A stretch of 64,000 nucleotides of DNA, from positions 1 through 64,000 of the forward strand of contig JAFTWA010000008.1 in the NCBI GenBank assembly GCA_017465565.1, read 5' to 3'. Below the pieces are notes generated by a model that saw only the letters and a program-made list of their open reading frames with translations, was not told where the DNA came from and searched no databases. The position numbers and the translations under genes were made by a program. Every line of letters begins with the position of its first letter. The stretch's first letter is position 1. This DNA comes from Tyzzerella sp. (GTDB taxonomy: Bacteria; Bacillota; Clostridia; Lachnospirales; Lachnospiraceae). Of this stretch, positions 1 through 64,000 are shown piece after piece.

Positions 1-166
1 ACAGTATTGACACCATGTGTAAAAAGATTTATAATGCAAGAACATTTTCAAACATTCTAATATATCAAATCTTATTTTCATGGCAATTCGCCAGTTTATT
101 TCAGTGTTTGAACAAAAGAATATGAGAAAGGGGCGGATTCTATGATTGTAAAATCCTTGAATTTTA

Positions 167-196
167 TTGTTGCAAAAAGAGAAAACATGATATAAT
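167..196 (+). promoter_or_regulatory. candidate promoter of the Rpn nuclease gene
   Basis: A perfect TATAAT (191-196) lies 18 bp after TTGTTG (167-172). Its start point would fall near 203, inside the GGAGAG ribosome-binding site at 201-206, so this promoter would give an almost leaderless mRNA; another promoter further upstream is possible. The rest of 1-212 shows no gene. Confidence 0.35.
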
Positions 197-212
197 ACAA
201 GGAGAGAAAGAT

Positions 213-1139
213 ATGACAGATACGAAAAAATCAAACACACCGTATGATGATGTGCATCGGACTTTATTAAATGACTGTCCGAAGCTTATTATACCGGTAG
301 TAAATGAGATGTTTCAAAAGAAACATAAAGATAATGAAAAGGTAACATTGCTAAACAACGAATTCTTCATTAACAGGCAGGGTGGAGAGCAGTCAGAACG
401 TATTACAGATACCCATTGTATGATTGGTACTGAGCGGTATCACATAGAGTGTGAAAGTTCAATGGACGGAACCATTGTAGTGCGTTTGTTTGAATATGAT
501 TCACAAATAGCCCTACAGTCTAGTTTCCAGCAGAAAGATAAGCTGGTCGTCAAATTTCCAAATACAGCGATTCTCTATCTCAGACATAATGAGAATACAC
601 CTGACCAAATGCGGATTGAACTTCATGTTCCGGGTGCATCGTGCAGTTATATGGTTCCAGTTATGAAGGTGCAGAATTACACGATTGAAGAGATTTTTCA
701 GAAAAGACTGTTCTTTTTAATTCCATTTCATATTTTTACATATGAAAAGAATTTGAAAGGATATGACGCAGATGAAGATAAGTTGTCTGAATTGACAAGG
801 GTTTATGATGAAATCATTGAAAGATTAAACGAATATGTCGCGTTACAGGTTATTGACGAATATACCAAGGTTACAATTATCGATATGTCGAAAAAGGTGC
901 TGGAACATCTTGCAAAAAAATATTCCAACGTGATAGAAGGAGTAGGTGCAATTATGGGTGGAAAGATATTGGATTATGAGGCAAAAGATATATTGAATCA
1001 AGGTCGTGCAGAGGGACAGGAAGCGGGACTAACAGCTATTATTCGTAAGAAGTTAGAAAGAGGAGATTCGGTAGAGAAGATTGCAGATGATTTAGTGGAG
1101 AATGTTGCAGATATTCAAAAGATTGTAGATACTTTATAA
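213..1139 (+). CDS. Rpn-family PD-(D/E)XK nuclease / putative transposase
   Basis: 308-residue protein of the Rpn (recombination-promoting nuclease, YhgA-like) type that is abundant in Lachnospiraceae. The N-terminal two thirds carry the expected nuclease-fold pattern: an early D (ERITD, about residue 65), then the HIECESS strand (about 78-84), giving a D...ExE-like arrangement. The C-terminal part is helical, ending in a charged GRAEGQEAG segment followed by a short helix pair (DSVEKIADDLVENVADI) typical of the family. ATG at 213 has GGAGAG just upstream. Related proteins act as DNA endonucleases that stimulate RecA-independent recombination; whether this one is active is not shown. It stands alone and is followed by a hairpin terminator. 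No inverted repeats or target-site duplications were seen, so it need not be an insertion sequence. Confidence 0.8.
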   Translation: MTDTKKSNTPYDDVHRTLLNDCPKLIIPVVNEMFQKKHKDNEKVTLLNNEFFINRQGGEQSERITDTHCMIGTERYHIECESSMDGTIVVRLFEYDSQIALQSSFQQKDKLVVKFPNTAILYLRHNENTPDQMRIELHVPGASCSYMVPVMKVQNYTIEEIFQKRLFFLIPFHIFTYEKNLKGYDADEDKLSELTRVYDEIIERLNEYVALQVIDEYTKVTIIDMSKKVLEHLAKKYSNVIEGVGAIMGGKILDYEAKDILNQGRAEGQEAGLTAIIRKKLERGDSVEKIADDLVENVADIQKIVDTL

Positions 1140-1171
1140 ATAATTGAGAATTAAGTGATGATGGATGGAGG

Positions 1172-1216
1172 AGACCAAAGATTTGGGAAGTGATAACTCA
1201 AATCTTTGATCTTTTT
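1172..1216 (+). terminator. intrinsic terminator after the Rpn nuclease gene
   Basis: Perfect 10-bp stem CAAAGATTTG (1176-1185) / CAAATCTTTG (1199-1208), extended by AGA/TCT after one mismatch and followed by five T (1212-1216). Confidence 0.65.
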
Positions 1217-1218
1217 GA

Positions 1219-1461
1219 ATAGTCAAGTACGAGGATGTGTATCATCTGTGCCTGAATACTGAGAAGGTGATGGAGATGTTTTCAAAGGAATTACAACAAT
1301 TAGATAAGGATACTGTACAGTATATGATAGATGAGATGCAGGACGAGATTGACAGTCAGAAGGTGCAGCTTCAGGAGAAGGATGAACAGCTAAAAATCGA
1401 ACGTGAAGAAAATGCGCGTCTAAAGGCTTTACTGCAGCGAGTAAACGTTCCATTAGATTAA
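1219..1461 (+). pseudogene. C-terminal relic of an Rpn/transposase-like protein
   Basis: Open frame from just after a TGA (1216-1218) to 1461, with no credible start codon or ribosome-binding site; the first possible start is a GTG at 1237. The translation (VKYEDVYHLCLNTEKV..., then a long charged coiled coil rich in K, E and Q) resembles the C-terminal tail seen on Rpn/transposase-like proteins of Lachnospiraceae, in which a helix of the type DTVQYMIDEMQDEI precedes a coiled coil. The N-terminal nuclease domain is missing and the sequence begins directly after a terminator. The simplest reading is a truncated relic. A short expressed coiled-coil protein is the alternative and cannot be excluded. 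Confidence 0.5.
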
Positions 1462-1527
1462 TTTTCTCTTAAACGCCTATATCCTCTTAATTTTAGCAAT
1501 ATGCTACATGGCTAAAAAGTTGTAACA

Positions 1528-1552
1528 ATGATAAACTTATCATAAGTATAAT
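1528..1552 (+). promoter_or_regulatory. operator-like palindrome and -10 box
   Basis: Perfect 7-bp inverted repeat ATGATAA-AC-TTATCAT (1528-1543) placed directly before TATAAT (1547-1552), about 35 bp upstream of the epimerase start. Its place between -35 and -10 suits a repressor operator. No well-spaced -35 box is visible. Confidence 0.4.
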
Positions 1553-1586
1553 TTTTTTTAGAACGTGAAAAAAGGAGGCGTTTCTT

Positions 1587-2477
1587 ATGAATAATAAAAT
1601 AAGAGTATCTACTTCGACAAATATTTGTAACCACATCCTCTGGAATAAGGAGCACTACAGCAGTGAGGAAGCGGTTCGGATGATTGGAGAAGCCGGTTTT
1701 GGTGCAGTGGATATGGATTTTGCATTTTGGGGACTGACGGAGGACCCAATGGCAGAAGATACTTGGAAGGAATGGACCCTGAGACAGATTGAGGCGGCAG
1801 CGGAATATCAGCTTCCAATCACACAGGGGCATGCGCATTTCTTCAGCAGAGAACACTGTGAGTTACTTTCAGAGGAAGAGATGAAACGTCGAGAAACTTT
1901 AATTATGCGTGATATTGAGGCGGCCAGCATGTGTAAAATAGACTGGCTGGTTCTTCATCCAGATTCCTATTGTGATGACGTATATTATTCACGCAAAATA
2001 TCGATGGAAAAGAACTTAGAGCAGTTCAAACGTTACGGCGAAGCTGCGGCAAAGGCAGGCGTGGGTCTTGCGATTGAAAATATGTTTATCCGTAAGATGC
2101 CTTGTTTCTGCGCATCGACTGATGACTTGATGGAACTTTTGGACCGTCTGGGAGATGATAAATTATTTGGAATCTGCTGGGATACAGGACATGGGATGCT
2201 GAACCAGCTTGACCAGCCAGCTGCAATCAGACAGATTGGAAATCGTTTGAAAGCACTTCATGTTAATGATAATCATGGTCAGTGGGATGACCATGTTCTT
2301 CCGTTCCAGGGCAAGATTGAATGGGCACCATTCATGAAAGCACTTGGCGATATCGGATTTGAAAATGATTTTACATATGAGATTCATAATTTCTCAAAAG
2401 GCTTTGATGCAGGATTTCATCAGGAAGCACTGATTTTCGCGAGAAAATTAGGTGAATACATGCTGACATTAATGTAG
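1587..2477 (+). CDS. sugar phosphate isomerase/epimerase, TIM barrel
   Basis: 296-residue cytoplasmic protein of the xylose-isomerase-like/AP-endonuclease-2 TIM-barrel superfamily, which includes tagatose/ribulose-3-epimerases and sugar-phosphate isomerases. Visible metal-ligand regions are the strand around LAIENMF (E near 159), CWDTGHG (D and H near 199-202), ALHVNDNHGQWDDH (H and D near 225-235) and FTYEIHNFS (E near 277), the usual E-D-H-E set of the fold. AAAAAGGAGG precedes the ATG. The ribulokinase-like gene follows after 13 bp with its own ribosome-binding site, so the two are one operon and this enzyme probably interconverts a ketopentose (or its phosphate) with the kinase substrate or product. 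The exact substrate cannot be read from the sequence. Confidence 0.8.
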   Translation: MNNKIRVSTSTNICNHILWNKEHYSSEEAVRMIGEAGFGAVDMDFAFWGLTEDPMAEDTWKEWTLRQIEAAAEYQLPITQGHAHFFSREHCELLSEEEMKRRETLIMRDIEAASMCKIDWLVLHPDSYCDDVYYSRKISMEKNLEQFKRYGEAAAKAGVGLAIENMFIRKMPCFCASTDDLMELLDRLGDDKLFGICWDTGHGMLNQLDQPAAIRQIGNRLKALHVNDNHGQWDDHVLPFQGKIEWAPFMKALGDIGFENDFTYEIHNFSKGFDAGFHQEALIFARKLGEYMLTLM

Positions 2478-2490
2478 GAGGAGAAATATT

Positions 2491-4155
2491 ATGGGAAAAT
2501 ACGCACTGGGGCTGGATTATGGAACCTTATCGGTTCGTGCTTTACTAATTGACAGTCAAACAGGAGAGGAAATTGCGTCAAGCGCTTGCGAATATGCGCA
2601 CGGTGTTATGGAGAAAGAGCTTCCTACAGGGAAAAAATTACCTTCGGGATTTGCACTCCAAGATCCTCGTGATTACATGGAAGGATTGATTCTTACTGTA
2701 AAAGAAGTCATGAGCAAAACGCAAATTCCACCAGAAGAAATTATTGGAATTGGGATTGATTTTACAGCGTCTACTATATTACCTGTAAAGGCAGATAAGA
2801 CGCCTTTATGTTACATTCCAGACTTTCAGGATGAGCCACATGCCTATGTGAAGCTGTGGAAACATCATGGAGGGGAAGAAGAAGCAAACATCATTGCAAA
2901 AACGATAGAAGAGCGTGGCGAAGATTGGATTTCAAGATACGGAGGAAAAGTATCGAGTGAAACAATGCTTCCAAAGATTTTTGAAACGCTTCGGCATGCA
3001 CCTGCTGTGTATGAGGAGGCGGACCGATTTATTGAGGCAATGGACTGGCTCATTTGGAACCTGACAGGGGAAGAAACACGTTCAGCTTGCTGTACTGGTT
3101 ATAAAGCATACTATCACCATGAAACTGGTTACCCATCAAAGGATTTTCTGAAAGCACTAGACCCTGGAATGGAGAATCTGATAGAAGAAAAAATGGATGC
3201 ACCGATTAAAGCAGTAGGGGAAAGAGCAGGATATCTGACAGAAACTATGGCAAAAACCCTTGGGCTTCAACCGGGAACACCTGTTGGAACAGGTATTATT
3301 GACGGACATTCTTCTATTTTGGGATGTGGTGTTGGAAAGCCGGGAACTATGGTAATGATTCTTGGAACTTCGGCGGCTCACTTTTTCCTTTCGGAGACAG
3401 AACTCCAGATTCCAGGCTCGGCCGGAGCTATCAAAGATGGTGTTATAAAAGGCTATTTTGGATGCGAAGCTGGACAAAGCTGCGTAGGAGACCATTTTGC
3501 GTGGTTTGTGAAAACTCTCGTACCAGAGAGTTACGAGATAGAAGCAAGGGAAAAAGGAATCAGCGTGCATCAATTGCTGGTTGAAAAGCTGGAGGGATAT
3601 AAAGCCGGACAAAGTGGTCTTATTGCGTTGGACTGGTTCAACGGTGTGCGCTCCCCGCTCATGGATTTCAATTTGAATGGTATGATTCTTGGGATGAACC
3701 TTCTGACAAAACCAGAGGAGATTTATCTTGCATTGATTGAAGCAACTGCCTATGGAACGCGTATGATTATTGATTCTTTTGAGAAGGAAGGAGTGTCAGT
3801 AGATTCTATTATTTTATGTGGCGGCATTCCGCTAAAAAATAGAATGCTGGTCCAGGTATATTCGGATATTTGCAAGAAGGAAATTAGAATTTCAGAAAGC
3901 AGCAATGCCAGTGCCATGGGCGCAGCGATTCTTGGTGTTGCGGCAGCGGAAGCAGAGGTGTCAGGATACAAAGATGCCAGTGAGGCAACAGAAAAATTAG
4001 GTAAGACAGGGAAAATGGTATATCGTCCGAATCCAGAGAATACTGTTATTTATGATAATCTTTATGAAGAGTATAAGATATTACATAAATATTTTGGAAC
4101 AGGTATGAATGATGTGATGAAGAGACTGAATGCGATTCGGGATATGCAAAAATAG
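2491..4155 (+). CDS. araB: ribulokinase (AraB-type FGGY kinase)
   Basis: 554-residue FGGY-family kinase with the AraB hallmarks: N-terminal GLDYGTLSVRALLID phosphate-binding segment, the long insertion PTGKKLPSGFALQDPRDY typical of ribulokinases, IGIDFTAST, and C-terminal ILCGGIPLKNRMLVQVYSDICKK adenosine motif. The length matches bacterial AraB (about 550-560). It would phosphorylate L-ribulose (or a related ketopentose) with ATP for entry into the pentose phosphate pathway. No araA or araD is visible; the partner is the TIM-barrel epimerase immediately upstream. A terminator follows, so this is a two-gene operon. Substrate preference for L-ribulose rather than another ketose is inferred. 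Confidence 0.85.
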   Translation: MGKYALGLDYGTLSVRALLIDSQTGEEIASSACEYAHGVMEKELPTGKKLPSGFALQDPRDYMEGLILTVKEVMSKTQIPPEEIIGIGIDFTASTILPVKADKTPLCYIPDFQDEPHAYVKLWKHHGGEEEANIIAKTIEERGEDWISRYGGKVSSETMLPKIFETLRHAPAVYEEADRFIEAMDWLIWNLTGEETRSACCTGYKAYYHHETGYPSKDFLKALDPGMENLIEEKMDAPIKAVGERAGYLTETMAKTLGLQPGTPVGTGIIDGHSSILGCGVGKPGTMVMILGTSAAHFFLSETELQIPGSAGAIKDGVIKGYFGCEAGQSCVGDHFAWFVKTLVPESYEIEAREKGISVHQLLVEKLEGYKAGQSGLIALDWFNGVRSPLMDFNLNGMILGMNLLTKPEEIYLALIEATAYGTRMIIDSFEKEGVSVDSIILCGGIPLKNRMLVQVYSDICKKEIRISESSNASAMGAAILGVAAAEAEVSGYKDASEATEKLGKTGKMVYRPNPENTVIYDNLYEEYKILHKYFGTGMNDVMKRLNAIRDMQK

Positions 4156-4165
4156 TTTTTTTTAG

Positions 4166-4197
4166 CTGAGTCCAGTAAAATGGGCTCAGTTTTTTTA
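4166..4197 (+). terminator. intrinsic terminator after araB
   Basis: Stem CTGAGTCC (4166-4173) / GGGCTCAG (4182-4189) with one G-U pair, followed by eight T. Confidence 0.85.
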
Positions 4198-4299
4198 TGT
4201 TTTTTAGCAAATTTTTATAATATTAACTCTATGTTTCTTGCGATAAAAGTGGTATTATAAAAAGAACGATGTTAGAAATAAAAAAGGAAGATGTTTGCT

Positions 4300-5052
4300 A
4301 TGGCACTAATGGATGAATTCAGAGAAGAACGAGAGAACATTCTAAAAAACGGCACTAAGAAGGAGAAACTGGCGTATTTCTGGGAGTATTACAAATGGTA
4401 TGTAATTATTCCAGCTATCATAATTATAGCTGTTGGCAGTTATATTCATCATTTGGTTACCGCACCTGAGCCTCTTTTAAATGGGGTGCTCTTAAATGTT
4501 ACAGAGATAAACACAGAAGAAATAATCGCAGATTTCTGCAAAGAGCAGGAAATCGATACTGACGATTACAGCGTAGACCTTAACACAGGTGTTAATTATG
4601 TTGCTAATGACGATACAGGCATGGCGAATTATGAGTCGAGCCAGGCACTTATGGCATGGGTTAGTGCAGGAAGTGTTGATTTTATCAATGGTGATTTGGA
4701 GTCGGTAACAGAACTTGCGTATAAGGGCTACTTTGTAGACCTGACAGAGGTTTTGAGTGAAGAGCAGATTGAAAAGTATGAACCATACTTTTTATACATA
4801 GACCAGGAGATTATTACAGAGGTAAACAGACTGCAGGATGCAAATGAGGAGATGCCGGATATAGAGACTCCGGATTGTACAAAGCCGGAAGAGATGGAAG
4901 ACCCAATTCCAGTAATGATTGATATGTCGAAATGTGAAGTTCTTGCGGAAGGATATGCAAATGCAGAAAAGGGACTTGCACTGGGAATGACGGTCAAATC
5001 TGAACATGCAGAGATGGTATTAGAGTTTATAGATTATTTGATGGAAGAGTAA
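4300..5052 (+). CDS. membrane-anchored protein of unknown function
   Basis: Start placed at the ATG at 4300 (MALMDEF) because GGAAG at 4286-4290 is correctly spaced for it; an ATG at 4291 lies directly against that site. The 250-residue product has a charged cytoplasmic N-terminus, one membrane helix at about residues 34-50 (YVIIPAIIIIAVGSYI) and an acidic extracytoplasmic domain. The C-terminal part (VDFINGDLESVTELAYKGYFVDLTEVL) recalls the hinge and domain pattern of periplasmic solute-binding proteins, but there is no lipobox. It is followed by a YesL/DUF624 gene with a 22-bp gap, a pairing that suggests a shared envelope role. Function unknown. Confidence 0.65.
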   Translation: MALMDEFREERENILKNGTKKEKLAYFWEYYKWYVIIPAIIIIAVGSYIHHLVTAPEPLLNGVLLNVTEINTEEIIADFCKEQEIDTDDYSVDLNTGVNYVANDDTGMANYESSQALMAWVSAGSVDFINGDLESVTELAYKGYFVDLTEVLSEEQIEKYEPYFLYIDQEIITEVNRLQDANEEMPDIETPDCTKPEEMEDPIPVMIDMSKCEVLAEGYANAEKGLALGMTVKSEHAEMVLEFIDYLMEE

Positions 5053-5074
5053 GGTACTAGAGGAGGAAAGAAAA

Positions 5075-5785
5075 ATGGGAAGATTTTTTAATTATGACAA
5101 TGGAATCATGTCGGCATTAGCGAAGTTGGCGGATTGTATGATTCTTGCATTTTTATGGGCAGGTTGTTCAATACCTATCTTTACGATCGGTGCATCTACC
5201 ACCGCTTTGTATTATACAGTGAATAAGTCTGTGCGCCATAACAGGGGCTATGCATGGAAGGAATTTTTAACTGCATTTAAGAGTAATTTCAAACAGTCTA
5301 CAGTAGTGTGGCTGATGATTTTGGCGCTTTATATTTTAGGGGCTGTGGATTGCTATATTCTATCTATGATGGGTGAAGCAATTAGTTTTTCAAATATCTT
5401 AATGGGCATTATTATTGCATTAATGATATTGGTGACGATGTGGGTGATTTATCTGTTCCCATACATGGCGCGTTTTGAAAGCGAAAGAAAAGTAGTAATG
5501 AAAAACAGTGCGTTGATTGCAATTGCAAATATATTTTGGACGATTTTACTTTTAGTTATATTCGTGGTTGCAGTGGTGCTATTTCTATTACTTCCAATGA
5601 TTGGTCTTTTTATCCCTGTTATTTACATGGTGCTCGCAAATCTGATTTTGGAACGTATTTTCCGTAAATACATGTCAGTGGAAGATTTGAGAGAGGAAGC
5701 AGAGAGAGACCAGGTATATTACAAAGAATTGAAGGCATACGAAAACGCAGAAGAAAAAGAAAAAATTGAAGAAATCGAAGAGTAA
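5075..5785 (+). CDS. YesL/DUF624 family membrane protein
   Basis: 236-residue polytopic protein matching the YesL (DUF624) pattern: an N-terminal FNYDNGIMSALAKLADCMILAFLW segment, a GASTTALYYTV turn, then four more hydrophobic helices and a charged, Glu-rich C-terminal tail in the cytoplasm. DUF624 proteins usually sit beside sugar ABC transporters and two-component systems in Firmicutes; their biochemical role is not established. AGGAGGAAAG lies upstream of the ATG. It forms a two-gene unit with the anchored protein upstream and is closed by an unusually long hairpin. Confidence 0.8.
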   Translation: MGRFFNYDNGIMSALAKLADCMILAFLWAGCSIPIFTIGASTTALYYTVNKSVRHNRGYAWKEFLTAFKSNFKQSTVVWLMILALYILGAVDCYILSMMGEAISFSNILMGIIIALMILVTMWVIYLFPYMARFESERKVVMKNSALIAIANIFWTILLLVIFVVAVVLFLLLPMIGLFIPVIYMVLANLILERIFRKYMSVEDLREEAERDQVYYKELKAYENAEEKEKIEEIEE

Positions 5786-5801
5786 ATTTCATGCACGAAA
5801 C

Positions 5802-5885
5802 AAAACCCTTGTTATGTGAAATTTTAGTCTGTCACACTGATTAGACATGGCAGACTAAAATTTCGTATAGCAAGGGTTTTTATGT
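5802..5885 (+). terminator. very long hairpin terminator
   Basis: The arms at 5802-5831 and 5851-5880 pair over 30 consecutive positions: 10 perfect, 7 containing three G-U pairs, then 13 perfect, around a 19-nt loop, ending in a T run. The wobble pairs are preserved only in the plus-strand RNA. Confidence 0.75.
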
Positions 5886-6122
5886 TTGAGAAAAAACTAA
5901 ACCAGAGGTTTAATTAGAAGCTATTTCAATTTAAACAAATTCATGATACAATGTAGAAAAGCATTATATTTCTGAAAATCAAGTGGTAAACTCACGTCTA
6001 AAATTCTATTTTCATTTCTTAGAAATCTCGATGCTTTACAAAATCATTTCAACGAAAAGCAGAGAGGTTCATAAGAAAAGAATAGAAGAACTCCTGCGTA
6101 GGTACAAAGGAGGTAAATGCCT
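5886..6122. other. AT-rich intergenic stretch before the interrupted Rpn gene
   Basis: Part of a 337-base gap (5786-6122). No coding region was recognised. A possible promoter, TTTCAA (5924-5929) with a 17-bp spacer to TACAAT (5947-5952), faces the interrupted Rpn gene. AAAGGAGGT at 6106-6114 is its ribosome-binding site. Confidence 0.4.
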
Positions 6123-7112
6123 ATGGGCAAGATAGACACAGTGACAAGGGACTATATGTCCGAACCAAAACGTTTTGCAGATGCATTCAATTATCATCTG
6201 TTTGCAGGAAGACAGGTAGTTAAACCAGGAAATTTAGAGGAAAAGGACCCCACAGAAATTGCAATGATTTTTGAGGATGAGAACGAAGAGGTTGTTCAAA
6301 AGTTTAGAGATGTATTGAAGAACTGCATTCTTATGGAAGATGAGAGGGCGGCATATCTGATTCTCGGAATTTAGAACCAGGCAGAGGTTCATTATGCACT
6401 TGCTGTGAAGAACATGATTTATGATGCATTGAATTACGGGAAGCAGGTATCGAAGATTGCAAAGGAGCATCGTGAGAATAAGGAATTCGAGAACAGCAAG
6501 GAGTTTTTATCAGGCATAAAAAAGACTGACAAACTGAAACCAGTCATCACATTGACCATTTATTTCGGAGCGGACGAATGGGACGGACCAAGAAGTTTAA
6601 AGGAGATGTTCGAACCTATTGACGAACATCTCAGCGAGTATGTGGCAGATTATAAGCCGAATCTTATTATTCCAAGAGAGATTGATGATTTCAGCAAGTT
6701 TGCAACTGATTTTGGAAAAGTGATGAAATTTATTTCTGTATCAAAAAACAAAGCGGAATGCGCCAAATTGAAGGACGATAAGATGTTTGAGAATGTTGAC
6801 AAGGAAACCGTACATGTGATTAATGTGTGTACAGGTGCGGATTTAGAAGAACCAGAAGGAAAGGAGACAGTAAATATGTGTGAAGGATTGAGATTGTGGC
6901 GAGAAGAGGAGAGAGCATTAGCGAGACAAGAAGGATTGGAAGAAGGAAGACAAGAAGGAAGACAAGAAGGAAGACAAGAAGGAAGACAAGAAGGAATAGG
7001 TGTTTTGGTTACAACGCTTCATGAATTAGGGCAAGCGAAGGAATTTATTGTTGAAACTATCATGAAGAAATTTTCTTTGTCAGAGGAAGCAGCAAGAGAA
7101 TATATAAGATAG
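6123..7112 (+). pseudogene. Rpn-family nuclease / putative transposase, interrupted by an amber codon
   Basis: Two collinear reading frames in the same phase are separated only by TAG at 6372-6374. Read through, they make one protein of about 330 residues: MGKIDTVTRDYMSEPKRFADAFNYHLF at the start, ERAAYLILGI, stop, NQAEVHYALAVKNMIYDALNYG, then the conserved LTIYFGADEWDGPRSLKEMF core, NVCTGADLEEPEGKETVNMCEGL and a GRQE-repeat tail. This is the Rpn recombination-promoting nuclease/putative transposase type of Lachnospiraceae, where an acidic codon is expected at the stop. Start chosen at 6123 because AAAGGAGGT is 9 bp away; the ATG at 6117 is too close. No second frameshift or stop was seen, so the lesion looks recent. 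Sequencing error or read-through are alternatives. Confidence 0.8.
6942..6989 (+). repeat. 12-bp tandem repeat encoding EGRQ units
   Basis: Four perfect copies of GAAGGAAGACAA (6942-6989), then a partial fifth. Within the Rpn pseudogene they encode EGRQ-EGRQ-EGRQ-EGRQ, the family's charged linker. Such tracts expand and contract by slippage. Confidence 0.9.
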
Positions 7113-7122
7113 TGGATGAAAG

Positions 7123-7152
7123 ATGGAGAATGAAAATATTCTCCATTTTTTT
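7123..7152 (+). terminator. intrinsic terminator after the Rpn pseudogene
   Basis: Stem ATGGAGAAT (7123-7131) / ATTCTCCAT (7138-7146) with a 6-nt loop, followed by a run of seven T. Confidence 0.85.
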
Positions 7153-7211
7153 GCGAATTCTATCCTCAACAGTGCGTAGATTTGACCTAGCAAACTTGAC
7201 CATATCATCCA

Positions 7212-7240
7212 TTGATGTATATGTCAAAATATGGTATAAT
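7212..7240 (+). promoter_or_regulatory. promoter of the glycerol-1-phosphate dehydrogenase gene
   Basis: TTGATG (7212-7217), 17-bp spacer, TATAAT (7235-7240); predicted start near 7247, about 35 nt before the ATG. Confidence 0.65.
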
Positions 7241-7281
7241 GTCTTAGTTCTTGAAAGAGCATTTTATGTGGAGGAGTTAAA

Positions 7282-8598
7282 ATGGAAACGAATTTTGAAT
7301 TTGTAAAAGAATTTAGTTGTACGTGTGGTAAAACGCATACAACACAGGTAGATGACGTAATCGTAGGAAATGGAGTTTTATTAAAGCTTCCAGAAGTAAT
7401 TAAGAAATACCAGGCAAAGAAAGCATTTATTCTTGCGGATGAAAATACATACAAGGCTGCAGGTGAAAGAGTATGTGAAATTCTCAATACAAATGGGATT
7501 GCTTACTCTAAATATGTATATGAAGGAGTTTCTCCTGAGCCGGATGAACACGCAGTCGGGTCAGCTATCATGCACTATGACAGTTCATGCGATATTATTG
7601 TTGCTGTGGGTTCTGGTGTTATGAATGATATTGGAAAAATCGTATGTAACACAACTGGTCATCCATACATTATTGTTGCAACAGCACCTTCTATGGATGG
7701 TTATGCATCAGGCACATCTTCTATGGCAATGGATGGTTTGAAAGTATCGCTTAATTCAGCCTGTGCAAATGTGATTATTGGTGACGTTGATATCATGAAA
7801 GAAGCCCCACTGCATATGCTGAAGGCGGGATTAGGCGATATGCTCGCAAAATATGTAAGTATCTGTGAATGGAGAATTGCCAATGTAATTACAGGAGAAT
7901 ATTATTGTGAAACCATTGCAAGTATGGTGAGAAGTGCTCTGAAAAAATGTGCGGATAACGCAGAGGGACTGCTGAAGAGAGAGGATGAAGCGGTAAAAGC
8001 TGTATTTGAAGGTCTGATTATTGGCGGTGTGGCGATGAGCTACGCAGGCGTTTCAAGACCAGCGTCTGGTGTGGAACATTATTTTTCGCACGTTTGGGAC
8101 ATGCGGGCACTGGAATTTGGTACAAACATGGATTTACATGGTATTCAATGTGCGATTGGGACACTTCTTGCCAGCAGATTATATGAACAAATCAAGGAGA
8201 TGACTCCTGATAAGGAAAAAGCACTCGCTTATGCAAAAGCATTTGATTATGCGGATTGGAGCAGTTGCCTGAGAGAATTCTTAGGAAAGAGTGCAGAAGC
8301 AATGATTGCATTAGAGGCAAAAGAACGCAAATACGACCCAGAGCTACATGCGGAAAGATTGGAAATCATTCTGAATAAGTGGGATGAGATTTTGGGTATC
8401 ATGGGTGAAGAATTGCCTTCTAGCGCACAGATTGAAAAACTACTGACAGATATAGATGCACCGAAGACAGTGGAAGAGATTGGCCTTGATTCTAGTTCGC
8501 TCGGAATCACATTCAAGGCAACGAAGGATATTCGAGACAAATACGTGCTTTCAAGACTTGCATGGGATTTGGGTGTTATTGACGAATTAGTCATATAA
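7282..8598 (+). CDS. egsA: sn-glycerol-1-phosphate dehydrogenase (AraM/EgsA family)
   Basis: 438-residue protein of the iron-containing alcohol dehydrogenase-like fold, AraM/EgsA branch, which reduces dihydroxyacetone phosphate to sn-glycerol-1-phosphate with NAD(P)H. Seen here: the N-terminal Cys/His-containing extension (SCTCGKTHTT) common in clostridial members; the nucleotide-binding AVGSGVMNDIGK (near 110-121) and APSMDGYASG; and metal ligands in GLGDMLAK (Asp), GVEHYFSHVWDM (His) and DLHGIQ (His). The length exceeds B. subtilis AraM (about 394) because of N- and C-terminal extensions. It has its own promoter and converges on the glycerol-3-phosphate oxidation operon, so both sides touch the triose-phosphate/glycerol-phosphate node. 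Whether the product is G1P in this organism is inferred from family. Confidence 0.8.
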   Translation: METNFEFVKEFSCTCGKTHTTQVDDVIVGNGVLLKLPEVIKKYQAKKAFILADENTYKAAGERVCEILNTNGIAYSKYVYEGVSPEPDEHAVGSAIMHYDSSCDIIVAVGSGVMNDIGKIVCNTTGHPYIIVATAPSMDGYASGTSSMAMDGLKVSLNSACANVIIGDVDIMKEAPLHMLKAGLGDMLAKYVSICEWRIANVITGEYYCETIASMVRSALKKCADNAEGLLKREDEAVKAVFEGLIIGGVAMSYAGVSRPASGVEHYFSHVWDMRALEFGTNMDLHGIQCAIGTLLASRLYEQIKEMTPDKEKALAYAKAFDYADWSSCLREFLGKSAEAMIALEAKERKYDPELHAERLEIILNKWDEILGIMGEELPSSAQIEKLLTDIDAPKTVEEIGLDSSSLGITFKATKDIRDKYVLSRLAWDLGVIDELVI

Positions 8599-8622
8599 TA
8601 AGATAAATGATAAATCTTAATA

Positions 8623-8658
8623 AAAAAATGCACTTGCTATAAAGCAGGTGCATTTTTT
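8623..8658. terminator. bidirectional terminator between convergent operons
   Basis: Stem AAAAAATGCACTTGCT (8623-8638) / AGCAGGTGCATTTTTT (8643-8658) with a single mismatch (G-U in the plus-strand RNA). A-rich and T-rich flanks on both sides suit termination of egsA (plus) and the glp operon (minus). Confidence 0.85.
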
Positions 8659-8682
8659 GTACATGTCAGGTTTTAGTTTATA

Positions 8683-9060
8683 TTAGTTTTTTGCAATGCT
8701 TCTTGCTGCGATAATGTTAACGCCTGTTCCAGCTACATTTGCCAGTACTACATCGCCAATTTGTACTGGGGCAGCAATTTCAACACCTTTTAATGCTTCT
8801 ACACAGTCAAAGATTTTGCTCTTTGGAATATCAGAAGCAGTTTTAACATTTACCATAGCAGCTGTTCCGCCACTTACGCGAACAGTTGAAGTAACGATTC
8901 TTGTTGGGTTTGTTACTTCTTTTCTAGCGTAGATAGCTCCCTTTGGACAAGTATTTCCTGTCACATCTGTTACTTCAACACCGTTTGCAGTTTCCTCCAA
9001 TGTGACTGTGAGTGCACAGCCAAGAGGACATCCAATACAAGTTAATTCTCTAATACTCAT
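8683..9060 (-). CDS. DUF1667 domain protein
   Basis: Start chosen at 9060 (MSIRELT) because GGAGG at 9069-9073 is 8 bp upstream. The 125-residue protein has an N-terminal cysteine cluster CIGCPLGC and a later NTCPKG, suggesting an iron-sulfur centre, then the MVNVKTASDIPKSKIFDC segment and a C-terminal beta domain (APVQIGDVVLANVAGTGVNIIA) typical of DUF1667. Members are the third gene of clostridial glycerol-3-phosphate dehydrogenase operons and are thought to act as the electron-transfer partner, in the place of GlpC/GlpB-type subunits. Last gene of the operon, 21 bp after the FAD oxidoreductase. Confidence 0.85.
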   Translation of the reverse strand: MSIRELTCIGCPLGCALTVTLEETANGVEVTDVTGNTCPKGAIYARKEVTNPTRIVTSTVRVSGGTAAMVNVKTASDIPKSKIFDCVEALKGVEIAAPVQIGDVVLANVAGTGVNIIAARSIAKN

Positions 9061-9081
9061 AGTTTCTTCCTCCAATCTGTA

Positions 9082-10344
9082 TTACACTTCTTCAATACGA
9101 ATCGTAATCTTAGTTAAGTCTGGGTATTCAGCAAGTTTCTTTTTGCTTAAGATAACTTGTTCCATTTCACCAGGAGCCATAACTGGACGTTTACGTTTGT
9201 TAATTAATTCATCGTCATAATATGTAGCAATTGCCATGTTTTTGTAAACATCACCAACGCGGAAACGAACTGTTAAGTTGTCTTCCATTTCTGTTGGACG
9301 GATGAATTTTGGTACTGTGTAACGTACGCCGCCTTCTGGGACGATTTCTACTGTCTTAGCGTCTGCTGCAGCGCCGTTTTGTACGTAAAGAGCTGCGTTT
9401 TTACCAGCAGTAGTAGCTTCCTGAGAAACGTAGTCTACAAGGTCATGTACGTGAAGTACGTTTCCACATGCGAAAATACCATCGATGTTTGTTTCCAAGT
9501 TGTCTCCAACGATTGGACCTGATGTGATTGGGTTTAAAGCAACACCAGCGCTCTTGCTCAATTCATTTTCTGGAATAAGACCACATGAAAGAAGAAGAGT
9601 ATCACATGTATAACGGATTTCTGTTCCTGGAATTGGTTTACGGTCTGGACCAACTTCAGCGATTGTTACAGCTTCTACACGGTTCTTTCCTTCGATGTCA
9701 ACAACCGTGTGGCTTAATTTTAATGGAATGTCAAAGTCATCAAGACATTGAACAATGTTACGTTTTAAACCGCCTGAGTAAGGCATAAGTTCTGCAACAA
9801 CCTTAACTTTAGCTCCTTCTAATGTCATACGTCTTGCCATGATAAGTCCGATATCACCAGAACCTAGGATAACAACTTCTTTACCTGGCATATAGCCTTC
9901 CATGTTAACGAGACGTTGTGCTGTACCAGCAGAGTAGATACCAGCTGGACGGTAGCCTGGAATATTTAATGCACCTCTTGAACGTTCACGGCAGCCCATT
10001 GCAAGGATAATTGCTTTTGCTTTGATTTCAATCATACCGTCTTCACGGTTCATGGCAACTACTGTTTTATCAGCAGAAATGTCCATTACCATTGTATTTA
10101 ATTTGTATTCGATGCCACGTTCTAATACTTGATCGATGAAACGAGAAGCATATTCTGGGCCTGTAAGTTCTTCTTTAAAAGTATGTAAACCGAAACCATT
10201 GTGGATACATTGGTTTAAGATACCACCGAGTTCTTTATCTCTTTCAATAATTAAAATGCTGTCAACACCGTGGTCTTTTGCAGCAACAGCAGCAGCAAGT
10301 CCAGCAGGACCTCCACCAACGATGACTAAATCATATTGCATCAT
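9082..10344 (-). CDS. FAD/NAD(P)-binding oxidoreductase of the glycerol-3-phosphate operon
   Basis: 420-residue cytoplasmic flavoprotein with an N-terminal FAD Rossmann motif VIVGGGPAGLAAA (residues 6-18), a redox-type ELGGILNQCIHNGFG segment, AMGCRERSRG, a second nucleotide-binding motif VVILGSGDIGLIMARR (near 155-170), and the C-terminal FAD-contact motif FACGNVLHVHDLVDYV. It belongs to the pyridine nucleotide-disulfide oxidoreductase-like group that partners GlpA-type dehydrogenases in Clostridia. Likely role: passing electrons from the GlpA-like flavoprotein to NAD(P) or another acceptor. GAGGAGG is 8 bp before the start. It sits 15 bp after the GlpA-like gene and 21 bp before the DUF1667 gene. 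Confidence 0.85.
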   Translation of the reverse strand: MMQYDLVIVGGGPAGLAAAVAAKDHGVDSILIIERDKELGGILNQCIHNGFGLHTFKEELTGPEYASRFIDQVLERGIEYKLNTMVMDISADKTVVAMNREDGMIEIKAKAIILAMGCRERSRGALNIPGYRPAGIYSAGTAQRLVNMEGYMPGKEVVILGSGDIGLIMARRMTLEGAKVKVVAELMPYSGGLKRNIVQCLDDFDIPLKLSHTVVDIEGKNRVEAVTIAEVGPDRKPIPGTEIRYTCDTLLLSCGLIPENELSKSAGVALNPITSGPIVGDNLETNIDGIFACGNVLHVHDLVDYVSQEATTAGKNAALYVQNGAAADAKTVEIVPEGGVRYTVPKFIRPTEMEDNLTVRFRVGDVYKNMAIATYYDDELINKRKRPVMAPGEMEQVILSKKKLAEYPDLTKITIRIEEV

Positions 10345-10359
10345 AGCTCGTACCTCCTC

Positions 10360-11811
10360 TTAAATCTCTTTGTTTTTACCAATTACGATAGCACTTCCAG
10401 TACCATTCTTACCGATATCGTACATTGTAAGTGGTAATTCGCGTTCTAAAATTTCCATTGTACGAGGAGAGCAGAAGCCAGCCTGGCAACGTCCCATACC
10501 TGCACGTGTACGGCGTTTTACACCGTCTAATGAACGAGCGCCTAATGGACGATGGATTGCATCTAAGATTTCACCTTCAGAAATCATTTCGCAACGGCAA
10601 ATGATGTTTCCGTATGCCGGACAATCAGCAATAAGTGCGTTGCGTTCTTCGATAGAAAGTGCCGCTGGATTAAGAATACCTTTTCTTGTGCCAACGAATT
10701 CTGCTTTTTCTGTAAGTGCAAGCATATCTTTTACAAGACCTGCAACCATTTCGCCGATAGCAGGAGCTGAAGAAAGTCCTGGTGATTCGATACCAGCTAC
10801 GTTAACAAATCCTTTTGCATCAGGAGCTTCGCCAATTACGAAATCATTTCCATCTTCGTGAGCACGAAGACCAGCAAATGAAGTGATTACCTGGCGCATT
10901 GGTACATTTTTTACACTTAAGCTGGATGTAAGAGCAAGTGAAGCAAGTCCATCCTGTGTTGTATTTAATGATTCTTTATCTTCTACGTCGATAGCTGTTG
11001 GACCCACGAGAAGGTTACCGTGTACGGTTGGGGATACCAGCACTCCCTTACCCATTTTAGAAGGAAGTTGGAAAATGGTTTTGGTTACATGAGTGCCGGC
11101 ATCTTTATCCAGAAGGCAATATTCACCTTTTCTGGCAGTGATATGAAGCTTACGAGAGCTTACCATGTTATTAAGTACATCTGCGTAAACGCCAGCTGCA
11201 TTGATTACAACTTTTGCTTCGTAGATTTCTTCTGTGTTTGTATCAGTATGTAAAGTTTTGATTACATAACCATCAGCACATTTTTGAAGGTCTGTAACCT
11301 TTGTATTTAAATAGAATGAAACACCATTTGTGCAAGCATTTTCAGCAAATGCCATTGTCATGTGGAATGGACATACGATTCCGCCTGTTGGAGCGAAGAG
11401 TGCGCATGTTACATCGTCACTTAAGTTTGGTTCCATTTTAATTAATTCTTCGCGTTCGATAATCTGTAATCCTGGAACGCCGTTTGCCGCACCTTTTTCT
11501 AATAATTCTACAAGTCCATTGCGGTCTTGGTCTTTTGTGCAGACTACGAGAGAACCGTTTCTTGTAAATGGAATGTCAAGTTCTTTTGAAAGACTATCCA
11601 TCATCTCATTTCCACGTACATTCAGTTTTGCCTTGAGTGAACCTGGAGTTGCATCAAAGCCAGCGTGAATGATGGCGCTGTTTGCTTTTGATGTACCGTT
11701 GCAGACATCTTCTTCTTTTTCAATTACACAGATGTTTGCATTGAATTTTGATAATTCACGTGCGATAGCACTGCCGATGACACCAGCACCAATAATTGCT
11801 ACATCATACAT
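10360..11811 (-). CDS. GlpA-like FAD-dependent glycerol-3-phosphate dehydrogenase
   Basis: Start set at 11811 (MYDVAIIGAG) because AAAGGAG precedes it by 7 bp and the FAD motif begins at once; the longer open frame adds an implausible hydrophobic leader. The 483-residue protein has a DAO-type FAD fold (VAIIGAGVIGSAIARELS, IEKEEDVCNGTSKANSAIIHAG) and a C-terminal BFD-like [2Fe-2S] domain with four cysteines (CRCEMISEGE ... GRCQAGFC). This is the fused GlpA-type architecture. It would oxidise glycerol-3-phosphate to dihydroxyacetone phosphate, feeding glycolysis. First gene of the three-gene operon, behind a long leader carrying a terminator; GlpP-type antitermination is therefore likely. Confidence 0.85.
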   Translation of the reverse strand: MYDVAIIGAGVIGSAIARELSKFNANICVIEKEEDVCNGTSKANSAIIHAGFDATPGSLKAKLNVRGNEMMDSLSKELDIPFTRNGSLVVCTKDQDRNGLVELLEKGAANGVPGLQIIEREELIKMEPNLSDDVTCALFAPTGGIVCPFHMTMAFAENACTNGVSFYLNTKVTDLQKCADGYVIKTLHTDTNTEEIYEAKVVINAAGVYADVLNNMVSSRKLHITARKGEYCLLDKDAGTHVTKTIFQLPSKMGKGVLVSPTVHGNLLVGPTAIDVEDKESLNTTQDGLASLALTSSLSVKNVPMRQVITSFAGLRAHEDGNDFVIGEAPDAKGFVNVAGIESPGLSSAPAIGEMVAGLVKDMLALTEKAEFVGTRKGILNPAALSIEERNALIADCPAYGNIICRCEMISEGEILDAIHRPLGARSLDGVKRRTRAGMGRCQAGFCSPRTMEILERELPLTMYDIGKNGTGSAIVIGKNKEI

Positions 11812-11851
11812 TGTTTCAATCTCCTTTTTCGTTTTGTTGTAAGTATAAATA

Positions 11852-11916
11852 CCAAAAAACATAAAAAAATAGCAAGAAAACAAAGTGATACATTATATCA
11901 CTTACGTTACCTTGCT
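11852..11916 (-). promoter_or_regulatory. leader terminator, candidate GlpP-type antitermination site
   Basis: In the minus-strand RNA, AGCAAG (11916-11911) pairs with CUUGCU (11876-11871), enclosing a perfect inner 8-bp stem made from 11883-11890 and 11896-11903 (AAGTGATA/TATCACTT). The U-rich AUUUUUUUAUGUUUUUU follows at once. This intrinsic terminator lies inside the leader, about 40 nt before the GlpA-like start codon, the arrangement known for GlpP-controlled glp genes in Bacillus. No glpP gene is in the window. Confidence 0.65.
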
Positions 11917-11958
11917 CATGTCTCGTGGTAATTTATTAATTTTTCCAAAAAGAAGTGT

Positions 11959-11987
11959 AGCATAAGTTTTTGAATTATGCAATACAA
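11959..11987 (-). promoter_or_regulatory. promoter of the glycerol-3-phosphate operon
   Basis: On the minus strand TTGTAT (11987-11982), 17-bp spacer, TATGCT (11964-11959). Predicted start near 11952 gives a leader of about 140 nt containing the terminator hairpin. Confidence 0.55.
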
Positions 11988-12078
11988 AATTTTATATTTT
12001 TTTAATTTTTTTGTTTTTAATAATGAAAAAGGCTGATTTGGGAAATAATGTATAGAAAGACGATGTTTGGAGGTTTTT

Positions 12079-13449
12079 ATGGTAACTGAAAATGTGAAGA
12101 AAACAATATTTCCAACTCTGCAGGAAAATGTGGATTATATGAACCGGGTTTTGCCTGTGAAGGAAAGCTTTGATTTGATACAGCGCGATATTATAATAGG
12201 AGAGAAGAAGAGTACCTTCTATTTTATAGATGGATTTATGAAGGATGAAGCAATGGTGAAGATTATGTCTTCTTTCTTTGCAATCAAAAAAGAGGACATG
12301 CCGAGTACGGCAACTGGATTTTCAAAATTGTCCATACCGTATGTGGAAGTGGATATTCTGGGTGACTTTGATACGATTATCCGAAATCTTTTGTCGGGTG
12401 TAACATGTCTCTTTATAGACGGATATGAAACCTGTATTGCCATAGACTGCCGCACCTATCCTGCGCGAGGCGTGGATGAGCCAGATAAAGACAGGGCGCT
12501 TCGTGGCTCGAGGGATGGATTTGTGGAGACGATTGTATTTAATACAGCGCTGATTCGAAGAAGAATACGGGATCCACATCTGGTGATGAAAATGTTTGAT
12601 GTTGGAAAAAGCTCCAGAACAGACGTGACACTATGTTATATGTCTGACAGAGTAGACCAAGAGTTACTGGCAAACCTGTCAAACCGCATTGATTCTTTGC
12701 AGGTGGATGCCCTGCGGATGAATCAGCAGAGTCTGGCGGATGCGCTGTTTCAGAGAAAATGGTTTAATCCATTTCCTAAATTCAAGTTTACAGAGCGCCC
12801 GGATACGGCGGCAGCCTGTATTTTGGAAGGGAAAGTTGTATTGCTTGTGGATAACTCGCCTTCGGCCATGATTTTGCCGACTTCTATATTTGATATCGTG
12901 GAAGAGGCAAATGATTATTATTTTCCAACGTTAACAAATATATATCTAAAAATTTCCAGAGCTTTGATTACCATTGCAACCGTATTTTTAACGCCTCTCT
13001 TCTTATTATTTATGCAGAATGTGGAATGGCTCCCAAAAATATTTGCATTTGTGGCACTAAAAGATACGGTAAATATTCCACTAATTTTTCAATTGTTAAT
13101 TCTGGAACTGGCGATTGATGGGTTGAGGCTGGCAGCTATGAATACGCCGAGTATGTTAAGTACGCCTCTTAGTGTCATTGCAGGTATTGTTATGGGCGAA
13201 TTTGCAGTAACCTCTGGCTGGTTTAATTCGGAAGTTATGCTGTACATGGCCTTTGTTGCAGTTGCAAATTACACTCAGCCAAACTTTGAGCTCGGCTATG
13301 CGTTAAAGTTTATGCGTCTATTATTATTAATTCTCACGGCTATCTTCAACTGGTGGGGATTCCTTGCTGGAACGATTATTATCGTATGTTCGATTATATT
13401 TAATAAGACCTTATCGGGAAGAAGTTATATGAATGTGAAACTGAATTAG
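12079..13449 (+). CDS. GerA-family spore germination protein (SpoVAF-like)
   Basis: Start taken at ATG 12079 (MVTENVKK), 5 bp after TTTGGAGG; the TTG at 12067 lies within that ribosome-binding site. The 456-residue protein has a large soluble N-terminal domain followed by about four or five membrane helices from residue 290 on. The segment YPARGVDEPDKDRALRGSRDGF is the signature of GerA A-subunits and SpoVAF, and PLSVIAGIVMGEFAV of their membrane domain. GerA proteins form germinant receptors in the inner spore membrane; SpoVAF forms a related channel linked to dipicolinate release. The short N-terminal domain favours SpoVAF. No B or C subunit gene or spoVA gene is adjacent, so it is an orphan here. 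Confidence 0.8.
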   Translation: MVTENVKKTIFPTLQENVDYMNRVLPVKESFDLIQRDIIIGEKKSTFYFIDGFMKDEAMVKIMSSFFAIKKEDMPSTATGFSKLSIPYVEVDILGDFDTIIRNLLSGVTCLFIDGYETCIAIDCRTYPARGVDEPDKDRALRGSRDGFVETIVFNTALIRRRIRDPHLVMKMFDVGKSSRTDVTLCYMSDRVDQELLANLSNRIDSLQVDALRMNQQSLADALFQRKWFNPFPKFKFTERPDTAAACILEGKVVLLVDNSPSAMILPTSIFDIVEEANDYYFPTLTNIYLKISRALITIATVFLTPLFLLFMQNVEWLPKIFAFVALKDTVNIPLIFQLLILELAIDGLRLAAMNTPSMLSTPLSVIAGIVMGEFAVTSGWFNSEVMLYMAFVAVANYTQPNFELGYALKFMRLLLLILTAIFNWWGFLAGTIIIVCSIIFNKTLSGRSYMNVKLN

Positions 13450-13457
13450 ACATAAAA

Positions 13458-13496
13458 AGAGCAAGTCTTTCATTATTAAAAGACTTGCTCTGATAT
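13458..13496. terminator. bidirectional terminator between germination gene and symporter
   Basis: Perfect 13-bp stem AGAGCAAGTCTTT (13458-13470) / AAAGACTTGCTCT (13479-13491) with an 8-nt loop. It lies between convergent genes ending at 13449 and 13498; A-rich and T-rich flanks are present. Confidence 0.7.
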
Positions 13497-13497
13497 T

Positions 13498-14853
13498 TTA
13501 CAGTGAGAATACACCCATCGCAGTTGCAATTGAACTGGCAAGGATTAAAATTAAGAAGATTGGTGCAATCCATTTAATCATAACTGTAAATATTTTTTCA
13601 CTCTTGAATTTACCATCTGTTACCTTTACTTCGTCAGCAACTACTTTTGGTCCAAGAATGAAACCAACAAGAACGCATGTGAAGAATGCAACGACTGGCA
13701 TCAATACGCTATTGCTAATAAAGTCAAACGCATCTAAGATTGACATTCCAAGCGGTGCAATATGGCTCCAAATACCGAATCCCAATGATGATGGGGTACC
13801 CATGATTAGTGCAATTACTGTTACAATAATACATGTGAATCTTCTTCCCCAGCCCGTTTTATCACGAATGATTGAAACGATTGTCTCCATCAGTGAGATG
13901 GAAGAAGTGAGGGCAGCAAAAAATACCATTACGAAGAATAGTGTTCCGATAGCTCCACCCATTGGCATGCTGTTAAATACCTTTGGAAGAGTCATGAACA
14001 TAAGTCCAGGACCTGCGTTTAAGTTTTCAGCAGTTCCGCCTGAGAAAGCAAATACTGCAGGGATAACCATAAGACCTGCTAAGAAAGCAACTGCTGTGTC
14101 AAAGATTTCAATTTGACGAACAGAGCTCTCAAGGTTATTGTCTTTCTTCATATAAGAACCATATGTTACCATGATACCCATTGCAAGAGACATAGAGTAG
14201 AATAATTGTCCCATGGCTGCCAAGATTGTTTTTGCTGAGAAGTCCTCCATGTTAGGCTTTAAGTAGTAAACAACACCTTCCATAGCTCCGTCAACTGTAA
14301 GGCCATATGCCGCAATTACGATTGTCAGAAGTACAAGTACCGGCATCATGAATTTGCTTACATTTTCAATACCCTTTTGAACACCGAATAAAACGATGAT
14401 TGCTGTGAATGCAATGAATAAAGCGAACCATCCAAGTGGTTCCACTGGTGATGAAATAAAATCATTAAAATATGTATCACCTGCAGATGCCGCTACATTG
14501 CCTGTTGCAAATGTGACGAAGTATTTGATTACCCATCCACCAATTACGCTGTAATAAGGGAAAATAATAATTGGAACAGCAGAAGCAAGGATTCCTAAGA
14601 AACCGAAACGTTTGTCTAATTTCTTGAAGGCTTCAATTGCACTGAGTCCAGTCTTTCTTCCGATTGCGATTTCAGCTGTCATTAAAGCGAAACCGAAAGT
14701 TACAGCAAGAATTAAGTATACTAATAAGAATGTTCCACCACCGTATTTAGCTGCAAGGTATGGAAATCTCCAGATGTTTCCGAGTCCTACGGCAGAACCA
14801 GCGGCAGCAAGAACAAAACCAAGCTTACTAGTAAAATTACTACGTTGATTCAT
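13498..14853 (-). CDS. neurotransmitter:sodium symporter family transporter
   Basis: 451-residue membrane protein of the NSS family (TnaT/MhsT/LeuT type), which imports amino acids with sodium. The signature is near the N-terminus: FVLAAAGSAVGLGNIWRFPYLAAKYGGG (about residues 12-39), the unwound TM1 region with sodium and substrate contacts. About 11 hydrophobic segments follow, matching the shorter 11-helix bacterial members. AAGGAGGAA precedes the start. It is monocistronic: a terminator lies downstream and the infC operon diverges upstream. Substrate (tryptophan, tyrosine, leucine or other) cannot be told from the sequence. Confidence 0.88.
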   Translation of the reverse strand: MNQRSNFTSKLGFVLAAAGSAVGLGNIWRFPYLAAKYGGGTFLLVYLILAVTFGFALMTAEIAIGRKTGLSAIEAFKKLDKRFGFLGILASAVPIIIFPYYSVIGGWVIKYFVTFATGNVAASAGDTYFNDFISSPVEPLGWFALFIAFTAIIVLFGVQKGIENVSKFMMPVLVLLTIVIAAYGLTVDGAMEGVVYYLKPNMEDFSAKTILAAMGQLFYSMSLAMGIMVTYGSYMKKDNNLESSVRQIEIFDTAVAFLAGLMVIPAVFAFSGGTAENLNAGPGLMFMTLPKVFNSMPMGGAIGTLFFVMVFFAALTSSISLMETIVSIIRDKTGWGRRFTCIIVTVIALIMGTPSSLGFGIWSHIAPLGMSILDAFDFISNSVLMPVVAFFTCVLVGFILGPKVVADEVKVTDGKFKSEKIFTVMIKWIAPIFLILILASSIATAMGVFSL

Positions 14854-15030
14854 TATAAATATTCCTCCTTAAATTAAATATATGCAATAATTTAACACTT
14901 TATCGTAATAAAACGTTACTCAATATTATGCCATAAGAAGAGAATAATATCAAGAAAAATATTGCAAAGATTTTTCGAATAATATATAATATTAGAGAAA
15001 TTTGAAAAATAAATAAATTTCAAATAATAC

Positions 15031-15059
15031 TTGACAGTCATATGGGAATATGATAAAGT
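15031..15059 (+). promoter_or_regulatory. promoter of the infC-rpmI-rplT operon
   Basis: Consensus TTGACA (15031-15036), 17-bp spacer, TAAAGT (15054-15059). The start near 15066 gives a leader of about 205 nt. Between 14854 and 15030 nothing else was recognised apart from the symporter's ribosome-binding site. Confidence 0.75.
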
Positions 15060-15065
15060 ATTACG

Positions 15066-15220
15066 TGCGTGAAGCGGAAAAGAAAGTAGAGTTCCACTCT
15101 CACCCTAGCACAAGCAGGTGACTAGCGGTTGATATTGAAGCATAACTTAAGACATGATTATGTAGCTTGAGGTGTGCAGATATGGAGTGGATAGTTTATG
15201 ACTATTCATTTTTTTTGCGC
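15066..15220 (+). ncRNA. structured infC leader with terminator (L20-leader-like)
   Basis: The untranslated leader contains a GAGTTCCACTCTCACC-type hairpin, a region with potential long-range pairing (GGAGTGG further on matches CCACTC), and a terminator TGGATAGT (15188-15195) / ACTATTCA (15201-15208) followed by eight T. Leaders of infC operons in Firmicutes use this arrangement for autoregulation by L20 through premature termination. Placement rests on context and the terminator; the full fold was not computed. Confidence 0.7.
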
Positions 15221-15271
15221 GAATGCGAGGAAAGAGTAAAGTAAGAATTATTTTATTGGAGGTGCACTACC

Positions 15272-15778
15272 ATTAGCGAATTAATGATTAATGAGCAAAT
15301 CAGAGACAAAGAAGTACGTGTTATCGGAGAAAGCGGTGAACAATTAGGAATTATGTCAGCAAAGGAAGCAATGAAACTTGCGCAAGAAGCTGAATTAGAT
15401 TTAGTCAAGATTGCTCCAACAGCAAAACCACCTGTTTGTAAGATTATCGATTATGGTAAATACAGATATGAACAGGCAAGAAAAGAAAAAGAAGCAAAGA
15501 AAAAGCAAAAAACTGTTGAAGTGAAGGAAGTGCGTCTTTCACCAAACATTGATACAAACGACTTAAACACAAAAGTAAATAGTGCTAAGAAGTTTATTCA
15601 AAAAGGCGATAAAGTAAAAGTTACTTTACGTTTTCGAGGAAGAGAAATGGCTCACATGCAGACAAGCAAACATATTTTAGATGATTTCGCAGATATGATG
15701 AAGGATGTCGCAAGTATTGAAAAGCCAGCAAAACTCGAAGGCAGAAGCATAAGCATGGTTTTAACTGAAAAACGTTAA
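15272..15778 (+). CDS. infC: translation initiation factor IF-3 (AUU start)
   Basis: 168-residue IF-3 with the N-domain start ISELMINEQIRDKEVRVIGESGEQLGI, the linker helix of Lys/Glu (YEQARKEKEAKKKQK) and the C-domain KEVRLSPNIDTNDLNTK ... VTLRFRGREMAH. It binds the 30S subunit, checks start-codon pairing and prevents premature 50S joining. The start is read as ATT at 15272: GGAGGT at 15258-15263 is well spaced for it, while the first in-frame ATG (15284) is 20 bp away. An AUU start is known for infC elsewhere and lets IF-3 repress its own translation. First gene of the operon with L35 and L20. Confidence 0.93.
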   Translation: MSELMINEQIRDKEVRVIGESGEQLGIMSAKEAMKLAQEAELDLVKIAPTAKPPVCKIIDYGKYRYEQARKEKEAKKKQKTVEVKEVRLSPNIDTNDLNTKVNSAKKFIQKGDKVKVTLRFRGREMAHMQTSKHILDDFADMMKDVASIEKPAKLEGRSISMVLTEKR

Positions 15779-15811
15779 AAAACATTAAGCATAATTAAGG
15801 AGGAACATATC

Positions 15812-16009
15812 ATGCCAAAATTAAAAACAAATAGAGCAGCTGCAAAGCGCTTCAAAAAAACAGCTACAGGTCAACTTAAAAGAAATAAAGCTTACAAAAG
15901 CCATATCTTAACTAAGAAATCTACAAAGAGAAAAAGAAATCTTAGACATGCAACTATTACAGATGCAACAAATGTAAAGAACATGAAGAAAGTATTACCA
16001 TACTTATAA
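15812..16009 (+). CDS. rpmI: 50S ribosomal protein L35
   Basis: 65-residue basic protein with the L35 signature [20 protein letters not shown] and [17 protein letters not shown] small component of the large ribosomal subunit. AAGGAGG precedes the ATG; it lies 33 bp after infC and 36 bp before rplT, the conserved order. Confidence 0.97.
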
Positions 16010-16045
16010 GATTTGGAATAGTAAAATAAGGAGGATTAGAAGGAC

Positions 16046-16399
16046 ATGGCAAGAATTAAAGGCGGAATGAACGCTAGAAAAAAACACAATAGAACATTAA
16101 AGCTCGCTAAAGGTTATAGAGGAGCTAGATCAAAACAATACAGAGTTGCAAAACAATCAGTTATGAGAGCTTTAACATCTGCATACGCTGGTAGAAAACA
16201 ACGTAAACGTCAAATGAGACAATTATGGATCGCCCGTATCAATGCAGCAGCAAGAATGAACGGTTTATCATACAGCAAAATGATGCACGGCTTAAAAGTA
16301 GCTGGTGTAGAAATCAACAGAAAAATCTTAGCTGACATGGCAGTTAACGATGCGGTAGGGTTCGCAACATTAGCAGAAGTAGCAAAAGCTAACATCTAA
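16046..16399 (+). CDS. rplT: 50S ribosomal protein L20
   Basis: 117-residue basic protein with the L20 signature [30 protein letters not shown] and [24 protein letters not shown]. It binds 23S rRNA early in assembly and, in Firmicutes, represses its operon by binding the infC leader, which fits the structured leader seen upstream. GGAGG is present before the start. A terminator follows at once. Confidence 0.97.
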
Positions 16400-16408
16400 T
16401 TATGACCA

Positions 16409-16442
16409 TAAGCCCTGGTTCATAACTAGGGCTTAAATTTTT
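16409..16442 (+). terminator. intrinsic terminator after rplT
   Basis: Stem TAAGCCCTGGTT (16409-16420) / AACTAGGGCTTA (16424-16435) with one G-U pair and a tight 3-nt loop, then AA and seven T. Confidence 0.9.
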
Positions 16443-16453
16443 TTAAAAAAGTG

Positions 16454-16482
16454 TTGACAAACAATGACAGGCTAGATATAAT
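16454..16482 (+). promoter_or_regulatory. consensus promoter of the tRNA pair
   Basis: TTGACA (16454-16459), 17-bp spacer, TATAAT (16477-16482): perfect match to the housekeeping consensus, as expected for stable RNA genes. Confidence 0.9.
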
Positions 16483-16514
16483 AACAAATGTGCTCAACGA
16501 GAGCAGGTAAATAA

Positions 16515-16589
16515 CGGGGTGTGGCTCAGCTTGGCTAGAGCGCCTGGTTTGGGACCAGGAGGTCGCAGGTTCGAATCCTGTCACCCCGA
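16515..16589 (+). tRNA. tRNA-Pro (UGG)
   Basis: Acceptor arms CGGGGTG/CACCCCG, D-arm GGCTCAGCTTGG, anticodon stem CCTGG/CCAGG around loop TTTGGGA (anticodon TGG), T-arm GCAGGTTCGAATCCTGT and discriminator A. CCA is not encoded. Confidence 0.95.
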
Positions 16590-16610
16590 CTTAACGGAAA
16601 TATCCGTTAT

Positions 16611-16695
16611 GCAGGAGTGTCGGAACTGGCAGACGAGCAAGACTAAGGATCTTGTAGCAGATTTTGCTGTGTGGGTTCAAGTCCCATCTCCTGCA
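16611..16695 (+). tRNA. tRNA-Leu (AAG)
   Basis: Class II tRNA: acceptor arms GCAGGAG/CTCCTGC, D-arm with GGAACTGGCAGAC, anticodon stem CAAGA/TCTTG around loop CTAAGGA (anticodon AAG), a long variable arm (GCAGATTTTGCTG) and T-arm TGGGTTCAAGTCCCA. The A34 anticodon is uncommon among bacterial leucine tRNAs. Cotranscribed with tRNA-Pro. Confidence 0.92.
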
Positions 16696-16700
16696 TGAAG

Positions 16701-16743
16701 AAGAGAACCCAGATAACACAATGTTATCTGGGTTCTCTTTTTC
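16701..16743 (+). terminator. intrinsic terminator after the tRNA pair
   Basis: Perfect 18-bp stem (16701-16718 / 16722-16739) with a 3-nt loop, followed by a T run. Very strong hairpin. Confidence 0.93.
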
Positions 16744-16788
16744 GTGCAGGAGAGACTCCTAAAAATTCCTTTTTTAACCAGTGGTTTA

Positions 16789-16817
16789 TTCCATAAGATG
16801 AACAATTGTAGTATAAT
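16789..16817 (+). promoter_or_regulatory. candidate promoter of the dgt-dnaG-rpoD operon
   Basis: TATAAT at 16812-16817 with a weak -35 TTCCAT at 16789-16794 (17-bp spacer). It lies about 60 bp upstream of the dgt start. Confidence 0.45.
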
Positions 16818-16875
16818 ATGAAGATGACATATAAAAGCCTGCATTAATTATCTGTGATTGTATAGGAGGGATACT

Positions 16876-17883
16876 ATGACAATTCGAGAACAATTGGAAT
16901 TACGTGAGATGGAATATTTGAGTCCTTATGCTACACATAGTAAGGATTCTTTGGGAAGAGAACGGAAAGAAGAAGAGTGTGACCTGCGTCCAGTATTTCA
17001 GAGGGACAGAGATAGAATTTTACATAGTAAATCGTTTCGAAGACTAAAGCAAAAGACACAGGTATTTTTATTGCCGAAGGGCGACCATTATAGAACGAGA
17101 CTTACACATACATTGGAAGTGTCACAGAATGCGAGAACGATTGCAAAAGCACTTCGCCTCAACGAAGATTTGGTAGAAGCAATCAGTCTTGGGCATGACC
17201 TTGGACATACGCCGTTCGGTCACGCGGGGGAAAGAGGTTTGGCTGAAATTTGTCCGCTGGGCTTCAAGCATAACGAACAAAGCGTGCGTGTTGTTAAATA
17301 TATTGAAAAGCAGGGCAGAGGGTTAAATCTGACAAAAGAAGTAATTGATGGCATTCTGACACATCAGACGGCAGGAGAACCACTTACATTGGAAGGTCAG
17401 ATTGTGCGCCTGTCAGATAAGATAGCATATGTGAATCACGATGTGGATGACGCAATCCGTGGAGGTATTCTTTCAGAAGCAGACATTCCGCCGAAATTCA
17501 GAAGAGTACTGGGGAGTTCTACTAAGGCGAGACTCAATACGATTACGCATGATGTTATTGTGAATAGCATGGACCAGCCAAAGATTCAGATGTCAGAGGA
17601 AGTGGCGGATGCCATGAAGGGGCTGCGGAAATTTATGTTTGAGAATGTGTATCGCAATCCGGTTGCGAAACGCGAAGAGAATAAGGCAGTCCAGATGGTT
17701 CAGAAATTATATGAATACTATTCAAAACATTTCGATATGATTCCAGATGAATTCTTACAGCTTATGGAGCTGCATGGAGACAGCAAGGAGCAGATTGTCT
17801 GTGATTATATTGCTGGTATGACGGATAATTATGCTGTAAAAATTTTCCAGGAAATTTTTATTCCGGAATCTTGGAAAATTTAA
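16876..17883 (+). CDS. dgt: deoxyguanosinetriphosphate triphosphohydrolase-like HD protein
   Basis: Start set at ATG 16876 (MTIREQLE) just after AGGAGGG; the upstream TTG at 16858 precedes the ribosome-binding site. The 335-residue protein carries the HD-domain metal site: H78 in RLTHTLEV, H107-D108 in LGHDLGHTPFGH, with the later conserved Asp in LSDKIAYVNHDVDDA. The family splits dNTPs to deoxynucleoside and triphosphate. The size matches the short Firmicute type. Immediately upstream of dnaG, the order conserved in many Clostridia, so it belongs to the macromolecular-synthesis operon. Confidence 0.9.
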   Translation: MTIREQLELREMEYLSPYATHSKDSLGRERKEEECDLRPVFQRDRDRILHSKSFRRLKQKTQVFLLPKGDHYRTRLTHTLEVSQNARTIAKALRLNEDLVEAISLGHDLGHTPFGHAGERGLAEICPLGFKHNEQSVRVVKYIEKQGRGLNLTKEVIDGILTHQTAGEPLTLEGQIVRLSDKIAYVNHDVDDAIRGGILSEADIPPKFRRVLGSSTKARLNTITHDVIVNSMDQPKIQMSEEVADAMKGLRKFMFENVYRNPVAKREENKAVQMVQKLYEYYSKHFDMIPDEFLQLMELHGDSKEQIVCDYIAGMTDNYAVKIFQEIFIPESWKI

Positions 17884-17947
17884 AGGAAATCGAAAACATT
17901 TGTCGAATAATATAAAGGCAGGGAAATATATTCAGAAGGAGGAGAAC

Positions 17948-19723
17948 ATGTACTTTTCAGAAGAGTTAATAGAAGAAATAAGACTAAAAAATGATATTGT
18001 AGATGTGATTTCTGGATATGTGAAGCTGCAGAAGAAGGGCAGTTCCTATTTTGGGTTATGTCCATTTCATAATGAAAAGTCACCATCGTTCTCGGTAAGC
18101 CGTTCAAAGCAAATGTATTATTGCTTCGGATGCGGTGCCGGAGGCAATGTGATTACTTTTGTTATGGAATATGAAAATTATTCGTTCGTGGAAGCAGTGA
18201 AAATGCTGGCCGAGCGTGCAGGGGTTGAGATTCCAGAGGTTGAGTATTCCAAGGAAGCAAAAGAGAGAGCAGACCTGAAAGCGACACTTTTGGAAGTGAA
18301 TAAGCTTGCGGCAAAGTATTTCTATGCCCAGTTAAAAACAGAACAAGGGAAGTTTGCGCACTCGTATTTGACAAGGCGTGGACTAAGCGAAGAGACAATC
18401 ACTGCTTTTGGACTTGGTTATTCCAACAAATACAGTGATGATTTGTATAAATATTTGAAACTTAAGGGTTATAAGGATGATATTCTTGCAAAGGCTGGTT
18501 TAATCAGTATAAACGAGAAAAATGGCGTATACGATAAATTTTGGAATCGGGTGATGTTTCCAATTATGGATGCGAATAGCCGGGTGATTGGGTTTGGCGG
18601 CAGAGTCATGGGCGATGGCGAACCGAAGTATTTAAATTCACCAGAGACGGAAGTGTTCGATAAGAGCCGGAATCTGTATGGACTGAACCGTGCGAGAACA
18701 TCGAGAAAAAGCTATTTTCTGATTTGTGAAGGATATATGGATGTGATTGCGCTTCATCAGGCGGGATTTACGAATGCAGTTGCATCTCTTGGAACAGCGC
18801 TTACCACAGGACATGCTTCTCTTATCAAACGTTACGTAAATGAAGTTTATTTGACCTACGACAGCGATGAAGCGGGCACGAAGGCAGCACTGCGTGCAAT
18901 TCCGATTCTTAAGGAAGCAGGGGTTACTGCGAAGATTATTCGTATGGAGCCATATAAAGACCCGGATGAGTTTATTAAGAATCTCGGCGCGGAGGCTTTT
19001 GAAGAGCGGATAAATAAGGCGAGAAACGGTTTCTTGTTCTCTCTTGAGATTCTGGAGCGCGATTATGATATGAATTCTCCGGAAGGAAAGACAGACTTCA
19101 TGAAGGAAACTGCAAAACGTCTCACACAGTTTGAAGAAGAAATTGAACGCAATAATTATATAGAAGCAGTTGCGGAGAAATACCGGGTGGGTTATGAAAA
19201 TCTGCGGAAGCTGGTAGCAAAGACGGCGATTAATACGGGGCTTGCGAAACCGGTAGAACGGCCAAAACAGGCAGCGGGACGTGAGCGGAGCAAGGAAGAT
19301 GGCAATCTGCAGTCGCAGAAGATTTTACTTACTTGGCTGATTGAAAGTGAAAAGCTTTTTGGACAAATCAAGAAGTATATCACACCGAATGATTTTACAA
19401 AGGAATTATATAGAACTGTTGCGGAGCTTCTGTATGAGCAGTACGAATCGGGACAGTTAAACCCAGCGAAGGTGATGAACCATTTTACAGATGAAGAGGA
19501 ACATCGGGAGGTTGCTTCTTTGTTCCATACAAGAATTCAGAGGCTGGATACAAAGGCAGAGCAGGAAAAGGCGCTTAAGGAAACGATTATCCGTGTTAAG
19601 AACCACAGTGTGAATGAGGCGACGAAAAACCTGGACCCAACAGACATTTTAGGATTACAGCGATTAATGGAAGCAAAAAGATCCTTACAGGACTTACCGA
19701 GACTGCATATTTCTATTGATTGA
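17948..19723 (+). CDS. dnaG: DNA primase
   Basis: Start set at ATG 17948 (MYFSEELIEEI), preceded by AAGGAGGAG. 591-residue primase: an N-terminal zinc-binding CHC2 domain (CPFHNEKSPSF ... YYCFGCGAGG, about residues 40-68), a catalytic core with TOPRIM (FLICEGYMDVIALHQAG and LTYDSDEAG; the Glu and the DxD-type Asp residues are present), and a C-terminal helicase-binding region. It makes RNA primers at the replication fork with DnaB. Between dgt and rpoD, as in the classical operon. Confidence 0.96.
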   Translation: MYFSEELIEEIRLKNDIVDVISGYVKLQKKGSSYFGLCPFHNEKSPSFSVSRSKQMYYCFGCGAGGNVITFVMEYENYSFVEAVKMLAERAGVEIPEVEYSKEAKERADLKATLLEVNKLAAKYFYAQLKTEQGKFAHSYLTRRGLSEETITAFGLGYSNKYSDDLYKYLKLKGYKDDILAKAGLISINEKNGVYDKFWNRVMFPIMDANSRVIGFGGRVMGDGEPKYLNSPETEVFDKSRNLYGLNRARTSRKSYFLICEGYMDVIALHQAGFTNAVASLGTALTTGHASLIKRYVNEVYLTYDSDEAGTKAALRAIPILKEAGVTAKIIRMEPYKDPDEFIKNLGAEAFEERINKARNGFLFSLEILERDYDMNSPEGKTDFMKETAKRLTQFEEEIERNNYIEAVAEKYRVGYENLRKLVAKTAINTGLAKPVERPKQAAGRERSKEDGNLQSQKILLTWLIESEKLFGQIKKYITPNDFTKELYRTVAELLYEQYESGQLNPAKVMNHFTDEEEHREVASLFHTRIQRLDTKAEQEKALKETIIRVKNHSVNEATKNLDPTDILGLQRLMEAKRSLQDLPRLHISID

Positions 19724-19760
19724 GGATAAAATATAAACAAGTTATGGAGGATGGCACTAC

Positions 19761-20879
19761 ATGGAAGAACAAGCTATTAAATTTGAGGAAAAATTGAAAA
19801 ATCTGGTTGCAGCAGGGAAGAAGAAGAAAAATACGCTCGAAATCCAGGAAATCAATGAAGCTTTCTCAGACATGGAGCTAGAAGCAGAACAAATGGATAA
19901 GATTTATGAGTATTTGGAAGCTCATAATGTTGACGTACTCAGAATTACGGCAGAAACAGAAGCGTTGCATGATGATGACGTAGAAATTCTTTTGACAGAA
20001 GAAGACGAAGTGGATATGGAAAAAATCGACTTATCTGTTCCAGATGGAATCAGCATCGAAGACCCAGTTCGTATGTATCTGAAAGAAATTGGTAAGGTAC
20101 CTCTTCTTACTGCTGACGAAGAAATTGACCTTGCAAGACGTATGTCAGAAGGCGATGAGGATGCGAAGAAGAGACTTGCGGAAGCAAACCTACGTCTCGT
20201 TGTTAGCATCGCAAAGCGCTATGTGGGGCGTGGAATGTTGTTCCTTGATTTGATTCAGGAAGGTAATCTTGGTCTTATCAAAGCGGTAGAAAAATTTGAT
20301 TACCAGAAAGGTTTCAAATTCAGTACTTACGCAACATGGTGGATTCGCCAGGCAATCACAAGAGCGATTGCTGACCAGGCAAGAACAATTCGTATTCCAG
20401 TACACATGGTGGAAACAATCAACAAATTAATCCGTGTATCAAGACAATTGTTACAGGAATTAGGACGTGAACCAATGCCAGAAGAAATCGCTGAGGAATT
20501 GGACATGCCTGTAGAACGTGTCCGTGAAATCTTAAAGATTTCCCAGGAACCTGTTTCTCTGGAAACACCAATCGGTGAAGAAGAGGACAGCCACTTAGGT
20601 GACTTTATTCAGGATGATAATGTTCCTGTACCAGCAGAGGCTGCAGCAGCTACATTATTAAAAGAACAATTAGATGAAGTTCTGGATACATTGACAGACA
20701 GAGAACAGAAAGTACTTCGCCTTCGTTTTGGTATGAATGATGGACGAGCCCGTACATTGGAAGAGGTTGGTAAAGAATTTGATGTTACCCGTGAACGTAT
20801 TCGTCAAATTGAAGCAAAAGCGCTTCGTAAGCTTCGTCATCCAAGCAGAAGCCGTAAGCTTAGAGACTATTTAGACTAG
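19761..20879 (+). CDS. rpoD: RNA polymerase primary sigma factor
   Basis: 372-residue primary sigma factor of the SigA type: an acidic N-terminal region 1.1-like segment, region 1.2 ([22 protein letters not shown]), region 2 with [48 protein letters not shown], region 3, and region 4.2 helix-turn-helix ([23 protein letters not shown]). The length is that of Firmicute SigA. GGAGG precedes the ATG. It directs RNA polymerase to housekeeping promoters such as the TTGACA/TATAAT pairs seen in this window. Confidence 0.97.
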
Positions 20880-20886
20880 GTGTATT

Positions 20887-21582
20887 ATGGAATTATCGAA
20901 GAGACTTAAGGCTGTTGCAGACCTTGTGAGCGAAGGTCGTGTAGTAGCTGATGTGGGAACAGACCACGGATATATTCCGATATATTTATTAGAAACAAAG
21001 AAATGCCGGAAGGCATTCGCAATGGATGTGAACGCCGGGCCGCTTGAGAGAGCAAAAGAGCATATCACAGCATATGGATTAAGTGATGCGATTGAGACCA
21101 GATTATCAGATGGTGTCACAGCACTGAGTGCGGGTGAATGTGACTGCGTGGTGATTGCTGGAATGGGCGGTGCACTTACCATTAAGATTATGGAAGAAGG
21201 AAAATCCATATTTCAGAATCTGAAAGAGTTTGTGCTGCAGCCACAATCGGAGCTTTCAAAGGTGCGTCAGTATCTGTGTGAGAACGGATATGTCGTAATT
21301 GCAGAGGATATGGTGCTTGAGGATGGAAAATTTTATCCGATGATGAAAGTGACAAATGGCAGGAGCCCGGAATACAATACTATAGAGCTTCGCTATGGGA
21401 AGTATTTGCTGGAACAGAAGCATCCAGTGCTGAAAGAATTTTTAAAGAAAGAAGTGCAGGTGAAGGGACTGATTATGCAGAATTTAGATGCGCAATCTGG
21501 AGCGCACATCGAAGCGCGTAAAGCAGAACTTAGCCGCGAACTAGCTGAGGTGAAAGAGGCAATATGCTTTGTAGAGAGATAA
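20887..21582 (+). CDS. trmK: tRNA (adenine(22)-N1)-methyltransferase
   Basis: 231-residue class I SAM methyltransferase of the TrmK/YqfN type: the SAM motif VVADVGTDHGYIPI (about 18-31), acidic AMDVNAGPLERA, and the family motif VIAGMGGALTIKIMEEG, followed by LQPQSELSKVRQYL and a C-terminal coiled coil. It methylates N1 of A22 in tRNA. Seven bp after rpoD, and its end overlaps the next gene by 19 bp, so it is translationally coupled. The rpoD-trmK-nif3 order is standard in Firmicutes. Confidence 0.93.
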   Translation: MELSKRLKAVADLVSEGRVVADVGTDHGYIPIYLLETKKCRKAFAMDVNAGPLERAKEHITAYGLSDAIETRLSDGVTALSAGECDCVVIAGMGGALTIKIMEEGKSIFQNLKEFVLQPQSELSKVRQYLCENGYVVIAEDMVLEDGKFYPMMKVTNGRSPEYNTIELRYGKYLLEQKHPVLKEFLKKEVQVKGLIMQNLDAQSGAHIEARKAELSRELAEVKEAICFVER

Positions 21583-22340
21583 TTGGTGTAATTGAACATA
21601 CATATCCAAAGCAGGCAGCCTTAGAGTGGGATAATGTTGGACTATTAGTTGGCCGCACGGAGAAAGAAGTTAATAAAATCTATGTGGCGCTAGACCCAAC
21701 CGATGAAGTGATTGATGAAGCAATTCAGAGGAAGGCTGATATGATTGTGACTCATCATCCGCTGATTTTCTCACCACTTAAGAAGATTACAGATGAGCAT
21801 TTTATTGGAAATCGTGTTGTAAAACTATTACAGCACGATATTTCCTATTATGCAATGCATACCAATTATGATGTGCTTGGTATGGCAGAGCTCTCTGGTG
21901 TAATTATGGGGCTGGATGATACAGAAGTATTGGATATGACCGACATGGAGCAGTTAAAGGGAATTGGACGTGTCGGTGAACTTACCAATGAAATGACTTT
22001 GAAAGAATGCTGTGAACTTGTAAAAGAGAAGTTCCATCTGGATACAGTCAAAGTATTTGGCGATATTAATAGGAAAGTAAAACGTGTAGCAATTTCTCCG
22101 GGATCTGGAAAGAGCATGATAAAGTCTGCCATCCAAAAAAAGGTGGACGTATTAATCACTGGAGATATCGATCATCATGTTGGCATTGATGCAGTAGCGC
22201 AGGAGCTCGCAATTATCGATGCAGGACATTATGGACTGGAGCACATTTTTATAGAAGATATGGCTGGATATTTGCTAAAGAATATAGATGGTGTTCTGGT
22301 TGAAACGGCAAAGATTTCTCATCCATTTCAAGTGATTTAG
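21564..22340 (+). CDS. Nif3-like dinuclear metal centre hexameric protein
   Basis: 258-residue YqfO/Nif3 (DUF34) family protein: WDNVGLLVGR near the N-terminus, metal-ligand motifs VTHHPLIF and AMHTNYD, then KVKRVAISPGSGKSM, TGDIDHH and the C-terminal DAGHYGLEH with the last metal ligands. The family forms toroidal hexamers with a two-metal site; its true substrate is not settled, with GTP cyclohydrolase-like or NIF3 hydrolase roles proposed. It lacks the PII-like insertion found in longer members. Start codon lies inside the end of trmK. Confidence 0.92.
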   Translation: MLCREIIGVIEHTYPKQAALEWDNVGLLVGRTEKEVNKIYVALDPTDEVIDEAIQRKADMIVTHHPLIFSPLKKITDEHFIGNRVVKLLQHDISYYAMHTNYDVLGMAELSGVIMGLDDTEVLDMTDMEQLKGIGRVGELTNEMTLKECCELVKEKFHLDTVKVFGDINRKVKRVAISPGSGKSMIKSAIQKKVDVLITGDIDHHVGIDAVAQELAIIDAGHYGLEHIFIEDMAGYLLKNIDGVLVETAKISHPFQVI

Positions 22341-22392
22341 TGTTTTAAGTAACTGAATAAAGAAGTGATTCAATAAAGAAAAGAGGGATGTC

Positions 22393-24060
22393 ATGGATAA
22401 AGCAAAATATAGGGTAGAGGTTTTGGGAGAAATTCGTGAGTATGAAGAAGGAACCTGTTTTGAAGTGATTGCAAGGGATTTTCAAGATAAGTATGAACAT
22501 CAGATTCTGCTTGGATGTGAAAATGCAAAGCTCTTTGAACTCCGAAAAACATTGCATGCAGACTGCAGCCTGCGATTTATTACAGCAGGTGATGCAGTGG
22601 GCAATAAGACTTATAAGAGAAGTATGTGCCTGATGCTTGTAAAGGCAATTCATGATATCTGTGGACATGAAAAGAAGTGTAAGGTGCGTATCGATTTCTC
22701 GGTAAGCAAGGGTTTTTATTGTACAGTCGACAGTGATTTGGAAATGAATCAGGAATTTCTTGACCGTGTGAGGGCAAGAATGCTGGAAATGGTCGCAGAA
22801 AAGATGCCAATTAAGAAGAGAACAGTTCACACAGATGAAGCGATTGCGCTGTTCCGCAAGCATGGCATGCATGATAAGGAGCGTCTATTTCAATACCGTC
22901 GCGTATCAAGGGTAAATCTCTATAGCATGAATGAGTTTGAAGACTATTACTATGGCTACATGGTGCCGGATGCATCTTATTTGCCTTATTTTGAACTGTA
23001 TTTGTATGATGAAGGATTTGTAATCCAGATGCCAGAACATACGGCTCCAACTGTTGTGCCGCCATTTAAGCCATATCATAAACTATTCCAGGTTTTGAAG
23101 GAATCTACAAAATGGGGCGATATGCTTGGTATTGAAACGGTTGCAGACCTGAATGAAGAAATTACGAAAGGTAATATTCAGGAGACCATTTTAGTGCAGG
23201 AAGCGTTGCAGGAGAAGAAGATTGGAGATATCGCAAGAACGATTGCAGACAGACCAGATGTGAAGTTCATCCTGATTGCTGGGCCATCTTCATCAGGCAA
23301 AACAACATTTTCACACCGATTGTCTATCCAGCTTCGTGCCCATGGCATGATTCCACATCCAATTGCAGTGGATAATTATTTTGTGAATCGCGAGGATACA
23401 CCAAAGGATAAAGATGGTAATTATAACTTTGAATGTCTGGAAGCAATTGATGTAAAACAATTTAACCAGGATTTGACGGATTTGTTAGAGGGTAAGGAAA
23501 TTCAGCTTCCAACCTTTAATTTTAAAACAGGAAGACGTGAGTACAATGGTCAGACAAAGAAGCTTGGGGAGCATGATGTGCTTGTAATCGAAGGGATTCA
23601 TTGCCTGAATGATAAGCTCACTTATCAACTTCCAAAAGAAAATAAATTTAAAATCTATATTAGTGCTTTGACACAGCTCAATGTAGATGAGCACAACCGC
23701 ATTCCAACAACAGATGGACGTTTGCTTCGCCGTATGGTGCGCGATGCCAGAACGAGGGGAACAAATGCGAGACAGACCATTGCAATGTGGCCATCGGTCA
23801 GAAGAGGAGAAGAAGAAAACATTTTCCCATATCAGGATGAGGCAGATGTAATGTTTAACTCAGCGTTGATTTACGAATTGGCAGTGCTGAAGCAGTATGC
23901 AGAACCGGTACTTTTCGGAATTGATAAGGATTGTGAGGAGTATATAGAGGCGAAGAGACTCTTGAAGTTTTTAGATTACTTCGTGGGAATCGGAAGTGAA
24001 CATGTGCCAGCGAATTCATTGCTAAAGGAATTTATTGGTGGCGGATGCTTCCATATATAG
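22393..24060 (+). CDS. nucleoside kinase (uridine kinase-like, TGS-type N-terminus)
   Basis: 555-residue protein with an N-terminal half resembling the TGS/second additional domain of threonyl-tRNA synthetase (HGMHDKERLFQYRRVSRVNLY) and a C-terminal P-loop kinase domain: Walker A GPSSSGKTTF (near residues 297-306), FNFKTGRREYNG, VLVIEGIHCLN and the LLRRMVRDARTRGTNARQT lid region of uridine kinases. Phosphorylation of a nucleoside such as uridine or cytidine is likely; the substrate of this fused class is not defined by sequence. Own ribosome-binding site and a 52-bp gap after the Nif3-like gene; a terminator ends the operon here. Confidence 0.87.
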   Translation: MDKAKYRVEVLGEIREYEEGTCFEVIARDFQDKYEHQILLGCENAKLFELRKTLHADCSLRFITAGDAVGNKTYKRSMCLMLVKAIHDICGHEKKCKVRIDFSVSKGFYCTVDSDLEMNQEFLDRVRARMLEMVAEKMPIKKRTVHTDEAIALFRKHGMHDKERLFQYRRVSRVNLYSMNEFEDYYYGYMVPDASYLPYFELYLYDEGFVIQMPEHTAPTVVPPFKPYHKLFQVLKESTKWGDMLGIETVADLNEEITKGNIQETILVQEALQEKKIGDIARTIADRPDVKFILIAGPSSSGKTTFSHRLSIQLRAHGMIPHPIAVDNYFVNREDTPKDKDGNYNFECLEAIDVKQFNQDLTDLLEGKEIQLPTFNFKTGRREYNGQTKKLGEHDVLVIEGIHCLNDKLTYQLPKENKFKIYISALTQLNVDEHNRIPTTDGRLLRRMVRDARTRGTNARQTIAMWPSVRRGEEENIFPYQDEADVMFNSALIYELAVLKQYAEPVLFGIDKDCEEYIEAKRLLKFLDYFVGIGSEHVPANSLLKEFIGGGCFHI

Positions 24061-24103
24061 GAGCACAAAAAGAATAAATAGAAAACATATTACAAACTGT
24101 AAT

Positions 24104-24136
24104 AACGGGTTTGACAAAAGTCAGACCCGTTTTTTG
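24104..24136 (+). terminator. intrinsic terminator after the nucleoside kinase
   Basis: Stem AACGGGTTTGAC (24104-24115) / GTCAGACCCGTT (24120-24131) with one G-U pair, loop AAAA, then a T run. Confidence 0.9.
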
Positions 24137-24362
24137 TTGCATTCGTGTGATTTGCAATTCTACTTGGTCTAATTATTCTCGGCAGTTCGTCATGATTCCA
24201 AGTACTTTTAATTTATTAATCAATTTTACAAGGGAGGAGTTTGCCTATGATTTTTCGTTGATTTGTTGGCAGCAAATGTTTCCAAATATAAAGAAATGTA
24301 GATATAAAGGAAAGGGGATCGTAGTTCGGTACCCTTTTTTATGTGTGAGTTTGCAGGCAATT
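24137..24362. other. non-coding stretch with a second weak terminator-like hairpin
   Basis: No credible gene. GGGAGGAG at about 24232 precedes only a four-codon frame (ATG ATT TTT CGT TGA, about 24247-24261). A stem GGGGATCG (24314-24321) / CGGTACCC (24327-24334) with one mismatch and a T run (24335-24340) looks like a weak terminator, as if a short transcript or gene relic ended here. Confidence 0.35.
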
Positions 24363-24376
24363 GTTGATTTTCTTAA
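24363..24376 (+). promoter_or_regulatory. operator candidate 1, GTTGATTTTCTTAA
   Basis: 14-bp element identical to that at 27004-27017 and one base different from 26889-26902. It begins 35 bp upstream of the -35 box of the ROK/SIS operon, the same offset as in front of the giant operon. Position suits an AraC-type activator. Confidence 0.6.
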
Positions 24377-24397
24377 TTTTATCCAACATTATTGAAA

Positions 24398-24427
24398 TTT
24401 ACATAGGATTTTCTAGATTGCTATAAT
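24398..24427 (+). promoter_or_regulatory. promoter of the ROK kinase/SIS isomerase operon
   Basis: TTTACA (24398-24403), 18-bp spacer, TATAAT (24422-24427); start near 24434, about 46 nt before the ROK start codon. Confidence 0.7.
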
Positions 24428-24479
24428 AAGTGTAGTAACACATATATTGGAGCTAAATAGATTTCTTGGAGGAATATGG

Positions 24480-25427
24480 ATGGTTGGATTTGATATAGGT
24501 GGCACAAAATGTGGTGTATGCATTGGTGAAGAAATAGGTGGAAAACTACAGATTTTAGATAAAAGAAGTATTCCTACAGACCATACAATATCACCTTATG
24601 AAATGATAGAACGTATGTGTACCTTATTGGAAGAAATGACAGATAAGATTGACTGTATTGGTATCAGCTGTGGTGGGCCACTGGATTCAAAACAGGGCAT
24701 AATTCAGTCTCCGCCGAACCTGCCTGGCTGGGATAATATATCGGTTGTGAAATATTTGGAGAATAAATATAGTTGCAAGGCATATCTGCAAAATGATGCA
24801 AATGCATGTGCAGTGGCAGAATGGCTGTTTGGAGCAGGAAAAGGATGTCAGAATATGGTTTTCTTAACTTTTGGAACTGGGCTTGGAGCTGGACTGATTT
24901 TAAATGGGCAACTTTATAGCGGCATCTCTGATATGGCAGGCGAATGTGGACATATAAGACTTGCTTCTTTTGGACCGGTAGGCTATGGGAAAGCAGGTTC
25001 CTTTGAAGGATTCTGTTCGGGAAGTGGAATTGCGCAGCTTGGACAGATGATGGCAAAGGAAAAATTGCAGATGGGAGAAGAAGTATCTTATTGTGATGAT
25101 ATGAGTAAGATTGGAGATGTTACTGCAAAATTGATTGCAGAATATGCCAACCAAGGATATGATGATGCCCGCGCTGTATATCGTGTTTGCGGAGAAATGT
25201 TGGGACGTGGTCTTGCAATTTTAATCGATATTTTAAATCCAGAAAAAATTGTTTTAGGTAGTATTTTTCAAAGATGTGAACATCTCTTGAGGGATGAAAT
25301 GGAGCGGACGATAAATAGAGAGAGTCTGGCAACTGCCAATGATGTTTGTCAGGTTGTATCAGCACTATTAGAAGAAAATATTGGAGATTATGCTGCTCTT
25401 GCAGTAGCGGCAATGGGAGGTAAATAA
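24480..25427 (+). CDS. ROK-family sugar kinase
   Basis: Start set at ATG 24480 (MVGFDIGGTK), 7 bp after GGAGG; the TTG at 24447 lies upstream of that site. The 315-residue protein has the N-terminal ATP phosphate motif GFDIGGTKCGVCIG, the substrate segment CGGPLDSKQG, catalytic QNDANACAVAEW (Asp), FGTGLGAGLI, and GECGHIRL. The zinc-binding cysteine cluster CxCGxxGC usual after GH is absent (FGPVGYGKAGSFEGFCSG). No helix-turn-helix domain, so a kinase and not a repressor. Likely phosphorylates a hexose or an amino sugar. The SIS gene follows after one base. Promoter carries the same operator as the giant operon, placing it in that regulon. Confidence 0.85.
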   Translation: MVGFDIGGTKCGVCIGEEIGGKLQILDKRSIPTDHTISPYEMIERMCTLLEEMTDKIDCIGISCGGPLDSKQGIIQSPPNLPGWDNISVVKYLENKYSCKAYLQNDANACAVAEWLFGAGKGCQNMVFLTFGTGLGAGLILNGQLYSGISDMAGECGHIRLASFGPVGYGKAGSFEGFCSGSGIAQLGQMMAKEKLQMGEEVSYCDDMSKIGDVTAKLIAEYANQGYDDARAVYRVCGEMLGRGLAILIDILNPEKIVLGSIFQRCEHLLRDEMERTINRESLATANDVCQVVSALLEENIGDYAALAVAAMGGK

Positions 25428-25428
25428 C

Positions 25429-26016
25429 ATGCTATATAAAAGGTATCCTACATTGGAGGTATGCAGAGAAGACATAGACAAGGCACTGGAGTTGATGATT
25501 CATACATATCAGAATGGCGGAAAGGTATTGGTTTGTGGAAATGGTGGAAGTGCCTCAGATAGTGAACACATTGTCGGAGAGTTGATGAAAGGTTTTCTGC
25601 TAAAACGAGAGGTCACAGATGAACGTATTCCAGAGAACCTAAGATCAGGTCTTCAAGGTTCTCTGCCTGCAATTTCTCTGCCCAGCCAAAGTGCAATTTT
25701 ATCTGCATTTATTAACGATGTTGAGCCGGAAATGATGTATGCACAGTTGGTATATGGGTATGCAAGAGAAAATGACCTTGTAATAGGGCTATCTACTTCT
25801 GGTAATTCTAAGAATGTTGTGAAAGCCATAGAGGTGGCGAAATACATGGGAGTAAAAACTTTATCTATGACTGGAGAACGGAAAAGCAGATTGTCTGAAT
25901 TATCTGATATCACTATTCGAGTACCAGCTGTAGAAACATATAAAATACAAGAATACCACTTGCCGGTGTATCATTACCTATGTGCAGAAGTAGAGAAAAT
26001 AATATTTGGTGAATAG
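25429..26016 (+). CDS. SIS-domain sugar-phosphate isomerase, GmhA-like
   Basis: 195-residue single SIS-domain protein. It has the sugar-phosphate loop CGNGGSASDSEHIVGELMKGF of sedoheptulose-7-phosphate isomerase (GmhA) relatives, LVIGLSTSGNSKNVVKAIEVAK, LSMTGERKSRLSELSD and a C-terminal QEYHLPVYHYLCAEVE helix with the His/Glu catalytic pattern. There is an internal insertion (KREVTDERIPENLRSGLQGS) also seen in GmhA-like proteins. No heptose pathway genes are nearby, so the substrate is probably the phosphosugar made by the ROK kinase one gene upstream, for example an aldose/ketose phosphate conversion. Exact reaction unknown. Confidence 0.8.
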   Translation: MLYKRYPTLEVCREDIDKALELMIHTYQNGGKVLVCGNGGSASDSEHIVGELMKGFLLKREVTDERIPENLRSGLQGSLPAISLPSQSAILSAFINDVEPEMMYAQLVYGYARENDLVIGLSTSGNSKNVVKAIEVAKYMGVKTLSMTGERKSRLSELSDITIRVPAVETYKIQEYHLPVYHYLCAEVEKIIFGE

Positions 26017-26055
26017 AAAAACTTGGAGATACTTTGAGAGTATTTCCAAGTTTTT
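26017..26055. terminator. bidirectional terminator between SIS gene and regulator
   Basis: 17-bp stem (26017-26033 / 26039-26055) with one mismatch that is a G-U pair in plus-strand RNA, 5-nt loop, A-run and T-run flanks; it serves the convergent genes on either side. Confidence 0.9.
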
Positions 26056-26056
26056 A

Positions 26057-26866
26057 TTAATGCTTTTTCGTAGCGAGCATTCGATATTGAGATGGCGTAG
26101 CACCATAATACTTTTTGAAAATTGAATTGAAATATTCTACGGAATTAAATCCCGATTCAGCAGCAATCTCTTTGATTGAAGAATCAGAGATTGAAAGTAA
26201 ATGGCAGGCGTTCTTTAATCGAAGGCTGTTTAAATAATCATTGTAAGACATACCCATTGCATTTTTAAATAGGCGGCCTAAGTAGTTTGGTGTCAATGAA
26301 AAAATATCGGCTATTTGTGCCAATGATATATCATTTTTGTAATTAGCCTGTAACCAGGCAATGACATCCTGAATAATACCAAGTTTTGGGGGTGTGGTAT
26401 TAATAGAAGATTTTCTGGCCATTTCCACAACTAATTCATTAATGATAGAACTTGCTTTTACTCTCGATAGCATTTGAGGATGTTCCTGCTCATAAAGCAA
26501 ATCTTTTAATCTGTTCTGAATAAATTGAAATTCTTCTTCCTCAAAGGAACACTTTAGTGGATGAGACAAAGAGAGATGTTTTTGGAGCTTGCCGTGCAAT
26601 ATTTCTGGTTTGATAGAAATCTTTATAACATTCAATCCCTGTTCACAAATTACCTTATGACTGTCATGAACAGTCAGTATCCAGGCATCACCGCGTTTAA
26701 ATGGGTAATCAGAACCATAGTACTGATTAATACCCCTTCCACTAATAACAAATTCCATTTCGATGAATCCATGCCAGTGTAGACGTGAGACATAGGGTTC
26801 ATCAAAAATTTTGTTTTCGCAAATATACCCATGAGAAGAAGGAATGTTGATATCGAAAAAAAACAT
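26057..26866 (-). CDS. AraC-family transcriptional regulator
   Basis: 269-residue regulator: N-terminal cupin sensor domain (HWHGFIEMEFVISGRGINQYYGSDYPFKRGDAWI, about residues 28-65) and C-terminal double helix-turn-helix of the AraC type (NDISLAQIADIFSLTPNYLGRLFKNAMGMSYNDYLNSLRLKNACHLL ... IKEIAAESGFNSVEYFNSIFKKYYGATPSQYR). AAAGGGGA lies upstream of the start. It sits between two plus-strand operons that share a 14-bp upstream element and has a copy over its own putative transcription start, so it probably activates both operons and represses itself. The inducer is likely a sugar from the pathway. Confidence 0.92.
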   Translation of the reverse strand: MFFFDINIPSSHGYICENKIFDEPYVSRLHWHGFIEMEFVISGRGINQYYGSDYPFKRGDAWILTVHDSHKVICEQGLNVIKISIKPEILHGKLQKHLSLSHPLKCSFEEEEFQFIQNRLKDLLYEQEHPQMLSRVKASSIINELVVEMARKSSINTTPPKLGIIQDVIAWLQANYKNDISLAQIADIFSLTPNYLGRLFKNAMGMSYNDYLNSLRLKNACHLLSISDSSIKEIAAESGFNSVEYFNSIFKKYYGATPSQYRMLATKKH

Positions 26867-26888
26867 TGTTGAATTTCCCCTTTAAAGC

Positions 26889-26902
26889 GTTAATTTTCTT
26901 AA
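26889..26902. promoter_or_regulatory. operator candidate 2, GTTAATTTTCTTAA
   Basis: One base different from the two other copies. It overlaps the predicted start site (near 26900) of the AraC-type gene, where binding would repress. The neighbouring TTGTTTGCAACAA (26921-26933) is a further small palindrome. Confidence 0.5.
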
Positions 26903-26906
26903 TGCT

Positions 26907-26936
26907 ATCATAATTTTCCATTGTTTGCAACAAATG
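26907..26936 (-). promoter_or_regulatory. candidate promoter of the AraC-type regulator
   Basis: Minus strand: CATTTG (26936-26931), 18-bp spacer, TATGAT (26912-26907). The -35 box is weak. About 40 nt of leader. Confidence 0.4.
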
Positions 26937-27003
26937 ACTGCTTATTTTTATGAGGCGAAATGTTGAATTTATAAAGTGAAATGGAAGAAAAAGGAAGAAA
27001 AAT

Positions 27004-27017
27004 GTTGATTTTCTTAA
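27004..27017 (+). promoter_or_regulatory. operator candidate 3, GTTGATTTTCTTAA
   Basis: Perfect copy of the element at 24363-24376, again beginning exactly 35 bp upstream of a TTTACA -35 box. Confidence 0.6.
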
Positions 27018-27038
27018 GTTTAGTGTAGATTGTCTCTG

Positions 27039-27067
27039 TTTACAGTGTGTATCGCTAATTTTATAAT
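27039..27067 (+). promoter_or_regulatory. promoter of the giant glycan-utilisation operon
   Basis: TTTACA (27039-27044), 17-bp spacer, TATAAT (27062-27067); start near 27074, about 36 nt before the first ATG. Confidence 0.7.
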
Positions 27068-27109
27068 TAAATTAGATGAAAATGTTGACTAGAAAGTGGG
27101 TGCTTTTCG

Positions 27110-29014
27110 ATGGAATATAGTCGGAATGCACAGAAAAGAGGAACTATGAAGTTTTTACTAGGATGTAATTATTGGGATTCAGCACACGGAACAGACATGT
27201 GGAAATACTATGACAGAGAGGTAATAAAAGAAGATATTAAGGCTCTGGCGGATATTGGTGTGAAATGCATGAGAGTATTTCCAAATTGGCGCGAATTTCA
27301 ACCGGTGAAAAGGTTGTACCAATGGCGTATGAAACCCTGTGATTGTGTGGCGGTAGATGAACAGCCGTTGGAAGATGACACAGGGGTTGATAAAAACCAA
27401 ATTGAAAATTTTCGTCATTTCGCAAGCGTTTGTGAGGAATATGGAATTGATCTGATTGTGGCTGTGATGACGGGATGGATGAGTGGACGAGTGTTTGCAC
27501 CGCCGATTGTAGATGGACGTAATTTAATTAACGACCCAGAAGCGCTTATGTGGACAGATCGCTTTATCAGAGGTTTTGTTTCACAAGTGAAGGATATTCC
27601 AAATATTATCATGTGGGATTTGGGAAACGAATGTAACTGTCTGGGACCAACGGAATCTAGAGCAGAGGCGTATGTATGGACTGCTTTTGTAAGAAATGCA
27701 ATCAAAGCAGCAGACCCGACAAGAGAGATTTCTTCAGGTATGCATGGTTTGGATGGAGATGAAGCGGAAGGCGTTTGGACCATTCGCGACCAAGGTGAGA
27801 TTACGGATTATGTAACAACGCATCCTTACGTGTCGCCATCGGTGAATAATGATTATGATGCACCTAATAAAATGCGCTCTACCATATTTCCAACAGTGCA
27901 GAGTATGTATTATCAGGACTTGGGAAGAAAGCCAGTTATCATGCAAGAGCAAAACGCATTTTCAGAGACAACGGCAAATCGTGAAGCGGCAGCCGATTTT
28001 ATGCGGGTTAATTTTTATTCCTGTCTGGCTCACAATATTAAAGGGTACCTATGGTGGTGTGCCCACGAGCATATCCATTTAGATGCTTCTCCATATGCAT
28101 GGTCTATGATGGAACGGTCTCTGGGGCTTGTTGATTTAGAAAGAAAACCGAAACCAATTGGAAAAGAAATGAAAAACATTTCAGCAATCATAGACGAGTT
28201 GCCATTTGATGAACTTCCACAGCATGAGATAGACACTGTATGTGTATTGACAAAAAATGACCGTTGGGCAAATGGTTCGGTGTCTTTCGTACTTGCAAAA
28301 CAGGCTGGTTTGGACATGAAATTCTGTAACGGAGATGTAAGTGGACTATATCCGCCAGATGCATCCGTGTATGTGGTACCGGGAGTATTCAAGTGGGCAA
28401 TTATGTATAAGCACACATGGGAGTTCTTGAAGAGGAAGGTGTATGAGGATGGCGCATCTATGCTGGTTACATACGATGGTGGCAGTTTGATAGAATTGGG
28501 AGAAGTATTTGGATTGCGACCAAATGGCAATATTCGCTCACAGAAAAATCACGTTGGAGAGTTTGAGTTTGGAAAACTGGAATACTATGTGAATCAAGAA
28601 TTGCTTTTAGAAAGTGTAGGGGCGAAGGTGCTTGCTACGAACGAAACAGGAAATATTGTTTTCTCTGAGCATCAGTATGGAAAGGGAAAAGTATTTTTCC
28701 TCAATATGCCACTGGAAGTGAATTTATCTTGCAAAGCGGGTGTATTCAACCAGACAGACTGGTATAAGATTTACCAAAAAGTTGGTGAGGATACAATTGC
28801 GAAAAAGCTTGTTGTATCTACAAATCCACAGATAGGAATTACAGTACATAAAGAGACAGATGAGAGATATATTATTTGTGCAATCAATTATTCTGATGTG
28901 GCACAGGAAACTTGCTTGAAAGTGCAGGAAGGTTGGGTACTTTCTGAAATTCATGGAAGTCTGTTGCAGATTGACAAATGTACAGGAGCATTTTATTACG
29001 CAACCAGAAAATAA
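27110..29014 (+). CDS. intracellular GH5-like glycoside hydrolase
   Basis: 634-residue cytoplasmic protein (no signal peptide) with a clan GH-A TIM barrel similar to GH5/GH42-type enzymes. It starts KFLLGCNYWDSAHGTDMW, has DIGVKCMRVFPNWREFQPV, the acid/base motif WDLGNECN (E174) at the end of a strand, HPYVSP, and a probable nucleophile in PVIMQEQNAF (E280). The C-terminal third (about 370-634) looks like a GATase/trimerisation-type domain and a small beta domain as in GH42-like proteins. An in-frame ATG at 27146 (MKFLLGC) is an alternative start; its AGAGGA is very close, whereas 27110 has only a weak site. First gene of the operon. Substrate unknown; beta-mannosidic, beta-galactosidic or beta-glucosidic bonds are typical. 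Confidence 0.75.
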   Translation: MEYSRNAQKRGTMKFLLGCNYWDSAHGTDMWKYYDREVIKEDIKALADIGVKCMRVFPNWREFQPVKRLYQWRMKPCDCVAVDEQPLEDDTGVDKNQIENFRHFASVCEEYGIDLIVAVMTGWMSGRVFAPPIVDGRNLINDPEALMWTDRFIRGFVSQVKDIPNIIMWDLGNECNCLGPTESRAEAYVWTAFVRNAIKAADPTREISSGMHGLDGDEAEGVWTIRDQGEITDYVTTHPYVSPSVNNDYDAPNKMRSTIFPTVQSMYYQDLGRKPVIMQEQNAFSETTANREAAADFMRVNFYSCLAHNIKGYLWWCAHEHIHLDASPYAWSMMERSLGLVDLERKPKPIGKEMKNISAIIDELPFDELPQHEIDTVCVLTKNDRWANGSVSFVLAKQAGLDMKFCNGDVSGLYPPDASVYVVPGVFKWAIMYKHTWEFLKRKVYEDGASMLVTYDGGSLIELGEVFGLRPNGNIRSQKNHVGEFEFGKLEYYVNQELLLESVGAKVLATNETGNIVFSEHQYGKGKVFFLNMPLEVNLSCKAGVFNQTDWYKIYQKVGEDTIAKKLVVSTNPQIGITVHKETDERYIICAINYSDVAQETCLKVQEGWVLSEIHGSLLQIDKCTGAFYYATRK

Positions 29015-29058
29015 AGTAACTTTTATAAAGAAAGAACAGATAAAAGGAGGAAAGATTC

Positions 29059-32000
29059 ATGGAAAAGAAGTTAAACAAAAAAGTACTTTTTCCAGTCTTG
29101 GCGATCATAGTAATTTTGTTATTGCTGCTAGTATGGATGCTGTTTGGAAGAAACACAGATGTGACAGACTATGATATTTCTCTGAATCAAAGGGATGTTG
29201 CTATTGAAAAGGGCGAAGAAGTACAACTTCAGATTGTACCGAACAAAGAAAAATATGAAAACCTGGATGTGGATATCACATGGATTAGTTCTAATCCAGA
29301 GGTGGCTACAGTCGACGAAGATGGAACAGTAACTGGTAAGGACGGAGGAGAAACTAAGATTACGGTAATTGTATTGTATGACGGGAAAGAGTACAGTGCA
29401 TCTTGCATCGTAACCATTAAGGACTCTGACGAACAATATTCTCTCTATAAGGTGCGCTGGTTTACTCAGAGTAAAGACAGGGGTACCTACGATGTAAAGG
29501 AAGAAGTGTTTGAACGATTGGTTGGCAGCGAGGTAGAACTTTCGGAGAAAGACGCAAGTGCAAATCTTCCAAGCCAGTATGTTTTAAATAAAGAGAAGAG
29601 TGTACTGAAGGGAACTGTAAAAGAGAATAAGAGTGCCTGCGTATTGGAAGTGTACTATGACGTGGCAGAGGTTACCTATTCAGTGAACTATTATTTTGAA
29701 TCAGAAGAGTTAGGAATCTATAAGCTTGGTGAGACGAAGAAATACAAAGCATATGCATTTACAGAGGTGGAGGCACCGAGTGCAGATAAGAAAGGTTTTG
29801 TGTTAGATAGTTCTGTAAAAGGAAGCGTGCTAAAGAAAGCAGAGCTTACTATGGGATCAAAGTTGAATGCATATTATTCAAGAATTAGAAGTAAGGTTAC
29901 CATCTCTTATTTAGATGGACGAAAAGATGCAACTTACACAAATGTGTATGGAATTGGACTTTTAGATGCACCAGTAAATGCATTGAAAGAAAGTTCTAGC
30001 CTTCTATTCCCAATTACAACATATTTGAATGGGAAGAAGCAGACGGTAACAGCAGAAACATTAAAATCACTTACCAGCGATGCAAAGGTGGCATTCCAGG
30101 TAGAGGGTGAGGGCTTCACCTATCTGACTGCAGATGGCGGAACACTTCTCAATACGAGTGAAGAAAAAGCAAAGGCTTCTTATGCATACTTGAAGGGAAG
30201 CAGCGATGTGATTTATTTGTCTGCAACTTATACCACAACAGGTTCTAAGGACAATGTATTTGGTGTGAGCATTCGAAATGGAAAAGAAAGTAGAGAAATC
30301 CGTTTCCAGAGTCTTGGAGTTGCGGTTACAAAGAATCACACACAAGAAGGCGGAACATTAAACGCGGAAATGCCAGTCTACTATTATAACTTTGCTGGAA
30401 GAGACGGCACGACTTGTGTCTTTGCACAAAATGCATTTGGAACATTAGGAACAACCACAAATTCAGAAATCCAGAATATGATTTCGAACACGATGGGCGG
30501 AAGCTATGATATTGTCTGGGCAGTATGGGAAGGCACCCTTTACGGAAGTCTTGATGGAGTGACTATAGTTCGACTACCACTGAATCTTCTGAATGCTTCA
30601 TGGACGGCAGATAAGAAATATGAGATTGGTTTTTCAAGTTTTGACGGCGTAGATGCAGGCGATGAACTTAAGATTACAAACATTGATGTATCTTTTGGTG
30701 AAGAGGCAGAGAAAAAGTTAATCACAGACCAAGAAATTACTTATTCTGAGAAATACAGAGTGGATTATGAACCACTGACTGGTGCATACATTCCAGCTTC
30801 AATTAATGGAGCGTCTTACATCTATGGAACAGAAAGCAAAGAGAATAGTGGTATTTCAACCAATTTGAAATGGGTGGATGCACAGAACACAGCGGCAAGA
30901 GTTGGTATTACCGTAAAGGTTGGCGACAAGACAGAACAATTCGGAATTGATGGTACACGCAATGTAATTTATCACGATACAAATTATACATGGGGTGCTG
31001 CTGCAATCACAGATCAAGTTTTGAAATATGCAAATACATTTGATAAGAATGGCAATTGTCAGGTAACAGCAGTTGTAAAGGATGGAAACTTCTATATCCA
31101 ATTTAATGGAAAACAGGCTCTCTGCATTAAGATGCATGCACTGTTCCCAGGATATACAAAGGACAGTCAGGTTTCTGTTGGCGTATATACATACAACGCA
31201 TGTGTTGGACAATCTCATTTCCAAGACATGAAAGTGTTATCAGTAACAGAGGTCGATAAATTAGCGTTGACCGAGTGGAGATATTATTCAGAACTTTTAA
31301 GCATTGATGATTATTCTTTTGCTGACGGTTCTGCTATGAAAACAACCACTGGCAATACATCAACTAAGAATGTAACTCTTTATGGACAGTCAGATGCATG
31401 GCAGATTGAAGGTATCATGAAGCGTACAGATACATCCTATGACAAGAATCTTATTATGGGATTTGCAGTGCAGTCAGGCGATAAAGAAGTTTGGATTGGT
31501 GGAATGACCAATGGATTTGTAAAGGTTGTAAACGGTCAATGGGGTGCTGTAGGAGATACAAGTGCAACCTTGCATGCTGTTGGAGTAGATACATACGCTG
31601 TAAATGATAAGGTGATTGCATTCTTTGGAGCTGCAAATGGCACAAAGAAAAGAACTTTAGATGAAACAGAGTTTAAAGTTGCAATCTATGATGATGTATT
31701 CTATGCATGGTTTGATGGCGAACTTTGCTGGAGAGTTCCACTGGAAGAAGTTCAATTTGGCGGATTCGCAGAAGGCTCTGAATATAAAGTGACACTTCGA
31801 ATTGCGGAAGATGCCGATACAGCAGTGAGAACTGGTGGATTTGATGATTTACAGGTGAAAATGGGATACGAAGTGACGGAACAGGAGAATTTTGCAAAGA
31901 CACTTGCAACTATCGATAAGAACGTAACAAGATGGGACAGCTTTGTGGCAAAACGATTGACTGGTGGATTTGCTGAGAATGTAGATGAACTATATACATA

Positions 32001-34464
32001 TGCCTGGACGGGTAAACCATATGCTTACTTAAAGGAAGCATCAACAGATATTTATCTCTCTGCGACCTTTAATCAAAAGGCTGACCAATCAGAAGGATAT
32101 GGAATTACCATACTTCAAGGAACGGAAAGTCGTCAGATTGAATTTTTGAATGAAGGTGTACAGATTAGAGCAAATCGTACAGACTCGATAACAGGGGCCC
32201 CAGGAATTGCAGACGGAAAAGTAAATACATTTGCGTTCTCGTTTGAGGCAGCACCAGGATATGGTTACAAAGATCATTTCTGGGCGCAAAACATTTCTGG
32301 TACAGATGGCACAACAAAGAATATTGCAATAAGTAAGATGACAAGAACGGCAGATGGCAAAACCTCTTATAAGGTTGTATGGGCGATTACAGATGGAATT
32401 CTGTATGGAAGTCTGGATGGACAACCATTTATGCAGATGCCATTAACAATGCTTTGTGCAGACTGGACCGCAGAGAAAGAATATCGAATTGGATTTAGTT
32501 GCATAGATAATTATGCTGCCAAAATGAAGGTTACAGATATTGTTGATTTGTATGGAGATGAGGCAAAGGCAAAACTGGTAACAGATAAGAAAGTGACAGC
32601 AGCAGAGACAAGCCAATTCTCATACGAAGCATTGACAGGAAGTTATATGCCAAGTTCAAGTGATGGAGCGAAATATCTGTATGGTGCAGCTACAACAGAA
32701 AATCAGGCTGTGAAAACAACGATTCAGTTAGTAGATAAGGCTAACACAGCTTCATGGAATGGTATTACGGTAAAAGCAGGTAATGAGACAGCACAAGTTG
32801 TGGTACAAGGTGCTGGAAGGAATGTAAAACTCCTTCTGAATCAAGCGACTGCAAACGCACATGATGTGACTGCGAAAATCCTAAGCGAAGCGTCAACTTA
32901 TAACGATAAAGGCGTATGTCAAATGACTGCAGTTGTGAAGAATGCTACTCTTTATGTTCTTTGCAATGATGTTCAAGTAGGTGCTATTTCATTGAATAAG
33001 ATTCTTACGGAATACAAGTCAGGAGATTCTGTGCAATTAGGTATCTTTGCATATGATTCTTCAAAGGGAAGTGCAAAATATCAAGATGTTCAGTTTGTAA
33101 CAGGTGTAGATGCAGAAGGTATTGCAGTGAAAGATACACCGGCATGGAGTGATTTAAAATTCTTTACAAGTGAGATTTATCAGGCAAATGTTGACCATGT
33201 GAATGGAAAGATTAACAACGTGGCAAATAGAGGAACCTTGGTTCGTTTCCGTGGTGAGAGTGATAAATGGGAAGTGTCAGGAAAGATGACACGTACAGAT
33301 GAGATAACAGCGAAAAAGCAATTACTGTTGGGATTCAATGTTATGTCAGGAACTAAGACACTTAGAGCGACAACTTATTATCAGGGAATACGTTTCCAAA
33401 AAATTGAAAATGGTTCGGTCAAGGCATCAACGGATGGATACAGACATGGGGCAAATATAATGGCATTTAATCCTGCTATTGGAGATTTCTTTAAAGCATC
33501 TCCATTCGAGCGTACGAAGAATGAAATTTACTTTAAAGTGGTTATTGTAAATGATACTTTGTATGTATGGTTTGGAGATAGTGAAAGTAATTTGATTGAA
33601 TCATGGAAAGTTCCATTAAATGAAGCGATTATGGATTATGATAATTCATCTCAAACATATTCTAGTACAGAAATTTTTGATGGATTTGCTGATGGAAGTA
33701 AATATAATTTTGGATTTTATATTGATGGTGCAGTAGAAGGACAGATTAGTAATCTTACTGTAAAAATGGGAAATGGTGTAGACACTACGGGCATTTCAGC
33801 ATTTCCTAAGTTTTTCACAAGTCAGGAGTATCGCGCAACAGTAAATAAAGTGGCAGGTACTGCATCAAATATTGGTCAGAACTTAGAAACATTAATTCGT
33901 TTTCAAGGAAATAGTAACAGGTGGGAAGTAAGCGGAACTATGGCACGTACAGATGCTATCGCAGATAAGAAAGAACTACTACTTGGTTTTAATATTCAGG
34001 AGAGTGGAAAGGTTCTAAGAGCAATTACATACTATCAAGGATTTCGTTTGGTAGATAATGAAAATGGCAGTTATGTGGATAATAATAATTTCCGACATGG
34101 AGAAAATGAACTTGCATTTAACACAAAGGTTGGTGATTATTTTAAAGCATCACCATTCCAGCGTACAAAAAATACAGTTAGTTTTAAGGCTGTCATTGCA
34201 AATGATGTTTTATATGTATGGTTTGGGGACGATGCCAATAGTTTAATTCCTTCATGGAAAATACCATTAAGTTCATCTATTAAAGATTGGGATAATACAA
34301 ATAAAAAGTATCTTTCAACGGAAGTGTTTGCTGGATTTACAAGTGGTAGTGCCTATAACTTAGGAATTTATATTCCGGGTTCTCAAGAGATAGGTAATAT
34401 CTCGAATCTTACTGTAAAAATGGGAAATGCAGTAGATATTACTTGCTTATCAGATTTCAATTAA
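29059..34464 (+). CDS. giant membrane-anchored modular repeat protein
   Basis: 1801 residues. A short basic N-terminus and one uncleaved-looking helix (about 9-30) anchor it, leaving the rest outside. Order: Big_2-type Ig-like domain (about 38-122; SNPEVATVDEDGTVTGKDGGETKITV), two short MucBP-like segments (about 130-275), then two kinds of larger module. Module A (about 377-735 and 985-1365) shares AYLKxxSxDIYLSAT, YGSLDG, W-T-A-(D/E)-K-x-Y-x-IGFS and LTGxYxPxSxxGAxYxYG. Module B (about 737-955, 1370-1584 and 1585-1801) shares W-(E/Q)-(V/I)-x-G-x-M-x-RTD, LLGFN, YVWFGD and GFAxGSxYN; the last two copies are near duplicates. The modules look like concanavalin-type beta-sandwiches. No catalytic residues recognised; probably a glycan-capturing surface protein. 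AAAGGAGGA precedes the start. Confidence 0.7.
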   Translation: MEKKLNKKVLFPVLAIIVILLLLLVWMLFGRNTDVTDYDISLNQRDVAIEKGEEVQLQIVPNKEKYENLDVDITWISSNPEVATVDEDGTVTGKDGGETKITVIVLYDGKEYSASCIVTIKDSDEQYSLYKVRWFTQSKDRGTYDVKEEVFERLVGSEVELSEKDASANLPSQYVLNKEKSVLKGTVKENKSACVLEVYYDVAEVTYSVNYYFESEELGIYKLGETKKYKAYAFTEVEAPSADKKGFVLDSSVKGSVLKKAELTMGSKLNAYYSRIRSKVTISYLDGRKDATYTNVYGIGLLDAPVNALKESSSLLFPITTYLNGKKQTVTAETLKSLTSDAKVAFQVEGEGFTYLTADGGTLLNTSEEKAKASYAYLKGSSDVIYLSATYTTTGSKDNVFGVSIRNGKESREIRFQSLGVAVTKNHTQEGGTLNAEMPVYYYNFAGRDGTTCVFAQNAFGTLGTTTNSEIQNMISNTMGGSYDIVWAVWEGTLYGSLDGVTIVRLPLNLLNASWTADKKYEIGFSSFDGVDAGDELKITNIDVSFGEEAEKKLITDQEITYSEKYRVDYEPLTGAYIPASINGASYIYGTESKENSGISTNLKWVDAQNTAARVGITVKVGDKTEQFGIDGTRNVIYHDTNYTWGAAAITDQVLKYANTFDKNGNCQVTAVVKDGNFYIQFNGKQALCIKMHALFPGYTKDSQVSVGVYTYNACVGQSHFQDMKVLSVTEVDKLALTEWRYYSELLSIDDYSFADGSAMKTTTGNTSTKNVTLYGQSDAWQIEGIMKRTDTSYDKNLIMGFAVQSGDKEVWIGGMTNGFVKVVNGQWGAVGDTSATLHAVGVDTYAVNDKVIAFFGAANGTKKRTLDETEFKVAIYDDVFYAWFDGELCWRVPLEEVQFGGFAEGSEYKVTLRIAEDADTAVRTGGFDDLQVKMGYEVTEQENFAKTLATIDKNVTRWDSFVAKRLTGGFAENVDELYTYAWTGKPYAYLKEASTDIYLSATFNQKADQSEGYGITILQGTESRQIEFLNEGVQIRANRTDSITGAPGIADGKVNTFAFSFEAAPGYGYKDHFWAQNISGTDGTTKNIAISKMTRTADGKTSYKVVWAITDGILYGSLDGQPFMQMPLTMLCADWTAEKEYRIGFSCIDNYAAKMKVTDIVDLYGDEAKAKLVTDKKVTAAETSQFSYEALTGSYMPSSSDGAKYLYGAATTENQAVKTTIQLVDKANTASWNGITVKAGNETAQVVVQGAGRNVKLLLNQATANAHDVTAKILSEASTYNDKGVCQMTAVVKNATLYVLCNDVQVGAISLNKILTEYKSGDSVQLGIFAYDSSKGSAKYQDVQFVTGVDAEGIAVKDTPAWSDLKFFTSEIYQANVDHVNGKINNVANRGTLVRFRGESDKWEVSGKMTRTDEITAKKQLLLGFNVMSGTKTLRATTYYQGIRFQKIENGSVKASTDGYRHGANIMAFNPAIGDFFKASPFERTKNEIYFKVVIVNDTLYVWFGDSESNLIESWKVPLNEAIMDYDNSSQTYSSTEIFDGFADGSKYNFGFYIDGAVEGQISNLTVKMGNGVDTTGISAFPKFFTSQEYRATVNKVAGTASNIGQNLETLIRFQGNSNRWEVSGTMARTDAIADKKELLLGFNIQESGKVLRAITYYQGFRLVDNENGSYVDNNNFRHGENELAFNTKVGDYFKASPFQRTKNTVSFKAVIANDVLYVWFGDDANSLIPSWKIPLSSSIKDWDNTNKKYLSTEVFAGFTSGSAYNLGIYIPGSQEIGNISNLTVKMGNAVDITCLSDFN

Positions 34465-34485
34465 TTAGACGAATGGAGCATTGAC

Positions 34486-35436
34486 ATGAAGAAAGAATAT
34501 AACAAAAAGAAAGCTCAAAGAAGGGACTACATCGGCAGCGCAATTGCTGCCGTGGTTCCACTACTTGGATTCCTGCTTTTTGGCATGATTCCGCTAGTGC
34601 TTGCCAGTGTAGTTAGTTTTAATGAGTTACATACTACGAATCTATCAGAGATGGAGTTTGTAGGATTTGAGAACTTCAAAACAATTCTCACAAATGGTGA
34701 TAATGCTACATATGCATCTTATTTATCGACGATTGTCTACGCTTTAAATGCACCAATCTGTATAGCGATTGCTCTTTTTATCGCAAATTTGGTGAACAAT
34801 TCAAGAGTAGGAAAGAGATTCTTTCGCTCCGTATTTTTTATTCCATATGTTTGTTCGGCAGTAGTAGTGGGCTTGACTTTTAAAATTTTATATCATGGAG
34901 AGTCTGGTGTTTTGAATGCGATTCTTTCTTTTCTTGGATTTGCAAAGGTAGGATGGCTGACGGACTCTGCTATGAGTTTTATGACAGCTACTATTATTAT
35001 GACTGTTTGGCAAGGTCTCGGATTCTGTATCGTATTATTCCAGGCAGCTCTTGCTAACGTGGATTCAGTTTATTATGAGGCGGCAAGAATTGACGGGGCT
35101 TCGAAATTCCAGATGTTCTGGAAGATTACTTGGCCGGCGATTTCACCAACAACGGCCTATCTGTTGACCATGAAAATTATTTGGGCATTACAGGCGATGA
35201 CAGAGACATACATTCTGGCAGGCGGAAGTAATACTATTGTACCGACATGGGGCGATTCCACCGCATGGGTAAGTGACCTTGTAGTGAAACATATTTATAA
35301 TATGGTATTTGTAAGCAGCTACCAGCATGGATATGGTCTTGCAGCAGCGGCAGGATGGATTCTTGCAATTATTGTGTTCATCGTAACGCAAATCAATATG
35401 AAGATGCAAAAGAGGTGGGTAAATTATGATTTCTAA
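34486..35436 (+). CDS. carbohydrate ABC transporter permease (MalF/UgpA type)
   Basis: 316-residue membrane protein with six predicted helices and the permease EAA loop YYEAARIDGASKFQMFWKITWP (about 200-221), the contact for the ATPase. It resembles the first permease of sugar uptake systems of the CUT1 class, which take up oligosaccharides. It overlaps the second permease gene by 11 bp, so the two are translationally coupled. No ATP-binding subunit is encoded in the window, as is common for CUT1 systems that share an MsmK-like ATPase. Confidence 0.92.
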   Translation: MKKEYNKKKAQRRDYIGSAIAAVVPLLGFLLFGMIPLVLASVVSFNELHTTNLSEMEFVGFENFKTILTNGDNATYASYLSTIVYALNAPICIAIALFIANLVNNSRVGKRFFRSVFFIPYVCSAVVVGLTFKILYHGESGVLNAILSFLGFAKVGWLTDSAMSFMTATIIMTVWQGLGFCIVLFQAALANVDSVYYEAARIDGASKFQMFWKITWPAISPTTAYLLTMKIIWALQAMTETYILAGGSNTIVPTWGDSTAWVSDLVVKHIYNMVFVSSYQHGYGLAAAAGWILAIIVFIVTQINMKMQKRWVNYDF

Positions 35437-36505
35437 TGTAGGCTTAAAAGGCTATAAAACAATGTATGGATTTCTGGTTCCTATCCTCTGGGTTGTGGCA
35501 GTGATATGTGGGACACTCTGCTGTTTCCGCGCAGAAGAAGGAAGCAATAGCCGTATCATTTGTGCAGTATTGTTAATCTGTTCATTGGTATTGATTGGTT
35601 TACTGAAGTTAATTGATCAGAAGTTAGATAAAACAAATGCATATTATCATATATATCAGTCACCTCTTGTGAAAAAAATGGACCCAGGTGTTATGATTCC
35701 ACTTTGTTTAATGGTAGTGGTAGTTGCTTTACCATTTTATATATTGGTGGTTACATCTATAAAAACGCCATTAGAAGCAAATAGTTTAGACTTCTCGTGG
35801 TGGCCAAAGGAAGGCATTGATTTAGCGTCATATAAGGAATTGTTTTCTTATGGTGGTTCCATAGGGATTACTATGGGACAGGCAGTATTGAATTCATTCA
35901 TTTATGCCATAGTACCAACAGTTATTGGTGTATTCGTGGCTGCTCTTTCTGCCTATTCTTTTGCAAAACTGAAATTTCCAGGAAGAGATCTGATGTATCA
36001 TCTTTTAATCATGACTATGATGATGCCAGGCTGCGTCACTATGACTACATCCTATATTATGTTTGATTGGTACGGATGGACGGATTCAGCACTGCCGCTT
36101 ATTGTACCAGGCTGCTTTAGTGCAGCGGCGACAGTCATGTTTCTAAGAGAATTTTTTATGGGAATTCCGGATGGTCTTTTAGAAGCGGCAAAAATTGACG
36201 GGGCGGGGAAATGGAAAGCATTTCTCCTAATCGTATTACCGATAGGGAAACCAGCACTTATGGCACAGTTAGTGCTTGGATTTATTTCAAAATATAATGA
36301 TTTTCTTACACCTCTGATTTATTTGAATAATCCGAGAGGGTATACCATTCAGGTTGCCTTGGACTTTTTGAATAACTCAGTGCAGGATAAGTCATTAGTT
36401 GCATCAGCAGGAGTATTTTCATTGGTGACCATGCTTTTGTTGTATGTGATTTTCCAAAAACGCATCATTGATGGTATCTCAATGTCATCAGGATTAAAAG
36501 GTTAA
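35426..36505 (+). CDS. carbohydrate ABC transporter permease (MalG type) with N-terminal extension
   Basis: 359-residue membrane protein. The C-terminal 270 residues are a typical MalG-type permease with EAA loop LLEAAKIDGAGKWKAFLLIVLP and a characteristic N-terminal YILVVTSIKTPLEANS. Ahead of it lie about 85 extra residues with two additional hydrophobic helices (YGFLVPILWVVAVICGTL and IICAVLLICSLVLIGLL), making it longer than the usual 275-300. Works with the upstream permease and the downstream binding lipoprotein. The function of the extension is not known. Confidence 0.9.
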   Translation: MISNVGLKGYKTMYGFLVPILWVVAVICGTLCCFRAEEGSNSRIICAVLLICSLVLIGLLKLIDQKLDKTNAYYHIYQSPLVKKMDPGVMIPLCLMVVVVALPFYILVVTSIKTPLEANSLDFSWWPKEGIDLASYKELFSYGGSIGITMGQAVLNSFIYAIVPTVIGVFVAALSAYSFAKLKFPGRDLMYHLLIMTMMMPGCVTMTTSYIMFDWYGWTDSALPLIVPGCFSAAATVMFLREFFMGIPDGLLEAAKIDGAGKWKAFLLIVLPIGKPALMAQLVLGFISKYNDFLTPLIYLNNPRGYTIQVALDFLNNSVQDKSLVASAGVFSLVTMLLLYVIFQKRIIDGISMSSGLKG

Positions 36506-36519
36506 AGGAGGAATCTAAA

Positions 36520-38307
36520 ATGAAAAAGAAACTATTATCACTCGTGTTAGCCGTCGTTATGGCAAGCTCATTGGTTGCCTGTGGTGGCGGTGGAAAAAGT
36601 TCTGGGAAGGTAGTAACAGTGGATTTCATGTATGGGGGCGATGTGGCGCTTACAGAAATGTACAATCTTGCCATTCAGGAATTTAACAATACAGTAGGAA
36701 AAGAAAAGAATGTGAATGTGGCAGGGATTCCGAAGTCAGGAAGCCTTAATACCGTTTTAGCACAGCAGCTTCCAAACAATGGCGGTCCTGATGTTATTGC
36801 TCTTGCAGATGACTATTTCAAAAAATACACGCCATATCTGGACGATATGACAGGAAAGATTGAACAGTCCGTAATCGATGAGTTCTATGACAATACGGTT
36901 AGTCGCTATTACTATGATACAGAGACTACTACTTCTAATAGTGACGATCCGCTATATGGAGTTCCAAGTTACAATGATACTACAGTTTTATACTATAACA
37001 AAACAGCATTGGAAGAAAATGGAGTAATCTGTATCAGTGTAGATGAGGAAGATTTAGCTGCATTTAATGAAGGCAGTGCAAAGGACTTAAATGGAAAAAC
37101 GAAAGCGGATTATGGAATTACATCCGATGTACCAGCGAAAGGCTTTTACCGAAGTGAAACTCCTTTTGTACCATATGAAGGTGAGAATGATGGTCTTTCC
37201 TGGACAAGCCCAAGTGATGAGGAAGAATTGATTTTTAATGACAGAATAGCAATGAACTGGGACGAAATTGAAGACCTTGGTATGCTTTGTACAAAGGAAT
37301 GGAATGATTCTTCTGCAACAAAATACGGTTATTACACAGAGTGGTGGTTTAATTATGGATGGTCTGTAGGTGGTGACTGTTTAGAAGATTTGAGTGGGAA
37401 TGGTGATTGGACTTTTGCGTTACCAGGTACGAATCCAAACTATATTGTAGGGGAAGGAAAGACATACACAGGAGTATATACAGGTACTACTTACAATGCA
37501 GGCGAAACTCTGGATGTCAAGGATATTGTGAATGCAAATCAAGGGGAAAACATTTCCTACGACACAGACGGAAAGACCTATTTTAACTATACTGTAAACG
37601 GCAGTGTTGCAAGTATGCGTGATTTTAGCGCAGAAGTAACGAATGGAACTCTAGTGGAACTCCCTTCTATTAAAGAAGCTTTCTCACGTTTCTGCTATTT
37701 GGCAGGTATCGGCGGACTGAATGTATGTCCATACCCTGATGCATTCAATGGAACTACTGCAGTACAATATTTCACATCAGGAAGCCTTGCGCTTTTAGTA
37801 GAAAAGGTTTCGAATTTTAAGACAATTGAAAAGATTATGAAGGACGAATGGGGTGTGGCTCCATTGCCACAGTATAAAGTCTATACAGACCCTGCTGACC
37901 CATTATGTGATACGGTTGCAAAAGCAGGAAAGGTAGCAACACACTCTTTAGGATATTCTATCAGTGTCAGCGCAAAATCAGAAGTGAAAGATGCAGCTTA
38001 CATTTTTGTAAACTGGTTTGCGACAGAAGGCCAGAAATTCTTGGCTGAGAACGGATATATGTCATCTCGCAAGTCAGATGCAGAGTTAGCTTTAGAAAAG
38101 CTTCCTTACAGCAATGCGCAGATTGTACTTGATTCAATCAAAAATTCTAGTGCAGGTGACTGGTGGTATATGCCTGACAGCACATGGATTACTACATGGT
38201 CAAATCCATTAAATAAGGAAGTTCGTTACGGAAAGATGGAGTTAGAAACATTCTTGTATTCTTATATTGAGGATTCCAACGCCAGATTAGCAGAATACAA
38301 GCAATAA
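36520..38307 (+). CDS. sugar ABC transporter substrate-binding lipoprotein
   Basis: 595-residue extracytoplasmic binding protein with a lipoprotein signal MKKKLLSLVLAVVMASSLVAC (lipidated Cys21, box LVAC) and a glycine-rich tether. The family-1 binding-protein fold is visible in NTVLAQQLPNNGGPDVIALAD, GVPSYNDTTVLYYNKTALEENG and the C-terminal YSISVSAKSEVKDAAYIFVNWF. It is much longer than the usual 420-450 residues, with inserts rich in acidic and aromatic residues (about 160-330), which may enlarge the pocket for a large ligand. AAAGGAGG is present; 14 bp after the second permease. Confidence 0.9.
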   Translation: MKKKLLSLVLAVVMASSLVACGGGGKSSGKVVTVDFMYGGDVALTEMYNLAIQEFNNTVGKEKNVNVAGIPKSGSLNTVLAQQLPNNGGPDVIALADDYFKKYTPYLDDMTGKIEQSVIDEFYDNTVSRYYYDTETTTSNSDDPLYGVPSYNDTTVLYYNKTALEENGVICISVDEEDLAAFNEGSAKDLNGKTKADYGITSDVPAKGFYRSETPFVPYEGENDGLSWTSPSDEEELIFNDRIAMNWDEIEDLGMLCTKEWNDSSATKYGYYTEWWFNYGWSVGGDCLEDLSGNGDWTFALPGTNPNYIVGEGKTYTGVYTGTTYNAGETLDVKDIVNANQGENISYDTDGKTYFNYTVNGSVASMRDFSAEVTNGTLVELPSIKEAFSRFCYLAGIGGLNVCPYPDAFNGTTAVQYFTSGSLALLVEKVSNFKTIEKIMKDEWGVAPLPQYKVYTDPADPLCDTVAKAGKVATHSLGYSISVSAKSEVKDAAYIFVNWFATEGQKFLAENGYMSSRKSDAELALEKLPYSNAQIVLDSIKNSSAGDWWYMPDSTWITTWSNPLNKEVRYGKMELETFLYSYIEDSNARLAEYKQ

Positions 38308-38324
38308 AAGCGAGGAGAAAAATC

Positions 38325-40175
38325 ATGAAAACAAAATGGAAGAAGGTTCTGACCGGTTTGTTGGCAGTAAGTATGTGCTTTGGTATGGCTGGCTGCAGAA
38401 GTGACAAACGGGAGACAGAAGACTCATTGGTTTATCTCAATTACGGCGCAGGAATAGATGAGTTTACGGACAATTATAATACAGAATTATACGGTATGAA
38501 CGGAAATGATGTGGAAGGTCCTGACCCAGGCTGCTTCTATGTGTCAGAGGAAGAGGATGCAGAATATGGTGGATACTTTTATATGTATCCAACCAGCTTT
38601 GCAACAAATGACTGGGCATCTTTAAATGCACAGTATTATAAAGACAATAAGATTACGGATTTAGTGGCAAGCTGCTATCGCTCTAAGGATTTATATCAGT
38701 GGGAATTGTGTGGAGCCTTAGAAGGTGGATATGCATGTGTGATTGACGAAGAAGACTGGTGTCAGGATTTATGGTGGGCACCAGAAGTCATTCGAAATCC
38801 TGCGGACGGAAAATATTACATGTACTTTAGTGCGATGGCACCGCAGGATTATGGAGTAGAAGGTATCTCTGATTCAAGCAATGATTATGATAGATTACAT
38901 ATAGGTGTAGCAGTGTCGGATTCGCCGATGGGACCATTTGATGTGCTGTATGACACTGATGCAAAGACAGGAAAACGAATTCCTACTATTAACTTTATGA
39001 CAGGCTGTAATACAGAATACGCATGGTCGGTCATCGACGTGTCTCCATTCTTTGATGATGATGGAGAGTTCTATCTGTACTTCAATAAACATACAGATGA
39101 CCACTACAGTCATTTGAATGGTTGCTGGGGTATGAAAATGAAGACAATGACCCATGCAGATTATTCAACAGTGTCATGCCTTACAGTGGCAGGCAGAAGC
39201 AATGTATCTAGTACGCCAGGAAAAATAGAGTCTGTAGTAGAAGGAGATAAGTATCACACCGATGAAGGTGGGATTAATGAAGCTCCATTTATGATAAAGC
39301 ATAATGGGAAGTATTATATTACCTATGCGCCAGTTGGATTTAGTTCCGCAGGATATTCTGTTATTCAGGCAGTGAGTGATAACCCGTTAAGTGGATTTGA
39401 AAAAATTGAATCTGGTAAGGGAAATCCAGTGATGGATGGAAGTATGTTTGGATACATGAATGGAACTGGTCACCATGCATTTGCAAAAAAAGGGGACGAT
39501 ATCTATGTCATCTATCATAGACACGACAGTGCATATGGCTGGGATAAAGGATATGGACGCTCTATTTGTGCAGACCGTGTAAGCTTTGTGACAAACGAAG
39601 ACGGAGTGGAGGTACTTACAGCCAGCGGTCCAAGTAGGAGCCTGCAGTGGCTGTCAGAAGATATCAGTGGATATAAGAATCTGGCAGAAACAGCAGATAT
39701 TAAGATTAGCAGTGGAACCGGTGTACAGTACCTGAACGATGAATTTATTCCTTTCTATACAGTGGCTCAGGATTTGGTGATGAAGGCAGAAGCAGAAGAG
39801 ACCACGATTACCCTGAGCTGGGATGAGCCAGTGAGTGTGTCATCGGTTATGATTTACAATGCAGTAGATATTGAATCGGCTTTTTCAAAGATTGCAGATA
39901 TTCGTTTGAAATTGGCAGAAAAGCCAGAGTGGGCATCAAAAGAATATGATTACGCAGTAATCAAGGATTTGAAGTTACCAGAACGTTATTATCCAGAAGA
40001 TACGAAAATGTATATTTCATGTGCACCAGCGGTTGCAGAATTTGATGCGGTGAAGGTGACAGAGATTCAGATTACGTTAAATAGCAAAGACAAGTTTGTA
40101 ACTGTGGATAAACTTGGAGATGATAATCCACTGATTAAACTTTCAGAAATTGTAATATTAGGAGGAGTAGAGTAA
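38325..40175 (+). CDS. GH43-family glycoside hydrolase lipoprotein
   Basis: 616-residue secreted lipoprotein (signal ending GMAGC, Cys24). The GH43 five-bladed propeller shows the usual three acidic positions: the base Asp in EGPDPGCFY, the pKa-modulating Asp in SVIDVSPFFDDDGEFYLYF, and the acid Glu in GGINEAPFMIKH; also WWAPEVIRNPADGKYYMYFS. A C-terminal beta domain of about 150 residues (from about 465) resembles a discoidin/F5-F8-type carbohydrate-binding module. GH43 enzymes act on arabinofuranosides, xylosides or beta-galactans. It would trim the polymer outside the cell before uptake. Its stop overlaps the next start (TAATG). Confidence 0.85.
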   Translation: MKTKWKKVLTGLLAVSMCFGMAGCRSDKRETEDSLVYLNYGAGIDEFTDNYNTELYGMNGNDVEGPDPGCFYVSEEEDAEYGGYFYMYPTSFATNDWASLNAQYYKDNKITDLVASCYRSKDLYQWELCGALEGGYACVIDEEDWCQDLWWAPEVIRNPADGKYYMYFSAMAPQDYGVEGISDSSNDYDRLHIGVAVSDSPMGPFDVLYDTDAKTGKRIPTINFMTGCNTEYAWSVIDVSPFFDDDGEFYLYFNKHTDDHYSHLNGCWGMKMKTMTHADYSTVSCLTVAGRSNVSSTPGKIESVVEGDKYHTDEGGINEAPFMIKHNGKYYITYAPVGFSSAGYSVIQAVSDNPLSGFEKIESGKGNPVMDGSMFGYMNGTGHHAFAKKGDDIYVIYHRHDSAYGWDKGYGRSICADRVSFVTNEDGVEVLTASGPSRSLQWLSEDISGYKNLAETADIKISSGTGVQYLNDEFIPFYTVAQDLVMKAEAEETTITLSWDEPVSVSSVMIYNAVDIESAFSKIADIRLKLAEKPEWASKEYDYAVIKDLKLPERYYPEDTKMYISCAPAVAEFDAVKVTEIQITLNSKDKFVTVDKLGDDNPLIKLSEIVILGGVE

Positions 40176-43100
40176 TGAATATTAAGAAAAAACATACAAT
40201 TATTATTATTGCTGTATTTGCTGTACTTCTTCTTACAGGTGGAATATTGACATATCTTCTTTTAAGCAGAGAACCAGTGGAAGTGATTGCGAAAGCAGAG
40301 AACACCTATGAAAAAGAATATCGAAGCTTTTGTACTCATGAACACGATAAAGATATGAAGATTGACGGTGTGCTAGATGAGCAGGCATGGCAGGATAAGG
40401 AATGGTTTAGCAATACCTATCTTATTAATATTGATAACAATATGCCGGTTATGAAGGTGACAGGTTTTACTACAGACTATGGCATCTATTTTGCATCTGT
40501 AGTAGAAGATGAAAACATTGTAAATAATGGTCAGCGTTCTACAGGATACAACTCTATGTTTGAGTTCGAAATTACAGCGGACAATGTAGGGGAAACACGT
40601 GTAAATGATGGTCTTTATAAGACAAAATATATTATTGATATGCGTGCGGACTGTATTTCCAGAGATCCAAACTTTGACCGTGCAGTTGTGGTAGATGGGG
40701 AAATAAATAGTGGAGAAACAAAAGGCGCAACCTTGGAAGCATTTATTCCTTGGGAACAGCTTAAGGTAGATACCTCAAAGGGAATTCCTACAGAGTTTCG
40801 TCTGATGCCATCATATCGGGCAGTGCTCACTGGTGATGAGACAACCACGGTGTTATTGCCAGTTGTTTATACAACTATTAACACACAAGATTTTTATCGA
40901 TTCGGAAAGACTGGTTACTTAACACCAGACCGTGAAGGTGCGGTAATTGGTGACAGTAAGTTTGGAAATGCAAAGACGGGAAACTGGGATGTTTCTCAGG
41001 AAGAAAATGGTATTGTGCGTTCTTCCCTAGGATATGAGCATCACAAGATTTTCTTTACAGAAGAACATGGCGCAAACTTTATTGTGGAGACAACGATTGT
41101 TCCTGTGAAGGCACTGGATAACGCTTATCCAAAGGCAGGTATCTATTTCCAAAGTACGGATACTGTATTTGATTCCGTTTACCATACTGTATTACTGAAT
41201 ATGCAGGATGTGAACTTAGTAGATAGTGTAAATGGAACCAAGAATTTTGTAAGCTATCAATTAGCTTCTTTAAATAATGAAAATGCAGGGTGGAATCAAA
41301 AAGCCCTTCTTGAGACTTATGAGATGATGAATGAAAAGGCAAGTGCAAGAGAAGGTGTGAAGCTTACCGTTATTAAATATGGTGATAAATTCTGGTATTT
41401 TGCAGATGGAAAATTCTTAACCCAGGAAGTAAAAAGCTTTATGGATACGGATGTAATTCCAGGGTTCTATGCACTTGGTGGAGATGCCATTTTTAAAGAT
41501 TCTTCTTGTGAAGCTATTGATGAAGATACCTTAAAGTCTTATTTGAAAAAAGAAGGTCTTTATCTTGTTGATGCCAAAACAAAGGGTTCACAGGGAACCG
41601 TTGTTTCGTCAGCAGCTTCGGTGGAGAAAGGCAGCAGCTATAATCTAACCATCACTTCAAAGTCTGGTTATCAGGTTTCTTCTGTTCTAATTAACGGAAA
41701 AGAAATGATTAAAGATTTTAGAAAGAATGGAAATGGTGGTGTTTACACTGTAAATAATGTAAAAGAACATCAAGAAATTGTAGTTGCATTCGAAAAGATT
41801 GAAGGTGTGAAGTTTAGCGGAAAGGTGACCGATGGAGACAAAGCAATTGTAGCAGATGTGACTTTAAGTGGTATCAGTGATAAGTCATTAAAATACCAAG
41901 TAACCTCTTCAGGCGAAAAAGGATACAATGTAGTGATTCCAGCGGGAACATACAGAGTTAGTGTGACTGCAACAAACTACAAGCCTTATATTGAAGAAAA
42001 GGTAACGATAAAGGGCGATAAGACAAAGAATTATACACTTAGTCTTTCCGATTTCCCTGCATCTGTAGAAGTAAATGGAAAGAAAATTGCTTCTAATTTA
42101 AGTGTTTGGAATACTGTGTTAGAGGGCAGTAATAAGATTTTAGGTTCTTATGCAGCAGGAACAAAGCATAAACCTTTGTACTTCTCTAAGACTGCAAAGG
42201 ACTTTGCGGTAGAATTTACGGCTGCCTATACAACAAATTTCCAAGAAGGTGGCTCATATCAACCTGACCTTATGGCTGGTTTTATGTTTAATGATGGTAC
42301 AAATGAAAGCTGGATTTATGCAAGAGATACGGGTGTGGTAACTACAGGATGGAAGTTTACAAATGGGTTAACAGATGAGGCATTTTTAAGATATCCAGAC
42401 AAGAAACCAGTAACCTTTGGTCTGGCGAAAAAAGGCAGTGATGTATATATCTATTTGAATGGTGAATTTGCTTATAAGATGTCATGGTCTCAAATTGCAG
42501 CTAATACCAGTGCAGATTCAGAAGTAGCAATCGGTATTATGATGCTGGCTGATAAGACAGCGGATATCGAGATTACAAATTGGAAATTGGCAGTGGGAAC
42601 ATCTGCAGCAGATAAGTACATTAAAGACGGTGTGCTGGTAGATGCGCCTGTGGATGGAAGCTCATTATTTGCAAAGAGTGTGACGGTAAATAACGTTCAA
42701 ATTAAATCAATGCTTGCAAAATGGGATTTGAGTGAAGTATCAAAGAACATTGTAAAAGGCTCATTTGCAATGGGTAGTAAGTTGCAGCCACTTTACTTTA
42801 CAAAGACCGGAAATACTGCGCTTATGAAAGCAAAAATAGAATACACTACCAATTTTAAAGATGGTGTGAATTATCAGCCAGACCTTATGGGTGGATTTAC
42901 ATTTAGTGATGGAAAGAATACAGGATGGCTCTTGGCGGATAGAACTGGTCTTTGCTGTACAAATTGGCAATTCTATCAGAACTTAGTCAAGGATAAGGTA
43001 CTGACATATCCAGAAAAACGTTCAGTTGAAATGACAGTGGCACTGAAGGATAATTATTTCTATGTATACTTTGATGACACGTTTGTCTATCGAATAAAAG

Positions 43101-43903
43101 CTTCAAAGGTGATTCCAAATGCGGCTGACGATGCAACGTTAGCTATGGGTATTACGATGATGACTGATAAGACTGCCGATATTAGATTTAGTAATATAAG
43201 TATTTCAACCAATGCAGATGATGTGAATTCATATATTGGTTCACACAGCAGTCAATCGGATTTAGTGCCAGTATCTATACGTAACGATATAGATTACGCA
43301 CGTCAGCTTGGCAAAGGGGTAGAAATCGATAGCCAAGGTAAGACTGTAAGCACAGTGAATGTGAATGAAAACACGACAATCTTTATCGGTGATTCCTTCT
43401 TTGACAGAAGAAACTTCTGGACAGACTTCTATTCTGACGACTATGCTGGAAAGAATGCATTCTTGGCAGGTATCGGTGGAACAAGATGTGACCAGTGGGA
43501 ACTTTTGATTGATGAAGTGTTTGCTGCGTTTGGCAATAAAGCGCCGAAGAATATTGCAATACATCTGGGAACAAACGATCTTGCAACCGGTTATTCCGTA
43601 GAGATGGTAACGGAACGATTGCAGGAACTCATCATGATGCTTCATAATCGATATCCAGAAACAAATATTTATTACTTTGGAATTACTCAACGTGGTAACA
43701 ATGCATTCTACGAAAAGATCAAAGCAACAAACAGTAATATTTCAGCATGGTGTGAGGCTCAAAATTACATAACATATATTGATACACCTTCTAAGATTAC
43801 CGCAAGTATGCTGCAAGCGGATAAATTACATCCAAAGCTTGAATCATATGCTGTTTTCGTAGAAGAGTTAGAAAAAGCAGGTTGTGTAATTGAAAACAAA
43901 TAA
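40175..43903 (+). CDS. anchored multidomain protein with C-terminal SGNH esterase
   Basis: 1242 residues. N-terminal membrane helix (about 7-30), then a CBM9/DOMON-like domain (about 50-240: DGVLDEQAWQDKEWF, LEAFIPWEQL), a concanavalin-like module (about 270-450), an Ig-like (about 465-545) and a CarboxypepD_reg-like domain (about 548-626: FSGKVTDGDKAI ... AGTYRVSVTATNYK), two tandem 190-residue modules (about 640-815 and 840-1015, each with YxTNFxxGxxYQPDLM and a T-DKTADI motif), and a C-terminal SGNH hydrolase (about 1065-1242). The hydrolase keeps the full set: IGDSFF (Ser1074), Gly in GIGGTR, HLGTND (Asn), and DKLHP (Asp/His). Probable deacetylase/deacylase acting on the bound glycan at the cell surface. 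Starts within the stop of the GH43 gene. Confidence 0.75.
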   Translation: MNIKKKHTIIIIAVFAVLLLTGGILTYLLLSREPVEVIAKAENTYEKEYRSFCTHEHDKDMKIDGVLDEQAWQDKEWFSNTYLINIDNNMPVMKVTGFTTDYGIYFASVVEDENIVNNGQRSTGYNSMFEFEITADNVGETRVNDGLYKTKYIIDMRADCISRDPNFDRAVVVDGEINSGETKGATLEAFIPWEQLKVDTSKGIPTEFRLMPSYRAVLTGDETTTVLLPVVYTTINTQDFYRFGKTGYLTPDREGAVIGDSKFGNAKTGNWDVSQEENGIVRSSLGYEHHKIFFTEEHGANFIVETTIVPVKALDNAYPKAGIYFQSTDTVFDSVYHTVLLNMQDVNLVDSVNGTKNFVSYQLASLNNENAGWNQKALLETYEMMNEKASAREGVKLTVIKYGDKFWYFADGKFLTQEVKSFMDTDVIPGFYALGGDAIFKDSSCEAIDEDTLKSYLKKEGLYLVDAKTKGSQGTVVSSAASVEKGSSYNLTITSKSGYQVSSVLINGKEMIKDFRKNGNGGVYTVNNVKEHQEIVVAFEKIEGVKFSGKVTDGDKAIVADVTLSGISDKSLKYQVTSSGEKGYNVVIPAGTYRVSVTATNYKPYIEEKVTIKGDKTKNYTLSLSDFPASVEVNGKKIASNLSVWNTVLEGSNKILGSYAAGTKHKPLYFSKTAKDFAVEFTAAYTTNFQEGGSYQPDLMAGFMFNDGTNESWIYARDTGVVTTGWKFTNGLTDEAFLRYPDKKPVTFGLAKKGSDVYIYLNGEFAYKMSWSQIAANTSADSEVAIGIMMLADKTADIEITNWKLAVGTSAADKYIKDGVLVDAPVDGSSLFAKSVTVNNVQIKSMLAKWDLSEVSKNIVKGSFAMGSKLQPLYFTKTGNTALMKAKIEYTTNFKDGVNYQPDLMGGFTFSDGKNTGWLLADRTGLCCTNWQFYQNLVKDKVLTYPEKRSVEMTVALKDNYFYVYFDDTFVYRIKASKVIPNAADDATLAMGITMMTDKTADIRFSNISISTNADDVNSYIGSHSSQSDLVPVSIRNDIDYARQLGKGVEIDSQGKTVSTVNVNENTTIFIGDSFFDRRNFWTDFYSDDYAGKNAFLAGIGGTRCDQWELLIDEVFAAFGNKAPKNIAIHLGTNDLATGYSVEMVTERLQELIMMLHNRYPETNIYYFGITQRGNNAFYEKIKATNSNISAWCEAQNYITYIDTPSKITASMLQADKLHPKLESYAVFVEELEKAGCVIENK

Positions 43904-43919
43904 GTCATGATTTAGATAT

Positions 43920-43957
43920 AAATTGCGGGAGGGTATTGGTGCCTGCCCGCAATTTTT
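43920..43957 (+). terminator. hairpin inside the operon, possible attenuator
   Basis: AAATTGCGGG (43920-43929) pairs with CCCGCAATTT (43946-43955); an inner GGG/CCT extends the stem. Five T follow (43953-43957), then the next ribosome-binding site. It separates the surface/transport genes from the intracellular enzyme genes. Confidence 0.65.
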
Positions 43958-43972
43958 ATAAGGAGAGAAAAA

Positions 43973-45472
43973 ATGAAAATTGTCAATGTTATGAATTTTG
44001 TAAGACAATGTGACCCGCGCTCTGAGATTATTGATAAAGCATTGTTTCCAACTACCAAGGCACAAATGGAATTGGTAAAAGAAATGGATGTTGAGCATAC
44101 CTTCTTGCTGCAATATGACACCTTATGTGATCCAAAATACATTGACCTTTTTAAAACGGAATCAACTGAGAAGACAGAATTAGGACTTTGGTTTGAGATT
44201 GTGCAGGAGTTGACGGACGCAGTAGGTATTCCATATAGAAGTGAAAAAAACTGGAAGTGGGATTGGCATATTATTCCGGGGTTTTCTATGGGATATAGTG
44301 TTGCGCAGCGAGAATTATTAGTAGATGAGGCAATGCGAAAATTTAAGGAAGTATATGGAGTTTATCCAAAGACCGTTGCAAGCTGGACAATGGACACACA
44401 CACTATTAATTATCTGACGGACAACTATGATATCAGTACACTTTTAAACTGCAGAGATCAAGTAAGTACAGACGCATATACGATGATTGGAGGATATTTC
44501 AATCAGGCATATTATCCTTCCAGAAAAAACATGTTTACACCAGCGCAGTCAGAGGAGTTGCGGGTGAATGTTCCAATGTTTCGTCTTCTTGGTCCAGATC
44601 CAATACATAATTATGATGATAAAAAATATATTTCAGAAGATTGTGAACATAGAATGAATTGTTACACTATGGAAGCAGTATGGATTGGTCCACACCCTAG
44701 CGTAGTGGATTGGTTTTTAAAAACATATTTTGTAAATGAGGATATGGGATTTTCTTATGCTCAGATTGGTCAGGAAAATAGTTTTGGAGCCCAGGATATT
44801 GTTAGCGCATTGCGTATGCAGCTTGAAAAAGTAAAAGAGATGCCAGATATCAAAGTTATGAAAATGTGTGATACTGGTGAGTGGTTTAAGGAGCAATATA
44901 AGAGGGAAACACCTGTAACAGCAGTAACTGCGCTTGATAATTGGGATAAGGAAGATATTCAATCGGTTTATTATGACAGTCAGTATTATACTGTGAATGT
45001 ATTCCGCCACAATAAAGATATTTTTATCCGAGCCCTTTATGCATTTGATGAAAATGCGGAGGACACCTATTTGAGAGACGTATGTACTACCTTTGATGCG
45101 GTTTACGAAAATCAACCCGTTGTGGATACCGTTATTTGGGGAAAGGATGAAGAGAAGTGTGGAATGTATTTTGACAATGAGGCAGAATCTTTTTACGTGA
45201 ACAGAATCTCAGATAAACAATTGAAAATATCATGGGGAAATAAAGCAGTTGTATTTGATGAACAGAGAATTACAACAAAAAATATATGTATCAGATTTTA
45301 TCCGGGCCAGGCAAAAGCAAAAATTTTTGTAAAGAAAGATGCAATAGAGTATTTATATCGAGGACGAGAATACGCTATGCAGGTAACAGGCGGAACTGTA
45401 AGCGAACAAGATGGATGTATTACAGTAGAACCTTCCTGCGATACGTTGGAACTTGAAATTAAGATAAAGTAG
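43973..45472 (+). CDS. unrecognised protein, NodB/GH57-like fold suspected
   Basis: 499 residues, no signal peptide. I do not recognise the family. The first 300 residues have the order of a (beta/alpha)7 deacetylase/GH57-GH38-like barrel: an early TFLLQYDTL strand, GLWFEIVQELTDA, WDWHIIPGFSMGYS, then YPKTVASWTMDTHTINYLTDNYDISTLLNCRDQ, which is how NodB/GH57-like barrels carry their Asp/His residues. The last 120 residues form a beta domain like those capping glycosidases. Located between surface genes and clear intracellular glycosidases, directly after a hairpin, 10 bp before the next gene. Likely a cytoplasmic glycosidase or deacetylase; not certain. Confidence 0.5.
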   Translation: MKIVNVMNFVRQCDPRSEIIDKALFPTTKAQMELVKEMDVEHTFLLQYDTLCDPKYIDLFKTESTEKTELGLWFEIVQELTDAVGIPYRSEKNWKWDWHIIPGFSMGYSVAQRELLVDEAMRKFKEVYGVYPKTVASWTMDTHTINYLTDNYDISTLLNCRDQVSTDAYTMIGGYFNQAYYPSRKNMFTPAQSEELRVNVPMFRLLGPDPIHNYDDKKYISEDCEHRMNCYTMEAVWIGPHPSVVDWFLKTYFVNEDMGFSYAQIGQENSFGAQDIVSALRMQLEKVKEMPDIKVMKMCDTGEWFKEQYKRETPVTAVTALDNWDKEDIQSVYYDSQYYTVNVFRHNKDIFIRALYAFDENAEDTYLRDVCTTFDAVYENQPVVDTVIWGKDEEKCGMYFDNEAESFYVNRISDKQLKISWGNKAVVFDEQRITTKNICIRFYPGQAKAKIFVKKDAIEYLYRGREYAMQVTGGTVSEQDGCITVEPSCDTLELEIKIK

Positions 45473-45481
45473 GGGGAAAAA

Positions 45482-48340
45482 ATGCATCAATTAGAGAAGT
45501 ATTTTCAAACAAAAAAATATTTGACTTATAGACCGATTCCGTTTTGGTGTTGGAATGACAAACTCGAGAAAGAAGTGTTACTGAATCAGATTTCATGGAT
45601 GAACAAAAAAAATATTGGTGGTTTTTTCATTCATGCTCGTTCGGGTTTAAGTACAGAATATTTGTCCGAGGAATGGATGCAATGTGTGAAAGAGTGCGCA
45701 ATTGAAGCAAAAGAACAGAATATGAAGGCATGGATTTATGATGAAGATGGCTGGCCAAGTGGTTTTGCCGGCGGTAAGATTCTGGAAAATCCTGAGAATT
45801 GCAATAAGTATATTCTTGCCAGTGTAGGTGACTTTGATTCAGAAGCTGCAGTCGCCTACTGGCTTGGTGAGGAAAGGTTAGTGCGTGTGCAAAGTTCAGC
45901 TTACGAAGGAGAGTACTTGAATCTCTATATCCATACATCTGTTTCTACAGCGGACATTCTGAATCCTAAGGTTGTGGAACAATTTTTGCAGTTGACCCAT
46001 GAAGCATACAAGGAACAATTTGGTGAACAATTTTCTGACTATATTCAAGGATTTTTTACAGATGAACCACAGTATTACTTTAACCATACACCGTATACGG
46101 ACATGATTGAAATGTATTTTAGTGAGGTGCATGACGAGGATATTTTTGATTTACTGGGATTACTGTTTGTGGAAAAGGAAGGATATAGAAAATTCAGATA
46201 CCAATATTATAAAGGCCTGCAAACATTAATGTTAAAGAATTTTGCAATGCAAATCTATGAGTGGTGTGAAGAGAATGGAGTCATGTTCACAGGACATTAT
46301 ATGGGAGAAAATTCATTGGCTCTTCAGATGAAGAGTTGCGGTGGCGTGATGCCGTTTTATGAATATGAACATATTCCAGGAATTGACTGGCTGGGAAAAG
46401 CGACAGAATCAGACCTTCAAGTTATGCAGGTGGCGAGTGTGGCGGCGCAGTTGGGAAGAAATCAAGTGATTTCCGAAATGTATGCATGCTGTGGATGGGA
46501 TGTAACACCGGCTGAATTAAAGCGTATTGCAGGGTTTCAGTATGTGAATGGCGTGAATCTGATGTGTGCAAGCTTAATTCCATATACAGAAAGAGGAAAT
46601 CGAAAGCATGATTATCCGGCTCACTATAGTGATATGAACCCATGGGTAGGAGAAGGCTTTGCAGATTTTAATCAGTATTTCACGCGACTTGGTTTTATTT
46701 TGGGAGAAGGAAGGGAAGAAGTTAAGGTTGCTATGCTTCATCCTATGAGAAGTGCCTATTTCCATTACCAATACGATGCTCAGAACGGAGCAGGAGTACA
46801 GGAATTAGACGATGCACTTACTTATGCAAATAAACTTCTTAAGAAAAACGGAGTTGCTTTCCATTATTTGGATGAAACGTTATTAGAAAAACATGGATTT
46901 GTGGAAGGTAACCGTATTGGCTGTGGAAAATGTTCCTATGAGTATCTGGTATTGCCCAAAATCTACACGATGGATGTTACAACCGAGCGATTGTTACGTT
47001 CTTATGTTGAAAATGGTGGAAAAGTACTTTTGTTGGATGGAATGCCTGCTTTTTTGGAATGGGAGGAATTTGACTATGCTTATTTGGAGAGCAATTGTAC
47101 TTTAGGGGATATCCTTGATGCACAGTTATATAAGGTAAAGAATACGAGCGAATGCATTTATTCTACTTACCGAATCATGGATGACCAGAAGTATCTATAT
47201 GTAATCAACGCATCAAAAGCCTATGAGGATAGTCAGACTTTCGATTTTGGAAACAAAATTAAATCCTTTATAAGAGTAGATTTGCTGGATATGTCGACAA
47301 AACGTGTTCCGCTTACAGTAACACTGCAGCCTGGCGAGGATGCGCTTCTGGTTCCAGATGAGAGACCGATAGAGGAACAAGCTGCATTGACTACGTATCC
47401 GCTGCAATTTCAAGGAGCAGAAGTCTCATTTGAGGAAAATGCATTACTGGTAGATGTAGTGCGGTATTCTATAGATGGCAAAGCATACTCAAAGCCGTGG
47501 CCTTGTCCGGCACTCTTTCAAAAGCTGCTGAAGGAACGCTACAGAGGAAAATTGTTTTTGAAGTATGAGTTTGAAATCAAAAAACTTCCAAAGCGGATTT
47601 GGTTAAAGACAGAAAATAATAACGAAGAAAATGTATGGTTGAACGGGATTCCTATGGATGAACCATTAGAGACAGCAGAATGTTATGTGAATTTATATGA
47701 TATTACATCCAAGGTGCGAAGAGGACATAACGAGTATACGGTCGAGGTAGATTGGCACGAAAGCGATGATGTGTATTTTGCTCTGTTTGGAGAAAATGTA
47801 ACAGAAAATTTGATAAACAGCATCGTATATGATTCTGAACTTGAACCAATTGTTTTGCTGGGAGACTTCGGTGTATATACGGAATCTGGATATAAGGGAA
47901 CGGAACTTGGGTTTGTAGAAGGAGAGAATTTTTATATTGGAGAAGTGCCGACAAAAGTATCAAATCTTACCGTAGAAGGGCTGCCATTTTTTGCAGGTGC
48001 AGTTGTGCTTATGCAGAAGGTGAAGTTTGATTGCAGCAACATATTGCTTCATTTACCTGGTGAGTATCAGATGGCAGAAGTGGCAGTAAATGGAAAAAAA
48101 GCGGGAAGAATACTATTTGAGAAAAAAATAGATATTTCAAGCCTTGCTATTGTTGGTGAAAATGAGATTTCTGTTCGATTTTTTATCAGCAATCGTAATC
48201 TTTTAGGACCACACCACTGTGTAGGAAGTAAGATAAAAACAGTCACGCCACAGAGCTTTGAATTTTTAGGAAAATGGGAAGAAGACAGCTGTAAGGAATA
48301 TCATAAAAGTTATGATTTGAAATTGTTTTATGAAATATAG
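45482..48340 (+). CDS. GH106-like glycoside hydrolase
   Basis: 952-residue cytoplasmic protein. The N-terminus TYRPIPFWCWNDKLEKEVLLNQISWMNKKNIGGFFIHAR and MKAWIYDEDGWPSG match the TIM-barrel start of the GH106-like group (alpha-L-rhamnosidases and relatives of uncertain specificity). FTDEPQYYF, NGVMFTGHYMGE and QVISEMYACCGWDVTPAELKRIAGFQYVNGVNLM supply candidate acidic catalytic residues. Beta-sandwich sugar-binding domains follow (about 640-952: LKTENNNEENVWLNGIPMDEP; VAVNGKKAGRILFEKKIDIS, a GH2-type jelly roll). A GH2-like enzyme is the alternative. Part of the intracellular degradation block. Confidence 0.65.
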   Translation: MHQLEKYFQTKKYLTYRPIPFWCWNDKLEKEVLLNQISWMNKKNIGGFFIHARSGLSTEYLSEEWMQCVKECAIEAKEQNMKAWIYDEDGWPSGFAGGKILENPENCNKYILASVGDFDSEAAVAYWLGEERLVRVQSSAYEGEYLNLYIHTSVSTADILNPKVVEQFLQLTHEAYKEQFGEQFSDYIQGFFTDEPQYYFNHTPYTDMIEMYFSEVHDEDIFDLLGLLFVEKEGYRKFRYQYYKGLQTLMLKNFAMQIYEWCEENGVMFTGHYMGENSLALQMKSCGGVMPFYEYEHIPGIDWLGKATESDLQVMQVASVAAQLGRNQVISEMYACCGWDVTPAELKRIAGFQYVNGVNLMCASLIPYTERGNRKHDYPAHYSDMNPWVGEGFADFNQYFTRLGFILGEGREEVKVAMLHPMRSAYFHYQYDAQNGAGVQELDDALTYANKLLKKNGVAFHYLDETLLEKHGFVEGNRIGCGKCSYEYLVLPKIYTMDVTTERLLRSYVENGGKVLLLDGMPAFLEWEEFDYAYLESNCTLGDILDAQLYKVKNTSECIYSTYRIMDDQKYLYVINASKAYEDSQTFDFGNKIKSFIRVDLLDMSTKRVPLTVTLQPGEDALLVPDERPIEEQAALTTYPLQFQGAEVSFEENALLVDVVRYSIDGKAYSKPWPCPALFQKLLKERYRGKLFLKYEFEIKKLPKRIWLKTENNNEENVWLNGIPMDEPLETAECYVNLYDITSKVRRGHNEYTVEVDWHESDDVYFALFGENVTENLINSIVYDSELEPIVLLGDFGVYTESGYKGTELGFVEGENFYIGEVPTKVSNLTVEGLPFFAGAVVLMQKVKFDCSNILLHLPGEYQMAEVAVNGKKAGRILFEKKIDISSLAIVGENEISVRFFISNRNLLGPHHCVGSKIKTVTPQSFEFLGKWEEDSCKEYHKSYDLKLFYEI

Positions 48341-48363
48341 AAAATTAGAAGAGGTGAAGAATA

Positions 48364-49242
48364 ATGTGCGAAAGAAAAGAACAAGCAGCAGTACTATTTA
48401 TCAGTGGACAATCAAATGCCCATGCACATGGCCGAACTATGGACGAGCAGGATAAAGTTGTTAAGCCATATGAAAATGTTTTCACTTTGGACAGGAACCC
48501 AAATCAATCCTTTGATATTACAGATGTTGTATGGAGTGGGTTTACAACGGAAGGAAAAAATCTGGGAGAAACACAAGACCATACCTATTCATTTGCCTAT
48601 TATTTTGCAAAGCGATGGCAAAATGCGATTGATTGTGGAAAAAAACTACCGAATCTGCATATTGTTCAAATTTCAATCGGCGGTCAGGGAATTATTAATG
48701 GGATGTGGAATCCGGACAAAGAAAAAGTGCTAACTCCGGGGAAATTAGATTTTGCAGATATTTCACTTTTTCCATTGGCTTTGCAGGTGAATCAACTTGT
48801 AATGTCAAATTTGAAGAGGAATGGGAAAGAGCCATTTGTACTCGGATGGCATTGGATAGGTTCTGAACAGGATATCAGAGAAGGTGGATTTGACAGGCCG
48901 GATTTTGAGGAGCGCTATGACTACTTTTTTGACAAAATGCTGGAATCAATAGGAGAACCATGTCCGGTATATTTCTATAAGATATATTTAGAATATTTTT
49001 GTAAAAAACAGAAAATAAGTGATGCAGGAATTGAAGTTGTTAATAAGGAACTGTATCGTCAGAGTAAAAGACTTCCAAATGTAACTATTGTTGAAACAGA
49101 AAAGTCTCCATATTGGGACATTGAAGATGAACATTTTGGGGTTTTTGCGCCTGATGACGCGCACTACCTTGCTAAGGTGCAGGAGTGGTTTGCAGAGCAA
49201 TTTTATATTGACGTACATAAACAATTTGGAAGAGAGGAATAA
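48364..49242 (+). CDS. sialate O-acetylesterase-like (SASA domain) carbohydrate esterase
   Basis: 292-residue cytoplasmic protein of the SGNH-related SASA/CE6-like group. The nucleophile block is FISGQSNAHAHGR (Ser near 15). QISIGGQG supplies the oxyanion glycine, LGWHWIGSEQD replaces the usual QGESD block, and APDDAHYLAKVQEWFAE carries the C-terminal Asp-x-x-His pair. Members remove acetyl groups from sugars. Four bp before the next, SGNH-type, esterase, so two esterases of different subfamilies are made together. Substrate unknown. Confidence 0.75.
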   Translation: MCERKEQAAVLFISGQSNAHAHGRTMDEQDKVVKPYENVFTLDRNPNQSFDITDVVWSGFTTEGKNLGETQDHTYSFAYYFAKRWQNAIDCGKKLPNLHIVQISIGGQGIINGMWNPDKEKVLTPGKLDFADISLFPLALQVNQLVMSNLKRNGKEPFVLGWHWIGSEQDIREGGFDRPDFEERYDYFFDKMLESIGEPCPVYFYKIYLEYFCKKQKISDAGIEVVNKELYRQSKRLPNVTIVETEKSPYWDIEDEHFGVFAPDDAHYLAKVQEWFAEQFYIDVHKQFGREE

Positions 49243-49246
49243 AGCA

Positions 49247-49969
49247 ATGAAAATTGCAGAAAAATTAGCGGCAAAAGCAAAAGATAATTTCGAACAGCCA
49301 GGAGTTACGATTGCGTTTTTAGGCGACAGCATTACACAAGGCTGTTTTGAACTTTACAGAATAGATGAAGAACGATTTGAGACTGTTTTTGATAAAAACA
49401 GTGCTTATCATTTTTATCTGGCAAAGATTTTATCTGTTTTGTATCCAACTGTTCCAGTCACTATGATAAATGCAGGGGTGAGCGGCGGCAATGCTGAGCA
49501 TGGACTGAAGCGATTGGAACGTGATGTGTTAAGACATCGTCCAGACCTTACTGTTGTCTGCTTTGGGCTCAATGATTGCGGTCATTATGCCGATGGGTTG
49601 AAGACTTATTGTGATTCTCTGGAACAGATTTTTGCAAACCTGGAAGAAGCAGGAAGTGAAATTATTTTCATGACGCCAAATATGATGGCAACCTATGTGA
49701 GTTTTCGCCTGAAGGATGAAAAGTTCCGTTTGATAGCAGAAAAATCTGCTGAGCGTCAGAATGAAGGCGTTTTGGACATGTATCTGAATGAAGCAAAAAA
49801 AATCTGTGAGCGCCGTGGTATCAAGGTTTGCGATTGCTATGAGAAGTGGAAAGTGCTTTCAAATAATGGTGTGGATGTCACAGAACTTTTAGCAAATCAG
49901 ATTAATCATCCGCTTCGAGAAATGAACTGGCTATTTGCAGTGTCACTAGTGGAAACAATGCTGAGTTAA
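49247..49969 (+). CDS. SGNH/GDSL-type esterase
   Basis: Start set at ATG 49247 (MKIAEKLAAKAK), 9 bp after AGAGAGG; a longer in-frame opening from 49088 lies entirely within the previous gene. The 240-residue protein has the four SGNH blocks: AFLGDSITQG (Ser), NAGVSGGNAEHGLKRL (Gly), VVCFGLNDCG (Asn), and a C-terminal INHPLREMNWLFA where the His is present but the usual preceding DxxH Asp is replaced by Asn (NQINHP). No signal peptide. Likely an intracellular carbohydrate acyl-esterase. Confidence 0.8.
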   Translation: MKIAEKLAAKAKDNFEQPGVTIAFLGDSITQGCFELYRIDEERFETVFDKNSAYHFYLAKILSVLYPTVPVTMINAGVSGGNAEHGLKRLERDVLRHRPDLTVVCFGLNDCGHYADGLKTYCDSLEQIFANLEEAGSEIIFMTPNMMATYVSFRLKDEKFRLIAEKSAERQNEGVLDMYLNEAKKICERRGIKVCDCYEKWKVLSNNGVDVTELLANQINHPLREMNWLFAVSLVETMLS

Positions 49970-49993
49970 AAAAGAAGATAAGAGGAAAGAAAC

Positions 49994-52012
49994 ATGATGT
50001 CAAAGGTATATATCGAAAACTATCCAATTCCATCCGCTTCAATGGGGAGTGAAAATCCACTTCCAGATATTAAAAACAATACATATATACATGCACAGAT
50101 AGAAACCACGTCTGCCATTACAGAGGAAGAAAAGCAGCGAATTGGTACGGGAATGATATCAACACTTCTGCCATATACGATACAGGATAGATATGACCGT
50201 CATTATAAAGAGAAAATATATCAGGCTGTTATTCTTGAAAATGATTATTTGAAAGCGGTCTTTTTACCTGAATTAGGGGGAAGACTCTGGTCATTAATTG
50301 ACAAGGAAAAAAATAAAGAACTACTTTATCGAAATCCTGTATTTCAACCAGGAAATTTGGCACTACGCAATGCATGGTTTAGTGGAGGGGTGGAGTTTAA
50401 TGTATCCATTAAAGGTCATAATCCGCTAACCTGTTCGCCAATTTTTGCGCGCAAAATTATGATGGAAGATGGCAGTGAAGGCGTCCGACTCTATGAGTAT
50501 GAACGAATCCGAGGTGTAGCATATAGTTTGGATGCGTGGATTCCAAAGGATTCTCATATGCTTTACATTCGTCCACGTATTGAAAATAGAAAAGATAAAA
50601 ATATCTGGATGTACTGGTGGTCAAATATTGCAGTCCCACAGACGGAAGAGACACGTGTTATTGTTCCGGCCAACGAAATGTTCATTAATTATTTTGGAAA
50701 TGATCATTATATTTTAGATTCTGTTGATAGTGTGCCATATGCATTCGGTTCAGATATTAGTTATCCAACGCGTGTGCACCGTTCATTGGACTTTTTTTAC
50801 AAAATTCCAAAAGAACACAGAAAATGGATTGCAGCAGTAGATGGTAATGGATATGGATTGATTCAGTGTTCAACAAAAGAGATGCTTGGACGCAAACTTT
50901 TTGTCTGGGGTGCAGGTGCAGGTGGAAAGAATTGGAATCAATATTTGTCAGATGGCAGCAATGAAGGATACATTGAAATTCAGGCAGGGCTTGCTTATAC
51001 ACAATTAGAACATATTCCGATGGATGCAAATGATACATGGAGTTGGTTAGAAGCCTATGGTTCTGTGGAAGTATCGTCAGAAAAAGCTCATGGAGAATGG
51101 AAGGAAGCACAAGATGCTGTAGAAACAGAATTGGATAAAAAATTTCCACATGGTATGGATGAGATGCTCAATCGGGAATTGAACCGAAAAACTTATGAAG
51201 GTGAGCTTCTTATGTTTGGTTCGGGCTGGGGTGCTTTGGAGAATCTTATCCGCAGTGAGGAGGGTGAATTGTCTTTATCGGATAACTGTATTTTCCCGGA
51301 AGAGTCACTGACCGATATGCAGGAGGAATGGGTTGTTTTATTAAAAGAGAATAGATTTCCTGAGCGGCCTGTTCATGAAGAACCCAAAGGCTATCTTGTT
51401 GATGAGAAATGGAAACTTTATTTGCAAGAAGCAATGGAAATAGAAGAAAACAAACATTGGTATTCTTATATGCATCTAGGTGTTATGGAATATGCATTGG
51501 GAAATGTAGAAGCAGCCCGCACATATATGGAACGCTCTCTGGAGTGTAAAGAGAACGCATGGGCAGCACGTAATTTATCCATGCTGTGGAAAAATGAATA
51601 TCAAGATATTGAGAAAGCAGTTTATTATATCCAAAGAGCAGTTTCAAGTAATCGTATATGCAGAGGCATTTTATTGGACGCAGCAACCGTTCTTCTGACA
51701 GCGAATAAAAGTGATGAATGGCTCTCACTCTATAATTGTCTGTCAGAAGATTTAAGAAGCGATGGCAGATTGAAATTTAATACAGCATTGGCTCACATGC
51801 AGAAAAAGCAATATAAAGAAGCTTCAAAGTATTTAAATGATAATTTAGTGATGCCCGATATCAAAGAAGGGGATACAGCAATTTCAGATGTTTGGCAAGA
51901 ACTTTACAGTCATATTGTGGCAGAAGAATTACAAACAACAGATTCAATGTTGATTCAGCGTACTGTGGAGGAAAAATATCCGCTTGGCAGGTTGGATTTT
52001 CGGACACATTAA
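49994..52012 (+). CDS. DUF5107 protein with TPR-like C-terminus
   Basis: 672-residue cytoplasmic protein. The N-terminal about 330 residues match DUF5107, a galactose-mutarotase-like beta-supersandwich (VILENDYLKAVFLPELGGRLWSLIDKEKNKELLYRNPVFQPGNLALRNAWFSGGVEFN). The C-terminal half consists of helical pairs resembling tetratricopeptide repeats (MHLGVMEYALGNVEAARTYMERSLECK; AVYYIQRAVSSN; LAHMQKKQYKEASKYL). DUF5107 proteins occur in polysaccharide loci and are suspected glycosidases or sugar-binding proteins; no activity can be read here. It lies 22 bp before a propeller glycosidase. Confidence 0.75.
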   Translation: MMSKVYIENYPIPSASMGSENPLPDIKNNTYIHAQIETTSAITEEEKQRIGTGMISTLLPYTIQDRYDRHYKEKIYQAVILENDYLKAVFLPELGGRLWSLIDKEKNKELLYRNPVFQPGNLALRNAWFSGGVEFNVSIKGHNPLTCSPIFARKIMMEDGSEGVRLYEYERIRGVAYSLDAWIPKDSHMLYIRPRIENRKDKNIWMYWWSNIAVPQTEETRVIVPANEMFINYFGNDHYILDSVDSVPYAFGSDISYPTRVHRSLDFFYKIPKEHRKWIAAVDGNGYGLIQCSTKEMLGRKLFVWGAGAGGKNWNQYLSDGSNEGYIEIQAGLAYTQLEHIPMDANDTWSWLEAYGSVEVSSEKAHGEWKEAQDAVETELDKKFPHGMDEMLNRELNRKTYEGELLMFGSGWGALENLIRSEEGELSLSDNCIFPEESLTDMQEEWVVLLKENRFPERPVHEEPKGYLVDEKWKLYLQEAMEIEENKHWYSYMHLGVMEYALGNVEAARTYMERSLECKENAWAARNLSMLWKNEYQDIEKAVYYIQRAVSSNRICRGILLDAATVLLTANKSDEWLSLYNCLSEDLRSDGRLKFNTALAHMQKKQYKEASKYLNDNLVMPDIKEGDTAISDVWQELYSHIVAEELQTTDSMLIQRTVEEKYPLGRLDFRTH

Positions 52013-52034
52013 ATCATTGGAAGGAGAATGAAAA

Positions 52035-52967
52035 ATGTTAGTGTATGGACTTAAAAATTTTAGAATTAATGACTCATGGTATTGCAAAGAAGGGGATACC
52101 TATCATGCATTTTTTCTTCAGACACATAGGTCAGGTGAACCGCAAAGCTGTGGACATATGATTTCCAAGGATTTAGTCCACTGGAGTTATAAGGGTGTCG
52201 TGCTGGAAGGTGAGAAAGGTACATGGAATGATGTTGGAATTGCAACAGGAAGCGTGGCAAAACATAACGGACGTTGGTATATGCTTTATACGGGTGTGGC
52301 AAGTGGTGAAAACGCAGGCGGTATAGGTGTCGCTGTCAGTGATGATTTAATTACTTGGGAAAAAATAGGCAATGGACCGATAATCAAACTTGGTTGTCCA
52401 TATCCGTTTGAATGGAATGGCGAGACTGTGTATTGCCATCCACTGGCAGACCCATATATTTATCCAGAACCTGTTGAAGGCGAATATTATATCTTTGTAA
52501 ACAGCCAGGCTGCTCATTATCCGTTTAACAGACGCGCAGCCATGGCAATATTTAAAACTTGTGATTTTAAAACCTTTACACCTTATAAGCTTGCAACACT
52601 TGACGACTGTGACCGTATAGAAACCTGTCAGGTGTGGAAACACAATGACAAATATTATATGTATGGAGGTCGTGTATACGCAAAATTATCTGCGGATGGG
52701 AACGAGAAAATCTTAGGATGGGAGAATGGAAACTGGATTTTTGTATCTGATAACTTTACAGGCCCATACAAACCAATCCAAAAACTAGAATTAATTAGAG
52801 ATGCTGATTTACCAGAAGGAGGTCTTTATATAGCGAAAGTTTTGGAAGATCCTGACGGACAAGAGGTTATGCTTATTAATCATATTCCGTATGGAGCAGT
52901 TGGACCGTATCCTGTACACTATCTGCCGAATCATACAATTGCTTTAGAATATAAAAATAGAGCTTAA
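52035..52967 (+). CDS. GH43/GH32-like beta-propeller glycosidase
   Basis: 310-residue cytoplasmic protein with a five-bladed propeller pattern: YCKEGDTYHAFFLQTH, MISKDLVHWSYKGVVL, WNDVGIATGSVAKHNGRWYMLYTGV, VAVSDDLITWEKIG, HPLADPYIYPEPVEGEYYIFVNSQA and DRIETCQVWKHNDKYYMYGGRVY (Glu candidate acid). Asp in FRINDSW and LADPYI are candidate base and pKa-modulating residues. Shorter than secreted GH43 or GH32 enzymes; no signal. Specificity unclear; beta-fructofuranosides, arabinofuranosides or a GH130-like phosphorolysis are possible. Confidence 0.65.
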   Translation: MLVYGLKNFRINDSWYCKEGDTYHAFFLQTHRSGEPQSCGHMISKDLVHWSYKGVVLEGEKGTWNDVGIATGSVAKHNGRWYMLYTGVASGENAGGIGVAVSDDLITWEKIGNGPIIKLGCPYPFEWNGETVYCHPLADPYIYPEPVEGEYYIFVNSQAAHYPFNRRAAMAIFKTCDFKTFTPYKLATLDDCDRIETCQVWKHNDKYYMYGGRVYAKLSADGNEKILGWENGNWIFVSDNFTGPYKPIQKLELIRDADLPEGGLYIAKVLEDPDGQEVMLINHIPYGAVGPYPVHYLPNHTIALEYKNRA

Positions 52968-52991
52968 ATACGCATTAAAGAGAGAAAAAAT

Positions 52992-53720
52992 ATGCAATTA
53001 AAATTATTTCATAAGGGATTTAACTATTCACAAGACGGTACGGGAAATCGTTTGGTATATCACTTGCAGGGATGTAATTTATCTTGCCCATGGTGTGCAA
53101 ATCCGGAAGGAATGGACGCAGAAGGACCAGATACTTTTACAATGACTATAGAGGAAATGTGTGAAGAAATTGTGCGCTGCAAACCTATGTTTTTTGACGG
53201 GGGTGGCGTGACATTTACCGGAGGAGAAGCAACCTGTCAATTTATTGCTTTGAAAGAGATTTTGACACGATTAAAGAGGATAGGTATATCGACTGCCTTG
53301 GAGACAAATGGAACATCTTCTAAATTACCGGAATTGTTTCCTGTGCTAGATGAGTTGATTATGGATTATAAACATTATGATTCTAAAATACATAAAAAGA
53401 TTATGGGATTAGGGAATGATGTTATAAAAGAAAATTTAGGAAAGGCATTTGTGGAACATCCCAAATTACTAGTGAGAATTCCTTTGATTGGAAAGGTAAA
53501 TGCTTCGGAGTGTGATATAGAACAATTTATAGCATTTTTCAATCAATACCATTTTTTTAATGCACGCTTCGAACTGTTATGTTACCACGAGTACGGAAAA
53601 GCAAAATGGACGAAATGCGGAAAAGAATATATTGTGCAAGATGCATTTGTGCCAGAAAAAACACGGGTAAATTATGAAAACAAAATGCGTATGTGTGGAT
53701 TCAACATAGTTAGGACGTAA
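52992..53720 (+). CDS. glycyl-radical-enzyme activating protein (radical SAM)
   Basis: 242-residue radical SAM enzyme of the PflA type. The [4Fe-4S] motif is C28-x3-C32-x2-C35 (CNLSCPWC), followed by ANPEG, then GGGVTFTGGEATCQF and ALETNGTSS, as in activases of glycyl radical enzymes. No insertion with two further [4Fe-4S] clusters is present, so it is of the short, PFL-activase-like form; activases of dehydratase-type enzymes usually carry that insert. It uses S-adenosylmethionine to create the glycyl radical on its partner, encoded 12 bp downstream. Confidence 0.92.
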   Translation: MQLKLFHKGFNYSQDGTGNRLVYHLQGCNLSCPWCANPEGMDAEGPDTFTMTIEEMCEEIVRCKPMFFDGGGVTFTGGEATCQFIALKEILTRLKRIGISTALETNGTSSKLPELFPVLDELIMDYKHYDSKIHKKIMGLGNDVIKENLGKAFVEHPKLLVRIPLIGKVNASECDIEQFIAFFNQYHFFNARFELLCYHEYGKAKWTKCGKEYIVQDAFVPEKTRVNYENKMRMCGFNIVRT

Positions 53721-53735
53721 AAACAGGAGGATGTG

Positions 53736-56105
53736 ATGATGTATCAAGTATATGAAGCAGAGCAGATTACTGCTATGGCAAAGGATTTATTTAGGGAAGA
53801 AAGATCAAAGAAAAGACTTGATGGTTGGTTTTTAACAAGAGAAATCGTCTGCAATCATGCGCACGAGTGGAATGAATGTTCCAGAGAGATGAGAGCAGCA
53901 AAAGAATTGCGGGCAATTTTGCGAGAATTACCACTTTCTATTAGTGAATATGCAATTTTTGCGGGAAGTCAGTCAGATGCGTTTGCACGTAGCTATGCAC
54001 TAATAAATCCGGCATTTCAGGTGGAAACTTTCTCAGGTTACTGTGACCCAACCGCAGTTTTTAATGATATTGAACCTAATGAAGAATTCACAGAAGAACG
54101 TATTGCACGCGTACGGGATTTCACAAAGGAGTCAGATTATGTGCGTACGTTAACAGAAGTTTATGATAAATATGAAAACTATACTACAGAGGTAGCTTTT
54201 TTTATTGAACAGGTAACTGGACATATTATTCCAGATTTTCGTCCTGTTCTTGCACATGGTTTGGATAGAATTATTACAGTGCTGGAAGAAAAGATTGCAT
54301 CAGAATCGGATAATATAAAAAAAGATAATTTTGAAGCCATGAAGTTGACACTATTGAGTACGATTGATTTGGCAGAACGCTATGCGAACATTGCAAATGA
54401 GCAAAGGAAGACAGCAACACCGAAAAGAGCAGCACAATTGAAATTAATGGAGCAAACGCTTCGAAAAGTACCGAGACAAGGTTGTGATACTCTATATGAA
54501 GCAATTCAATCCTTTATTTTGTTATGGGAAGTTATGTGCTTGGAGCAGGCTCCAAATCCATTTGCTTTTTCTGTAGGAAACGCAGACCGCATTTTTGAAC
54601 CATATAGAGCAAAGGAAAATTTGTCGAGAGAAAATACCGCTGCGTTGTTGAAGCATTTGTTGGTTTTCTATAATGTAGGCGATCGTAGTTGGGCAATTTC
54701 GCAAAATTTGCTTATTAGTGGGAAAGATTTGGACGGAAATGATATGACAAATGAGACATCCTATGCACTCATGGAGGCATACTTGGATATGAATTTACCA
54801 CAACCCATTTTATCTGTGAAATTACATAAGAATACACCAGACGAAATATATGAGGCAATGGGACGTTTCTTCTTTTCTCCAGGAATGTTAACGCCGTCGT
54901 TATTTAATGATGATTCTGTTTTCCAAAATCTAAAAATACATAGAGTAGTAGATGAAGAACTGCCAGATTATGCGGTAGCGGGCTGTCAGGAACCTTTGAT
55001 AATGGGAAAAGACAATGGTAATACAACGAACAGTTGGCTGAATATGGCAAAGATATTGGAACTAACATTAAATAGTGGTAAATCCATGATTACTGGAAAG
55101 ACAATTGAAGCAACGGAAGAATTTCCGGCTTTGGAGTTACTCCAAAATATTCGGGAACGTTTTTATGAAAATATAGAACAATATATTAATTTAATGTGTG
55201 AAGCAGCAAACGGAGCATCAAAAGCAATCAGTTATCTTCCGGTTCCGTTTTTGAGCATATTCATGGGTGGAACTGAGACGGGATATGATATGCGTGATAC
55301 AGAGCATCAGGGAACACCATATAACGGAAGCGGTTGTTTGATTCATGGTTTAAGTGTTGTGGCAGATTCCTTTATTGCGATTGATAAACTGTTAGTTGAA
55401 CGTCCAGAAGAAGCGGAGAATCTATTGAAGGCTTTGAAGGTGAATTTTGAAGGATATGAGGAACTGCATGCATTTTTGAAATCTGCACCAAAATTCGGGA
55501 ATAACGTTCCAGAAGTGGACAAAGAAGCATGTATTGTTGTAACGAAGGTTTCAGATATGGTAACTGCACATAAAAATTATTTGGGTAATCCATTCCGTGC
55601 TGACTGGGCAAGTCCGACAACTCATTTGACATATGGATATTGGGTTGCCGCAACACCAGATGGACGTAAGGCGCGTGAACAATTGAACTATGGAGTAGAC
55701 CCATTGTTCGGAGATGCAGACCAAGGTATGGGATTTCGTATGTTATCTAATATGAGATTACCATTTGATAAGATGGATGGAGGATATGCATCACACTTTG
55801 GTATTAATCCAAAAATGTTTCATTCGCCGACATTAGAAGGAAAAGGACTTGATTTTGCAAAACGTGTAATAAAACCATTGTTCTTTAATGAGAAAAATAC
55901 AGCAAAAGTAGCACCGTTTTATTTGTATGTCAATGTAACTACTCCGGAGACACTTCGAAAAGTGTTGGCAGAACCGAAAAAGTATGCACCAACAGGTGTT
56001 TATATTATGAGAATTCATGGCACATTTGTGAATTTCCTTGACCTGTCTCCAGATATTCAGCAAGACATTATCAAACGCCTGGATTTAGAATCAACAAAAA
56101 TGTAG
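53736..56105 (+). CDS. glycyl radical enzyme of unassigned function
   Basis: About 789 residues (the open frame also offers GTG at 53733; AGGAGG ends at 53730, so ATG 53736 or 53739 is likelier). The active-site cysteine motif is AGCQEPLIMG (Cys near 417, Glu two residues later), the Cys-x-Glu pattern of dehydratase/lyase-type members rather than the Cys-Cys of pyruvate formate-lyase. ATPDGRKAREQLNYGVDPLFG is the usual family motif near the C-terminal domain. The radical loop reads RIHGTFVNFLDLS (Gly near 762), where most family members have RVxGY/F/W. Oxygen-sensitive, needs the adjacent activase. Set among glycosidases and sugar kinases, so a sugar-derived substrate is suspected; no known subclass recognised. 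Confidence 0.85.
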   Translation: MMYQVYEAEQITAMAKDLFREERSKKRLDGWFLTREIVCNHAHEWNECSREMRAAKELRAILRELPLSISEYAIFAGSQSDAFARSYALINPAFQVETFSGYCDPTAVFNDIEPNEEFTEERIARVRDFTKESDYVRTLTEVYDKYENYTTEVAFFIEQVTGHIIPDFRPVLAHGLDRIITVLEEKIASESDNIKKDNFEAMKLTLLSTIDLAERYANIANEQRKTATPKRAAQLKLMEQTLRKVPRQGCDTLYEAIQSFILLWEVMCLEQAPNPFAFSVGNADRIFEPYRAKENLSRENTAALLKHLLVFYNVGDRSWAISQNLLISGKDLDGNDMTNETSYALMEAYLDMNLPQPILSVKLHKNTPDEIYEAMGRFFFSPGMLTPSLFNDDSVFQNLKIHRVVDEELPDYAVAGCQEPLIMGKDNGNTTNSWLNMAKILELTLNSGKSMITGKTIEATEEFPALELLQNIRERFYENIEQYINLMCEAANGASKAISYLPVPFLSIFMGGTETGYDMRDTEHQGTPYNGSGCLIHGLSVVADSFIAIDKLLVERPEEAENLLKALKVNFEGYEELHAFLKSAPKFGNNVPEVDKEACIVVTKVSDMVTAHKNYLGNPFRADWASPTTHLTYGYWVAATPDGRKAREQLNYGVDPLFGDADQGMGFRMLSNMRLPFDKMDGGYASHFGINPKMFHSPTLEGKGLDFAKRVIKPLFFNEKNTAKVAPFYLYVNVTTPETLRKVLAEPKKYAPTGVYIMRIHGTFVNFLDLSPDIQQDIIKRLDLESTKM

Positions 56106-56117
56106 GAAGGTGACTTT

Positions 56118-57482
56118 ATGCAGATTATAGGTTTAGACATAGGGACTACATCCGTGTGTGGGATCTGTTGTGATACACATACTGGGGAAATCATAGAGAC
56201 AATAACGCTTTCGAATAAAGCAGGCATTACGGGTACTTATGCGTGGGAAAAATTACAGGATGCCCGTGTGCTTGTGGATACGGTAAAAGAGATAACGTGT
56301 ATGTTACTGGAAAAATCGCAGAATGTGTGTAGCATCGGCATCACGGGACAGATGCATGGTATTGTGTATTTGGATGAAAAGGGAGAACCTGTGAGCCCGT
56401 TATACACATGGCAGGATGGGAGAGGTGACCAGCCGTATAAAGAAGGAAAGACATATGCAGAATGGCTGTATGAAAAGACTGGCTATTCGTTAGCGACAGG
56501 ATATGGAGCGGTTACGCATTTTTACAATGTAATAAATGGATTGGTGCCGGATACCGCTAACACTTTCTGTACCATTCATGACTTGGCAGCGATGGTGCTT
56601 TCGGGTGCTGCTCGTCCGTTGTTACATCCATCGGACGCTGCAAGCTTTGGACTTTATGATTTGCGCATGCATCAATTTGATGCAGAGGCAATACGAAAAG
56701 CGAGTATGAATCCAGATTTCTTTCCGAAAGTCAAAGACGGTTATCAGATGATAGGAAAAACAAAAGAAGGAATTCCTGTTTCCGTGGCGATTGGAGATAA
56801 TCAGGCAAGTGTACTTGGTTCCGTCAGTGATATGGAAAACAGTATTTTGATAAATGTGGGAACCGGCAGTCAGATTTCTTGCGTCATAAAGGGAGTACCG
56901 GAATACTGTGATATGGATTGCCGTCCTTTGGTTGAAGGGTTTTATTTACTAGTAGGTTCTTCGCTGTGTGGTGGGCGTGCATATGCGATATTAGAAAGGT
57001 TTTTGCGGGAGGTTGCTATACTAGTGACAGATTCAAAAGTAGATAGTGCCTATCCTGCTATGAATCGAGTAATGGAAGCATACGTAACACAAAAGCAGCC
57101 TCTGGTTGTGGATACCAAGTTTAGTGGAACGAGACTGGAGCCGAACAGAAGAGGAACTATCAGCAATGTTGATATTGAAAATTTGACGATGCCTAACTTA
57201 TGTGATGGTGTCATGAACGGTATGGTGGAAGAGTTATTTGAACTGTACCGACAGATGAAACCATTTCTGGAAAGTACTCCAATAAAAATGGTCGGTTCTG
57301 GAAATGGAATTCGATTAAACAAACAACTCGCAAAACGATTTTCTGACATATTTAATATGCCATTGGCAATTCCAAAGCACAGGGAAGAAGCTGCTTTCGG
57401 TGCGGCAATATTTGGATTTATAGCATTGAAGGGAAATTCAAACATAAAAGAAATACAGAAATTGATACAGTATATTCAATAA
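56118..57482 (+). CDS. FGGY-family carbohydrate kinase (sedoheptulokinase-like)
   Basis: 454-residue FGGY kinase: IIGLDIGTTSVCGICCD phosphate motif, SIGITGQMHGIVYLDEKGEPVSPLYTWQDGRG, AIGDNQASVLGSV, NVGTGSQISCV, and C-terminal MVGSGNGIRLNKQLAKRFSDIF. The MHGIVYLD and WQDGRG forms are those of sedoheptulokinase-like members, but FGGY kinases change specificity easily. It follows the glycyl radical enzyme by 12 bp and may phosphorylate a ketose produced in the pathway. Confidence 0.82.
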   Translation: MQIIGLDIGTTSVCGICCDTHTGEIIETITLSNKAGITGTYAWEKLQDARVLVDTVKEITCMLLEKSQNVCSIGITGQMHGIVYLDEKGEPVSPLYTWQDGRGDQPYKEGKTYAEWLYEKTGYSLATGYGAVTHFYNVINGLVPDTANTFCTIHDLAAMVLSGAARPLLHPSDAASFGLYDLRMHQFDAEAIRKASMNPDFFPKVKDGYQMIGKTKEGIPVSVAIGDNQASVLGSVSDMENSILINVGTGSQISCVIKGVPEYCDMDCRPLVEGFYLLVGSSLCGGRAYAILERFLREVAILVTDSKVDSAYPAMNRVMEAYVTQKQPLVVDTKFSGTRLEPNRRGTISNVDIENLTMPNLCDGVMNGMVEELFELYRQMKPFLESTPIKMVGSGNGIRLNKQLAKRFSDIFNMPLAIPKHREEAAFGAAIFGFIALKGNSNIKEIQKLIQYIQ

Positions 57483-57498
57483 TGGGGAGGTGCCTGAA

Positions 57499-59547
57499 AT
57501 GAGTGGAAAACAATTTCCATATTTGGAAGAAAAAGAAAACAGTGTCAAGGTGCAAACTTATGGACGTACTTATACTTATGACAAAGCAGTATTGCCGACT
57601 TCCATTATCTCACAAGGAAAAGAACTTCTTTCACGTCCTGTGAATTTTGTTTTAAAAGCAAATGGAAAAGATATGATATTTGAACCGGCTCTGGTGCTTC
57701 CAACAGAGTATTCGCAAGAGGGATGTACCGTAGTTGCAACCATGGAAAGTGAGTTGTTTTTTGTAAATACTATGATCACAACAGAAGAAGATGGCTGTGC
57801 ATTTGTGAATGTATCCTTGATGCCAAAAGGCTTTACAGTAAGACAAATTTTTGGCTTGGAACCAATGCAATATCATGAGCGTTTGGTGGAACATTTTTGG
57901 CTGGATATTCCGATACAAAAAGATGTGACGATGTTTTATCATGTGTCACCAGACAGCATTTTGCTTGGTGATTTTCCAAAGGATGCGAAGAAAGAATTAT
58001 TATTTGCAGACTTTATTCCAAAGGGAGGATTTGCTACTAACTTTACTTCGCAGGTAATGCTCTGTGGAGAAGAAGTTGGTCTTGGTGTTTTTTTTACGAC
58101 TAGAGAAGGATGGAATATTGCAGATAAAAGTCGTGCAATAGAAGTGCTTGAACGGGAAGATGAATATATTATACGCGTGCATTTTCTGGATGGCTCTCCA
58201 AAAGCATGGGGTGAGTCTTGTAAGAATGCTGAGATTGCAACGCAATTAATTCCAGTCACGTTTAAATTTGGATTTATGGCAACTCCAATGAAGGAGTTGC
58301 CAAAACGCCCATTTGTTGAGCGTAGCTTCCATGTGGATTGTTTTAAAAAGATTACGACAGATTATGAAGTGTATTTTTCAAATCCAGTAGTTGCAGGAAG
58401 TGATGAAATAGGGTTCGACCGGATACAACGTCTGGGAGTCAAAACATTATATATTCATGAGAAGTGGAACGATATGCAGAATTCCCCAATATTGACGGAT
58501 AGAACAAAAAGAAGGCTAAGTTATATCGTTCAAGAATGTCACAAACGTGGCATCAAAGTAATACCATACTTTGGATTTGAGTTGTCATCCTTATCTCCTT
58601 ATTTTGCAGAATATGGACGTAAAATGTTGTGTTTGACAAGTCCGGCTGCAGAAACTATGGGCAGTTGGAATCGTTGGCCGGCGCAGCGGGCACTTAGAGT
58701 TTGTCAAAGTGGTCCATGGGGAGAAAAATTTGTGGAGGGTGTCAAACGCATCGTAGAAGAATTTGATTTGGATGGACTGTATTTAGATTGTATGTATGGA
58801 GCATTTGAATGCGGTAATCTGGAGCACGGTTGTGGCTTTATCGAAGATGGAGAAATTGTTGAAACATTTACGAGCGAGGGTGTGCGAAAAACAGTCAAAG
58901 GATTATATCGTTTCATACAGGAGAGAGGCGGTGTGATTAACTGTCATGGATTTGGTGCAATGACATTGCCTGCGCTTTACTATTGTTCCACACTCTGGGA
59001 AGGAGAGAATTTTCAAAGTATGTTTATGCAAGGTTCGCTTTCTAAAATGCCGGAAGGACACTTGCGGGCATTATATACAGGTGTAAATTTTGGTATCCCA
59101 GTGTATTCGCTATGCTATTCTAATCCACCAAAATGGACTTATAGCAACGCGATTTCAATGGCACTCTTACATAATTCTATGCCAAAGCCAGTGGATATAG
59201 GGGAGCCATTAGAAGAAACTTCAAAAATTTGGGATATATACGATGCTTTTCCATTTGAAGATTCAGAATGGCATCCATATTTCCATAACGATGTCGTTCA
59301 GGTCTCTCATGCAGAAATTAAAGTGAGTTATTATGAAACAGAAGAAGAAGTATTGGCTGTGTGCGCCAGCACAGAGAGAGATTTTTCAGGCACAGTGGAG
59401 CTTAATTTTACAGCATTGAATTTATATGAAATTGAGAATGCGATGACAGGAGAATTCATCACTAGAGATGGAACACATATCGCTGAATTTGATGGATTTC
59501 AATATTTGTTATTGCGTGGCATGAAAAAGAGACGAGGTGGCGAATAA
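57499..59547 (+). CDS. probable glycoside hydrolase, family not recognised
   Basis: Start set at ATG 57499 (MSGKQFPYLEEKE), 8 bp after GGGGAGG; the GTG at 57490 lies in that site. 682 residues, no signal. The N-terminal 300 residues are beta-rich, as in GH123/DUF6067-type proteins; then a TIM barrel: FDRIQRLGVKTLYIHEKWND, CHKRGIKVIPYFGFELSS, RIVEEFDLDGLYLDCMYGAFE (an Asp pair on a strand, as the nucleophile position in alpha-galactosidase-like barrels), GGVINCHGFGAM and STLWEGENF (acid candidate). A small C-terminal beta domain ends it. Probably a retaining glycosidase. Stop overlaps the GH3 start. Confidence 0.6.
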   Translation: MSGKQFPYLEEKENSVKVQTYGRTYTYDKAVLPTSIISQGKELLSRPVNFVLKANGKDMIFEPALVLPTEYSQEGCTVVATMESELFFVNTMITTEEDGCAFVNVSLMPKGFTVRQIFGLEPMQYHERLVEHFWLDIPIQKDVTMFYHVSPDSILLGDFPKDAKKELLFADFIPKGGFATNFTSQVMLCGEEVGLGVFFTTREGWNIADKSRAIEVLEREDEYIIRVHFLDGSPKAWGESCKNAEIATQLIPVTFKFGFMATPMKELPKRPFVERSFHVDCFKKITTDYEVYFSNPVVAGSDEIGFDRIQRLGVKTLYIHEKWNDMQNSPILTDRTKRRLSYIVQECHKRGIKVIPYFGFELSSLSPYFAEYGRKMLCLTSPAAETMGSWNRWPAQRALRVCQSGPWGEKFVEGVKRIVEEFDLDGLYLDCMYGAFECGNLEHGCGFIEDGEIVETFTSEGVRKTVKGLYRFIQERGGVINCHGFGAMTLPALYYCSTLWEGENFQSMFMQGSLSKMPEGHLRALYTGVNFGIPVYSLCYSNPPKWTYSNAISMALLHNSMPKPVDIGEPLEETSKIWDIYDAFPFEDSEWHPYFHNDVVQVSHAEIKVSYYETEEEVLAVCASTERDFSGTVELNFTALNLYEIENAMTGEFITRDGTHIAEFDGFQYLLLRGMKKRRGGE

Positions 59548-61730
59548 TGACGATAAAAGAGTTGGAAAAACTGCTGAGTGAAATGTCTTTGGAAGAGAAA
59601 GTAGGACAAATGGTTCAACGAAGTGCAAGTGTAATGGCGGAAGGAACAATTGTTACCGGTCCGGAGGGTACTGTGGACTCTGAGGAGATGTCCGTGGGAC
59701 TGATAGGGTCCGTCTTGGGAAAAAGAGGGGCAGGACCATTACATAAGATTCAAAAAGAATTTGTAGAGAAGCATCCGCACCATATTCCACTTCTAATGAT
59801 GTATGATGTCATTAACGGATTAGAGACCATTTTTCCGATTCCACTTGCGCAGGGATGTACATTTTCTTCACAATTGGTAGAAGAAGCTGCGAATATTGCT
59901 ATGAAAGAAACTGTTGCGGCAGGTGTTAATGTAACCTTTTCGCCTATGCTGGATTTAGTTCGAGATGCAAGATGGGGACGTGTGGTGGAATCTACAGGAG
60001 AAGATCCGTGGTTGAATTCACAGATGGCAAAAGCAATGGTGCGTGGATATCAAAGTAAAGGAAAATTAGCAGCATGCTTTAAACATTTTGCGGCTTATGG
60101 TGCACCGGAAGGCGGGAGAGATTATGATAATGTAGAACTGTCGGAGCGCACTTTGCGAGAGGATTATCTTCCGGCATATCGAGCAGCAGTGGAAGAAGGG
60201 TGTGCTATGGCAATGACTTCGTTTAACACATGGAATCGTTTGCCATCTACCGGAAACAAATGGCTTTTGAGAAAAGTGTTGCGTGATGAGATGGGTTTTG
60301 ATGGAGTTTTGATCTCAGATTTCGCTGCAATTGACGAGATGATTCGTTGGGGAATTGTAGAGGATAGTAGAGAAGCGGCGAAACTTGCAATTAAAGCCGG
60401 TGTTGATATTGATATGCATTCCAATGGATATATGAATCATTTAGTTCGGCTAGTACGAGAGGGAGAAGTGGATGAATCATTAGTAGATGAGGCGGTTATG
60501 CGTATTCTAAAATTAAAGAATTCACTTGGTTTGTTTGAACAGGCATATGCGGGTTTCGAAGAAGATGAGACTGCTTTACTTGTATGTGATGCGCATAGAA
60601 AAAAAGCGTGTGAGGTGGCGACCGCATCTTTTGTTCTATTAAAAAATGAAGGTTTGCTTCCATTGAATAAAACGGAAGAAACAATCGCGTTTATCGGACC
60701 TTATGTTGATAATATCAATATTTATGGTACATGGTCATTTCCAGAAAAGCCGAAAAATACAATTACAGTAAAACAAGCTGTTATGAAGAAATCGCAAGAA
60801 GTTTTGTTCGCAAAAGGTGCCTATGTTTTGGATGAAGGACAGAACACAAGAATGCAAGATACAGAAGAACGACCTGTTTCAGAAGAACTGCTTCTTCGTG
60901 CGGCTGTAGAGGCAGCAAGAAAAGCGGATAAAGTGGTCTTGTGTTTAGGAGAACATCGAAATCAATCTGGGGAAGGTGGTAGCAGAGCTTCTATTGGCTT
61001 GCCGGAAGGCCAGTTGAAGTTATTGGAAAAGGTATCGGAAGTAAATGCGAATATTATTTCGGTTATATTTTCAGGACGTCCGCTTGAACTGAACAAGGTG
61101 GAAAATTTATCAAAAAGCATACTCATGGTTTGGATGCCTGGAACAGAAGGAGGAAATGCGATAGCTAATGTTTTGTTTGGGGATGTAGTTCCTCAAGGGA
61201 AATTAGCTATGACGCTTCCAAGAAGTGTGGGACAAGTTCCAATCTATTACGGTCAGTTCAACACTGGAAGACCAAATCCTACAGGTATAAAAATTGGATT
61301 TGTTCATGGATATATTGATGAGTCGACCAGACCGCTTTACCCGTTCGGACATGGATTGTCTTATACAACGTTTTCCTATTCGCCAGTTGTTTTAAGTCAA
61401 AAAGAAATGAATAAAAATGGGACAATTGTGGCAAAAGTTGTGGTGGCTAATGATGGCGATTATGCTGGAACAGAAACGGTACAACTTTATCTCAGAGATG
61501 TCAAAGGCAGTGTCATTCGTCCTGTGAAGATGTTGCGGGGGATTGAAAAGATTAAATTAAAACCGGGTGAAAGGCAAGATGTATCTTTCGTAATTACAGA
61601 AGAGATGCTTCGCTTTTATAATGCAGACATGGAGTATGTCAGCGAACCGGGATTATTCCATGTTTTTATTGGAACAAGTAGTGACACGGATAATATGGCA
61701 GAGTTTTTGTTGGTATCTGAAACAGAATAA
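59547..61730 (+). CDS. GH3-family beta-glycosidase
   Basis: 727-residue cytoplasmic GH3 enzyme: N-terminal barrel with NVTFSPMLDLVRDARWGRVVESTGEDP, CFKHFAAYGAPEGGRDY (KH-type substrate site) and the nucleophile Asp258 in FDGVLISDFAAIDEM; an alpha/beta-sandwich domain with GEHRNQSGEGGSRASIGLP (acid/base Glu region) and a C-terminal fibronectin III-like domain (VVANDGDYAGTETVQLYLRDVKGSV). The length and order match BglX-like beta-glucosidases and beta-xylosidases. It removes non-reducing beta-linked glucose, xylose or related sugars from imported oligosaccharides. Overlaps the preceding stop by one base. Confidence 0.92.
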   Translation: MTIKELEKLLSEMSLEEKVGQMVQRSASVMAEGTIVTGPEGTVDSEEMSVGLIGSVLGKRGAGPLHKIQKEFVEKHPHHIPLLMMYDVINGLETIFPIPLAQGCTFSSQLVEEAANIAMKETVAAGVNVTFSPMLDLVRDARWGRVVESTGEDPWLNSQMAKAMVRGYQSKGKLAACFKHFAAYGAPEGGRDYDNVELSERTLREDYLPAYRAAVEEGCAMAMTSFNTWNRLPSTGNKWLLRKVLRDEMGFDGVLISDFAAIDEMIRWGIVEDSREAAKLAIKAGVDIDMHSNGYMNHLVRLVREGEVDESLVDEAVMRILKLKNSLGLFEQAYAGFEEDETALLVCDAHRKKACEVATASFVLLKNEGLLPLNKTEETIAFIGPYVDNINIYGTWSFPEKPKNTITVKQAVMKKSQEVLFAKGAYVLDEGQNTRMQDTEERPVSEELLLRAAVEAARKADKVVLCLGEHRNQSGEGGSRASIGLPEGQLKLLEKVSEVNANIISVIFSGRPLELNKVENLSKSILMVWMPGTEGGNAIANVLFGDVVPQGKLAMTLPRSVGQVPIYYGQFNTGRPNPTGIKIGFVHGYIDESTRPLYPFGHGLSYTTFSYSPVVLSQKEMNKNGTIVAKVVVANDGDYAGTETVQLYLRDVKGSVIRPVKMLRGIEKIKLKPGERQDVSFVITEEMLRFYNADMEYVSEPGLFHVFIGTSSDTDNMAEFLLVSETE

Positions 61731-61777
61731 AATGCGACAAAATCTTTGCTTAACACTGTAGAAATGAGGAATAAAAC

Positions 61778-62704
61778 ATGAAATGGAAACAACCTAGTGA
61801 TAGTAAAAATATTTTGAAATTGAATCGTCCAGAGGGGAAAATACGATTGGTTATCGATTCGGATGCTTACAATGAGGTTGATGACCAGTATGCAATTTCA
61901 TATGCATTAAAAAGAACAGACAGAATTCAGATAGATGCAATCTACGCAGCACCATTTTTCAATGACATCGCTGAATCTGTGCAAGATGGCATGGAAAAGA
62001 GTTATGCCGAAATAAAAAAACTTTTACATATGTTAAAGAGGGATGATTTGACAGAATGCGTTTATAAAGGTTCTAACAATTATTTGCAGGACGAGGATAC
62101 ACCTCAGGAATCAGAGGCTGCAAGAGACCTTGTTAGAAGAGCGATGGCTATGCCGGAGGGTGAAGTGTTATATGTTGCAGCGATTGGAGCGATTACGAAT
62201 ATCGCATCCGCACTTTTGATGGAGCCGGCGATTGTAGATAAAATCGTATTGATTTGGCTTGGCGGACATGCACATTATTGGAAGCATACAAGAGAATTTA
62301 ATTTGATACAGGATGTTGCAGCGGCCAGAGTTGTTTTTGATAGTGGTGTACCAATGGTACAGATTCCATGTGAAGGTGTTGCTAGTCGCTTGGCAACAAC
62401 GGAGCCAGAACTCTGTGCTCACATGAAGGATAAGAGTGAAATTGGAGCTTATTTATATCGGATTACATGTGATATTGCTGCAAGACAGGAAGGGAAATAT
62501 TGGAGTCGAGTGATTTGGGATGTTTCTACCATTATGTGGCTTGTTGGTCCGGAAAAAGGCATGTCTGAGCATCTGATTCACAGTCCGATTGTAACTTACG
62601 ACGGAACCTATAGCGTAGATGAGAGAAGACACTTAATTAAAGTAATTGATTGGTTTGATAGAGACCAGATTTTTGAGGAAATGTTTACAGTATTAGAGGA
62701 TTAA
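61778..62704 (+). CDS. nucleoside hydrolase-like protein
   Basis: 308-residue inosine-uridine nucleoside hydrolase fold. The calcium-binding N-terminal motif reads DSDAYNEVDDQYAISYAL (Asp27, Asp29, Asp35, Asp36), the variant with two extra residues compared with the classical DTDPGxDD. VAAIGAITNIASALL and LIWLGGHAHYWKHTREFNLIQDVAAARVVF match the ribose-binding motif (ExNxxxD; here EFNLIQD) of the family. Such enzymes split N-glycosidic bonds of ribosides; those in glycan loci may cleave other C1 bonds. The ribokinase gene follows after 15 bp, so liberated ribose could be phosphorylated directly. Confidence 0.8.
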   Translation: MKWKQPSDSKNILKLNRPEGKIRLVIDSDAYNEVDDQYAISYALKRTDRIQIDAIYAAPFFNDIAESVQDGMEKSYAEIKKLLHMLKRDDLTECVYKGSNNYLQDEDTPQESEAARDLVRRAMAMPEGEVLYVAAIGAITNIASALLMEPAIVDKIVLIWLGGHAHYWKHTREFNLIQDVAAARVVFDSGVPMVQIPCEGVASRLATTEPELCAHMKDKSEIGAYLYRITCDIAARQEGKYWSRVIWDVSTIMWLVGPEKGMSEHLIHSPIVTYDGTYSVDERRHLIKVIDWFDRDQIFEEMFTVLED

Positions 62705-62719
62705 GAGGAATATAGAATT

Positions 62720-63601
62720 ATGAAATTGGCAGTGGTTGGAAGTATAAATATGGATATGACAGTCTGCGTAGAACGTATGCCTAAAAAGGGAGAAACCCTT
62801 TTAGGGGAGAGTTTAAGATATGCTCCAGGCGGAAAGGGTGCCAATCAGGCTGTGGCTATGGCAAAATTAGGAGCAGAAGTATGGATGTTTGGTTGTGTCG
62901 GTACTGATAGTAATGGGAAAGCCGTTCTTGGAAATCTGGCAGAACAAGGGGTACATACAGACTATATACAAATTTTAGAGAAAGAACCGACAGGGCTTGC
63001 ACTTATCACAGTTGGTGAGAATGACAATATGATTATTGTTGTTTCTGGTGCAAATGCAAAGGTAGATGTCGATTATGCGCAAAGTATTTGTTCTAAATTA
63101 GATGATTTTGATATGGTAATATTGCAGCATGAGATTCCATTAGAGACTGTGGAGTATGTTGTTAATTATTGTGCAGAAAAAGGGATTAAAGTTACGCTTA
63201 ATCCGGCACCAGCTGCTAAGGTATCGGAAGAACTGATTGAAAAGCTTACTTACATTACTCCAAACGAGCTTGAAACAGGATTAATTTTTGGTAAGGAGAA
63301 AAATATTAACACCTTACTTCAAAAATATCCTGAGAAGTTAATCATTACAAGAGGTGCGCAGGGTGCGGTTGTAGGTTTGAAGAATAAAGAGATTTTTCAG
63401 ATTCCGGCAAACAGAGTGGATGTGGTAGATACAACTGGAGCAGGCGATACTTTTAACGGAGCCTTTTGTGTTCGCATTGCAAAGGGAGACACGATGAAAG
63501 ACGCCCTTCGTTTTGCAAATATTGCGGCGGGACTTTCTACAGAAAAGTTTGGTGCACAAGCAGGAATGCCGACAGAAGAGGAGGTTCTTTCAAGAATATA
63601 A
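62720..63601 (+). CDS. rbsK: ribokinase (PfkB family)
   Basis: 293-residue PfkB-family kinase with ribokinase signatures: SINMDMTVCVERMPKKGETLLGES, PGGKGANQAVAMAKLGAEVWMFGCVG, ITPNELE, and the ATP/anion-hole motif VDTTGAGDTFNGAF with the catalytic Asp. It converts ribose to ribose-5-phosphate. The length fits ribokinase (about 300). Its stop overlaps the next start by one base, so the two are coupled. It forms a pair with the nucleoside hydrolase-like gene. Confidence 0.88.
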   Translation: MKLAVVGSINMDMTVCVERMPKKGETLLGESLRYAPGGKGANQAVAMAKLGAEVWMFGCVGTDSNGKAVLGNLAEQGVHTDYIQILEKEPTGLALITVGENDNMIIVVSGANAKVDVDYAQSICSKLDDFDMVILQHEIPLETVEYVVNYCAEKGIKVTLNPAPAAKVSEELIEKLTYITPNELETGLIFGKEKNINTLLQKYPEKLIITRGAQGAVVGLKNKEIFQIPANRVDVVDTTGAGDTFNGAFCVRIAKGDTMKDALRFANIAAGLSTEKFGAQAGMPTEEEVLSRI

Positions 63602-64000
63602 TGAAATTTAGTTTTAAAGGTAATTTAGTAGAGTATAAGCCATGGGGAAATGGTCACATAAATGACACTTATTTATTGGTGTTTGAGCAGGAGAGAGAGA
63701 TAACACGCTATATTTTGCAGCGTATGAATAAGAGTATTTTTACACAGCCAGTTGAACTCATGGAAAATATTATGAATGTTACTTCGTTCTTGCGCAAAAG
63801 AATCATTGAAAACGGTGGGGACCCAGAAAGAGAAACTTTAAATGTTGTTCCTGCAGAGGACGGAAAACCATATTTTGTGGATTCTGAGGGTGAATTCTGG
63901 AGATGCTATAGGTTTATAGAAAACGCAACAAGCTTTGAGCAGGTAGAGAATCCAGAAGATTTTTATCAGAGTGCAGTGGCTTTTGGCAATTTCCAAAGAT
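63601..64000 (+). CDS. NahK-like aminoglycoside-phosphotransferase-fold kinase, partial
   Basis: The gene starts in the overlap ATAATGAAA at 63601 and runs off the right edge; 133 residues are visible. The start YKPWGNGHINDTYLL, then ITRYILQRMNKSIFTQPVELMENI and FWRCYRFIENATSFE are typical of N-acetylhexosamine 1-kinase (NahK)-like proteins of the aminoglycoside phosphotransferase fold. NahK phosphorylates GlcNAc/GalNAc at C1. Confirmation needs the missing C-terminal catalytic HxD motif. Confidence 0.75.
   Translation, partial: MKFSFKGNLVEYKPWGNGHINDTYLLVFEQEREITRYILQRMNKSIFTQPVELMENIMNVTSFLRKRIIENGGDPERETLNVVPAEDGKPYFVDSEGEFWRCYRFIENATSFEQVENPEDFYQSAVAFGNFQR

Follow-up and report, generated by a model that had tools for sequence, protein, structure and literature searches.

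A subfamily of glycyl radical enzymes with a rebuilt radical loop, encoded beside an FGGY kinase in Clostridia and possibly acting on sugars

A 64,000-nucleotide stretch of Tyzzerella sp. contig JAFTWA010000008.1 (the whole of the DNA analysed, hereafter the window) was found to carry a gene for a glycyl radical enzyme (GRE) of a separate subclass, as sequence comparison supports. Since the GRE usually lies beside its activase and a sugar kinase, the target of bond cleavage is probably a sugar-like nutrient. Whether the enzyme is an eliminase that cleaves a C-O bond of a sugar-type substrate before the kinase acts appears to us evenly balanced.

GREs are oxygen-sensitive radical enzymes in which a glycyl radical generates a cysteine thiyl radical, hydrogen is abstracted from a carbinol carbon and a neighbouring oxygen substituent is lost. 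As far as our searches reach, what is new is the subfamily together with its radical loop, kinase and a partner related to phosphomannose isomerase; an earlier GRE network may already contain the clade as a cluster without a name. No title among the listed matches of a literature search on GREs pointed to the subfamily, and no paper was found linking glycyl radical with FGGY, or glycyl radical enzyme with anhydroglucitol, a weak negative as most subscription journals lay outside coverage. For many of the abundant GREs of the gut the function is unknown, according to the accessible text of PMC11574389.

Gene arrangement in the window

The features considered are as follows.

24447..25427, + strand: sugar kinase of the ROK family, some 27 kb upstream of the GRE gene; homologue in locus L067 (53% identity)
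25429..26016, + strand: GmhA-like SIS-domain sugar-phosphate isomerase, adjoining the ROK kinase; homologue in L067 (52% identity)
52035..52967, + strand: propeller glycosidase-like protein, 310 aa, with GH43 and GH32N Pfam matches
52992..53720, + strand: radical SAM enzyme of 242 aa that activates the GRE, with Cx3Cx2C at residues 28-35 and lacking the ferredoxin-like insert
53733..56105, + strand: GRE of the new subfamily, 790 aa
54984..54992, + strand: codons of the thiyl Cys418, Gln419 and Glu420 within GCQEP
56019..56021, + strand: codon of the radical-site Gly763 in RIHGTF, placed by alignment only
56118..57482, + strand: FGGY carbohydrate kinase of the SHPK-like subtype, 454 aa

In the ORF list the activase, GRE and kinase genes form a + strand unit at 52992-57482. 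The first-pass annotation had described a complete activase with a CxxxCxxC motif, lacking the ferredoxin-like insert, and a full-length GRE set between a propeller glycosidase and an FGGY kinase, and this arrangement was confirmed, the gaps from the propeller protein to the kinase being 24, 12 and 12 bp. The Pfam calls for the unit were Radical_SAM, PFL-like and FGGY_N/FGGY_C, and PFL-like matches number five in the whole genome. All four genes belong to a series of + strand genes (27110-63601) in which no gap exceeds 69 bp, and the window also encodes a GH106-like and a GH3 protein. An opposite-strand AraC-type gene separates the ROK kinase from this block. In L067 the GRE gene is followed directly by the GmhA-like homologue, and the ROK kinase homologue lies two genes after the GRE; the tie of this pair to the GRE of the window is circumstantial.

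Position among glycyl radical enzymes and the radical loop

A scan of GTDB contigs returned 23 loci, 22 of them of the subfamily and one (L028, 26% identity) encoding another GRE. The loci tabulated were 56, of which 46 with at least 0.8 kb upstream and at least 1.5 kb downstream were kept and 10 left out; L016, in which the GRE was missed by the ORF caller, and L028 are left out. L019 and L027 are pieces of one MAG, and L100 and L101 are one genome. The ORF caller was greedy and the gene tables include spurious ORFs, one of which, in L056, masked a fructose-6-phosphate aldolase gene recovered by profile searches. Many neighbour names were assigned by eye, and one or two members of each family bearing on the argument were scanned with Pfam or NCBIfam.

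The GRE of the window shares 17-26% identity with the characterised GREs aligned, so that no high similarity to a characterised subclass was found in what was searched. Nine full-length NCBIfam GRE models matched it, every score falling far below the cut-off, and the 44 full-length members formed one clade in the tree (support 100/100), with YbiW and PflD of Escherichia coli in a separate group (100/97); the stem of the clade is very long, as the program warned, and its exact neighbour is unsure. The proposal of a new GRE subclass is upheld by these results. Invariant residues number 212 of 790 across the 44 members, and 89 of these differ from all five reference GREs.

The top sequence matches were glycerol dehydratase and an archaeal PFL2, and the top structural match was propanediol dehydratase at 23% identity, matches that would suit a divergent form of a subclass already known, be it glycerol or propanediol dehydratase, HypD or PFL2, acting on its ordinary substrate. 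Such membership is very improbable in view of the NCBIfam scores, the 89 residues and the separate clade. The B12-independent glycerol/1,2-propanediol dehydratases give the highest sequence and structural matches and share the conserved Cys, Glu and His, but their H281-S282 and W445-H446-D447 align with F-A and N-T-T of the clade, and their loci have unlike neighbour genes. In the alignment His281, Ser282 and Asp447 of glycerol dehydratase, which we take to be substrate-pocket residues, are replaced by F277, A278 and T432 in the GRE of the window. Identity to trans-4-hydroxyproline dehydratase, in the form of the HypD of the relative L102, is 23%, and NF043068 scored 169 bits against a cut-off of 1100.

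The features of the GRE superfamily, namely the PFL/GRE barrel fold, a thiyl Cys in the middle loop and a Gly in the C-terminal loop, were all found. Cys418, Glu420 and Gly763 are invariant in 44/44 members and common to 5/5 reference GREs in the alignment, and Glu420 supplies the eliminase feature of a Glu two residues past the thiyl Cys. The GCQEP site and an RIHGT loop in place of the usual motif had been remarked on earlier, and both proved constant features, with Gly763 and GCQEP unchanged in every full-length member. The loop reads RIHGTF, has three extra residues before it and no aromatic residue directly after the Gly; it occurs in 50 of the 58 subfamily ORFs, the other eight being truncated at contig ends, split or disrupted in frame. 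In the predicted structure residues 759-765 have pLDDT below 50, and the assignment of Gly763 thus comes from alignment.

The GRE fingerprint is RVXG[FWY] in the part of PMC11528403 (2024) available, and RIHGT departs from it at two positions while keeping the Gly. The Pfam model Gly_radical (PF01228) matched none of 17 clade members, even at E 0.1; it does match YbiW, PflD, HypD and the second GRE of L006 at E 2e-21 or better. GREs with an altered radical loop easily escape domain and fingerprint searches; the tested members fail both, and the clade is nonetheless present in 21/397 genomes of the family of the window (E 1e-100) and 14/391 of its class (E 1e-90), its own genome included in each. 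Noncanonical aminoacyl radical enzymes carry Ala, Ser or Thr instead of Gly, as stated in the same available part of PMC11528403; membership of this group was rejected because Gly763 is invariant.

By identity (71-74%) and by tree path, the closest relatives of the GRE of the window are from Oscillospiraceae and other rumen or gut Clostridia, and full-length copies from its own family are 60-63% identical. Horizontal transfer is at most suggested, no starred tree group containing the window. Relatives were found neither in the viral contigs searched nor, at E 1e-60, in the plasmids searched.

The pathway of YbiW and PflD in E. coli is named anhydroglycolysis. These two enzymes cleave 1,5-anhydroglucitol- and 1,5-anhydromannitol-6-phosphate (accessible text of PMC12441222; titles of PDB entries 8id7 and 8id0). 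Of the idea that a GRE of a new subclass acts on a sugar-derived substrate, the subclass is new as far as our searches reach, and substrates of this kind were already on record for GREs. The GRE of the window is 22.5% identical to YbiW and 25.5% to PflD and shares with them the fold, the Cys-x-Glu site, a neighbouring activase gene and a His corresponding to His164, and the active-site segments are conserved in the alignment. Unlike them, the clade has the RIHGTF loop, lacks a PF01228 match and has, in part of its carriers, the partner related to phosphomannose isomerase. A mode of action like that of YbiW and PflD is the best reading, though the clade lies outside theirs.

Genes shared by the loci

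A radical SAM activase gene on the same strand lies within 6 kb of the GRE in all 46 flanked loci. An FGGY kinase is found within 6 kb in 41 of the 46, 32 being of the type in the window (SHPK-like) and nine of the xylulokinase (XylB) type, labels which state the one of two kinases that a protein resembles more; the five loci without it in this range are L055, L064, L065, L068 and L070. The SHPK-like type is presumably kin of sedoheptulokinase. The suggested tie to sugar metabolism is borne out by this count, and in what was searched the homologues were not mostly without sugar genes.

The constant unit is activase-GRE-kinase. The glycosidase neighbourhood, which it had been proposed to examine around homologues, turned out variable: GH32 occurs in L022 and L024, GH38 in L093, with a member of that gene cluster in L095; L017 carries GH2 and L018 its cluster mate, and DUF2961 occurs in L096, while in many loci no glycosidase was seen by eye. 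For this reason it does not follow that the substrate is released by the pathway in the window, as had been supposed, and its glycosidases, including the propeller protein, were rejected as the substrate source.

Genes looking like ribose-type ABC transporters adjoin the module in seven loci (L052, L053, L057, L060, L063, L068 and L070), the ABC transporter genes, like the AraC and GntR regulators, having been named by eye only. The binding protein of L060 was tried as a guide to the substrate and discarded, its matches being only to ribose and other general sugar-binding proteins.

These transporters fit import of an unphosphorylated sugar that would be open to a kinase, in favour of a kinase-first order of steps. 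The FGGY kinase might act first on an imported polyol or anhydro-sugar, and the phosphate ester would then be cleaved by the GRE; in E. coli the corresponding first step is taken by the phosphotransferase system (PTS). Gene order does not set the order of steps, and YbiW and PflD act on 6-phosphates (PMC12441222, accessible text). One difference from E. coli is that pflD is adjoined by PTS genes and the clade GRE by an FGGY kinase. Against a kinase-first order, the XylB-type kinase that was scanned scores above the xylulokinase cut-off, a result easier to reconcile with a keto product than with a cyclic polyol; the kinase type of the window passes no cut-off and so says little. We consider a kinase-first order unlikely, and phosphorylation after the GRE is the order preferred here.

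A divergent gene resembling phosphomannose isomerase (PMI-like) is present in 18/46 loci, all 18 with the kinase type of the window, and in L069 kinase and PMI-like protein are fused in one ORF of 852 aa. Its profile matches 1qwr (E 4e-30), which we take to be ManA from Bacillus subtilis. Sixteen members were aligned, 48-68% identical to that of L007; Q108, H110, E128 and H191, in what are presumably the metal-ligand columns of class I mannose-6-phosphate isomerase, are invariant in 16/16, and the TYRVYDYDR stretch of the true enzyme, to which we likewise ascribe a role, reads FTIQPExWC, a change that makes mannose-6-phosphate isomerase activity doubtful. Two members scanned with TIGR00218 scored 95.9 and 72.4 bits, below the cut-off of 116.2.

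The PMI-like gene was found above 490 bits in 12/34 genomes with the clade GRE (GRE+). In a draw of 245 class genomes, which covers family genomes without the GRE (GRE-) only as far as they fall in it, it was found in six (E 1e-80), all GRE+; the profile was built from GRE loci and favours such copies, although the same protein in a GRE- genome would still be detectable. G474, G214 and G204 carry the PMI-like gene and the GRE on different contigs. The protein looks dedicated to the GRE pathway.

Such a partner would also suit a GRE that attacks an ether or glycosidic C-O bond, thereby releasing a sugar, for example mannose, with its 1- and 2-oxygens kept, to be isomerised to a fructose-type sugar before or after phosphorylation. 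The PMI-like genes, the GmhA-like SIS and ROK kinase genes of L067, L017, L018 and the window, and the D-lyxose isomerase and PfkB-family kinase of L098 would then have one common role, and the GH38 and GH2 genes mentioned above agree with it. We think this quite unlikely, as the changed TYRVYDYDR stretch casts doubt on the isomerase, no PMI-like gene lies within 6 kb in the nine loci with XylB-type kinases (though G214, such a genome, has one elsewhere), and a profile search found none in the genome of the window.

Aldolases and the proposed route

In E. coli fsaA, fsaB and gldA lie near ybiW and pflD, and an FSA-type aldolase also accompanies part of the clade. TIGR00875 (FSA/TalC) matched in 241/397 family genomes, at least two copies being present in 15/21 GRE+ and 38/376 GRE- genomes (the latter counted by eye; Fisher p 3e-10). 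All ten lower-scoring sequences sampled had the residues of true fructose-6-phosphate aldolase (FSA) and higher-scoring ones were transaldolase-like; residues were checked in these ten of the lower class, the rest being classed by score. With a profile for true FSA (E 1e-66), 14/21 GRE+ genomes were positive against 20/376 GRE- (p 5e-12), G104 and G375 being scored negative with weaker lower-class TIGR00875 matches under this threshold. Counted by genus the figures were 12/19 and 18/315 (p 9e-10), and without the family genomes that had donated to the profile 6/13 and 20/376 (p 6e-5). In four genomes (G323, G384, G231 and G085) a distance of 1.1-1.6 kb separates the FSA gene from the GRE. The 'FSA' of L094 was discounted for its transaldolase-type residues.

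Eleven of the 14 FSA-bearing family genomes belong to a single 14-row clade in the GRE tree, where the XylB-type kinases are found; outside the family FSA was found in only 2/13 GRE+ genomes (G475 and G663). Since YbiW and PflD yield 1-deoxyfructose-6-phosphate (accessible text of PMC12441222) with the aldolase genes nearby, the most economical reading by analogy is that the intermediate of this clade would be a 1-deoxyketose phosphate. Applied to the window, this reading depends on conserved active-site segments in the enzyme, not on partners in the genome of the window.

In the proposed eliminase mechanism, the activase with SAM would put the radical on Gly763, from which it would move to Cys418. 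The substrate, a small sugar, polyol or anhydro-sugar, would lose a hydrogen from one carbinol carbon to Cys418; with Glu420 and His164 helping as acid/base, the adjacent carbon would then lose its C-O bond and be left deoxygenated in a deoxy-keto sugar. The adjoining FGGY kinase would phosphorylate this sugar, and the product would reach glycolysis through an aldolase, which in one clade is true FSA, or, elsewhere among the lineages, by way of the PMI-like protein. What the analysis shows is the fold family, the residues, the clade and the gene partners; we infer the chemistry class of the GRE and its product type, and, from the kinase and aldolase partners, a sugar-type substrate and a ketose product; the steps past the kinase in the genome of the window are guessed. 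A guess, itself fairly unlikely to be right, is that the substrate is an unphosphorylated 1,5-anhydrohexitol (1,5-anhydromannitol or 1,5-anhydroglucitol), which would pass through 1-deoxyfructose and 1-deoxyfructose-6-phosphate to glyceraldehyde-3-phosphate and hydroxyacetone.

There is somewhat less than an even chance that an undescribed radical sugar-catabolic pathway of Clostridia is at hand. In it, GREs of this clade would break a C-O bond in a sugar or anhydro-sugar that is not phosphorylated; an FGGY kinase dedicated to the pathway would complete it, joined in many lineages by a PMI-derived enzyme with a new function. What weakens this and the eliminase reading is that profile searches found neither true FSA nor the PMI-like gene in the genome of the window. 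If the sugar reading holds, anaerobes would have a separate route for radical chemistry on sugars, with few substrates and partner genes to test. FSA and the PMI-like protein were also considered as mutual alternatives, but the counts by eye over 34 genomes (FSA-type in 3/12 GRE+ genomes with the PMI-like gene and 13/22 others) are suggestive and not clean.

A last observation concerns the activase, in which the Cys-rich insert is kept in 19/48 of the clade proteins and thus comes and goes inside one GRE clade.

Activases with and without the Cys-rich insert

A Cys-rich insert was found to be kept by 19 of the 48 activases adjoining the subfamily glycyl radical enzyme (GRE; one set of 48 loci), among them those of the homologue loci L025, L052, L060 and L089-L091. 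The remaining activases of the set are devoid of the insert or, in the case of L069, carry a low-complexity stretch at the corresponding position. Activases of the two types provide a natural set for studying the role of the auxiliary cluster. The gene for the subfamily GRE itself is split or broken in L071, L070 and L024; relatives have intact copies.

Fused and multidomain open reading frames

At L069, an FGGY kinase is fused to the divergent phosphomannose-isomerase-like (PMI-like) protein in one 852 aa ORF (11089-13647). A 787 aa open frame on contig 141 of genome G204 includes a PMI-like match and may represent a second fusion of this kind. Other domain combinations were seen at L093, where a single ORF (6334-9732) encodes a GH38 alpha-mannosidase followed by an aldo/keto reductase domain, and at L006, where a single 874 aa ORF (14885-17509) encodes an AraC-type HTH followed by an ordinary GRE (PFL-like and Gly_radical), with an activase downstream. 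The L006 ORF is either a regulator-enzyme fusion or overlong.

Further genes in and beside the glycan gene run

The following genes of the window lie in the large + strand run:

27110-29014, +, 634 aa protein, glycosidase-like by eye
29059-34464, +, 1801 aa protein with a single Big_2 domain (Pfam)
43973-45472, +, 499 aa protein, glycosidase-like by eye
61778-63601, +, nucleoside-hydrolase-like protein, then ribokinase

Pfam at E 1e-5 gave no match for either putative glycosidase and nothing besides Big_2 for the 1801 aa protein, which appears repetitive when judged by eye.

Immediately 5' of this run (24447-26866) are genes for a ROK kinase and a GmhA-like SIS isomerase, followed by an AraC-type gene on the opposite strand. 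The same kinase and isomerase pair directly follows the GRE at L067 and is close to it at L017 and L018.
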